From: Mugil cephalus
Taxonomy: Eukaryota; Chordata; Actinopteri; Mugiliformes; Mugilidae
Length of the DNA stretch: 64,000 bases
Assembly (NCBI RefSeq): GCF_022458985.1
Contig: NC_061779.1
Coordinates: forward strand, 11,296,501 to 11,360,500
Direction: 5' to 3'
Shown: positions 1 to 64,000 of the stretch, piece after piece
Layout: each line of letters opens with the position of its first letter
Numbering within the stretch: the first letter of the stretch is position 1
The notes under the pieces: model-generated
What the model was told of the DNA's origin: nothing
Database searches by the model: none
Seen by the model: the letters and a program-made list of their open reading frames with translations, nothing else
Made by a program: the position numbers and the translations under genes

Positions 1-65
1 GACATACGTCTTCAGTTTTCTCAATGAGCCACAGGTTAGACTGTCCTTCCGATCTGTTTCTCCAG

Positions 66-3000
66 ATAGGAAATACGTTGAGGAGATGTTGTGAGCTCGC
101 ACCAGACTGTGAGTGTAACATAACCCCAGCAGACGACAACTCCCCGGTTCTGCTGCCTTCACCCACTGAGGTTCTCCTCCCAGAGATGCCACAACGACCT
201 CAGCGCGTTCCCTACTGGGTAAATAACCCCACTTACAGAAGTAGAAAATACTTTTCGATCCATCCAGTGTCTTCGCTCAGATTGTAATGCCCTGAAATAC
301 GAATATGTGATAATAAAATAAAATTGACAGAGGCTTATGATAAGCTTCTGCTGCATGGAAATCATTCGTAGGATGTCATCATCCTGAGTGTTCCTGTGTT
401 ATGCAGCGTCGAGTCTCCACCTACGTGTGGCTGCTGCTGGGATATCCTCCCCTGGTGGTCATTCACACTCTGGTCTGCTTCATCTCCTGGATCCTGGTCT
501 TCACCATCCCAGTATCCAAGATGAACGCACAAACTCTGGCCGTCATTCTCCTCTTGGCTCCGGAGGATGTCTCCGTCACCACTAGCTCTCAGAGGAAGGT
601 AAAGGGGACATTTAACGTTTCAGAAGCTGCAGCACATATTCCTGGCAGAGATCCTTGATGTGACGCTTCGTTTCTTTTAGCACCAAGGCTACGAGACCAG
701 AGCGCTGCTGTGTTGCTACCACGCCGCAAACTGGTACTACTACAAGTACACTGTGGATGGGATCAATGTGTTTGCTGTCAGTATCCTTTACCATTATTAT
801 CAGAATCAGAATCACAATCAGAATTACTTGGTTTAAACAAGGGGGAAATTACTTTTCGTTACAGCAGCTCCAACCCAAAGTGTAACAGTGGTACAAAGAG
901 CAATCAGAATAAGTAGGAGACAATAAGGATAAGTAAGCAAATGTAAAAATATATATATAACAATATGTACAAGTATAAGTGAAGTGAAACCAGATAAGAG
1001 ATGAGGTGAACATGAATTATTGCACATTAATGAATTATTGCACATAAAATAAATAATATGGGTTCTACACCCTCAGAGTGAGGAGTTGTACAGACTAATG
1101 GCCATCGACAGGAATGATTTTTATATTGTCTATGTGTGTGTGTGTGCGTCAGTGTATCGTACGAGGACTTGTTATCACCCTTGACTTCCATCTCAGACCT
1201 CCTCCCTCTAGTAATAGTGGCCTTGGTAATCGGATACATTGACAGAGAAAACCAGTACGCCAGCTCTAACGTCAAGTTCGCCATCGCCCTTTGTTCCATC
1301 ATCCCTCTGTCATATTATATTGGCATGGGCATCGCCAGGTGAGGAGTTCTATTACCTTTAAAAAAAATTAATTACAGAATTTAATGTCACCATATTCTCG
1401 TCTGATATCGCTTGTGGATCATTCTTGTATTCGCAGCATTTCAGCCCAGAGTAACTTCGCTGTGGGCGCAGTGGTCAACGCCACCTTCGGCTCCATCACA
1501 GAGCTGACCTTTTACATCACAGCCTTGCTCAGAGGTCACCAGGCAGCCAACCCGTGTCTGCAGGAGGTGGTCAAGGCAGCGCTGACTGGCACGCTGCTGG
1601 GATGCATCCTCTTCATCCCTGTGAGTCAACTTGCGTTTACATCACATTTTTAAGTTAAAAAAAAGAAAAGAAACTTGGAAATTTAAAGTAATCAACCTAC
1701 ATTAAAGGTTTCATGTTAACACACAAACATCCTTTGTTCTTTGTTGTTTAGTCACCATTGGCTTTACTGGGAAACTGCTCCGTCATCTCTATTGTCTACC
1801 AATGAGAACAGTTCAAACACTGTTATTTGTAAAAGTGCTGAAGACAATAGAACAGCAGAAATAAATAAAGATGTAACATGTGATGTTCCTTATCAAACGT
1901 AAGCTTCATTATATGCTGCAGTCGGAGTGAGACGCATATGAATCCAGAGCGTGTGAATGAGGCCTCTTATTTCTGTTTTTTTTCCAGGGCATTTGCATGA
2001 TAATTGGAGGCCTGAGACACAGCGAACAAAGATTCAGCAGCCGCTGTACGGGAGTGAGCTCGGCGTTGCTCTTCATCTCTGTCGGAGGCAAGTGTTTGAA
2101 AACCAACAGGTACGATGAAAGACTGTAGAAAAGATCTGCACATTGGCGGAAGTTCCCGTTCAACCTTTTACTGTCATCATTTAAACTTTCATTGTCATGA
2201 CATTTTGAGAAATAGGGCCCTTCTTCAGATGAAGAACCCTAACCCTAAGAAGCTGAACCGTAGCCCATTCATCTGACAGTCTGACAGTGATTACAATAAA
2301 AGTTTAAATGGGAGCTTCTGCCAGTGTGCGGAAGTCTTTCATTGACCTGCTTTTCATGATCCAGCACTCTTCTCATTATTTTTTTTTTGGATGTGCATGT
2401 CATTCCAAAGTTCTCACTGTATGAACAGAACGCCATCACTTAGAAATCTTCCTAGGTAGAAACGAAAGATATGTCGCTGTTCATTGTCTTCAATACACTA
2501 TACATTATATTTGTTTTTGGCAAAACTAGAGTAGAATAGAATAGAATAGAATAGAATGCCCTTTATTGTCATTATAGAGAGTATGCAAGTGACGTCACAG
2601 CAAGTGGACATCTCAGGGGGATAAAAGGCCCCTGAGTGGCAGGTAATATTAATTTATGCTTTATTTTTTGATGAAGTCACTTCTGCAGTGACGTTGTGGA
2701 GGGCTGTCCTTGTTGTTGTTTTGGCATAGTTACGGTCGACAGTAACTATTTCAGTTCTAACAATAAATAATTAAACAATAACTAGTATATTTGTGATCTC
2801 TCCTCATTGTCGTTTTACTGTCCGGTCAGACAGTAAAAGGTCTTAGCGTTCGCATCTTTTATTTAGCTACATTTATCGTAATGAAATGAGCTAGAACTAA
2901 CTGAAACTGGGGATAATCCATTTTCCAAATCCATACTAGTTCATATGTATCATTGTCGAGTCCAGTTGTCTTTAATTTGCTCTGATAACCCACATTTTCC

Positions 3001-6000
3001 CCGGTCTGGTTGTATTTACTGATTTATTTCACCATGTTTTTGCCACTCAGGGGGTGTGACCCCGAGTGGAAATGACATCATTGCATACCCTCTATACAGT
3101 GTATAATGAACTTCTCCTTTTCAGTGCTGACAGAAAATAGTGCATAAGGTGCTATTTACAAGAGAACTGAAAATCTATAATATAATATTAAAAAAAATGT
3201 AAAAATATATTTTAGTAAAACTAGGTGCAAAGTTTTACACTCTCACTGTCGCTGGCAGGCGTGTTTGCCCCCACGCTGTTCTCCAAGGCTTATGGAAACT
3301 TGGTGTGCGACGCTTGCACCAACTCCACTGGAGGAAACACCACGAGCAACAGCAGCGGACCGTTTGTCTGCCACAACTGCCACTATGATGTGGTCAGTAT
3401 CCAGGAGGAGTTCATACACATTTAAACTCTGGTTTACATGCTTTGTCCTGTACGTAATGTCATTTTTATATCTTCTTTCACCAGAACAATGGCACTCTGT
3501 TCCACAACCACGTCGAGTAAGGTTATTTTTTTATTTTTAGTACTTTACTTTACAAACCAGTGTGTTTGTGTATTGAAATGGAAAAATTTCATACTTTTGA
3601 TAATGTAATCTTAAAAACCCAGTTGCCTGCATTTATTTTTGAAGACTTGTTGTTAAGCACCATGAACCATCATTCATCAGTTTATTTTAATTCTTGTGAA
3701 ACAATCACAAGAATAATACTTTAACCGAAGTGGATTTTCAGTTTAAAACTAATGAAGCCTAAAAGACTCAAAGTACTTTGGTCACTATATGATTATTTGA
3801 GTTTCTAAAATAGTTAATTATCACTTCTACATGCCCCTCATTAACTTAAATAGACTTTATTGATCCACAGGGAATTTGTTTTGTAACGGTGGCCCACATA
3901 AAAAACACTAGTAAAAAGAAATATATGTGTAAGATATTTAAAATAAATAAATACATAAGTAAATAAATAAATAATGAAATAAAAATAATGAGCTAAATAA
4001 AATATGTACAATAAATAGAAATAGGTGTGAGATAACACTAACTGTGTGTTGTTGTTGTTGTTGTTGTTGTTGTTAGGCCACTGGTGTACACAGTTTCTGC
4101 CCTCTTGCCAGTCGCCTACATCATTGGACTAATATTTACACTGAAGACACACTCCCACATTTACAACATCCATGTTGGAGAAGGACAAGGTGAGAAGTCT
4201 TAGCAGGAAGTCGTGTTGTTGTTTCACAGTGGACACTGAGGACGCCGTTGTCCACTATTTACGCTGTAATGTCTGCGCAGTGACTGGACATCACGGGACG
4301 GTGGTCCACTGGTCGCGGTGGAGGTCTCTGGTCATCCTCATCATGGCCACCGTGCTCACGTCTGCCTGCGCCGATCTTGCCACCGAGCACATCCAGCCCA
4401 TATTAAACCAGCCCAACATCTCCCAGGTGAGGATGTGCATCGCGCTGGTCCTTCTTTGTGTCCTCCTTTGTGTCCTTCTTTGTGTCCTCCAGTCGTGCTC
4501 ACGTTTACATCTCCTCCTGCAGTATTTCATAGGGGTCACAGTTCTCGCTATGGTCCCCGAGATCCCAGAGATCGTTAACGGGATCCAGTTTGCTCTCCAG
4601 AACAACATCAGCCTCAGGTAAACCCTGTTTTATTACAGGAAGCACTTCGTCAGTTTAAAAAGTCGCCTCCATCTAATTTATCTTTTTTCAGCTTGGAGGT
4701 GGGAAGCTGTATTGCTGTGCAGGTCTGCATGCTACAGATACCTATACTGGTTTTATTTAATTCCTTCTATGTAAGACTCCTTTCTCTTCTTTGATTTATT
4801 CACACAAATAACACCAACTGTTTTCTGTGTTATAGCTTTTTATAACCTCTCTGCTTTGTCCAGGATGTGGGATTCGTTCTGTTATTCAGTGACCAGCACC
4901 TGTGGGCCAGCATCTTCAGTGTGATCCTCGTCAACTACATCTTCATGGACGGCAAGTCTGATTATTTCCAGGGTAAGTTTGCAGCTTTTAAAGGGAAATA
5001 ATATAAATCTAATTCTTTGTCTGGAAATACTTGAATGAATGGAAAACACGTGCTATGCTGCCCCCTTGTGGTATATATTTGAAAGTGGTTGAGTTGTTTG
5101 GTTGTTGTTTGTTTTGAGTTAATTAAATACAACATATATTTTACAATACTGCTGATTATATTTAAACACTCTCCAGAAGTCGTCTACCCTAAAACACATT
5201 AAGATGTTATAATTAAAAGTCCTTTATTCCATTTGTTACTAAATCTGCTGAGGTTTAAACATTTTTTAACAAATCAAAGATGCAAGAGGCTGTTTTAGTA
5301 ATTTATAATATCTTTGCTGAGTTATTATCCTCAGTAAATATGCCTCAGAAAGGGATGGTGCAGTATCCCCTGTATGAACTTTAACAGTTTACAGGAGCAT
5401 CTGTGAAGATTATATATTGAAACACGTCATATCGGAAACAAAGCTGTGCACCTGGACTCATTTGAGTTATTTTGAGGAGCGATTTATCCATCATCCAAAA
5501 AGCCCCTCCTGTTCTTTTGAGGTAAAAACTATTGATGCAACATCTGTATCTGTGATGGATTAATTTAGGCCGTTTAAAACCTCTGCGGCTTGATTTGCAT
5601 GGCGCTCTAGTATGAACAGAATTCAGTTCCTGCCTGAGACTTTATAAAGATTCTTCCCGTTTTATCTACAGTATCAGTTTTTGGGTGTGATTAAAGTTAA
5701 TTATCCATTAAGGAGCACGGCGCAACAAATGGGGAGCTCACAGCTTGAATGTATATAAGTGTTCATTAGCAAGGGATGAATAAATGAAGGAGAGGATGAA
5801 TGGGGAGGTTGTCTCATCAAGATGATCTGGGCTTCGTGGTGTTGATGGGGACGGAGCAGGAGACTCGGGATGGGGGAAAAGAGAAGAGGTGCACAGTAGG
5901 AGAGGAAGGGTAGGGATAAACATCTGGCTGGGTTAACACTTTAAATAATCTCGATAAGAAGTTAGTATTTGAGGCCCGCTCCTGAAGTTTATAATAATTT

Positions 6001-6134
6001 TTTTTTGTTAAACCATAATGACCTAAAAGATCTAATATTTAAATTTGTTTTCTTTCTCAGGTACAGCTCTGGTGGTCGTCTACCTCATCCTCCTCGCTCT
6101 CTACTACTTTGCTCCATCTCCGGCTGGTTGTTGA
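66..6134 (+). CDS. cax1: CAX-family vacuolar-type Ca2+/H+ exchanger, 3' part (14 exons visible)
   Basis: Predicted multi-pass cation/proton antiporter that would load Ca2+ into acidic organelles using the proton gradient. Exons: 66-218, 407-598, 681-780, 1197-1338, 1437-1620, 1988-2087, 3259-3392, 3485-3516, 4077-4189, 4281-4426, 4523-4617, 4692-4770, 4864-4972, 6061-6134 (stop TGA). They total 1653 nt, 550 codons plus stop, with every junction in phase. The two exchanger repeats are visible: NATFGSITELTFYITAL in exon 5 (about residues 210-226 of the visible part) and MVPEIPEIVNGIQFAL in exon 11, followed by SLEVGSCIAVQVCM. Between them lies a Cys-rich, N-glycosylatable loop (CDACTNSTGG, CHNCHYD). 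The intron after 2087 uses a GC donor. The first visible exon starts at an acceptor, so the true start is upstream of the window. Fish have this family; as I recall, placental mammals do not. The family call is firm, the symbol less so. Confidence 0.88.
790..1080. repeat. Dispersed A-rich fish repeat in a cax1 intron
   Basis: The stretch begins with iterated ATCAGAATCAGAATCACAATCAG, continues as AT-rich tracts (ATATATATATAA, AAGTATAAGTGAAGTG) and ends with a duplicated 'aatTATTGCACATtaa' unit near 1014-1048. This matches the general look of the retroposon 3' tails scattered through teleost introns. The family is not identified. Confidence 0.4.
1752..1869 (+). other. Candidate alternative terminal exon of cax1
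   Basis: Inside the cax1 intron 1621-1987, a good acceptor (pyrimidine-rich, ending TTTAG at 1751) is followed by a frame that continues phase 0 from exon 5: SPLALLGNCSVISIVYQ, then TGA at 1803-1805. Overlapping AATAAA signals follow at 1860-1869 with GT-rich sequence behind them. Use of this exon would end the protein after the first exchanger repeat. It could equally be chance sequence in a small intron. Confidence 0.3.
2521..2640 (+). repeat. TAGAA tandem repeat joined to a retroposon-like tail
   Basis: A (TAGAA)n pentamer array at about 2527-2557 is followed directly by GCCCTTTATTGTCATTATAG. That 'ctttattgtcattat' core is common at the ends of fish non-LTR retroposons. It lies in the large cax1 intron 2088-3258, in which I see no coding sequence. 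Confidence 0.4.
3845..4035. repeat. Retroposon-like 3' end in a cax1 intron
   Basis: The text 'atagactttattgatccaca' at about 3849, followed by GGGAATTTGTTTTG and then a long AAATAAATAAAT-rich tail, is the usual signature of a fish LINE/SINE 3' end. It sits in the intron between exons 3485-3516 and 4077-4189. A related tail occurs near 31600. Confidence 0.45.
4045..4076 (+). repeat. (GTT)n microsatellite forming the polypyrimidine-tract region of a cax1 acceptor
   Basis: About nine GTT units run directly into the TTAG acceptor used by exon 4077-4189. The usual C/T tract is replaced by TTG repeats, so repeat length changes would alter the 3' splice site directly. Confidence 0.85.
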
Positions 6135-8257
6135 GTGTGGGACTGTAAATCACAGCCTCCGTTACACTTTCTCACGCCTTGAGGAAACTAACTATCGATC
6201 CCATCTTATTTTGGCAGAAGTTATGACTCTATAATAACGTGAGAGTCCTGATAAGTCTTCTTTTTTTGTTGTTGTTGCTTTTTAAGATAAGATAACTTAT
6301 TTGACTGTATAAATGTATGAACCCTGGTGTTTTCAGGTGAATTTATAAACTCACAAACGTAATAGTTTCATAGTTTTCAGGCTAATAACTTATCTTTGTA
6401 AACGGCAAATGTATTTTTAACACACAAATGGACTCAAAACAGGTCAAAAATATCTGCGCCAACGTTTTTTTTTAAGGTACTACTGTGATCAAGTTTCTAT
6501 ATTTAACTTTGTGATAAGTTACATTTTAATTGATCGGTGACACTCCACAGATGGATAGAAACGAGGCATGGCTGGCTGTGCTGAGGAACAACAGACAAAA
6601 TCTCTCAATAACATTTGTTTTTTTTAAAAAAAAAAGCAGCTGCCTGTGTTTTTATTGGTCGTACAGACAGACATTACAAAACGATGTACACTGCAGCCAT
6701 ATTCATCTTTGCAGAGGACATTCAGCTTTTCTCCCAAGAGTTCATGTAAAGTGGCATGCACACCATACCGACATGCACGAGGTCACTTTTAACTTTGAAA
6801 ATGATGCAGATATAGACATCTTGCACGAGGCGGTCCGCTTACCAAGTTTGAGCACAGCTTCGAAATAAAATATAAATAAGGCCGGGATGTGTGAGAAGTA
6901 GATAAGATGTGGTGTTCAAAAAAAAAGAAAAAAAAGACACCTTTCAGCTTAGTATCGTACCAACACGGTCACAGTGAAGATGTGAAATAAAACGCCGGGA
7001 GGCTCACGTTCACAGGCGCGCAGAAACGTCAAAGCGCGTCTCGTTACGAGCAGCTCACTGCGGTATTCGAAACTGCCGGCGTACCAAAGTCTGATTTCAC
7101 CAAAGTGTCCGAGTTCCGCCGACATTTCGACGTCCGTCCGCCTCAGACTGATCACAGTATTTCACATCCTGAGTCCACCTCACACACACACACACACACA
7201 CCCCCTCTCTCTCCACCGCATCTTTATAAAGTTCATAGAAAAAAAACTAAAGTTACAACATAAAAATAGAACCTATGTTACAATATAAAAGGGATAAAAT
7301 GGAGTCATAAAGTGAGATCTGGGTGGGGGGGGGAGGCACAATTGAAGGATTTGCAATAAAATAAAAGAGCAGCACGGTAATTATAATAAATAAGTGAAAT
7401 GCCTCCATGTGTTTTAAGTAAAATCTCCTGATTAATAATGAGCAGAAATGATCAGCAACACAAAGGCTCACATGGAGAGGACCAGGTAACTATATGGAGG
7501 GTAATGAGCCAACCAAAAAACAGAAATATAAAAATAAGGTATGTGACGTTTAAGACATTCGGAAGGCACCAAACGAAGAAGGAAAAGGATACAAGTGTCG
7601 CTCAGGAGCTAGATGTGTTTAAGAGTCATCTTTCCAAAAAAGACGAAAAATAATAAGAGGCACAAGCAGATTCACAGTGTTTCTGCGTCCCAAAACTTTA
7701 AGGAGATCAACAAATCTGCCAGCGATCAGACACGACTACGCCCTAAAGAATCTAATTGTGACTTTTAAGATGTATCACGGTTACAGCGAGTGTTCTTCTT
7801 TATCGGCAGCGTGGCGTTATTTTTATTTTTTTTTCTTTAAGAGGATCTGGTTGACTGTTCAACCAGCAGCTGACTGAACACGAGTCAAAGACAGCGACAG
7901 TGAAACGAGCCTATTTCTCTAACTGGAAGCTGATGTCACACCACCACAAGCAACATTCAGTTTGGGGCGTTGGGAGTGTTTCACCATCATGCTCCGCGAC
8001 GTTTCTCCGATGGCAAATTTAAACGACGAGCAAAGCGCGGAGAAACGGCCGGGTCTGCCGCCTACACCGAGAGACGCATGCAGATCTAACGTACACGGAA
8101 ACTCAAAACATTGCACTTAAAATAAAGCACACGTTTAAATAAAGTAAAAAGGCATTTCCAAGTATTTTCGTATCTGTCTGACATCTTCAGGCTTTTCCTT
8201 TCGAGGTCGACTCGGGGGGGGTCGGCGCCGCTCGCCGCATCAGTCTTCGCGCTGCGT
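6135..8257. other. Convergent 3' ends of cax1 and klhdc10
   Basis: There is no coding exon here. The cax1 3' UTR probably ends near 6890: AATAAA at 6864-6869 is followed by GT-rich sequence. On the minus strand the klhdc10 3' UTR runs down from 8257; AATAAA on that strand is present at about 7822-7827, and another near 6650 would make the two UTRs overlap. A (CA)n run lies at about 7183-7202 and a G-run near 7321-7332. Short open frames in both directions have no recognisable similarity. Confidence 0.6.
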
Positions 8258-11200
8258 CTATTTGAGCCGCTGGATTAATGAGTGTGTCAGTCCCAGGCTG
8301 AGGAGCTGAAGAGTGGACAGCTGAGCTAAGTGAGGGAAGGATTTCAGCAGTTTCTCCCAGGTCAGTTCCAGCAGGCTGGGCACCACCAGCCACACTTTAT
8401 ACAGAGAGCCCGTCCGTCGGTTCCCGGACATGTTGACGACGCCGCCGTGGACGTACATGCAGCCGGCCTGAGGCACAGAGACGGTAGCTGAGTGTAAAAA
8501 CCTTTTTCAGATTCAGGGAATCTGCCTACGGTGCAGATGTGCGTGAATGATGATTTACTGACCGGGGTGACTGCAGCACAGTGAAAGTAGGCCGGTTCTG
8601 GCATGACGGCGGGGAGCTTTGTCCACTGGAACGTCTGCAGGTTGATCTTCCACAGGTCAGACAGGATCTGCTCTCCGTTATAACCCCCACATATAAACAC
8701 CTCTGCATTAAGGACAAGATGGACAAGATGGTAAGGAATTAAAACCAACGTTTTCAAGTACACACTGCAACTTATTTTAAAAAAATTGTGCTTATTTTAA
8801 GATTTTTTTGTCAAGCTTACCCCACTGGCAGATTTTTTTTCTTAATTACAACATGATTTGATGGAACATAAGAATATTTTGCTTCTTTCTTGTAATTCTG
8901 TTGTTGCAGTGGAGATGATGCTGTGTAAAACACTCCCACTTACCGTCTTTGACCTGAACGCAACTGTGACATCGGCGGGCAGCAGGATATCCTGCGATGA
9001 TTAAAAAAATAAAGTGAATTCAACAATTCAAGGTTTTTAAATTCTTCATTTAGGGAAAATAAAAACGTGCAAATATGAATCACTAACCTATTTTTTCATG
9101 GGGTTTGGTGACAATTTCATCCCAGTAATTTGTCTCCAAGTTGTACGCGTGAATCTGATGAAAACAGACGGTGTTAGATTAAAAAACAAAGCAGAAAATG
9201 GATATATATATATATACATATACATACATATACATACATATATCACATTTAGTCGTCTCACCTTGTCCAGTGAATATGATGTCCAGGAAGTCCCACCTCC
9301 AAAAATATATATTCTCTGTCCGTCGTGAGCTAGCTCGTGTCTGTACCTGTAAAAAAATAAGACGTCAACACTTGTAGAAACACGCCTGGGGTTCACTTAT
9401 ATAAGAATAAGTTCTGTGATTGTGACTAAAATACTCGGACAGACCTCTCCTCGGGTAGATCTGAGGGAGCGTTGTTGGGTTTGAGGTGGGTCCACTCTCT
9501 GGTGGCGAGGTCCAGCCTGTGCAGGTCGGTGCTGTAAAGGTATCCCGTCGTCCCTCCAAACACGTAGAGGTAGCCATTTATGATGACCATCGCCTGCAAA
9601 TGTTGGCGTGGACAGAAGACACGGTCAGGTGTTGTGGTGGCAGCGACAGGGCGGCACACAGATCAACACGTCAGCGTCGAGCGGCGTTACCTGGCCGTAG
9701 ATCTTGTTGGGTTTCTTCCCCCTGCAGTTGAGCAGGTTCCACCGTTTGTACTGAACGTTGCAAACATGGACGTCGTTGCCGTTGTTTTCCCCGAATGGGA
9801 TTCCAGTTCCACCGAACACAAGCAGGTTGTTTCCATGTAAGACGGCTGCAAGAAAAATAAAAAATAAATAAAAAAATCAGCTGGAGAGTTTAACGTGAAG
9901 TCCCGGCTGGATCTGGATCAAATTATCACAGAGGGACATTGTCTGGTGTTCGAGCTGCATCAGATTTAATTGCCGCTTTGAATTTCTTTGAATATTCTGA
10001 TGAGCTGTTCCCTGCTCGGTTTGCAGCACATGCAGGATGTAAATGTTTGAATGTCCGCTGTCTGTAAAGCCAGAAAAAGAGGAGAGACGAACTTCCTCAA
10101 AAACACTCAACAACTACAGTTACAAGCTGTGTGCCTCGACCAAGCAGTTTAGCTCCATAAAATATATGTAGTGGAGACTTAACGTAGAATAACTTAATAA
10201 AAGTGTTCTTGCAGAACACATAAAGGTCTCTGTGAACTTAGCCTCTTATCCTATTAAAGACATTCATGTGAAATTAAATGAAACATGAATTAATATGAGT
10301 TAATGTTTTCAGCCGCAGAGGATTAGAACTGTGTGTGTGTCCACAAGCCAAGTTCAGTTGCATGACTCCACTAAACAGCAAAGTCACAGCTTACATTTAG
10401 GGCTGTGGAGACTCGTGACAAATGCAGCGAAGAAATTAAATTCATTTATTGAAATGTATTTTCAGGCAAATGGGAAGTTATTGCTATATACGCACATGAA
10501 ACACTTCCAATAAAAAACATGCCGTCTCGGCTTAGAGACCATTTCTAGAGGACGGATCAAAAAGTCCCGTCACATGAAGCGTAATATCTAATGAGCTTGT
10601 CGGGGAATACCAGAGCCATTAGAGGTCCCTTCTCCTGGAGGGTGGACTACTACTAGACAATTATACGAAAGGGAATTAGGGCAGGATACTTGAGCCAAGT
10701 TCAAAAACCGATCACTGTAACCTTCAATGACCAAATTCTGTTCAGTTTAAAGTATAAGTGGATGGAAATTAGAAGAAATTCCATCAAGGTGCTCTTGCAA
10801 TATAACACGATTTGGCGTAGTAGTGCCTCCGCTGTCTTAAACGCAAAGCACATAAAAGTTCAAAAACTTCCGACATGAGTTCAGTGTAGACGCACGTTAT
10901 CTGTCTTCCCTTAAAATTAAATTTACGACAAACATCAGTGGACTACGAGGGAAACACAAAATAACATCAGCATTCCTGCAGTGTTTTGGCAATACTGTGT
11001 CTCAGAGGCAAGTGCAGTCACGAAGTGTAGGTCTGTTTGTTGTTAGTTTCATAATTTATTTGTCACCGAGTAAAAAAAAATCACATGAGAAAGAAGCTAC
11101 TGAATGAACGCAGTCAGGGATTCGCTTTAACAGGATTTATTAAACCGAAAGCAGCCCTGAGCCAATAAAAACACCCCGAATGTGTCACCGATCATTTACC

Positions 11201-12813
11201 GAGTCCTTACCCGACATAGAAGCCAGTTCTGTGGGCATGTAGCCCTCAGTGCGGACCTGCTGCCACGTGGCTGTGGCAAAGTGATACCGCCACAGCTCCC
11301 TGAATAGGGGGTAGTCCTCGTTCTTCGACCCGCCCGCTTCCTCAAAGTCCGGGTTGTAGCCTCCAAACACGTACAGGTTGGCGCTGTCTGCAACACAGCG
11401 GTGTCCGCTGCGAGCCGGCGGTACACAGTGACCTGCAGGATGAAGGAAATTGTTACTCGTCCTTCATCCTTACCACAACAATGGCTCCATTCAATAATTT
11501 TATTGCTGCTTTTGTCTTCCAGCCAGGAACCATGAAACGACATCTTAGGGCTAACAGCTCAAACTGTGACTGTACTATTACTTGTTATAAATAAACCTGA
11601 GCTGGGTCTGGACACAGTAAGACTCCCAAAGCATCCCCTAACAAAATAACATTTGTAATCAAAACACAACTTGTCTTCTAAAAGGAAATACTCGTACCTC
11701 CCTACCAGTGCTATTTCAGTATCTTTACAGATACAGTGTGAGTGGGGTAAACAACACGGCGCTGTTATTACCTTCTCTGAGAAACCTGTTTGGGATCCGC
11801 AGGTTGGGGCAACCTGGGCCGGTGAAGAGGCGGTGAGCCTGAAGCCATCGCGCTCGCTTCTTAAAGCCTTTAAATCAGTCAGCAAAAAGGAAAACGAGGG
11901 ATTCATGACACACGCAGGAAAACAGAAATATGCGCAGTTCACGTACACTGTGTATATCGTAGCCAGTGGTTGGTGGAGTTTTTCATGGTGTTTTATCCAC
12001 GGGCCATGTGGCACATGTGGCTCAAGTAAACTGAACTCGACATTGATACAGATAACTCCTACTGCCACCGGTGTGTGTGTGTGTGAGAATGGGAATGATT
12101 GTAAATTGTTTTGAGTTCCACTGAGGCAGAAAAGCAGGACACAAGTTCAGATTGTGTGAAGCCACTTCATATGCAAGGTGAAGTTTTTAAAATGGTCAAA
12201 AATTCACAATGTTTATCAACAAATTCATGTGAGCCGTTTGTGTTGTAGTTAAGGGTTAAATCAGTTGTATAATGTCTATGTAAATAGGCTGAAGGTTGAT
12301 AAACGAAGCACAAATACTGAGTAGAAGTTGTATAACTTCCTGACTAAACAAAAAAAGTTTTATGCGTTAACAGGCAGCTTTTTTTTTTTTTATTTTTTTT
12401 ACTTTCCTCGACCCCCACTGCGACTTTCTCTCACCGGCCTCTCACATGTTAATCTGTATTTAAAGAGATCAATGATGAATTATGGTGCTGTAGACCCCTG
12501 CTGGGCTCCATTCACTGACTCCTTCCGTAGCAACATTAGCTAACCTCGGCCTGTGCACTGCAATGGCGAAGCACCAAAGGTAGCATCGTCAACTCAAGGA
12601 TAAACCAGAGTGACTTAATTTCCTGTCTAAACAAAGACTAAATCAGCGCACACTAACGTTGCAGGCAAAAAATCGAGCGTGAGCTCTCTGTTTGCTTTGC
12701 AGATTGTGTGGTGGCTTTGTTTACAAACCTGAGTCGCGGACGGAGGGCCTCCAAGACAGTTTCTCAAACTTATTGAGCTGACTGAGTGTTCCGTCTTGTT
12801 TGGGCGCCGACAT
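8258..12813 (-). CDS. klhdc10: Kelch domain-containing protein 10, CUL2 E3 ligase substrate receptor
   Basis: KLHDC10 is the substrate receptor of a CUL2-elongin B/C ubiquitin ligase that reads C-terminal glycine degrons. Coding exons, 5' to 3' on the minus strand: 12813-12729, 11867-11772, 11432-11211, 9845-9691, 9593-9445, 9346-9262, 9154-9088, 8991-8944, 8702-8563, 8467-8258. They sum to 1257 nt, 418 aa; the human protein is about 440 aa. Kelch blades are plain: NLYVFGGYNPDF, FGGTGIPFGENNGNDVHVC, YLYVFGGTTGYLYSTDLH, IYIFGGGTSWTSYSLDK, VFICGGYNGEQILSDLWK, CMYVHGGVVN. The C-terminus (LVVPSLLELTWEKLL onward) is where the elongin C/CUL2 box lies. The N-terminus (MSAPKQDGTLSQLNKF) lacks the Gly/Ser-rich run of mammals. 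All introns are GT-AG. Confidence 0.95.
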
Positions 12814-13060
12814 CTTAACGGGACGCGGAGACGGAGAGGAGAGGAGTTTCACACCCAGACCTGGACCAGAACCCGCAGTGGTCTACCCAAGCGTCGTGGC
12901 ATGGGACGGCGAGCTCCGGCTTCCTAACAAAATAAAGAAATAGGTGAAGGGACCGTCCACAACTGCTGCTGTCTACTGCGTCACGACCAGCTGGTCTCAC
13001 GCGACCAATCAGAGGACGAGGAGCCGCTCGGGTCGCGTTCAAGAGCCACACGCTGTTGTT
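12814..13060 (-). promoter_or_regulatory. Probable klhdc10 promoter and 5' UTR
   Basis: Directly upstream of the klhdc10 ATG the sequence becomes GC- and CpG-rich. It holds a CCAAT box (CCAATC at 13005-13010 on the plus strand) and a CRE-like TGCGTCACGA at about 12977-12986. No TATA box is obvious. This fits a housekeeping promoter firing leftward; the transcription start is not determined. Confidence 0.5.
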
Positions 13061-14400
13061 TATAACACAAAGTGACTAACAGAAACAACATACATACAAT
13101 TTACACACAAATCACTTGATTTTGCTAAAAGGATAAACACGAGTTAAGTTATAAACAGCTAAATTAACCTCTAAGAACTTCAACATGAGTTTAAAAACAT
13201 CAAATGAGACCCACTCCTCAAGTTTTAGATCATTTTGCAACATGTTCCAGATATAATTTCTCTAAATATTAGGAACAGATAGCAGTAAGATGTCCCATAA
13301 CCTCAAAGAATAGTTTCCAGTGCTTTTTTGTGAAATGAAGATACAGAGGTACGATGGAAAAAGGCCAAGAAATGCCCTGTAAATATAGGTGTACCAGTGA
13401 ATAAGCCCACGAGTGGACAATGCAGACCAATCAACCCGATCTTACAAGGTACAGTTACAACTATGAGATCTACGCTTAGTGATGAATCTCCATAATAAAT
13501 TGTGTCAGTGGCATTTAGGCACTGGGAGGAAGCATGTGTGTACAGCACATCACCGCAATCAAGTACAGACATGAATGCAGCAGCAACAAGTCGCCTTTTC
13601 GCCTCAAAAGAAAATCGAAAGTTATTTCTGAAGTAAAAACAAATTCAACTTCAGCTTCTGAACAAGGTGCTGCCACGGCAGAGAACATGTTGAGGAAGAG
13701 GTTTTTAGTTCTTAAGTCAAAAGGCTATTTAAGTAAAAGTACAAAGGTCTTAGAGTAACTAAGGAGAATGGTCAGTTTCACATGACATACACACACTTTT
13801 CAGTTCATTAAGACATAAGACACTGTTTATTGGGAAATACTGATGTGCAGTATTTGAGTAAATGTACTTAGTTATACTCAACCACTACATTCAGTTTAAA
13901 AACACATAACAGTACAACTGCACATGAGAAAAACTGTTTTCTTTATCAGGTTAAGAAACATTCGGTCCACATTTAAAATAAAAACTCAACTCAATCCATG
14001 ATTCATGAATAATATTAACTTCATATTTTACATTTGTAATTTGTAAAGCTTTTAGCTCATCCTACCTCATGATGCACAAATGCTTTTTCATTTAATACAA
14101 GATATTTGCTTTATAATAAAAATGTCAAGAAATTATTAAATTGTATAAATAATCACATGGGCAAATTCAATGTTATTCATTCATTATTTTTGTAATCAAG
14201 GCAAAGAAAGGCTGATTCATTTACAGGTTTTAAAATACCTACTGAGACTTATTACACACACTGTATTGCATTCGTCTCTTGCATATGTACTTTGCAAGTG
14301 ACTCTGTCTGCAGAGAGTATATTAGCTAACACAAGTAAGCCAATATACTGTGTTAGCTATTAGCTAACACAAGTTAGCTAATAAGACTTCCTCTCTGACA
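13061..14400. other. Intergenic spacer, no gene recognised
   Basis: The sequence is AT-rich between the klhdc10 promoter and the LINE fragment. Open frames of 60-90 codons occur on both strands but show no domain, splice structure or similarity that I recognise. At 14319-14384 the words TTAGCTAACACAAGT and TGTGTTAGCTA recur in direct and inverted copies, a small unstable-looking palindrome cluster. Confidence 0.5.
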
Positions 14401-14429
14401 GGAGGCAGCATGTGAGGCCGGGAAACCAC

Positions 14430-15075
14430 ATCTTAGACTCATGTACCATCAGCACAGGTTCCCATCAAGGCTGTGTCCTTTCACCTCTGCTCTTCTCCCT
14501 GTACACAAACGGCTGCAACTCCAATCACGAGTCTGTCAAGGCCAAGAAGTTTCCGCCTATAGGATGGGGATAGACCACCTGTTATTGAACGTTGACGGTG
14601 GAGATGATCGAAGAACACAGCCTCACTCCTCTCCGTCACTCTGTGTGACTCCACAATCAACACTGTAATGAACTTCCTGCAGCAGCGGAAGAGATTCAAC
14701 CTGCCAAAGACAATGATGGCGCACTTCTACTCTGCCATCACTGAGTCCACCCTCACCAACTCCATCACCGCCTGGTGCTGCAGCCTCTGGGGTGTGTTAT
14801 TCGCTCTGGAGAGAAGGTGATCGGCTCCAGTCTGAAGTCTCTGGATGAGTATGTGCACTTCCAGGACTCTGAAGCATGCAGCTAATATTGTGGCTGATCC
14901 CTCTCACCCTGGACACAGACTATTTAACAGACTCCTCTCTGGCAGGTGGCTGCAATCCATCGAGTACAGGACATCTCGCATTGCCATCAGTTTTTATCTA
15001 TCCATAGTGCATCCATTGAACAACACCAGGGCCCCCCATGAACACATCAAACCCACCACAATCCCACTGTAAATG
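14430..15075 (+). mobile_element. Degraded LINE reverse-transcriptase fragment (3' part of ORF2)
   Basis: Translation gives pieces of a non-LTR retrotransposon reverse transcriptase in changing frames. ISTGSHQGCVLSPLLFSLYT (RT block before the catalytic motif) starts near 14449. FNLPKTMMAHFYSAITEST with ITAW, the conserved post-RT region, lies near 14696-14780. DPSHPGHRLFNRLLSGR lies near 14900. The segment carrying the catalytic aspartates is deleted or scrambled, so the copy is dead. The layout resembles the L2/Rex1-type LINEs of fish; the exact clade is not determined. Confidence 0.75.
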
Positions 15076-15120
15076 TTCCTTTTGTTGTATATACAGTGAA
15101 TATATTTTTGTATATTTGAG

Positions 15121-15280
15121 TCTGTATATGTCTGAATCTCATCTCATCTCATCTCCTGCTGGTGCTTATCATCACCAGGGTCGTGGGGGTTGTTGGATCC
15201 TATCCCAGCTGTCATCGGGCGAGAGGCGGAGTAGAGTACACCCTGTACAGGTCACCGGTCTATCACAGGGCTGAGTGTGT
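15121..15280 (+). repeat. Dispersed fish repeat following the LINE fragment
   Basis: A (TCATC) run is followed by GGGTCGTGGGGGTTGTTGGA, then 'TATCCCAGCTGTCATCGGGC' and 'GAGGCGGAGTAGAGTACACC', then 'gtcaccggtctatcacaggg'. I recognise this string as a very common interspersed repeat in teleosts, but I cannot assign a family name from memory. Confidence 0.6.
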
Positions 15281-16370
15281 ATATGTTTACGATCTATTTT
15301 AGTTTATCTTATATTTTTTATGCAACAAACACCAAGGCAAATTCCTTGTATGTGCAAATATACTTGGCCTCTTTCTATTATTTTTAAATGGTTTCTAAAT
15401 ATATTAGCATTTGCACTTGTGTCCAGTGTCAGAGCATTTCTAACTGTGATTTGTCTGCTTGCTGGTTTAAAAAGTCCAGATAAACGGTATATTATATGTT
15501 ATAAAATTCTTGCACAAGATTTAGAGTACGACTTAACCAAGAGACCTTTGATTGGATTGAATGATTCCTTTGGATGAGCTGTGCTAAGATTCAACCTTTC
15601 CCCCATATCTTCGGGGGCTGCGTTGCTGACATGTTGTAAACTGGATTTGAGACTCACTGGGAGGAGCTCAAGATTAATCCCATGAAAAGCTACCAGAATT
15701 GTGACCAAGAGTTTTTTTCAGCGGACAATGGCACTGAATCAGACTTTCTTTTCTTTAAACTGCAGTTTACACTAGTACCACCAGTTTAACTTGATTCTGA
15801 GATAACCACACAATGGACTGCACATACTTTTAAGGGTCCACCGTATAGGAATTTCTCTCTGCAGTTCACCATAATATGTGGTAAAAATGTTAACCCGGGT
15901 ATTTTGACAGATCATCTTCCAGCAGACCCCTGGCCACAGTCGCTCTATTAATGTAATGCGCCCTCTCTGAATGATTTAACATAAGCCAATCATTAAAAAG
16001 TCCCTGGCAGTAAGGCAATCGTCAACAATCACCTGCAACCAAGTTAATATAATCAAACAAGAGAGTCGACATTTTGCTCCATCCAGTGATCCACTCATGA
16101 ATTTACAAAGGTCAAGCCTAATGCAAATGACAACGTGACTGAGAGATGAACGACATTCTCACCCTTTGTTTGTTCACACACGAGTGATTTAAAGAAGATG
16201 ACGGGATTCTCCTTTAGTTGATGTTGTCAGAGCCCGTTTTAATCTTACGTGTAAGTTGGGCAAGAATAAAATCCTGTTTTACTGTTCTGATCAACATAGA
16301 AACGTGATTAGAGAAATGTAACGAGATTACAGGTCACTCTGTGGGTGGACTTGCTACATGCTGCACACAT
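15281..16370. other. Intergenic spacer, no gene recognised
   Basis: Mixed-composition DNA with no repeat or gene that I recognise. Frames such as 15275-15577 are low-complexity and hydrophobic without support. Confidence 0.4.
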
Positions 16371-16371
16371 G

Positions 16372-16570
16372 CAGATCACTGAGATGTAACATTATGACCA
16401 CCTTTCTAATATAGTGTAGGTCTCCCTTGTGCCTCCAAACCAGTTGTGATTCATCAGAGAATGGACATGGACATACTGAGTGTGTCCTATGGTGTCTGGA
16501 AACAGGATGTTGTCAGTGGGGGCCTTTCTACGGCTTGAGAGGAGGGGCTGCGGTATTTTTGTGTCCCAGT
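16372..16570 (+). mobile_element. Tc1-like DNA transposon fragment
   Basis: The fragment starts with a decayed terminal repeat ('AACATTATGACCACC' at about 16388) followed by 'gtgtaggtctcccttgtgcc' and GTGTCCTATGGTGTCTGG. These are the known 3'-end words of fish Tc1-like elements of the 'ATTATGACCACC' type, with transposase encoded on the opposite strand. The copy is broken after about 200 bp. Two larger relatives occur near 49 and 50.5 kb. Confidence 0.65.
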
Positions 16571-19500
16571 ACTGATGCTATTGGTTACTGAATTTACCCC
16601 AGGATCAATAGCGTATCTATCTCTCTTACTGAGATGGACAGGGTAGTGTAGGACGGACATAAGTGAAACTTTTTCAAAGGTAGAACATGTACATGAAAGC
16701 AATATATAACTACTGATCAGTCTACAAAAGAATATATAGCTGCACTGTTAGCTTCTCTTCTGCTAATATTGCAGCGTGATTCTGGGGTTTCACCTGGGGA
16801 CTGAATAAGCTCTCGGCCAATTGCGGTGAACCCCACAGAGTCAATGTGTAATTTGTGGCCTCGTGACTGGCTCAGCAGAGATAGGGACGGAGCCTACTGT
16901 GTACAGGAAACTTAGATTGACAGGTCTACTGTGGCACTCTGTGTGAAACGGTGGCTGTTGAGACGGTTCCTGTATCACTGAATGACTGAAAGATAACATC
17001 TTCTGCCTCCATTTATCCCTTTACTACAATATGTTGGATTCATTTTATTGTGTATCTAAAGAAATTTAAATTTGTAGTGCAAAATTTGAAAAATATATAA
17101 AAAATGTCTAATCAACCAAAAGATTTGCGACCCCTCTGCAGTACCTCTGCGGACCCCCTAGTGGTCATGGACCCCCTGTTGAAGACCTAGTTACATAGTT
17201 GGTGTGTCTTATATGTTGTTTTTGGTGAAATCCAGATGATTGTCATCTTTATTTTGGAAATCAGAAATAATTCTGGTAAAATCTCTTTGACTTTCTAACT
17301 AAACCAATAGGACGATTCTTTGACCTTTGCACCAAACAGTACATGACCTTCTTTAGTATGGTTGAAAAACAAGCCTTTGCGACAATCTTTAGCAGAAACT
17401 ATATTTTTTAAAAAAAAATCTAAAATAGATAATCTTAAAGTGTGTTCTATACAAGTTTCCACTCACAGCCTCGACATGACTTCATTCAGAGCTCTGTGAA
17501 AAAAACTTCCATGAGACATGTTGGGTTCGTATTTAAGTATTCAAATTAAATTATAAAGAAGTCACTTGAATGACTGGTGAAGTCCAGTTGCCATTTGGTT
17601 TAGTTTTATTGTAGTTAAACTGTGTGAGACGGACACATACCTTTAGAGTTAAGTCACATGATATGAACTAAAGTGTGACTTTTTGTTTTCATGAACTGAA
17701 TCCTTTGTCATCTGTGAGCACATTTGCTATTGGGTTTGCATTGTGGTGCACAGATCTGAACTAGGGTGACACCGTTTTACAGCAACCAACCCATGCTCTG
17801 TATACACAGACACACACAGATACACACCCAAATATTTAGCATGGGTGTCAGCTCCAAGAGAATAGAAAAAGAGCAGGTGCTGTCACACTAAGGTACACAC
17901 ACATCTTTGCCAGTTAAATGTGTGGTCAGATACATTTTTCCTCCGCACCCACGGTTCTCCTCTTGGCTACAGTGTCAGAGTTTGTGAAAACACATGTTGT
18001 TTAGCTGCTCGTCTTATGACATGTAGAGGTAGTCACAGGTCATATGAGTCTCATGTGTCTAGAAAGTTACTTTTTCACAGATCTCAAATGTGTGTCAACC
18101 TGCCTGCATGAGGAGACTTATACACAAGTACTGCAGACGTAACCTGAAACACGGGGAGCCAACCTTTCACAAGCTTCTCTACTTGATAATGACTGTCTGT
18201 GATGTCAAGCCTAATTTTATTAGTGTGGAATCAGACATTTACACAAATATCATTATTATGTGTGCAACCATTGACAATATCTGCGTTAATATGAGGGAGG
18301 AGTGGAAAAACCTCAGGAAAAGTATAACAATAACCACTGACATTTATTGGATCGATCCCACCATTATCTAATTATTGTAGTGTTTTTTACTAATTACCAT
18401 TTGTTACCTGTGATATTTTTTTTTGTTTCTTTTGTACTTTAGAAGTGAAAAATATTTGTGTCTCTTTCACTGCAACTTTCAAACTCCACCTTCGACCATG
18501 CAATGATTATTCTCCAGTCACAGTGGGCGCCATGGCAGCATATGACAGCTTTTAATGCTACTGCAAAATCAATTTAGCTGAATCTCCAATTCTATATTCA
18601 AACTTTGTTCTGTGCAAATCTCAACTTAGACTGACCCTGATGAACGTATCCTGATCACAACCTTGTTCAGAGATTAACTCCCATGAAACATTTGGGTTCC
18701 CACGAAAGTGCATCAGGTCATAGACTAAGATGTTCTAATAGTTTGACTATGACTCACAGTCAAACTATGAGAACTAAAGAAGACAGCAATGTAGTGCCCG
18801 GACAATAACACTAACATTGTGAAGCAACCAAGCAATGCTTTGTATACACAATACACCCAAATATTTTTGTAGTTTATTGCTGTGTAGTGAAGAAAGTTTG
18901 ACCTGAATCCATTTGTTGTTATTACTGTGACTTTATTTATTAAATGACAGTTGTTATGTGCGATACAAATGTGTTAGTTTGTTCCTTTGTTTTTCCTTTT
19001 GAGTGAGGAATGCATTTAACGGCACATATCAATAATGTGTACTAGCATTTGAAAGGATGGTAAAAAGTATGATTCATAAGCTCATTTGCTACTTTATTAT
19101 GTACACTAGTGAAAAGGAACACAGTCCTGCACTAAATGTAATCCTCATGGAGGTGATGGTATTCAGCTTTAAAATGCAGTACTAATGAATACTATTGTGT
19201 TGTTTCTATTCTTTTTAGAAACTCGTTTTAATCAATGGGCTTGGCTAAATAATAAAAAACTCTCAAGGAAAGTTCAGTACAGTTTAACAACACCGTTTCA
19301 ACACAAAATGAACGTGTGAACCTAAAATTTAGTGCAGGACTGTTAAATTAAAATGCATTTGTCTTTACTAGGGTACCTAATGTTTTGTCAAGTGAATGTA
19401 AATCATGTGCAGAAACACAACTTTGGCCTCATGTGCCTATTTCAGAAGGCAGTGTTAGCGTAGAGCTACACATAATAGAACAGCACACAGGCACTTTGTA
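16571..19500. other. Intergenic spacer upstream of ube2h, no gene recognised
   Basis: About 2.9 kb of AT-rich sequence. A CTCF-like word on the minus strand (GACCCCCTAGTGG near 17153) and scattered ACACAC runs are the only structure I see. The longest open frame (18090-18371) lacks similarity or splice support. Confidence 0.4.
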
Positions 19501-19943
19501 TCTGAGCACCGATTAGGTGGCCTCGCAAAAATAAGACCGGAGTAAATTATGCACTTCCGCACAGCCCCGAATCTTCGCAGAAATGTGCGCAACAGCTTTA
19601 CTGAGTGTCACAGACGACACACCACCGGAGTGAGTCGTGTTCCTGGAGTGTATTTCTATGCGTGGGCCCCTCCTCTGCTCGGTCTGGTCGCTGGAGGTTG
19701 ATGTCACAGGCAGCGAGAGTCTCCAGGACAGGACACAACTAGGCAGAGCTGGTCAGAGAGGCACTCCGGATCCACTGAGGGCAGAAAAAGTGGGCGATGT
19801 TGCAGCTGGGATCTTGTTTGCGGACCCCGTGGGAAGACTGTTGATACAGTCCAGAGGGCTCGTAGGTATTTCCAGGCTGAGAGCTCGAGGTAGCGTTATA
19901 GCCGCAGTATTTTTAGATCACTTCTTGAAAGGAATACAAAAAA
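19501..19943 (+). promoter_or_regulatory. Probable ube2h 5' flank and 5' UTR
   Basis: Composition turns GC- and CpG-richer just upstream of the ube2h start codon at 19944. No TATA box is visible. The assignment rests only on position and composition. Confidence 0.4.
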
Positions 19944-22900
19944 ATGTCGTCTCCAAGTCCGGGCAAGAGGCGAATGGACACCGACGTGGTGAAACTGTAT
20001 CCTTTACAGTACATAAACAAGACGAAACGGCCAAAGGGGAACCTGCACGTCTTTCTTTCTGATAATTGTCAGCTGTCTGGTGGTGTTTAATTGCATAATT
20101 TGCTCCCGATGGCTGCTGTGAGGATGAGTGTTGTGTGGCCACTAGCTATGAGAGATTAAATAGGTTTTTAGTTTAAAGTGTGATAATGGACAGCCCCGGG
20201 TCTGAGGCTGGTGTGTGGGTTGGCAGATGGTAGCTAGTTAGCATAGCAGCGAGATATTCGCTTATTTAACATTTTATGCGGTCTGAACCCTGGTCTGAAC
20301 CCACTTGTCTGTTTTCTAGCTTTAGCATGCTAGCACGCTAGCAGTGGTCGCCCCGTTTGTTTCAATGGTGAATTATTACAGATAACTCAGTGCTAGCTCT
20401 GTTAGCCTTAGCTCCAAGGCGTTAAGTCAGCCAAAAAAATAAGCGACCCCATCGCACTGACAACACAATGTGAAGTACGGGCGAGGTTTTTTTTACATTT
20501 TGGAAACACTTATTCGGAAAGACACGTTTATTTTATCCGTGATTTGGGTAACGTTGTCGCCGCGATAGCTAGCCGTGTAGCATGCTAAGAGAGAACAATT
20601 AATTGAGGTCGGTGGAGAGACGATCTTGGACAAAAGCAAAACTCTGCAGCTAACTGTGGTTCGGTTTTAACGTCAACCAGCAGACGTAACACTTTGACAT
20701 TTTTCTTTGTTGTTTTTTTTTTTTTTTGCTCTTTGTTTTTAGTGATGCTTAAAAAACTATAAACCAAGAAGATAAACAAATCATTGATCACTGGACAAGT
20801 CACGCCACAAATACCGCAGTTTATTCAATAAAAATGTTTAACGAAAATTTATTTTATCTCAGTTTAGTGATGCTAAAAGAAAACATGGACGATAGTGTTC
20901 TTTCTGTATTTTTTTTTAATTTTTTTTGCAATAACAATCTTCTTTTCTTTCGCGATGTTTAAATTTGATGACAGCAAAGCGGAGAATTGTTCTCGCAAAT
21001 ATAGATTTGTGTGCTATTAGTCGTTATTTTTGGATTTCCGCCGAAGTTTTTGCATGAAAGGTTTCTGACAGCGTGAGCTGAATTGTTTTGTTTTTGTCCT
21101 GCAGCTAGATGCTGCTCTCTGATTGGTCAGCTTGTTACCATCCGGAACATGGCGGAGGGCGGGGCTTCACACACAGCTGATCGAGGAACAACAAGCGTGT
21201 TGGGGGCTGAAGGGATGGAGGGGGGGTTACATGCAGGGATGGGGGCTGGGAACATCCGTTCATGGCTGGGATAGGGCTGTACACACTGGAGCTGAGTCGA
21301 GGAACATGTTGTTTTTCATCCCAGAAGACGCGATGGGGACCACTCCCGAAACAGTTAGATAACTTGACGTAATTAAGTTGTTTAAATCGTGGATTCAGTT
21401 TTTTTTTTATATAGCAAACAAAATCTGAAAAACTAAAGACTTTAAATTGGCTCCTGAGAAATTAATGTCATTATTTGTAATCAGACATGATACGTCATAT
21501 TAATTAGTATTTTATTATGTGTTTTATATTGGAACAATATAAAAGAACAAAGAAATCCCTATCTGTTATGATTTTTATCAATAACAATTAGGGTAATATG
21601 CATAGTAAAATTAGTTTTTTTTAATATAAATTTAGACTTTTACTCAAAAACAGGCTTTGATCTAGTACTTAACAATTGTTATCTCTTTTCCACTGTTGGC
21701 TTTGCAGCATGGTAGCAATTGTCGCCCCATTTGTATCAGTAGAATAAACAACGGAGACTGTCAGGATTAAACCGTGACTGATAACTACACAACTACTTTT
21801 GACTACATAACAGGCTTGGACATTGACCTTGTGTTTAACATTATTCGTCTGAACCCACTAGTATGTCATTCACCTGATGTGGTCACTGTGGAAACAATAA
21901 TTATTATAAAATAAAACAAAAAAGCAGGTATTTAAGAACGACTGATCAAACCTGTTGTCAGCCAAAGCTGGTGAGACGCTTGTTGGAGTACTTAGAAACA
22001 CTTCTTTCATTGAATGACATATTTAAAGCATAAGAAGTATTTTAAGCTTATCGACGTCACCTCTTAAGTTCCCTTTTCTGGGGGCACGTTTGAAGTTCAG
22101 TTTTGTGGCTCTGACTGTCACTGTCTTGACCGTGTCTGACTCTGACATCTAATTCCCAAACGATCACAAAATATGCAAACAGGTCGGGGTTGAGGGCAGG
22201 TGAGGTGACTGGATGACACTTGGGCTAGAAACCTGAGAGGCAAATCAGTTGTCAGTCAGAGCATCCACTCCCTTTTAATTATGCATAACTTGAAGCTGTA
22301 ATAAGTTTTAATGTAATTAAAACAGGGTAGTTATATAAAAAATCCCCTTCATATCACGAATAGGTAGAAATCAGCCAAGCTGTGAACATGTTTATTTCTA
22401 CTCCCGTGTTGGACTTTTAAACATGGAGATCTCTGGGGATTCAAGCATAGTCTCCATAGTAACCAAACATTGACTTTATGTTTACTTTAGATCACCAGAG
22501 CTGTAATAAGTATGTGTGGTCCGACCACAAGATAACTATAGTATAACACTGAAATGGAAGCAGATTTAATGCTGCCCATATAAACTTTTTTTTTTTTTCC
22601 TGAAATGATGCTATGTGGTAATCGTATCCTGGTTCACTTTCACCACGTAATTATTGTGGAGATTAAGTCGAAAAATGCAAAATCTAAGAACAGATAACTG
22701 GAGTCGCTGAGGTAACACATGTTTTGATCCAGTTCTTGTTGTTGTATATCTTGTTACACCAGTTCCCAAACATCAGTTAAACACTGGTGGGTAAAGGACA
22801 ATTCCGTGCATAGTTTCATGTTGTGTCTTTAAATCAGATATAGGAGAATGAGCTAAACTGTGGCGTGTGTGTGTGTGTAATTTGATTTTGGCTTGCTGGC

Positions 22901-25900
22901 CTTCATTCCCGCTCCCAGATTTCACAGTCACCAGACGCATGTGGTGTAGTTCAGGCTTTTCTATATGTTTAATTTAATTGGACAAATGGAGATGGAGCAG
23001 ATATGATCACTGTCATGAGAACGAGGCAGAAATGGTCTAAAAAGCCTCTTTGTGTGAGAGGATGCTGCAGTGTGAGCTCATGTCAAGATAAAAGCTTTCC
23101 CTTGTGTAGTTACATTCCTCTTCCAGATCATATTCTTAGGTTTCTATGGATAACCCTTAGGGAAAAGCATAAGAGAGAGATGCACTTTTTTTTTTTTTTT
23201 TCCCTGCACAAATGAACATCTCTAACAGGTTTTATTTATAGGACCCGTTGCCTCAGATCACATTTAGAGCTATTCCGCCGACTCGGTCAGTAGTTTTGTA
23301 AAGTTTTTGAGCGTGAGAGCTTCTTTTTCGTCTCTTGCGGCGGATGATAACTGATGTTTTTGCCTCCTGACAGTTATGCAATCAAGCCGTCTCGTGTTGT
23401 TTGGGCTCCATCAGTTTAACTAAATTAGCGTTTGAACGTTTGCTTTGGTTGGGTTGTCGGATCGGAGGTGACAGAAGGATTTATGACGGGATGATGAAAC
23501 CGGGCGCAACAGTTACTTTTGTGGTTTTTGTGTGTGTCTGTGTGTGTGTCTGTCATTGTGTCACACTTGCACGGCCGTTGAGATAAAATAAACTTCACCT
23601 TGCTGTGTTGCTGTCAGACAGATGTCTCTGGCTGCCCCAACACGCTGTGATTATAAACTACTGGTTTCGTTTGTGTGAAGCTGCTCTTGTTGTGGGTGTT
23701 TTTCTTCCATCCTGTCTTATTGTGGCCGTGAGAGGAGCTGTTTGTTCGAGTTTACCTTATTGATCCCGTTGCCATGTCTGGTGTTGTTGATCTCATCTTT
23801 GAACTCCGGTCGGGCGAGTTCACGCAGACAAAGAGGGCGTTTGGCCGAACTAAAAGTCCATCCTGTTTTTGATCACGTCTTTTGTGAGTGTTAATTTTTC
23901 CTAAACCAGCCGTCAGCATTGAGAGCAAACACGAGGTCACCATCCTTAGTGGACTCAACGAGTTCGTGGTCAAGTTCCACGGACCGCCTGGAAGTAAGAG
24001 CCTCATACTGACTTTTATTTACCAGGTTTTAATTTGTGTTCTGTAATATAATCAAAGTTTACAATCACAATTATGTAACACAAACGTAAACACAATTTTA
24101 TAAGCATCCACGTGTAAACCGTTAAATTTCCTTTACTAATTACAATGATTTCAATCGTGTTGAAGAAATATTTTATAGATAATTTCACCTTCACGTGGTA
24201 GTTAAGCAATGTTTTCAACTATTTTAATGAATTATTGACCTTTTTCCTCTTTTTTCTTTTAGCACCGTATGAAGGAGGCGTGTGGAAGGTTCGAGTGGAT
24301 CTACCAGATAAATACCCCTTCAAATCCCCATCAATAGGTATAAAATATTTGCTGAATCAGAAGCCACACAGCCACAAGTGAGCGTTGCTCCATCGTGTTA
24401 TGTGTTAAATCATGTTTTGTTTTTTTTTCCTTTTAGGATTCATGAATAAAATCTTTCATCCCAACATCGATGAAGCGTAAGTCGGACAACTTGAGACACG
24501 CAGCGTGTGTTTTAAACTTTCTGTTGAAGCAGCCGAGGTGGTGACGACCGACTGAGTTTAATGGAAAAGACGTTGCAGCTTTATGTGAATCATGATTTAA
24601 ATGTTTGACGTCTGTAGAGGGTTTTCACTGCGTGCCATCAGCACATCATAAATCTGGAAGATGCCACGTTGGAGGCACTCAACCTCCAAGGTAAACAAAG
24701 AGACTGAAGTAGGTGGTGGAAAATGAAGAACTATTGTCGTGTACAACATTTAGAATTGTACAGGCTGCAAAAAGTTATTATAAAGTAGGGAGAACGGTGG
24801 CAAAGGTTATCAGAGGGAAGGTTGTTGCAAATTTTTTCGGCCCATTTCTTGTCAGGTAATTGAAATGTTGTTAGCGACGACTCTTTACTAATTTTCTAGT
24901 TTAATGATTATAATATAATTCATATCAAGCTAAATGTTTCTTCAGGTGACCTTTGTTGACCTGTCATTCCAACAGATGGAACCAAATCAGAGTCGTCCTT
25001 TTGATAAAGGTCTTTTTAAAGGACTTTTAGAGGAAAATGAGAACCAAAAATACAGCAGATTTTATCTCAGTACATTAGAAAATTAGTTAAGAGTCACTGA
25101 TATCAACAGTTCAATTACCTGGCAAGAAATGGGTCGAACAAATTCGGATGTTTTCCAAACTTTTGCCTGCAGAACCCGGTTTAGCTTTACTAACCACGAG
25201 CACCTCTTTTACTCTGAGTCTGGCATTGTTCTCCCTGATTTGTACCAACATTAATTCACCATTTTCCATGATCTACTTCAGTCTTCGCCAAGTGAGTCCA
25301 ACATGGCGACTTCCACATTGAAAACACGCTGATGACTTACGCTGTGAAAACCCTCTGTAGAGGAATATTAATCCGGTGTGATGTCGGTTCGTGTTTTGCG
25401 TCATTCAATGACAGTGTTGTCTCTTTCTTCAGGTCAGGGACTGTGTGTTTAGATGTCATTAACCAGACATGGACAGCTCTCTATGGTAAGTCACTGTCAG
25501 TGCTCGTTAAAGTGTCAGACAGGAACGGCCAATAAAGAGAGCGGCTTATACCACAGCACCTCAGTAGAGCCACTTGAGCCAGAGCGCCTCGGTTTAATCG
25601 GCTTACGATTTAGTGATAACTGCTGCTTGTGTTAAGGTCATTGAGAACTGATAGATGAGATGGGACCGAGAGGTCTCTGGACGGACTCACCTGGAGGGGA
25701 TTCGTCTCACTTCGTTTGATTGTTTCAACGAGACCATAATTAAATTAAACTAATATCCAGATTATATTGTTTATATTGAAGAACTTTAACTATTTTTATT
25801 TCGTCTGATATTCTGACCCTGAGGAGAAAGACAGCGGAGAGATCTGTTGATTGGTTTTCATCCAGAGCTTGTTTGTTTGTGTTCTGGACTCACGCTGTAC

Positions 25901-28735
25901 GTGTGAACGCACCCTGGTAATTACAGCGTATCAGTGTTGGTGGGTGTTGTGACACCGGTTTGATGAGAGCTGAGCACAGATAATCATCTTAAACTGTGCA
26001 GCAAATAGAACAATACAGTCCATAACCTGGTGGAAGCATTATGATGTTGTTAACGTTTTACTGAAAGCATCATAATGTGGAATATGGTGCCAGCATTTAT
26101 TTATAATACACATAGTGCTTGTTGTATTACTGATGTATTTTTATAGTCTGACAGACAGAAAGAAGTTATCATACCTGAACGGTTGTTGAGATTCCTTGAC
26201 TGCCCGGAAACACACAAGATGTCTCCTTGATCTGCTTTATAATTGCTGAATAACAGTTTATCACACAGGCTAATAATAGAACAACAACTCCGTCTAAACC
26301 AATACGCCTCACGCTGCTTCCTCTGAGGAAACCGAGCGTCTTGATCTAAAGGATTATTCAGTCAGATTTAGAGGGTGGTGTAACCTTTGATCATCAAAGA
26401 AAAGAAAAAATCAGCGTAGAATAACCTTGTAAACGCTTGATCAGACCGTTTCTGTCCGAGTGGAAACATCAGGCGAACGTGAACAAAGCTGGATTTTTCT
26501 GGCAGATTTGATGCACCACAGGAAACAGAACCACTTTCCACTTTTTTCCAGAAAAATCTTATCAAATTGTTTTATTTAGCATCACTAAGGGTCGTAGAAG
26601 TTAATTGAAGTACTAAGTTTTATAAATATACATGTCAGTAAATTAGGGCAGGCACTTCATTTTCTTTATTAACATTTTGAAGCACTGATGTTGATCACAC
26701 ACGACCCGAAAATAATCCAACTTTTGTTCTAACAGAGGTGCTGTTGTAGCTGGTGGTTTTACTAACTAGAGCGTTTTCTGTGCTGACTGACTCATGTCTC
26801 TCGCCTACTTCCACCAGACCTCACCAACATCTTCGAGTCGTTCCTCCCTCAGCTGCTGGCCTACCCCAACCCCATTGATCCTCTGAACGGGGACGCGGCC
26901 GCCATGTACTTGCACCGGCCGGAGGATTATAAACACAAGATCAAAGGTAGTGCACAAGGTTGTATGTCAGGACACAACGTGTATGTGTCATGGTTTACAT
27001 GAACGTTTGGGTGTTAAGAATCAACAATTTAACGTTTTAGCATTAGAGCCGTCGTTTACCAGTGTCGAGCATCACTGTCTCTAGTTTATATTGTGTCTCC
27101 TGCACTGGTCACTATAGTCGGATTCAGAGAACTAGTGAAGTGAAGTGAACAAAACAACACAGTAGAGATCGACTGACTTATTGTCTGGCCGATAATTCAG
27201 TTTTTTTACTGGTAGCGGCAGATACGAGGGTGTATTCGCCAATATATATATGTATTTTTGCTCCCAGCAAGATTTACAGACAGGCACATCCACAGGCAGC
27301 CCTGTGCTGCTGGAGACACTGAGGACCCCTGCAGTCCATACATTGCCCCTCCCCCGCTAGCAGAGTGCTAGCAGAGAAAATGCTCGCACTCATGTCCAGC
27401 ACCTCTACAAATAAGAGTTGAAAAAAAGTTTCCTTTCCTTCCGTATCACTCAACACCAACACATTATAGTCATTACTATCAACAGCCCCAACCTTTACTA
27501 TTAGCTAGCTAGCTGACGTTTTTTTTTCCTCTCTCTGCCAAGCTAATAATGCAGGTTGTCAATCAGCCACTGTCCATAGTTTAGATTGGAGCTGTTGTTA
27601 AGCTGTTGGTGGAATATGTGTTGATGTTAAAGCCAAGCTGTAAGACTAATACTGCCTATAAGCTAAACACACTTGGCTGAGAAGGACCACGGGCCAAAAC
27701 TCCAGCTGTGATGTCCATTGAGAAGGAGGTGATTGAGAGTCAAGCACGAAAAAGTAATTGACAGGTTTGCCTCTGTCAAGCTGAGGCGGAATAGATTGGA
27801 GTCTGCAGGGTTTGTTCAGTCCAAAAGGAAAGACAGAGGATAGAATAATGTCTCTCAGCATCTCGATAAACATTTATGTTTTTGCTTAAATCGAGACTTG
27901 TAACATTTGTTACCATTGTGTAATTTTTATCAGGTAGACGGAGAGAAAATAAGCAGTATTGGCTGCAAATATCGGCTCAGGAAAATCGGCAGCACGTATC
28001 AGCCATCGGCCAATGCTGATGTGAAACAAATCGGTATCGGCCCTAAAAAATCCATATCGGTCGGTCTCTACAACACAGCTCAAATCATCTCATTTAGACT
28101 CACTCAGGAGAGGCCAGCTCTGTTACAACTTGTTGCTCGTCCTAGCCTCCCAGCTAACAGTAGCATTCCCCTCTTGAACGATGAATGCAGGCTACTGCCA
28201 ACTGCTGTTAAGAAGAGTTATTTCCTTTGGTGAAGGCGCTGAATGTATGTGCCAGCTGGCCGCTGGCCGTAGCCTTTGCAGCGTGTTCAAGTGCAACTTT
28301 TCTTTTTGGCCGAGACACATGCTACATGAGGCAACGTCACAATCAGTTTTTGTTGGCGTCCGTTAGCTGTTAGCCACATGATTACACATTTGTGTTTTAA
28401 TGCTCGTACGTGATCTTTCATGACCTCCGCTAACCTTTTGCACCACCAGGTTGACATGAAAGGTTCATTTAATGCATTTATTCACAGGAATATTTCAGTG
28501 ATAATTAAATACGAGTGTGTGAAAGTGTCTGAAGAAGTAAAGTTGCTGTTGCCGAAGCGTCACATGGTTTCAGTTGTCCCTCTTTCTCCCTGCTCCTGTG
28601 TCTCTTTCAGAGTACATCCAGAAGTACGCCACAGAGGAGGCTCTAAAGGAGCAGGAGGAGGGAGGCGGCGACTCCTCCTCCGAGAGCTCCATGTCGGACT
28701 TTTCGGAGGACGAGGCTCAGGACATGGAGTTGTAG
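19944..28735 (+). CDS. ube2h: Ubiquitin-conjugating enzyme E2 H
   Basis: UBE2H takes activated ubiquitin from E1 onto its active cysteine and passes it on with the CTLH/GID-type E3 complex. Exons: 19944-19996, 23917-23993, 24263-24337, 24437-24476, 25433-25485, 26818-26946, 28611-28735. They total 552 nt, 183 aa, the same length as the human protein. The start [18 protein letters not shown] is the known N-terminus. The UBC fold shows the HPN motif ([10 protein letters not shown], about residues 73-82) and active-site Cys87 in [13 protein letters not shown]. An acidic serine-rich tail ends in EDEAQDMEL. Against the remembered human sequence there are only a few changes, such as FHGPPG for FYGPQG. 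All introns are GT-AG; intron 1 is 3.9 kb and holds a possible second promoter. Confidence 0.97.
21080..21350 (+). promoter_or_regulatory. Candidate internal CpG-type promoter in ube2h intron 1
   Basis: Within 45 bp lie an inverted CCAAT box (ATTGG, 21122-21126), an ETS core (CCGGAA, 21142-21147), a YY1-type AACATGGCGG (21146-21155) and an Sp1 box GGGCGGGGC (21157-21165). This arrangement is typical of TATA-less promoters and stands alone in an AT-rich intron. It could drive an alternative ube2h first exon or a non-coding transcript. No consensus donor was traced, so the transcript is inferred only. Confidence 0.45.
24770..25175. mobile_element. Inverted-repeat MITE candidate in ube2h intron 4
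   Basis: Two arms of about 75 bp are imperfect reverse complements. The left arm (about 24825-24900) contains CCCATTTCTTGTCAGGTAAT and the right arm (about 25078-25160) contains ATTACCTGGCAAGAAATGGG. A loop of about 180 bp separates them. Outside the arms, related GCAAAAGTT words suggest that the ends extend a little further. There is no coding capacity. This is the form of a non-autonomous DNA transposon, but the superfamily is not clear because the exact ends and target duplication were not fixed. Confidence 0.55.
27163..28070. mobile_element. Complete non-autonomous hAT-type transposon in ube2h intron 6
   Basis: The 908-bp insert is bounded by a perfect 8-bp direct repeat, CAACACAG, at 27155-27162 and 28071-28078. 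Its ends are inverted: TAGAGATCGACTGA at the left, TCGGTCGGTCTCTA at the right, with matching subterminal GGCCGAT words. An 8-bp target duplication plus a TAGAG terminus is the hAT superfamily signature. The interior has no transposase frame that I recognise, so it is a deletion derivative that would need a transposase from elsewhere. It is of moderate age, since the terminal repeats have diverged. Confidence 0.8.
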
Positions 28736-31070
28736 TGAAGGCGGAGCCCCCCTTCACCTCACAACAGACTGTCATTTCCTAAAGAGCAAGAAACTCAGTG
28801 CTATATTCATATTTAAACGAGACAATTTTTTTACAGCAACACAAGGATTTTTATTGCTACACGAGGATTTGCAGTACGATATTGCAGAATATTATCTTAG
28901 GAATTCATCGCCACCGGCCCCCTCATCTTCATCCAGAGAGCCCGTTCAGATCCAAGAGGAAGCACTTCGTTGTTTTCCGTCATCGTTTGTGGCTTTTTTT
29001 TGAAACACTGCCTGAGTCTAAGCAGAGCAGTGAGACCATCACAGGAGGACACAAAACTGTTTTCCCCATTTGTACCACAGACCAGGCCGCTCCTCCTCGT
29101 CCTCCTCCTCCTCGTCCGCTGTTAACACGCTCAAGTTCTTTCCCCCCCCCCCCCCCTTTCACCTTTTCACCGCGTCGTCGGGGCGTCGTTGCCCCGGCGA
29201 CGGAAGACCGCACGGTGACAATCCACGATTTCGTAGCGGTCTTTAGTTCTTTGCCACCGCCGCCATGAGGAGTTTCCCATCGGTGTCATCGCATCTCAAG
29301 ACGTCCAGCGTGTCCAGACGGCCTCTCCAGCAGAACCGCCCTCTGCGCAAACCTGCAGACACATCGCACACGATCAAACAACCAGCACATCAATCATGAC
29401 AAAACGCCACAGCATGTGTGTGTGTGTGCGTGCGTGTGTGTGTTTGTGCGCATGCCTGAATGTAATCCATTGATATCTTGTGTTGTAACCGGCCCCCGGA
29501 TGCTCAGCAGAAGATCCGAAGAGAGAGGCCTCTTCTTCGTCCCTCCCTTCTCCAGCGTCCGTCTCCTCCTCCTCCTCCTCCTCCTCCTCTCCGTTTTAGG
29601 AAAGTGTTCGTCATTCTCTGAGTATCTTTGTATATTGTGGCATGACACAAGTAAGAAGTAAAGTTTTTGTAGGGCTTTCTTTGTGGAGCTGTATCGCTTG
29701 TAGACATGAAGAGGACGTTTGTGTGAGCCAGGCCGGGTTTTGGTGGGCGAAGGGATTATCCAGGTCCTTGTTGAACTGTTGAATTTCTTAACTCTGCCTA
29801 TTGCTTGTGTTGAACTATAATAGGTGTTTGACTTGCGTAGGGATAGTTAGTTTCTTCTTCTTTCCTTTTTTTCTTTGCAGGTGGTGAGTCCTATCATAAT
29901 GTATGGTTTAATACTTCTATAATACACTAGTTTAAAAAACTACTCGTCCTGGAAAGATGAGGAGAATTACACATCTTTATCTGTGGGATGGCCTCCAAAG
30001 AAATGTTGCACCCCCTTTTCTTCTGTAAACGTGTCCATCGAAGATGATTTACGTTGTTTGAGCCGTTCAGCGCGGTCACATTTACCTTTTCTTTTTCATG
30101 CTGTTTGTGGCCTGTTGTTTTCCAAAATGGTGGGACCAAAATCTGATTGATCTACAGGCGTTCGTTTCATGTTTCCCAAAACGAGGAATTCCCCAGAAAG
30201 AGTTTACACTGATGTTGAGTTGATGATAATTTTTTCCTCAAAGGGTCAAACTCTCTGATTAGTTCAGACTTAAGTCCAAGCACATGTTGATTACTCACCA
30301 GAGGACACTTTAAAACAGTTTGTCCTTGTTTACCCCCCCAAAAAAAGGTTCATGTGCCTGTTTGCGATAATGTGGAGGAGGTGTTTCCAGAGCGGTGACC
30401 GTTTACCACTCTTTGTTTTTTGTTTTAGTGGCTTGAAGCCTGATACAGTAGATGTTTGTAACATTGCAGATCAGATTGTTATTTCTGTAAGGAATCAAAA
30501 ACCAGAATATTGCCACCACCAGAGGGGTTTGTTTCTTCTTGTCTGAAGAGAAACTGATTAAAATCAAACATTTAATGACTAATCCCTTAACAAAAAAAAA
30601 AGAGAAGAGTATCTCATCCATTGTGTCTTTCAAGAAGGTGCTGACCTTCATTTATACTTTAACATATGTTGGTAAAACTGGCACGTCTCAGTTTTTTTGA
30701 CATGACATTAAAAATGTATATGTTAAATAGCCTCATTAAAATGGCTCTAATTAGCCTTGGTAACCAAATATGTGTTGGTGTAAGTTAACCCGACGTCTCG
30801 GTCAGTTTTCATTCGCCACTAAAACAACCCACTGTCCAGCCTTGTTGTCGTCCATCATATTACTTTTTTTTCTCCTTTAATTTTTATTAATGAAACTCAT
30901 ATATTTCATGCCTATAATTTGTTTTAATGCTTTTATTTTTAATCGTTTGAGCCCAGGATTACAGATCAAGATATCCCAGATTTTTAAAAGGCAAAAAAAT
31001 GAATAAATGTGCTTCCCTTGTAACTCGGAGAGAGAAATAAATAAGAGTGAAAAATAAAAAAAACATACAA
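28736..31070 (+). other. Long 3' UTR of ube2h
   Basis: After the stop codon the transcript probably continues about 2.3 kb to AATAAA signals at about 31035-31045. It holds a C-run near 29141-29156, CCT/CTC tracts at about 29091-29112 and 29561-29588, and GT-repeats near 29416-29445. UBE2H in other vertebrates also has a long 3' UTR. Open frames here are low-complexity and not credible genes. Confidence 0.55.
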
Positions 31071-31259
31071 TGTCATCATCTTGTTTCTGTGTGCGGTGGG
31101 TGATGAGGTCCGAAATATGTTTTTCACGTTTCCTGATTTGTCTGATTAATTATCTCTGTAGCCTGGACTGGTGAGTTTAAAGTGGTGAGCTGGAATAAAA
31201 TAGTGTTATTTTGGGGAAACTCAACTCGAGTGGTTCATTACAACAACTGCACCTTCTGT

Positions 31260-31273
31260 CCACTAGATGGCAG
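31260..31273 (+). promoter_or_regulatory. CTCF-like motif between ube2h and the miR-183 cluster
   Basis: CCACTAGATGGCAG fits the CTCF core consensus (CCASYAGRKGGCRS) at every position. It lies between the ube2h 3' UTR and the microRNA cluster, where a domain boundary would be plausible. Binding cannot be judged from sequence alone. Confidence 0.4.
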
Positions 31274-31599
31274 TCCACTCTCTGTCTCATGAAGGCTGAC
31301 GTCTTTCCATAAGGGGTTGGACAGTTTTTTTAGATTTAAAGTTTAAATTAGATCGGATAATTAAAAATTAGATCGGACTGCTTTTAAGTTTTGCACCATC
31401 CACGTTTGTTTATAAAGTTGTGTTTGTTTTGTGGCCGTGACATGTCGAGGAAAGTCCGTTTTTTTTATAACTATTTTAATTATAACTATAATTTTGGACG
31501 AATAAGGTTTAGCTACATCGGTTTTACAGAGTCCAGGCATCACTGACATAACAAATAAAATTGTTTTATTTAAACACCTGAAAATTGTAGGTAATCACA

Positions 31600-31800
31600 T
31601 GTGAGATAAGATTATCCTTTATTTATCCCACAGAGGGAAAAAATGCACATTTGCAGCAGCAGACAGTTTAAAGACAGCATACAGAGGAAATAAAAAGAAG
31701 TAAACATTAAATAAGTACAAAAATAGAAAATGAAATACAGGTGAAATCGTATGTAAATAGATCAATTTGACACATTCAGTGAATAAAGCTCATGAAACAG
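31600..31800. repeat. Retroposon-like 3' end
   Basis: The words 'attatcctttatttatccca' and AGAGGGAAAAAATG, followed by an A-rich tail with AAATAAGTACAAAAATAG, resemble the dispersed tail seen at 3845 in cax1. Confidence 0.4.
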
Positions 31801-31809
31801 AAGTTACTA

Positions 31810-34465
31810 AACAAGATAATAATGTGCTTGTCCAGTGTGTGTATGTGTGGTCACATGGGAGCAGGATTTATTGCACAGCCTCACATGATTTTTAGAAACT
31901 TAAACTTTCATTATTAAAACGGCACAAAAAGCTGCCTCGAAACCAGCAATTGTCTCTCTCTGTTGAGGCCCATATTGTCTTGGCGTGTGCGTGGATTGTC
32001 TTAAATAAGTAAATGAGTGAATGGAAGGAGTTTCTCAGATGATGTGACAGACTCAGGCCCAGAGTATAATGATCTTATGAAATATTCATCGCTGTGTGGC
32101 CACGCAGCCTCCCTCTGAGCATGATCTGGTTTCCTGTTTCAATATCAGTTTAATTTGGCTCGACTGACACACTCAAGTAACGGAGATTATCAGGGTTTTT
32201 TGGCCATTGTCGATATTGTTACAGAAAGTATTTTTTTATATACATTAAAAATATGAATATTCTTAAAAAGTATTTTAGAATGAAAGTTATATTTATTCGT
32301 ACGAATTTGGCGCATCTCTTTCATCTTTTAACATTTAAAAGAATTGTTTTGCCAAATCCATTTGAGTCCAAACATATCATGTGAAGATATATATTTTTTT
32401 AATGCAACATGGAAATGCAGTTAATTTGTGAGGATGTGACGAGAGCAATAATATAATTTAAATAAGAGTGAAGTTATTTCAGAGTAACTCGAGCAGCAGC
32501 GGGAGAAGAAGCAGAAGGGTGCTGGCCGGCTGCGCCTCCTTCATAATGTATGGAGAGGACAAAGAGTTCACGGGTGGATTTCAGCGTCAACCTACAAAGA
32601 ACCGTAACCCAAACCTGTTCTATCCGACTCCGGTGGATTCGCATCAACTGAAAGGATGATGCCTCTTTTTCCACCTGCAATCTGTCTAATAATCACCGAC
32701 AGCAGGTAAATGAGCCCCGGACGGACCTTCGGGTGCTCGTATAAAGCGAGGGACAGACGAGGCCTAGGCTCGGAGAAACTTTCAGACCTGTGCTGGGATG
32801 AGAGAGCGGAGCTTCAGGCCTGTCTGCAGCAGGGTGCCACACCCGTGGGGATGCTGGTAGGTCTAACTGCGTGTGATTATGTGGCAGGTACAGAGAAATT
32901 TTAAGAAATGAAAACGGTTATGTTTTACTTTTTTTTGTCTGACGCATCATAAATCTTAACTATTAGAACTATATGACAGATGTGCTTTCAATTAAAATTA
33001 GTTTGACGTATGTAACATTTATTTGGGCAGCATTAAATTACCACACAGCTGCCCCTCATCGTCGCCACTGCAGTGCGCGCTCTGTGCGTAAAAGGCGCAG
33101 CGGAAATGTACTGTAGGCCTGCGTATGGAGGCGGCAGAAGGAGAGGGAGGAGGGCGGTTTGGATTACTATGCTGCCAGTGGGTTAAGATGCTTACCAACT
33201 AATTACCTGTCCACTAGAAAATCCCCTGCTATACAGCCCAAAACAAGCAGGGAGCCGTGAGGGACGGGAGACACGGAGACGTGCAGAGTAAACTGATTCT
33301 GTGTGGACCTGCGGACTGAAGAAGTGTTAAAGGGATAAAAAATGACCTCTCCTCCACCACACGCAGCCCAGTTGATTCATCCGAATGACCGGCAAATTAC
33401 TTCTACTTTCTACTAAATGTAATTTTAAGGATGGCTGTTCTGGATGCTTTTTTTAAGGTTTGGTTCAGTGAAGAAGCGTCTTGGCTTGTCCTAACTGTAA
33501 AGTTTTTTTTGTGCGCAGTGAGGATATTGGATCAACTTTATGAGGTAAGAAATACGATGTTGCGTCTGAACAGAGACAGAGAGAGAGAGTAACCAGGCTA
33601 CTTATTATTAAACTCCGTGTAAATTAGGAAACACCCTGCTATGATCCTCCATTGTCGTGACTACAAAAAAATACATGTTTGTCTTTGAATTTGATGAGTT
33701 ACTTTCTGCAAAGAAACACTTGGTCATAACAAATGACGTGATGTAAAGATTTTTTAAAAAATCCAGAAAGAAAATAGTGATTACACAAGGTGGGATGGAT
33801 TTAACCTTCACTGTAGTAATGATCATCTTAATGGAAGGACCTGAATGTATATTATATGTTTAATTCACTAGATGAAGGGTTACTTTATCAGATCTGTTGT
33901 AAACGTGGGGCCTTATAATGGGGGGCATTAGGAGCAACTAAAAACATGCAACTAAATAGAGCAACTTCAGGAGATTTAGAGTAATGCTCTCTCTCTCTCT
34001 CTCTCTGAAGCTTTTTACTCTATTGATCTCTCCCGGAAACGGGAAGATGAGCCCTGCTTTGGGACCCATTTGGAGCATCTCAAAAATCACTTAGCGCATC
34101 ATTCTCCACAGCCGGATTCAACCCGAGCAGCAGACCTGCTCCTTCACCACGTTCAGCACGGCTCTCATGGAGGCCGCGAGTGTGACAAAATGCTAAAAAA
34201 CTGAGTAACATTTATAAGGTTTAATCAGCGCACCAGTTTATGGAGATTTTCTTAGAGAAAGTGGATTTCTGGGGACAGGATATCTGGCCCAGCGGCCGAT
34301 GGAATCGCTGGACTTATTCGCCATCCTGTGAGGTAGACAAAGCAGATATGAGGGAACGACGCCATTGATTCTGACACTGTCTGATCATTTCTACTCTGCG
34401 CAGGACTCCTAAAGACACTAAAACAAAACAAGGCTTCCAGAAAAAAAGGCAGACACACGAGTTGG
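31810..34465 (+). other. Region upstream of the microRNA cluster, likely pri-miRNA and its promoter
   Basis: No coding gene is recognised. A GC-richer island at about 33040-33320 follows AT-rich DNA and is a reasonable place to look for the pri-miR-183 promoter. A (CT)n run lies at about 33989-34008. Frames such as 32468-32659 and 32710-32904 have no support. Confidence 0.3.
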
Positions 34466-34469
34466 ACTA

Positions 34470-34565
34470 CATCTCCTCCTGTTCTGTGTATGGCACTGGT
34501 AGAATTCACTGTCACGGCACACTCTCAGTGAATTACCATAGGGCCATAAACAGAGTAGAGACAGA
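34470..34565 (+). ncRNA. mir183: miR-183 precursor hairpin
   Basis: The 5' arm at 34489-34511 carries the miR-183 mature sequence (starts TATGGCACTGGTAGAATTC) with no mismatch to the vertebrate miR-183-5p that I know. The 3' arm at 34528-34549 (starts GTGAATTACCATAGGGCC) is miR-183-3p with a small change in the centre relative to human. The arms pair around a short loop. It is the first member of the cluster and lies on the same strand as ube2h. In vertebrates it is expressed in hair cells, photoreceptors and sensory neurons. Confidence 0.96.
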
Positions 34566-34649
34566 ACCACACTGCCGCCGTCCGTGTCCTAATCCTTGTA
34601 TATATTCAAGTGTAAAACCAACCGACGGATCCACTCCCCTTAAACATGT

Positions 34650-34745
34650 CAGATCTTCTTTGCCCATTTTGGCACTAGCACATTTTTGCTTTTTTCTCCT
34701 GGTTTGAGCAATCATGTGTAGTGCCAATATAGGACAAGACAGACA
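34650..34745 (+). ncRNA. mir96: miR-96 precursor hairpin
   Basis: The 5' arm at 34668-34690 holds mature miR-96 (starts TTTGGCACTAGCACATTTT; seed TTGGCAC). The 3' arm at 34710-34731 (AATCATGTGTAGTGCCAATA...) is the star strand. The two arms pair across a loop of about 19 nt. It starts 157 bp after the miR-183 5p strand ends, so both must come from one primary transcript. In humans and mice, seed changes in miR-96 cause hearing loss; here the seed is intact. Confidence 0.96.
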
Positions 34746-34984
34746 CTCAGCCGTGCGTTTTAGTCCAGCGCTGTGAGCCTGTTTCTAAATATTCTTGTGT
34801 ATTAGCTCTGTGAAACAAACAGAGAGGAGAGCGAGAGACAAAGGAGATCAACTATGGATCCTTATCGATTGCGCCGTCCCTCTCGGATGTCAGTAGTTGC
34901 CATGGAGGCCCATGCTCTGTCTCTGAGATGTCTCTCCGTGTAACATGAACTTCGGTCGTCACACAGATCTGGTGGCGGTGACCG

Positions 34985-35085
34985 GCGCACTCTCCCACAG
35001 TGTTTGGCAATGGTAGAACTCACTCTGGTGGGCTGGAAGGATCCGGTGGTTCTAGACTTGCCAACAACTGACTGAGAGCTTTGAC
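34985..35085 (+). ncRNA. mir182: miR-182 precursor hairpin
   Basis: The 5' arm at 35003-35024 holds mature miR-182 (starts TTTGGCAATGGTAGAACTCA). The 3' arm at 35047-35067 (TGGTTCTAGACTTGCCAACA) is the star strand. It lies only about 0.3 kb after miR-96, against roughly 4 kb in human as I remember it. The three hairpins share orientation and related seeds. Confidence 0.95.
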
Positions 35086-36742
35086 CCGTCCAACCTCCAA
35101 AGACCACAGACTCTCCGCAGGAAGACGTTTTGCATTTAGAAATGTGTGTTAGATATGTCAAAACCAATGCCGGGGTGAGCTTTGTAAAAAGTAATACGCT
35201 TTTTTAACAGGCGCAGATGTTGGTTGTGTGAGTGACTGCAGGCGGAGCAGCGAGGGGTTTAAATACACCATCCCCCCCTGAGCGTTCTTGCAGTCTCAAA
35301 ACACTGTAGAAATCTGCAAGGACAAAGAAGGGCTACAGTTTCTCCGAGGAGGACACACAGACAGAAATACATCACGAGTCTAGTGATTGTGGTGGATGGG
35401 AAAACATCCATAAAGATTATAGATGTCCTGCCTCTCCCGTCCTGCAGATGTAGTCTGCCACAGTTAGTTGATCATAGCATCAAACTCTTGTGTAATCTTA
35501 GACTTCAAACGCTAAAGGCACGAACCAAAGGAGGCCTTTGATTATTGGGCTGTAACGCATACAGGCCATTAAGCTCCTAGTTGACTATAATCTCCCCTGA
35601 TCAATAAATCAATGGTTGCTCATGTGTTTGGCTGTGAGCAGAGCAGCTGAAGTTGTGAAGTTGTAAATCCTCGGTTGTGTTAGTGTTAGCAGCAGCTACA
35701 AGAGCTCAGCTTTATGGTGCAACCTGATCTCAGTCCGTCACGAAAGGTCTGAACCATGAGGCTGCAGGGGTTCATGGCAAATAGAGTTAGTGCTGCCTTT
35801 ATATCCCACAGACACTTTGGAAAATGCATTATAAAAGAAAGTCCTCATTAAACCCACAGGGTCGTAGAAACGACGGAGAACGTTACTCGCTACTGCTCGA
35901 GTGTTTCGTACATTTACAATTTACGGCTGCACATAAAACAGACATGATCAGTTTTTAAGGAGGATTCTGATAATTTACAGACTGTTTTAGGTCTAAACGA
36001 GTCAAAAATAATGTGATTTCCTGTTTGTTTTACATAACCAAAATAATACATTTTCACAGTTTTTAATTTTGCCTGTCTTTGAGATAAAAATGGACCTTAA
36101 CATTAGGATGAACTTGTCCAGAATTAATCTTTGCATCTTCAAATATTTCTTTCGTTTAACATGTTTTTAGATTACCTGAAACAGATAAATAAGTCAGTCA
36201 GGTCTGACTTATTTGTCAGACAATTTGGAATAAAGTGAAGAAAAAGACAAAACTCTGGGTCCCTAATTTATTACATTACCGCACACTGGCTGCAGGTCTC
36301 GCAAATGTACAGACAGATTACTGGTAGGGCTGCATGCTGGGATAGAGCAGTCAGAGCAATCAGGAGCTGATAAATGTTCATCATGTTTCAGTAGGAACCC
36401 TGTGAGAGTCCATTATAGCCGACTGCAGAGGCTGCGAGGTTAAGTGGTGCCAGCGCAGAGAGAGGAGAGGAAGGAGGGAGACCGGCACGCTGACAGCTGG
36501 TACGAGTGATTAGACTGTGTAGTGATGCAGGGAAGGCATCAAAGCTCTTTAGGGAGAATCCCTAACTGGGAGGGGGCGGTACAAGGACGCACACAAACAG
36601 ACACACGCGTATAAAATCTGGATACACAACTTCCTGGTTGCTAAAACTAAGCTTACAGGTCCAACAGCGTATAGCTCTGCACAGGCCATCTGTCTTCTTC
36701 AGACGTACCACCGACCAGTGGATTATCACCAGCTCTGCCCCA

Positions 36743-36803
<61 letters not shown>

Positions 36804-39050
36804 GAGCTACTGGTCATACTGGAGAACAAGTGGTGTCATTCGATTAGATAGGGTGCGGAAGTTAATGGATGTCCTTATTAATCTCATACACTAATGGTTG
36901 TTTAATTGCTATTGTCTCTGTTGCTCCATTGTGCTGTATATCATGGTGTTAGCTGCCATGCTGTTACTTGTCTGTCGCATTAAAGCCAATTTACACTAGT
37001 ACCAACAATATGCTAAGCCTCTGTTCATTTGCTATCAACAGGAGATTAACTGAAGCCGAAAAGGCAGAAAAAAAAAAAGGTTTTGGGGGAAGATGCATCA
37101 GCTGATGGACCAATTTATCGTCACACAACGATTAGACGATTATTCGGGGGATGAGACGTTTGAATACGGTCGAATTAGTGTTAGGTGGCGAGGCTGGCTT
37201 CCTTCACTGACGGTCGTTTCTGTCCTGTCCGGCATTAGTGACTCACCTTTAGTCTGCCGCCCCAAAGAAACAAAGTGTACAGTTCAATAAGGATCTTCAG
37301 CCAGCCCTCGGTATAAACACACACACACACTCTCTGGATTACAGTAATCCAAAGACTGGGGGGTATTTTTAGGACTTCATGACCAGAGGCAGACAATCAA
37401 GGAAAACAGATTGTCATATGACCAGCTGGGTCTTCTTGGAACTGAGTTAATTACGTAGCGTCTAACAGGAGCCCAAACTAATGCTGACAGCTAAATCTGC
37501 ATGTAACGCATCAGAGGGGCAGGTTTGCTTTTAACTCCATTCATTATTCATTTACTGAATATTTCTAAACTTTTATAACCCTGTAGCAAGTTAATAACAC
37601 AACTGAGCTGTTTAAATTTCAGTGAACTGCAGATGAATGACGTAAATTGGATCAAATTGTTTTTTGTTTTTTAAATTATTCGTGTGGGAAATTAGAAAGA
37701 TTGGAAAAATCTAGTAGACACAGAAGAAGATAGTGTGTAGATTATGTGGTTAAATATCTTGGCATACAACACTGGCCTCATCATTAGGTAAACTGAGAAA
37801 AACAATGCATTTATATGTCAGTATTACACTAAATTCCCCTTAATGTCTGTTCTAATGTTTAGTTTATGTCGAAAACAGCATCAGGAAGGTGGTGATTCAA
37901 CTGTGTGACTGATTTTGGAGGTTTTTTGTTGCATTAAACTATTGAATTAAACACAAAACTGTTTCTATTTCATTGTAAGTGTGGTATCTAAGTGTTTTGA
38001 ATACATAAAAATATGAATTTAACTTTATTTTGAGATGTGAATTGTTGTCCCAGCGCAGCATTAGTATCCCAGTGTTTCTTGTTAGCTTGATAGCTACTAG
38101 TGCAGAGAGAACAGAAGAAGACAAGCACCAATACTGGATTTGGGCTTGTACCATGGAACCATACTTTACCTTGATTCATTCACAGATATACATGCTGGAA
38201 TATATCGTCTAACTTATAGTCATTCAGTACACCAGCGTTGAATCAACTGCATCTATTGCAGTGGTCTAAATAATTAATTTCTGAAAGTGTGTAAGTTAAT
38301 AAGTGGAATGTGTGCACATCATTAAAGTCATCTTCAGTTCTCCACACACTCTCCACATTATTATATCAGACAGCTCCTCACCCAGTAGATAGTTTGATCA
38401 GGTGCCCCAAACACCTCCTTTTCTCATCAGAGGACATACTTTCATTTCTTGTGGTCATATCTTAGTCATAACATTTAAAAGAATCACAACTAGTCAAACT
38501 CCAATCACAACCTTAAATCAACTCTTAAAATACAAGGAGTAAATTATGAGGACTTTTATATATTTTTGGGGGGGAAGTGAGTCCTCATATCGTGACTGTG
38601 AGAGTGGGTTTATGTCCCCACAATGTGAGTAGTAAAAGCACAAACACACACACAAACGTTCAATAACATACTGCAGTCATACGATTATTTTATGATTTTA
38701 TCAGGATAAACACACAGAAGCTTTAATGGTGAGAAAAATATATATATATAGGGACCATTGCTCTCATCACCAGGAGATAACTGGACTTTTACGCCCCCCA
38801 GTGGCTAAAACGTGGTCATGTGTGTCAGTAGAGAAGCCGAACAAGCTACTTTCAAACAGAAGGCCGTAGTCAGTGTTACCCTTCATCTATGTTGGTAATA
38901 ATTACTGGTTTAATATGGATAAACCTTTATATACATGACTCTGCAAACACTTAATGCATATAATAAAACACCTTTCTATTTTTATTATATTCAAATTAAG
39001 GAGCAGGAACGCAGAAACCTTTTACTGGTCACTTTTATTTCAAGCAGAAG
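35086..39050. other. Intergenic spacer between miR-182 and ahcyl2
   Basis: About 4 kb without a recognisable gene. It holds a long (CA)n microsatellite at about 36745-36795, short CA runs near 37318 and 38640, a TA run near 38740, and a CTCF-like CGCCCCCCAGTGG word near 38791. Open frames are short and unsupported. Confidence 0.5.
36745..36795. repeat. (CA)n microsatellite
   Basis: About 25 uninterrupted AC units in the spacer downstream of the microRNA cluster. Likely polymorphic. Confidence 0.95.
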
Positions 39051-39052
39051 AA

Positions 39053-39243
39053 TAAAACCCTCCCATTCAGAACTCTTTTTATTTCAAATATTTGATCTAG
39101 AAAGTACAGTGGTCGTGTTCCAAATCCTGTGAACACTTATAGGACAGTGTTACACATAAAACAGATACAACTTCATACACGTGTAATTATCAGTGAACAA
39201 AACATTGATAGGGTCCCCGTCACACCATAGTACTTAGTGAGCT
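39053..39243 (-). other. Short 3' UTR of ahcyl2 with poly(A) signal
   Basis: On the minus strand AATAAA occurs at 39083-39078, about 165 nt after the stop codon. This is a compact 3' end. Confidence 0.55.
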
Positions 39244-48411
<9,168 letters not shown>

Positions 48412-48990
48412 GTCTCCTCTGGCAGCTGGTAATGAAGTGAATTAAATTCTCAGGTGTGCCTTAGCCATCCCCAGCCCTCATACACCTGATACTTCCTCCT
48501 CTGCGGCGCGTGTTTACTCCAAACAGCGGCTGTTCTTGGGGTACTTTGACTACATGTAAAGGCAGATAATTAGTCAGTGTGTACAGACTAAACACTGAGC
48601 TGAACTCTGCCCTTTTGACACAGAGTTAAATATAACCTGCAAATGTGCGAATGTAGCTAATTTCCATTGAAGCCAATGAGGCAGATATCTAACCGTGGCC
48701 TCATGCTGTCATTCATAATAACATGGCAGCTGTCTATATATAAAAAGAAGCTTTTACGTCACATATCTCAGGCACTTGAAGCCAAAGAGGCATTTCTTGT
48801 TTTTGTGTTGTCTTTAAAAACATAAACCGAGACAGGACTGGAATATGAACAGAGTGTTATATCATAAACAAACAGGCAGGATTGACGTGTTTACATGAAA
48901 CCCCACCAGCATCAATAGGGGCCCGGTGGTGACGGAACACCCCCCCCTTCATGATGCAAAACTGAAAGAAACACAAGGATTTCTGAAAGT
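48412..48990. other. 5' flank of ahcyl2
   Basis: The sequence just upstream of the start codon should hold the 5' UTR and promoter, but no TATA box, clear CpG-rich core or initiator could be singled out. A C-run lies at about 48941-48948. Confidence 0.3.
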
Positions 48991-49044
48991 TTGCAGTCAC
49001 TTATGACTTGACGCTTCTCCTGACGACTAACAGGAGAAGTATTG

Positions 49045-49457
49045 ACCATCTTACCACCCACATAGACCAGACCAGGCACCCCCACCCCATAGCAATGATG
49101 TCAGCAGTCATCCCCAGCAGGATGCAGCCTCGCACAGACTCACACATTTTTAGGAACTCTTTAGTAACAACTCAAAAAACATGAAAAGCAGCACAACATG
49201 TTGAACTGGCCTCCAAATTCACTAGATCTCAAACTGATCATATATCTGTGGGATGCACTGGGACAAGCCTGATCCAGAGAGCCCCCTCCCCTCAACCCAC
49301 GGGACCCAAAGACCCCCACTAACAACAATCTGTTGCCAGACACCACAGGACACTCTCAGAAGACCCATGTCCGTGAGTCACAACTGTTTTTGAGGCACAC
49401 GGGAGACCTGCACAAAATTAGGAAGGTGGTCATAATGTTTTGCCTGATCGGTGTACA
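49045..49457 (+). mobile_element. Tc1-like transposon fragment, right end present
   Basis: The fragment ends in a recognisable terminal repeat, 'GGTGGTCATAATGTTTTGCC' then TGATCGGTGTAC, at about 49424-49456. Upstream, decayed transposase C-terminal coding is readable on the plus strand: a degenerate form of the 'WPPNSPDLNPIEHLWD' block near 49200-49255. The left end is missing. Many stops show it is inactive. Confidence 0.7.
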
Positions 49458-49789
49458 TATGAGTTGTCAGGCTGTAATTGTTATTGTAATCGTTGTTAAT
49501 TGATCATATTCAAAAGTCTTGCATTAATTGGAGGACAGACTACATGTTTTAATTGACAGATTTGAAAAAAACGTGAATGTGTCCTTGAAGTTTATATTTG
49601 TTTAACTTACACACTGAGTGAAATGGTTTACGTTAAAAGTCAGCACACTGGAAAGAAAAGGTGTCACATTAACACCCTGAATGTTTAACGAATCCATGTT
49701 GCAACAGTGCTCACTGGATGGAGTTAAAGTTTTCGGGCTTCCACCGCTTCGGGAGTAATCGATAAAATGCTTCTAGTTTTGTTTTAAAT

Positions 49790-49808
49790 CCACTAGAGGG
49801 CGTAGCAG
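49790..49808 (+). promoter_or_regulatory. CTCF-like motif between ahcyl2 and chrm2
   Basis: CCACTAGAGGGCGTAGCAG is an almost ideal CTCF core (CCASYAGRKGGCRS). It lies in the intergenic space between the 5' end of ahcyl2 and the 3' end of chrm2. Confidence 0.45.
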
Positions 49809-50182
49809 CCCTCAGCAGGAGTTTAAACACGTCACACTGAGATACAAAAACCTTCTGTCCTTTCTCTCCCGAGTGTGAAGACTGTGGGGGGGATGTTTAT
49901 GGCTCCCAGTTCAAAGAGGAATTAGAGGGGGCAATTAATAGTGTAAGCTGCTGTGTCTGTGGCCAAATCTCTCACTCCGAGCGACATTTGCATTCAGTGT
50001 GGGAATTTCAGACCGTGGTGTTAAGTTGGGAGAGGTGTAAAAATGTCCATCTGAGTGGCATGCCAGGTGTTTCAGGTTAACATTAATGAAAAGAAAGGTG
50101 CTTCTATGATTATTATTATTTTGTTTTTTCGATGCTCAAATTTAGTTGGTTTTGTTTTTAATTTTTCCTTTGACATAACAAC

Positions 50183-50800
50183 GATCAGGCAAAACGTTAA
50201 TGTATGACAACCAGAAATAGGTGCAACTAACAAGTCCAGCAGGTTTCTAATGGATTTTACAGAGTTTCCTATTTAAACCTCAAATTTCCACCAGTTTCTT
50301 AAAGCTGAAGAAGCTGCTCAAATGAAACGTTTCAAGAAACTCTGTAAGTCCAGTTTCCTTTTTTTTTTAAAACACCTTTTGGCATGGACATGGGTCTTCT
50401 GAGGGTGTCCTGTGGTGCCTGGCAATGGGATGTTGTTATTGGGGGTCTTTGGGTCCTATGGATTCAGGGGAGGGGGCCTCTGTGGATCAGACTTGCTCCA
50501 GTGAATCCCACAGAATTAATCAGTTTAGGATCTAGTGAATCTGGAGACCAGCTCAACACCTTGTGCTGTTTTTCATGTTTTTTGAGTTGTTCCTAAACAA
50601 TTTTTGTGTGTTTGCCTGCATCAAGCTGCATCCTGCTGGGGATATCCGCTGCCATCTATGGGGTGGGGGTGTCTGCTCTGGTCTAGGTGGGTGCTACATG
50701 TCTTAGTAACATCCACACTAACGCCAGGTCCAAATGTGTCCCAGTAGATTACATTGTTAGAATATTGTCAGTGGTTTTAATGTTGTGGTCATCTGCTAGC
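50183..50800 (-). mobile_element. Tc1-like transposon fragment in inverted orientation
   Basis: A left terminal word, GATCAGGCAAAACGTTAATG, begins near 50188. From 50380 the internal sequence (GGGTCTTCTGAGGGTGTCCT, CCTGCTGGGGATATCCGCTG) is the reverse complement of the copy at 49.0-49.5 kb, and the fragment ends near 'taatgttgtggtcatctg' at about 50798. A short piece of another common fish repeat ('GAAACGTTTCAAGAAACTCT') has been inserted or joined at about 50325. Confidence 0.6.
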
Positions 50801-51054
50801 GTTTGGTTTCCTCCAGGCTTTCCCTGATAGTCCAAGATGTAGTCATGTATTTATTTTTTTTTTTAACTAAAGCTTGTTGTTTGTCACCTATCCAAGGTGT
50901 TCCCTGCCTCCTTCCCAATCCAGACATTTTGATCTGGAGCGCCCCCCCTCGTCACTCTCCACATGATAAGTGGTTAGGAGTGAGAATCAGTCTCAGTAAA
51001 CATCCATCACAAATCAGGGAAAAGCAGAACAAACAGTCCTGACACCAAACTACC

Positions 51055-51661
51055 TGTTCAGTCATTATGCATTTATTTACAGAAAACATGTGGAAAGAGG
51101 TGAAGATGCGGATAAATGTCACATTTGGACTCGTTTCACAACAGCGGGGATTACAGAGGCCGTTAACGTCAGCTTAATACGACTCTAGCGAGAGAGGAAA
51201 CACACACGCCACATATCAGTTTACAGCTGCTAATTCTCTTTTCTCTTCATAATTCAATTTGAAGACGACTCTTCATTTGGACGGATTCTTCAGTTTGGCT
51301 GATTTCGCTCGTTTTCCAGCTCAAGCGTTGACGCTTTAAAGCCACAGTGTCCATCGGATGTTATTGTACTTGACCTTTTATGACGGGGGTTAAAGTCACC
51401 GTTCTGGTCACAAAACCATCACATGAACCACAATTTCAACAACATCACACTGCACAAGATTATGTAGGATGAGGAGGGGGAAAAAAAAAAAGGAAAACGT
51501 CCAATTAAAGTAAAACTCGATGGAAGTGGGAACACGTTCTACTATCGGTGCACAACGAGAACAAACCTAAGTCTAACTTTCAGCAAAACATTGCCGGTAT
51601 GCGTCATATTTCTTTACAGGATGCGTCACATTATTTCATCAGCAAGCGCTCGGCCGCAGCC
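51055..51661 (-). other. Probable 3' UTR of chrm2
   Basis: Below the stop codon at 51662 the minus strand carries AATAAA at 51077-51072, giving a 3' UTR of about 600 nt. A T-run on this strand lies at 51481-51491. Confidence 0.45.
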
Positions 51662-54350
51662 TCATCGTGCCGTGCGTATGTTCTTGTACTGGCACAGAAG
51701 CAGGTGCTTGAAGGTGTTCTTGAAGGTGGCGTTGCAGAGGGCGTAGCAGGCCGGGTTGATGGTGCTGTTGATGTAGCAGAGCCAGTAGCCGATGGTCCAG
51801 AGGGAGTTGGGGATGCAGGTGGAGCAGAAGGTGTTGATCAGGACCATCACATTGTACGGCGTCCACGTGACGACAAACGCCACCAGAATGGCCATGATGG
51901 TGCGCGTAACCTTTTTCTCCCTGGACGAGACGCCCCTCCTCTTCCACATCGCCACGGCGCTCTCGCCCACAGCGCGTTTCGTCACCTGAAAAGTGAGAGT
52001 AGAAGAAGAAGCAGAGCCAAGTGTAATTGTTCAGATTTCATTCATGTTTTGGGGAAAACTGGAGACAGTGAAGCATATATATACCATTTTAGACACCTGC
52101 ACACATCCAGTAATAGAAAACTATAAAATGGAAATAATAGAAAACTCAGTAACAAAACTGTGAATGAATTTAGAGTAGTTACACAAACACTGTCAAAGCA
52201 TGTGTCTGTTTCAGCACCCTGCGACCAGGAAAAGCTTCCCCCCAGCCTTCCTTCTGAATGCTGAGATTCTTTTTTTACCCGGAGAATCATTCTTACTTTC
52301 TTCTTGATTGCCTCAGACTGTAACCTCATTAAACCCTTGATAGGACCATTCATAACACTTCTCACTGCCGCTGCTTTGGGCTGGCTCATTTCCGCTGATG
52401 ATCTCCAGTTCTAGCAAACAGCCACTGCCGGCTGGCGGGGAGCACATCGTTACAAATGCACGTCCCCGCAGACACGCGTTTAAAACTGCAGAGAGCTCTT
52501 ACGCCGGCGTTGAAAAGCAGAGGGTTGACAGGGACTTGGATGCAGTGGATGTTAATTTACATGTGAAAGTCACACTCTGCAGCTCTCGCTTGTTTGTATG
52601 TCGTCGAGCGGCTCATGTAAACCAGAGTTTACAACCATGCTAACAGGGATTTGAACATTCAAATATTTTTAACATACCTCAAACCACATCTTAGCTTTCT
52701 CTGTTTGCATTCTACCCTAAACACCTGATGATTCCCTCTTGAGATTTACAGATGTTTTGGTCATAAACTTAGAACAACGTGACAAATGTTGCTCCCATCT
52801 GGAGCACTGTTATTACAGTTAATTCTCAGGAGGACATGTGCCTAATGTCATGGCAAGTTCTTTAATACATATCGAGACATGTCACTCAAAAGTGAAAATG
52901 TATATCTCATGGTGTCGTCAGGGATTATTGCGATTAATTCTTAGGAGACGATCAATACGTGTGTGCAGATCTTTATAATCGTCTAAGATCCTTTCACTGT
53001 TAGACCTGCAATGACTGCTAGGAGGTGAAATTCGTGACACATATATTTTTTTGTTTTTTTAACATCTAATATGAATCAAACTCACCTTAAACAGCGTCCT
53101 CGCGGCCAGACTTTGCCTGTCAACCTCTGAGTTCTCGGTGGATGGAGGCTGCGTTTGTGTTTTCCTGCCATTTGAGCTCTTTATCGATGAAACAGGAACC
53201 GCGGAGTCCTTAGATGTTGACGCGTGGACGCACTCCGACTCCACCTGGTTGTCCCCTTCCTCTTTACACGGTGCACTTCCATTCTGTTGCTGCTGCTGCT
53301 GCTGCTGCTGCAACATTTCCTTCTCCTTCCCATTTCCAGCCTCCTCCTGAGCCTTTTTTGCCACGACGCAGTTGTTCTCGCATCCCTCCTCCTGGCTGTG
53401 AGAGGCACCTTCTGCCAGACTCGTACCCGAGGTCTTCCTGCTGTCCCTCCTGATGCGGCTGCGGCTGGCCTTGGAGATGCGCCAGTACAGGTGGATCATG
53501 ATGGCCACCGGTAGGTAAAAAGCTGCTATGGCTGTGCCAAAGGTCACCGCCGGGTTGGAGAAGAACTGGATGTAGCACTCGTGCGGCGGCACGGTCCTCC
53601 CGCCCACAATGAACTGCCAGAACAAGATGGCAGGTGCCCACAGGATGAATGACAGGACCCAGGCGGCTGCGATCATCAGGCCTGCCATTTTGGTGCTGCG
53701 GCGCACCGGGTAGCTGAGTGGCTTGGTGACGCAGAAGTAGCGGTCGAAGCTGATGATGAGAAGGTTCATGACTGAGGCGTTGCTAACGACGTAATCAACG
53801 GCAAGCCAGAGGTCACACACCACCGCTCCCAGGGGCCAGTAGCCGATCACGATGTAGACAGTGTAGAGATTCATGGAGCAGACGCCAATAATGAGGTCTG
53901 CACAGGCCAGGCTGAACAGGAAGTAGTTGTTGACGGTCTGCAGGTTCCTGTTTACCTTTAGAAAAGAAAAAAGAAGAAGAAGAACGCAACAAAGCAGGCT
54001 GTCAGATGCTAATCTTTTTTTGTGCAATGTGATGCATGCCTTCTCATTTCTATTAGATTACCAGGCTGCACAGGGATGCGCGTGTTCTACTCTTATCTCG
54101 TGGTGTTCTTCTTTAATGTGTCTAGAGATGAATGCTTGGGTCATGAATCATGAATGATTGCAACAAGAAAATCCCCAACCTTTATCGAGAGCATGACCAG
54201 GATGTTTCCGATGACAGTGATCAGACTCAGGGAGCCAGCCACCAGGATGATGAGCACTATCTCCACCATGGTGTACGGGCTTCCAGAGAAGAGGCCGGCG
54301 TTATCGCCACCGCTGATGTTGACGGCGTGGGATGAATTCGGAGTCTGCAT
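51662..54350 (-). CDS. chrm2: Muscarinic acetylcholine receptor M2
   Basis: A class A GPCR coupled to Gi/o that slows the heart and acts as a presynaptic receptor. Three coding exons on the minus strand: 54350-54180, 53955-53086, 51985-51662; 1365 nt, 454 aa (human about 466). Both introns are phase 0. Visible landmarks: TM1 with [12 protein letters not shown]3 ligand Asp111 in [13 protein letters not shown] at 128-130; TM5 [14 protein letters not shown]6 TWTPYN (Trp388, Tyr391, Asn392); TM7 [20 protein letters not shown]2 rather than M4 is favoured by [16 protein letters not shown] with [15 protein letters not shown] and by the neighbourhood, although the tail [10 protein letters not shown] is M4-like. 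The third loop is shorter than in mammals and contains a run of nine Gln. An acceptor at 54409/54410 shows that a 5' UTR exon precedes the ATG. Confidence 0.93.
53285..53312 (-). repeat. CAG trinucleotide repeat encoding poly-Gln in chrm2
   Basis: Nine consecutive Gln codons in the third intracellular loop, mostly CAG (TGC on the plus strand). It is a coding microsatellite, so its length may vary between individuals and species. Confidence 0.9.
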
Positions 54351-54409
54351 CCTGTCTGATATCCTCCTCGCAGCTGCTTCAGGCGTGATTCATATCAACG
54401 CAGAAGAAC
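54351..54409 (-). other. 5' UTR part of the first chrm2 coding exon
   Basis: The minus-strand acceptor CCATCTCCTTCAG|GTTCTTC defines an exon start at 54409, 59 nt before the ATG. Hence the transcript begins in a separate upstream exon. Confidence 0.6.
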
Positions 54410-57400
54410 CTGAAGGAGATGGTAAGAAGAGTCGTCATGGCTGGTTTTCGTCACGAGTCGCACGCATATTTGTTGTTTGCAAATGCAAAATTGTGGGCAC
54501 ATTGCGGGGTGTAAACAACTGGCAGGTGGTTTTGAGGCTGACAGCCTGGCCCAGGTGTGAAGAACGGACAGGTGAGCGAATAAAGGAAGCAGCAGCTGTG
54601 TTTACAAATGTACAACAACCGCCCACACAGCCTTGTCAGGAATAACGTTTAAAGTAGTTTCTGGTTAAAGTTCAAATCTGCAACTGTTTTAGTGCAATTG
54701 TTCTGTAGATGTAATTAAACACAATTAGTGTCAGATGCTTCTGTTGTTGTTACTTCTTTGTAGCTACTTTTTTTTTGTTTTGTTATTGTTGTTGAGCTAC
54801 TCTCTTCTCCTCTCTCTTCACCTGAATCTTAAGTGACCCGGGAGTCCTAACTGACCAAATCTGACCTGACAGTTTGAACAAGACCATATAACGAGGCCAC
54901 CTCCACTGCTAGAGTTCATTTAAATCCCCATTCGGCCTTGAAAGTCACAAAGTGCCCTTTGGGAGTACCCAATCTGTGCCTGAGAGCCAATTCAAAATGT
55001 CAAGTTGTTATCTTGACCCTGGGGGCATCATCTTCCGCTCCTGGGTGTGGAATAAGTACGGCCTGCATTTGGGGAAACGCTTGTGTGCGCTTGTAGTTTT
55101 TTTTTCTTCCTTGAGCCAGATGTCTGAATAAACTGTGACAGAAGCTGTGGACGGATTCTCTGAGGGTAAAGAGGAGTTATCTGCAGACCAATATTCTCGC
55201 TGACAAACTCAGTGAAACATCTGTGGGTAGTGGGGATTATTCTTTGGCACAGCAGCTGCTTGTTCTGCATGACTGTTTTGGGGAGTGCGCAAACAGATTT
55301 CCACTGGGACCACCTACGCTCAAAATAACTCACTCATGGTGTTATTAGGTGCTTTGGATAAAAGCCTACAATTAACAGCATGTGATATGCATATAGAGAT
55401 GCTTGTTTCTAATGGGTCGTGTATTCGAAATGACCCCAGGCATTTAGGCTGACAGCAAAACATCATAATTAAGTATCTCCCTACAGTAAAATATCATCGA
55501 GAAATGTCAGGAATAGAGTCGGAGCGTAAAATGTGATTAACTGATGTGTCCTGATCAGGAAATCAATATAAAGACACTTAGTTGAGACCAAGAGGCTCGT
55601 TGCATACTGCTAAGACCCTGTAAGTGACTCCATTAGGCTGCACGATAACATCGTACTGTACCTGAGAGATGTTTCCTTCCTGCTCTTACAGTCCGATGAA
55701 ACTTCATTACTGCATCTCTAACTCTATCACCTACTCATCAAAGACCCATTCTGGGCCTTTTCTGTCACAGATGAGAAAGAGCCTGTGTTTGTAGGGGTTC
55801 AGTTCAGCTGTAATTCTTGGTTCTAATTGCAGGACTCAACCCTGACTGTGAGGTTAGGGAATATGCAAGAGCTGCACTGATGTATGAATCAAAATGAGGT
55901 TAAGATTAGTGTAAGGGTCAGGGTGCACGTGTGCTCTCTCGCACAAAGTCACCTCCCCCCAAGGAAAGCCATCAAATGCAAGTATTAAGATTAAGGTCGA
56001 GGTCAGGTGTAAGGTCACAGTGAGGTGGCCCTCGGTTAAGAAAGGATCATAGTGGATCTTTAAGTAAAAGTAGCAATGACTCAAGGTAAAAATAATCACT
56101 TGTAACAGTAGCATGGAAGTATTATCAGTAAAATGCACTTAAAAGGAAGCACAGAAGTCATTCCTATAATGTGGACATTTGTGAAATGAACTGTGGTCGA
56201 GACAGACGTTTTCAAGTAAATTAGATTTTCAACCAGACATCGCAATCAATTTATGTATCATTCGTTCGCCTTTAAAAGGGAACTTCCCCTGAGTTTTCAC
56301 ATTGACGTTGTGTGAGGTTTTAAAGCACTACAGCTGCATGGTGACAGAACAAGACAGGACTACATGAAAAGCTACATGAAATTTGATTTGAAACTGTTGA
56401 AATGAGAAGAATAAAACAGCGCAACATACTCATGCACAAGGCAAGCAACTTATATTCAAGTGAGATGCTGCCCTCTTTGGTTTGACATCCTGCTCTTTAA
56501 TATATTGATATATATGGTGCATACAGTTTCAACTGGGAAAACAAAATGTTCCCAAATTTCTTAAAAACTCAAAATCCGCAATTTGGCCTCCATGTAGAGG
56601 CCAGGAAAGTACTGTGTGGGACTAGAAAACAAACTGATCACAAACTCCAGGACATGAATTCTGTCCACTTATTTATTACTTTTTTATTTTTTTATATAGG
56701 CTTTTAGGTTTTATGCTGCTGGACCTGGAAATGGAATGGAAATTTAATTTCCTCAATTTTTTTTAACATGGTTGAATGAGAATAAACAAAACTTGAACCT
56801 TGAACCTTGAAATAAAATATCAAGTATCGAGTCATCCAATATTTCTTTCATAGCAGTGGAGAAGAATTAACATAAATAGAAATGCCTCACAAATACAAGA
56901 CGTGAGGATTGTGACGATTGCTGCATTTTATTTAACTTTCCCTAAGTTACAATATAAATGCTTTGGTGTTATCATTTCTTCAAAGCTATTCATCTGTACG
57001 TGAGGGTGATTTTAACCTCAGCCTGGAGGCCAGCTTGCATCAGGTACACTAACAAGCTGTCAAATCGGCTTGTGTGAAGATGTTTTCCTGCAATGTGGAA
57101 AATGGTTGGGAACCTAGCAGGAGATCGATGCATGCTCACAAGCCTGTCCTCACTTCATTCAGACTAATAAGACCTACATTACTGGACCTCCCTAATTGGT
57201 ATTCAGGGCTACTGGAGAGAGTCAGGGAGGCAAACAGTATTTCTTTGACAGGCACAGAAACAGAGTAATTAGATCCAGCAGATGCTCCCTGCAACAGCTG
57301 TACCGGTAATATGTTCCTAGGATATACTGCGGTAGCACTCATATGGACGGGTAGATATGCATTTAAAAAGTCTGCATTGTCTTTGATATCATGAACGACA

Positions 57401-58663
57401 CGACGGCGAGCCCGCGGAGTGAGGAAGTAGTTACCGTTAAATAAGAGGGCTTGTTTGCGGAGACAAGAGTAGATGTGGGGAAACATCTGTGACTTCGGAC
57501 GCTTTATCAGGATTTAACCACCACAGGGCTCAAAGTAGTTTTTAACAAATAGATCTTTATCTCGTAAACCTACTTCACTGTTTACTTTGCGGGACAAACA
57601 GGTGTCTGTCTGTAAATCTGTAAAATCAGTTTGAACAGATGGGACGTCAGCTCAGTCAGCGGCTGCCTGCGTTTACTTTCAGTCAATGTTTGAGGTCGCA
57701 CAATTTTACAGTTTGTAAAAGTAACATTTGACAGATGTGAAAATGTTCTAGGGGGGGTTTTTTTTTCTTTTTTTTTTTTTTTTGCAGCATAAGATCCTGG
57801 TGTCATTTCAGAGAAGCGTGTCCTGAATTGGAACGGGAAATTTCACATCGACCTGAGCTTCGGCCTCACACAGTGGTGTAACAAAGAAAACCAGCGAATG
57901 TCCAACGCAACGCTGCAGCTGAGCCAGAAAGAAGAAAAATGCAAGTGGGAAGGGGGGAACACACACAAAATAACAGTTACAGAGGAAAGATCATAAATTT
58001 TTTAAAGAAATTGGAGTGATACACGGTGTACGCAGGGGCAGGAAGGCAAATGAACAAAGTATTTCTAATTTTGGGAGGAATTTCACGGAGGAGCTGAATA
58101 ATAAGAAATTACTCTCAAACAGTATGAGTGTTTAGTGGAGAGATTCCTCGGGAGCAGGGAGACTGGGGAATCCAGGAGTCGGGATCAGACGCTGGTAGCT
58201 GGCAGAAGCCTTTCAAGTCGGGACAGAAATTAAGACAAACATTTGCAGAACAGCCTTATGGGAACTCCGCAGTTTTTATTTACTATAAGATCGAAGATTG
58301 ATGGACTTCCTCAGGGAGCTGAACCAGTATACACTGGGTACGATTTCAGTCAATATATTGATTTATCATCATGTTTTCTTCTTTCTTTTCCTTCCTGTGA
58401 ATTTACAAGGTTGTCTGTTCTCAAATGAAATCAAAATTTTTGCAAAAATAAGACACGAGAATGTGCTGGAATGCAATTGAATCTGTTGACGCGTCAGCAA
58501 TGTTAACATCCTGTTCTGTGAAGCTGTTGCTTGCTTTGGTAGTTTTCTAAAAAAATTTCTAACAAATAAATTAAAGAAAGAAAGAAAGAAAACAAAAAAA
58601 AAAGGTAAATGTGTTCTTACCTGTGGCAGTTTGATAGAAATCCACAGACAAATGTTATCTTAC

Positions 58664-58760
58664 CTCGTCCGTAGGGAATGACACGGATGAGCTGTTTTAT
58701 TTTCGTCCATGTTACTCTCACCTCTGTCGACACACTGGAGCACAGAGGGAATCAGAAAGT
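58664..58760 (-). other. Candidate non-coding first exon of chrm2
   Basis: On the minus strand CGGACGAG|GTAAGATAA at 58664 is a consensus donor, and a second one, CCACAG|GTAAGAACA, lies at 58621. Non-coding 5' exons are usual for CHRM2. The exon limits and link to chrm2 are guesses from position and strand. Confidence 0.25.
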
Positions 58761-61700
58761 GACTCGACGCTGATGCAGCTCCTCCTCTGTGTGTGTGTCT
58801 GTGTGTGTGTGTGTGTGTTACAGGGGCTGACAGACAGAGAAGGGAGGGTTTACTGTGGTGGTGGTGGGGGGGCTATTAGTGTGTTGAATCCCTTAAGCTA
58901 GTGTAGCAAGTTTGAATAAATAAGAGATGGAGACAGACAGCCCAGACGGAGATGTTTGTTTCAGGACCTCAGACAGCACTGGCCAACGTCTGCAAAACAA
59001 ACACAACATATTCTCCTGCATCACAAAGCTGTAGGCAGTCTTTCTGGCGGGGAGAAAAAAGTATGAATGGCACAAAATAAAAAAGCAAAGCTCCGTAAGA
59101 ACGAGGATGAAGGGAGAGGGTCTCACTGTTACGCCCTTGCTGCAGGACGTTGACCTTTAAGTTGCTTTGACCTTTTAACCAAACCGGTGACGCAGTCTGC
59201 CCCAGTTGGTGGATGACCTTACTTTGATGGAATTACCACTGAAGATAATGGTCGCACTCCACAAAACAATACTGCAAAACGGCACAAGGAGCGCGCCGCC
59301 AAACGAGCCGAGTCGGGCATGTAAGCAAACGTGATTTGCGACGAGGAAACATGAGATGATTTATCGTGCTTGTCCCGATCCAGACTTGAAATGATCAACA
59401 TCGGCCTGTTATCCGGATGTAATGAAAAGACAACGAGACGTCTTACGCATGTTTGATTCTGTGAGATTTGACATCACGGAAATGTTATTTCGCTGTTTCT
59501 TCTTGTTTTGATGCAGCAGTTAATGTGCGCTGGTGCTTTTGTGGCTACGAACACTGAGTTTACAGTTTCACCATTTGTCATGAGCAAATCAATATGAGAC
59601 TTTGACTACACTTGTGGTTTTCTGTGTCGTGGTTTCCTGTCTCCTTGAAGTCCCCTGTAGCCAGTTTCATTGTCGCTCAGTCGTCTTCTTGCGTTTGTTT
59701 TTGTATCTTGTATTTGAAACATGTTATTGTTTATATATATATATATATGACTGATATTAAAAGACATATTTACTCTCTACAATTAATGTTCCTTTAGTAA
59801 CAGTAACATATGGATGGTAAAATAGCCAAAGGGAAATAAAACTTACTGTATCTTCTTTACTGTATCTGCTCGAATGAGGTAATGTTTAGCATGTACCATG
59901 AAAAGTGTATATGAATATATGAATGCTTCCTTGTGATTCTTTAATTAAACTCATGAACTTGTGGTACATTTGAATGCAGCGTTAGTGATATGCACTATTT
60001 GCAAATTACAGGTAGCTGGCAAGTTGCTATATGGTAATTTAGTTATATATAGCGTTTACTTTGTAATTGTGATGTGTTTGCAGAAAATGTTTATATGAAT
60101 TTGTATCGGTTGTGTTGGATTACCCATCATTAGCTAGCTAAACTGTTAGTAGCAGCGGTTTCAGAGATGATGTTCTTGCAACTTAAAGCTAGCCATGTTC
60201 ATCGACCATAAATTGTATAAACTATGAAGTATAACAGTTTAAATCGCAAATAAGTCAGTGTAGAACAATGTGAGTTGAGGCTGCAACCTCTTGACTTTTT
60301 AACCGAACCTAACCGAACTAACTTACACAACAATAAATAACTTTTTTTTTTATCAGCAAATTTTCAATGGAGCTCAAGTTTATGTTGCTCAGGTTGTGAC
60401 GTATTCAGGTCTATGACCAGTTAATATTGTGAATTATTCTTTTATAATATATTTCATAACTTCCAAGTAAAATGTTAGTGCAGCATCATCCTTTCATATG
60501 CATTTCCTAGACTGTGTCCTTGTTGTTGACTTTGCTAATCCAGCGGCGTCTCGACAGTTTGCCTACGTAAATATTACAGGTAGCCATGTACACAAAGTTC
60601 TTGTCATTCAAGTGGTAAAACTGACCATAAATCATGAGAATGCCACCGCAATGCGTCTAGGGGACAGCGTGCTAATTTTGCTACATTGCATAAGATGTGG
60701 GCAAACATTTCCTGTTGTGTTCCAGTGGTTGTGTTAAGCTAAGCTAACAGCATGAGAGTTAACTTCTTGTATAACTCTTGGCGAGAGATAACAGTGTCAT
60801 TTAAATGTTTGATTTCCTGCTGCTTTGAGTCAAATGTAATGGAAACACTAATGCAGTTAGCAATGAATGCTACATGTACGCTGGATACAAGTTACATCCA
60901 CAGCTGCTTGTAATTTTATGAAAAAGTGAGCTCAAACATGATGTGAATGATGGCTTATTTTATGGTCCGTGCGAGCGAAATGTCAAAACATTGGGTAGTA
61001 AACTGTTGTCGTGATGCCTCCTCTGGGCGAGAGGCTGCGCGGTTTTAAAGCTCATCCCTGAATGTATAATTTATCAGGGTCATACAGTTGTGCCTTGTCC
61101 TCACTGGTGGCCACTGGCGACTGCTTTGCATGTTTGCATCCTGCACCGTCTGACGAAGGATTCGTCACAGGGGGGGCCACTGAAATAACATCTGCATATG
61201 TGAATGAGAGCGTTAAAGGTCTCGGGTTCATCAAAAGCTTCGTCTTTGGCTCCAGCGTGTCAGATGTAATATGTTTTTCCCCTGTGGACTTACACGCAAG
61301 CTGACCTTAGTTAAAAAGCGCCACACTGACTGTCATGCACATTCATGAAAGTGTTCAGAGTTGAAAGGAGGATAGAAAGCGGCCATAGTGGATGCACTGC
61401 TGCAGGGCATATAATGTACTATAGGTTATTACACAACAACATGACAACATGATAAAAGCCACCTCCGTTTGCGCACATATGTAACCTCTCCTTTCACACA
61501 GCCGCCACCCTTTACTGTATTTTCCGAATAACTTATAAAAAATTATTTAGCGTTTTTGCAGAAAGTGGCAACGTGCCCATTCAGAAGTTGCTGTCCCATG
61601 CGTTGTGTGAGGAATAAATACAAAACAGCAAACAATGAAGCTTTCTCCTCGTCACTATATGAAGAAAAGCCCCAAGGCTGCAGGGAAATGAGGTCATCTT

Positions 61701-61807
61701 ACCCTAGCAGCTGTTTGAATAGAAGACGGGCCGCACACACATCAAAGCAGCTCTTTATATTTTGAAAATTACTGGTGCATTCAGTTAATAACAAAGAAGC
61801 AGAATTT

Positions 61808-61836
61808 ATGGGGGGGGGTGGGGGGTGGGGGGGGAG
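61808..61836 (+). other. G-quadruplex-prone G tract
   Basis: Runs of nine, six and eight or more G separated by single T bases within 29 bp. It fulfils the usual four-tract quadruplex pattern. No gene is adjacent. Confidence 0.7.
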
Positions 61837-64000
61837 GAGTTACAGAAGGACACAGGAAGCTCACAGTCTCTTGTGATATAGTCTGCTGCATCGTTTAATA
61901 TTAGCAGAAAGCCGAGGACCCATAGATGTTTACGTATTCGTCGAATCTGGAGAAAATAACAACGTGCTAATCTCTTGAGATGATTCGTTAAAGACCATAA
62001 TTCATCGTTGCGTAACACATCATGTAACATTGTGTAACCTAGTTTGAATTTAGTCAGGTACTGTCACAGATGCCAGGTTCACGTGAATCATTTGACTACT
62101 AGAGCCTGACGTGTGTTACCATCAGATTTGAGTCACACGACACTGCACAAAAAACGACACACAGCTTTCGTGGAAACACAAAAAGAGATTGAACGTCGCC
62201 TCAGGCTTCTCTGCCGATACGTCCAGAACTGTTACTCTTCAGTCATAAAGAGTCTGTCGCCATGAAAAATATATATATTTCATAACCTGGAACATGTCTT
62301 TGCTTGTTGTGTATTATTATTATTTCTTTTTTTAAAACATCAACACAAAAACAAAATTAGTTGGTGCAGATTTTTTCCTTTTGTATTGTTTCATGTTATT
62401 TCTGATTAACTTTAAGGTCTTTAAGGATTATTAATTATTTATTTAAACTCATGTTGTGGCCATTTTATATTGAATTTGTGAGCACTTTTTGCAAAAAAAA
62501 TAAATAAATAAAACAACACCAAATCTTTTAAGGGGGCTTAAGGATATTTCAGGGGCGCTTTAGCCTTATGGATAAAAATGGTCAAACTGCAACAACATTA
62601 TATAAGAGCTTTCAGCATATATTTTTACACTCATATATATTAAATTAATGGGATGTTGAGCAGTTCTGCTCTCACATATTCTCATTTTGTGTAGCTACTG
62701 TAGACTTATTCCAACTGAATGATAAATTACTGAACGTTGGGTGTTTAGATTTTACTGCTCCGTAGCAGAAGTTCCATCTTATAGGATAATAATAAGACAC
62801 TTTGCTGTCGTGTGTCTGTTCTGAGTTTAAAGATGAATTTCAGCCATTAGATGAGAACAACAAGAGACACATGGAGGGCAACATACTCATATTGTACTGT
62901 ACATTTAAATAAATAATAGAGCTTGTGAATATGTGCAGGCTGTAACGAACACATAGCAAAACGTGTGCGTATACTGCACACATGGGCTCATTTACGTTTC
63001 TAGGGCTCTTTCTATACCACAGATGGACTAAATGATAATAACAATATAACTGAAATATCAATAAAATCTGATGGGAAACAACTTAGTTTTATAAGCTCAG
63101 AGCCCTATGTAAGTCTATGTATTGGACTTACAGCTACAAGACACACATTTCACACATAATGCTACTCACTAAATGTATTTTTAAATCTCACACATAAACA
63201 CTTTTTATTAGGGAAATAAATAAACCAAAACTGACTACATAACCCTGCAGTTAAAGGTAGTACACAGCAGTTCACAGGCTGAGTTGTAAACCCTTAAAGT
63301 TGTTAAAGTTATTTACGGTTCAATGTTTTAAAGAACTGTATAACTATTCATTTTCATTTTTTCTCTCTGAGGATCAACCAGCCTCAAGACTCATATGACC
63401 CTTTATAAATAGTAAAACATAAGTCCACAGCACAGTCAGAACCACCTGACTATAAAATGAAGACACAGATGAAACTGACTTTTCATTGTCTCCTCTCCAG
63501 TCACCAGTCGTCTTCTCTCATGTCTCTGCTGATTGGTTGCTCCGTGACTCTGCTGCCACCTGGAGGCCTAACGTCTGTCTCTCAAACTACTCCTCAGCTT
63601 TACAGCCAGCGAGGCCTGCAGAAAAGTGCTGTGTAGAGACTGTGTCACATTCACTGTGGCATGAGTTTTGTGTGAGAATTCAAACCACAGTTCTCACCAG
63701 ACTTCAGACTTTACCAGATATGATCAACACGCTGAAAATTAGACACAGATAGACACTTACTTATGTGTTTCTTTTATTTTGAACAATGCACCGCGAGTAG
63801 ACCTATTTTATGGCCTCATGTCACGCACGTTAACAACACGGTGCAGTGTAGAGCGTCGTAATCTGTGATATATATTTCATATAGCAAGAAAATCTCAATT
63901 AAAGCCAACTTGCAAAAGATGAAATTGCTCCGTCGTCATGGAGACCCCTGTGTTGCCATCATGTAACATAAGCATGGAGCTTAATTCGTGTGAATGCGGA

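Follow-up and report, generated by a model that had tools for sequence, protein, structure and literature searches.

Gene content of the locus

The window, meaning the whole 64,000-base stretch of DNA that was analysed, carries the precursors of mir-183, mir-96 and mir-182 on the + strand, with ube2h on one side of them and an ahcyl2-like gene on the other. Neighbouring genes were located by tblastn, using human protein sequences as queries, of which AHCYL2 and NRF1 were partial. Pfam was run on 10 of the 76 reading frames, picked by eye. The following features were found around the cluster:

4145-4621, + strand: reading frame with a Na_Ca_ex match, 25.6 bits against a Pfam cut-off of 24.9
8261-11463, - strand: klhdc10 (tblastn), with an extra weak piece to 11862 at E 0.008
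19944-28735, + strand: ube2h coding region (tblastn, 6 pieces over UBE2H probe residues 1-183, TAG stop)
36745-36802: AC dinucleotide microsatellite, 29 copies
39397-44486, - strand: ahcyl2-like coding pieces (tblastn, 13 pieces), convergent with the cluster
43496-43559: TG dinucleotide microsatellite, 32 copies
51662-54057, - strand: gene for a muscarinic acetylcholine receptor of M2/M4 type (both tested frames match 7tm_1)

The ube2h pieces span 19944-28732 and are followed by the TAG stop; one translated piece crosses an intron. ube2h is the nearest identified gene upstream of the cluster and shares its strand; 5,746 bases separate the ube2h stop codon from mir-183. On the far side, both ahcyl2-like frames tested matched AdoHcyase in Pfam, and the best PDB matches of the frame at 39244-39597 (- strand) were annotated as "Putative adenosylhomocysteinase 2" and "Adenosylhomocysteinase 3". 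This frame continues beyond the last aligned residue, with no stop codon at that point. Seven of the ten frames given to Pfam were matched (one Na_Ca_ex, two Kelch repeats, two AdoHcyase and two 7tm_1) and three had no match. The larger receptor frame, 53059-54057 (- strand), was closest in PDB to the muscarinic receptors M4 and M2. The frame at 4145-4621 probably belongs to a gene for a cation/calcium exchanger. No tRNA genes were found by ARAGORN. Judged by its gene content and compactness, the window probably derives from a teleost fish.

Identification of the three microRNA precursors

The entire window was scanned on both strands with the covariance models of 4,227 Rfam families at gathering thresholds. 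Exactly three matches exceeded the threshold, all of them on the + strand and each spanning the full model:

34482-34555, + strand: mir-183 precursor hairpin, RF00663, 92.6 bits, E 5.7e-21
34660-34736, + strand: mir-96 precursor hairpin, RF00669, 88.4 bits, E 1.7e-18
34996-35072, + strand: mir-182 precursor hairpin, RF00702, 82.7 bits, E 4.8e-18

E-values of this size exclude chance. The mature sequences were compared with the human 5p sequences:

34489-34510, + strand: miR-183-5p, 22 of 22 bases equal to the human mature sequence
34668-34690, + strand: miR-96-5p, 23 of 23 bases equal
35003-35026, + strand: miR-182-5p, 23 of 24 bases equal

The sole mismatch in miR-182-5p is at base 22, outside the seed, where T is found in place of the human A.

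The three precursors span 591 bases in total, with spacers of 104 bases between mir-183 and mir-96 and 259 bases between mir-96 and mir-182. They lie on one strand in the order 183-96-182, well inside the 10 kb that is given as the miRBase cluster distance (PMC6356880). An initial annotation of this DNA had placed all three microRNAs on one strand within about 0.6 kb. All three were recovered by Rfam within that span, and both the Rfam matches and the mature sequences agreed with its coordinates and strand.

Folding and strand assignment

Each precursor was folded and scored against 200 shuffles. The + strand fold of mir-96 was very stable (-34.7 kcal/mol, z -5.87, none of the 200 shuffles equally stable). 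That of mir-183 was moderate (-32.3 kcal/mol, z -3.08, 1 of 200), and that of mir-182 was mildly unusual (-35.0 kcal/mol, z -2.13, 6 of 200). Every precursor formed one main hairpin that carried the mature sequence in its 5' arm; the weakest case was mir-182. The hairpins proposed in the initial annotation were thus all found to fold, mir-182 only mildly better than its shuffles. Since its fold alone is only mildly unusual, the identity of mir-182 rests on Rfam.

A sliding fold scan was performed over 33.5-36 kb on both strands, and the best nine stretches per strand were scored with 60 shuffles each. By energy, mir-96 ranked first and mir-183 second on the + strand; the mir-182 stretch ranked fourth, with a z of -1.76. 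Several unnamed stretches equalled or surpassed mir-182 in the strength of their z values, among them 34324-34408 on the + strand (-3.28) and 33948-34032 and 35380-35464 on the - strand (-3.96 and -3.13). A permissive Rfam scan of 33.0-36.5 kb, with E up to 1, gave nothing besides the three precursors and opposite-strand echoes of mir-96 and mir-183. A fourth microRNA is not claimed; these stretches, which lack an Rfam match, are the top of a large selection, with 60 shuffles behind each z. The fold at 33948-34032 overlaps a CT-rich run at 33989-34007, which is an inverted copy of 33571-33589. CNNC motifs were first found 17, 20 and 22 bases past the approximate 3p ends; a motif this short is common by chance and was given no weight as evidence for processing.

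An origin of the hairpins from the opposite strand was also considered. The reverse complements of the mir-183, mir-96 and mir-182 precursors folded with -33.8, -35.8 and -33.5 kcal/mol, similar to the + strand, and for mir-182 the reverse complement had the better z (-3.55 against -2.13). Because both strands fold about equally well, the strand was assigned from Rfam scores and from the mature sequences. The opposite-strand echoes reached 43.4 bits for mir-183 (against 92.6 on the + strand) and 45 bits for mir-96 (against 88.4), both below their gathering scores, and no opposite-strand match to mir-182 was among the matches listed in the permissive scan of 33.0-36.5 kb, a list that omits 4 overlapping same-clan matches of lower score. 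The + strand was preferred on the Rfam scores.

Orthology and gene neighbourhood

The mouse cluster is described as intergenic between Ube2h and Nrf1 (PMC4468907). ube2h is found on one side of the cluster here, as in mouse. On the far side, the gene found was ahcyl2-like and not the Nrf1 of mouse; with a single partial NRF1 probe, the window showed one match, at chance level (E 7.4). As far as that one partial probe shows, the mouse neighbourhood is only half matched, with ube2h present and no NRF1 match better than chance. Nrf1 as a neighbour is not a requirement for belonging to the cluster. A full-text literature search for synteny of ube2h and mir-183 gave no result.

Based on the three full-length Rfam matches, the folds, the mature-arm matches, the position of ube2h upstream on the same strand and the mouse arrangement, the locus is almost certainly orthologous to the miR-183/96/182 cluster that is conserved among vertebrates. 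The three members, their 183-96-182 order, their common strand and the ube2h neighbour are all shared with that cluster. That it could instead be a disused paralogous copy left by a genome duplication, with the working cluster elsewhere, is extremely improbable, as all three hairpins are of full length and the mature arms hardly differ from the human sequences.

Proposed transcription unit

The established route for this cluster leads from one RNA polymerase II primary transcript, through processing by Drosha and Dicer, to target repression in sensory cells. For the present locus we infer the same course, from joint transcription in one unit to processing, expression and the choice of targets. 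One RNA polymerase II primary transcript would carry miR-183, miR-96 and miR-182. It would be processed by Drosha and then by Dicer into the mature microRNAs, which would in turn repress their target mRNAs in sensory cells, hair cells and photoreceptors among them. Polyadenylation-signal patterns were scanned on the + strand over 28732-37000, and the first AATAAA after the cluster lies 0.53 kb past mir-182:

35603-35608, + strand: candidate polyadenylation signal AATAAA

This candidate signal is compatible with a single short primary transcript for the three microRNAs, as the initial annotation had suggested, and such a transcript is plausible.

Seven AATAAA (31002-31782) and ten ATTAAA (30557-33607) are present on the + strand between ube2h and the cluster. 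The layout of these hexamers fits separate ube2h and microRNA units as far as the sequence goes; it proves nothing, because both motifs turn up often wherever DNA is rich in A+T. They bear on the possibility that the cluster lacks independence as a unit and that its members are processed from ube2h read-through transcripts, as the shared strand and the distance of 5,746 bases from the ube2h stop codon to mir-183 might allow. Read-through would have to pass all of these hexamers, common as they are. Furthermore, the mouse cluster is presented as a unit that lies between genes (PMC4468907), and its primary transcript has been subjected to 5' RACE in retina (PMC4551935). Dependence on ube2h read-through is therefore considered improbable.

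A separate start for mir-182 within the 259-base spacer, so that the three microRNAs would not strictly come from one transcript, has a precedent in mammals. Two secondary starts have been described there in the stretch from miR-96 to miR-182, about 500 bases upstream of miR-182 in human cells and about 140 bases upstream in mouse (PMC4551935). A start 140 bases upstream would fit into the spacer found here. On the other hand, this spacer is only 259 bases long, whereas that of human measures 4.2 kb, and the sequence of the mouse start is stated to be absent from human (PMC4551935). A separate mir-182 start is thus regarded as very unlikely at this locus, and a single primary transcript for the whole cluster is preferred.

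Comparison with other animals

The long spacer between miR-96 and miR-182 in mammals is thought to permit separate control of miR-182. According to a 2015 review, the two are 4.2 kb apart in human and 3.6 kb apart in mouse (PMC4551935), against 259 bases here; the figure of about 4 kb for human that the initial annotation had given agrees with the printed one. The cluster order is described in the same review as conserved in deuterostomes, and the spacing as shorter in "lower organisms", with the exception of sea urchin (PMC4551935). The close packing, which had been put forward as noteworthy in itself, is therefore already known, since shorter spacing outside mammals is reported in that review. 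It is unlikely that in this lineage, with the mammalian type of long spacer missing, the three microRNAs are locked to one promoter and the 183:96:182 ratio is set only by processing and decay.

In zebrafish, the miR-183/96/182 cluster lies on chromosome 4. Its members are given as parts of a single polycistronic transcript (PMC2427041). Zebrafish mutants are reported for each member alone and in combination, and in the mutant panel hair cells were affected and retinal structure was normal (PMC6635406).

The compact cluster is an ordinary orthologue, tighter than its mammalian counterparts in an already described manner, and nothing is new beyond the exact spacing found in this single genome. 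A conserved sensory microRNA cluster is hereby documented in a further genome. Being so small, the cluster would be easy to clone or to delete as a whole, but zebrafish mutants of the single members and of their combinations already exist.
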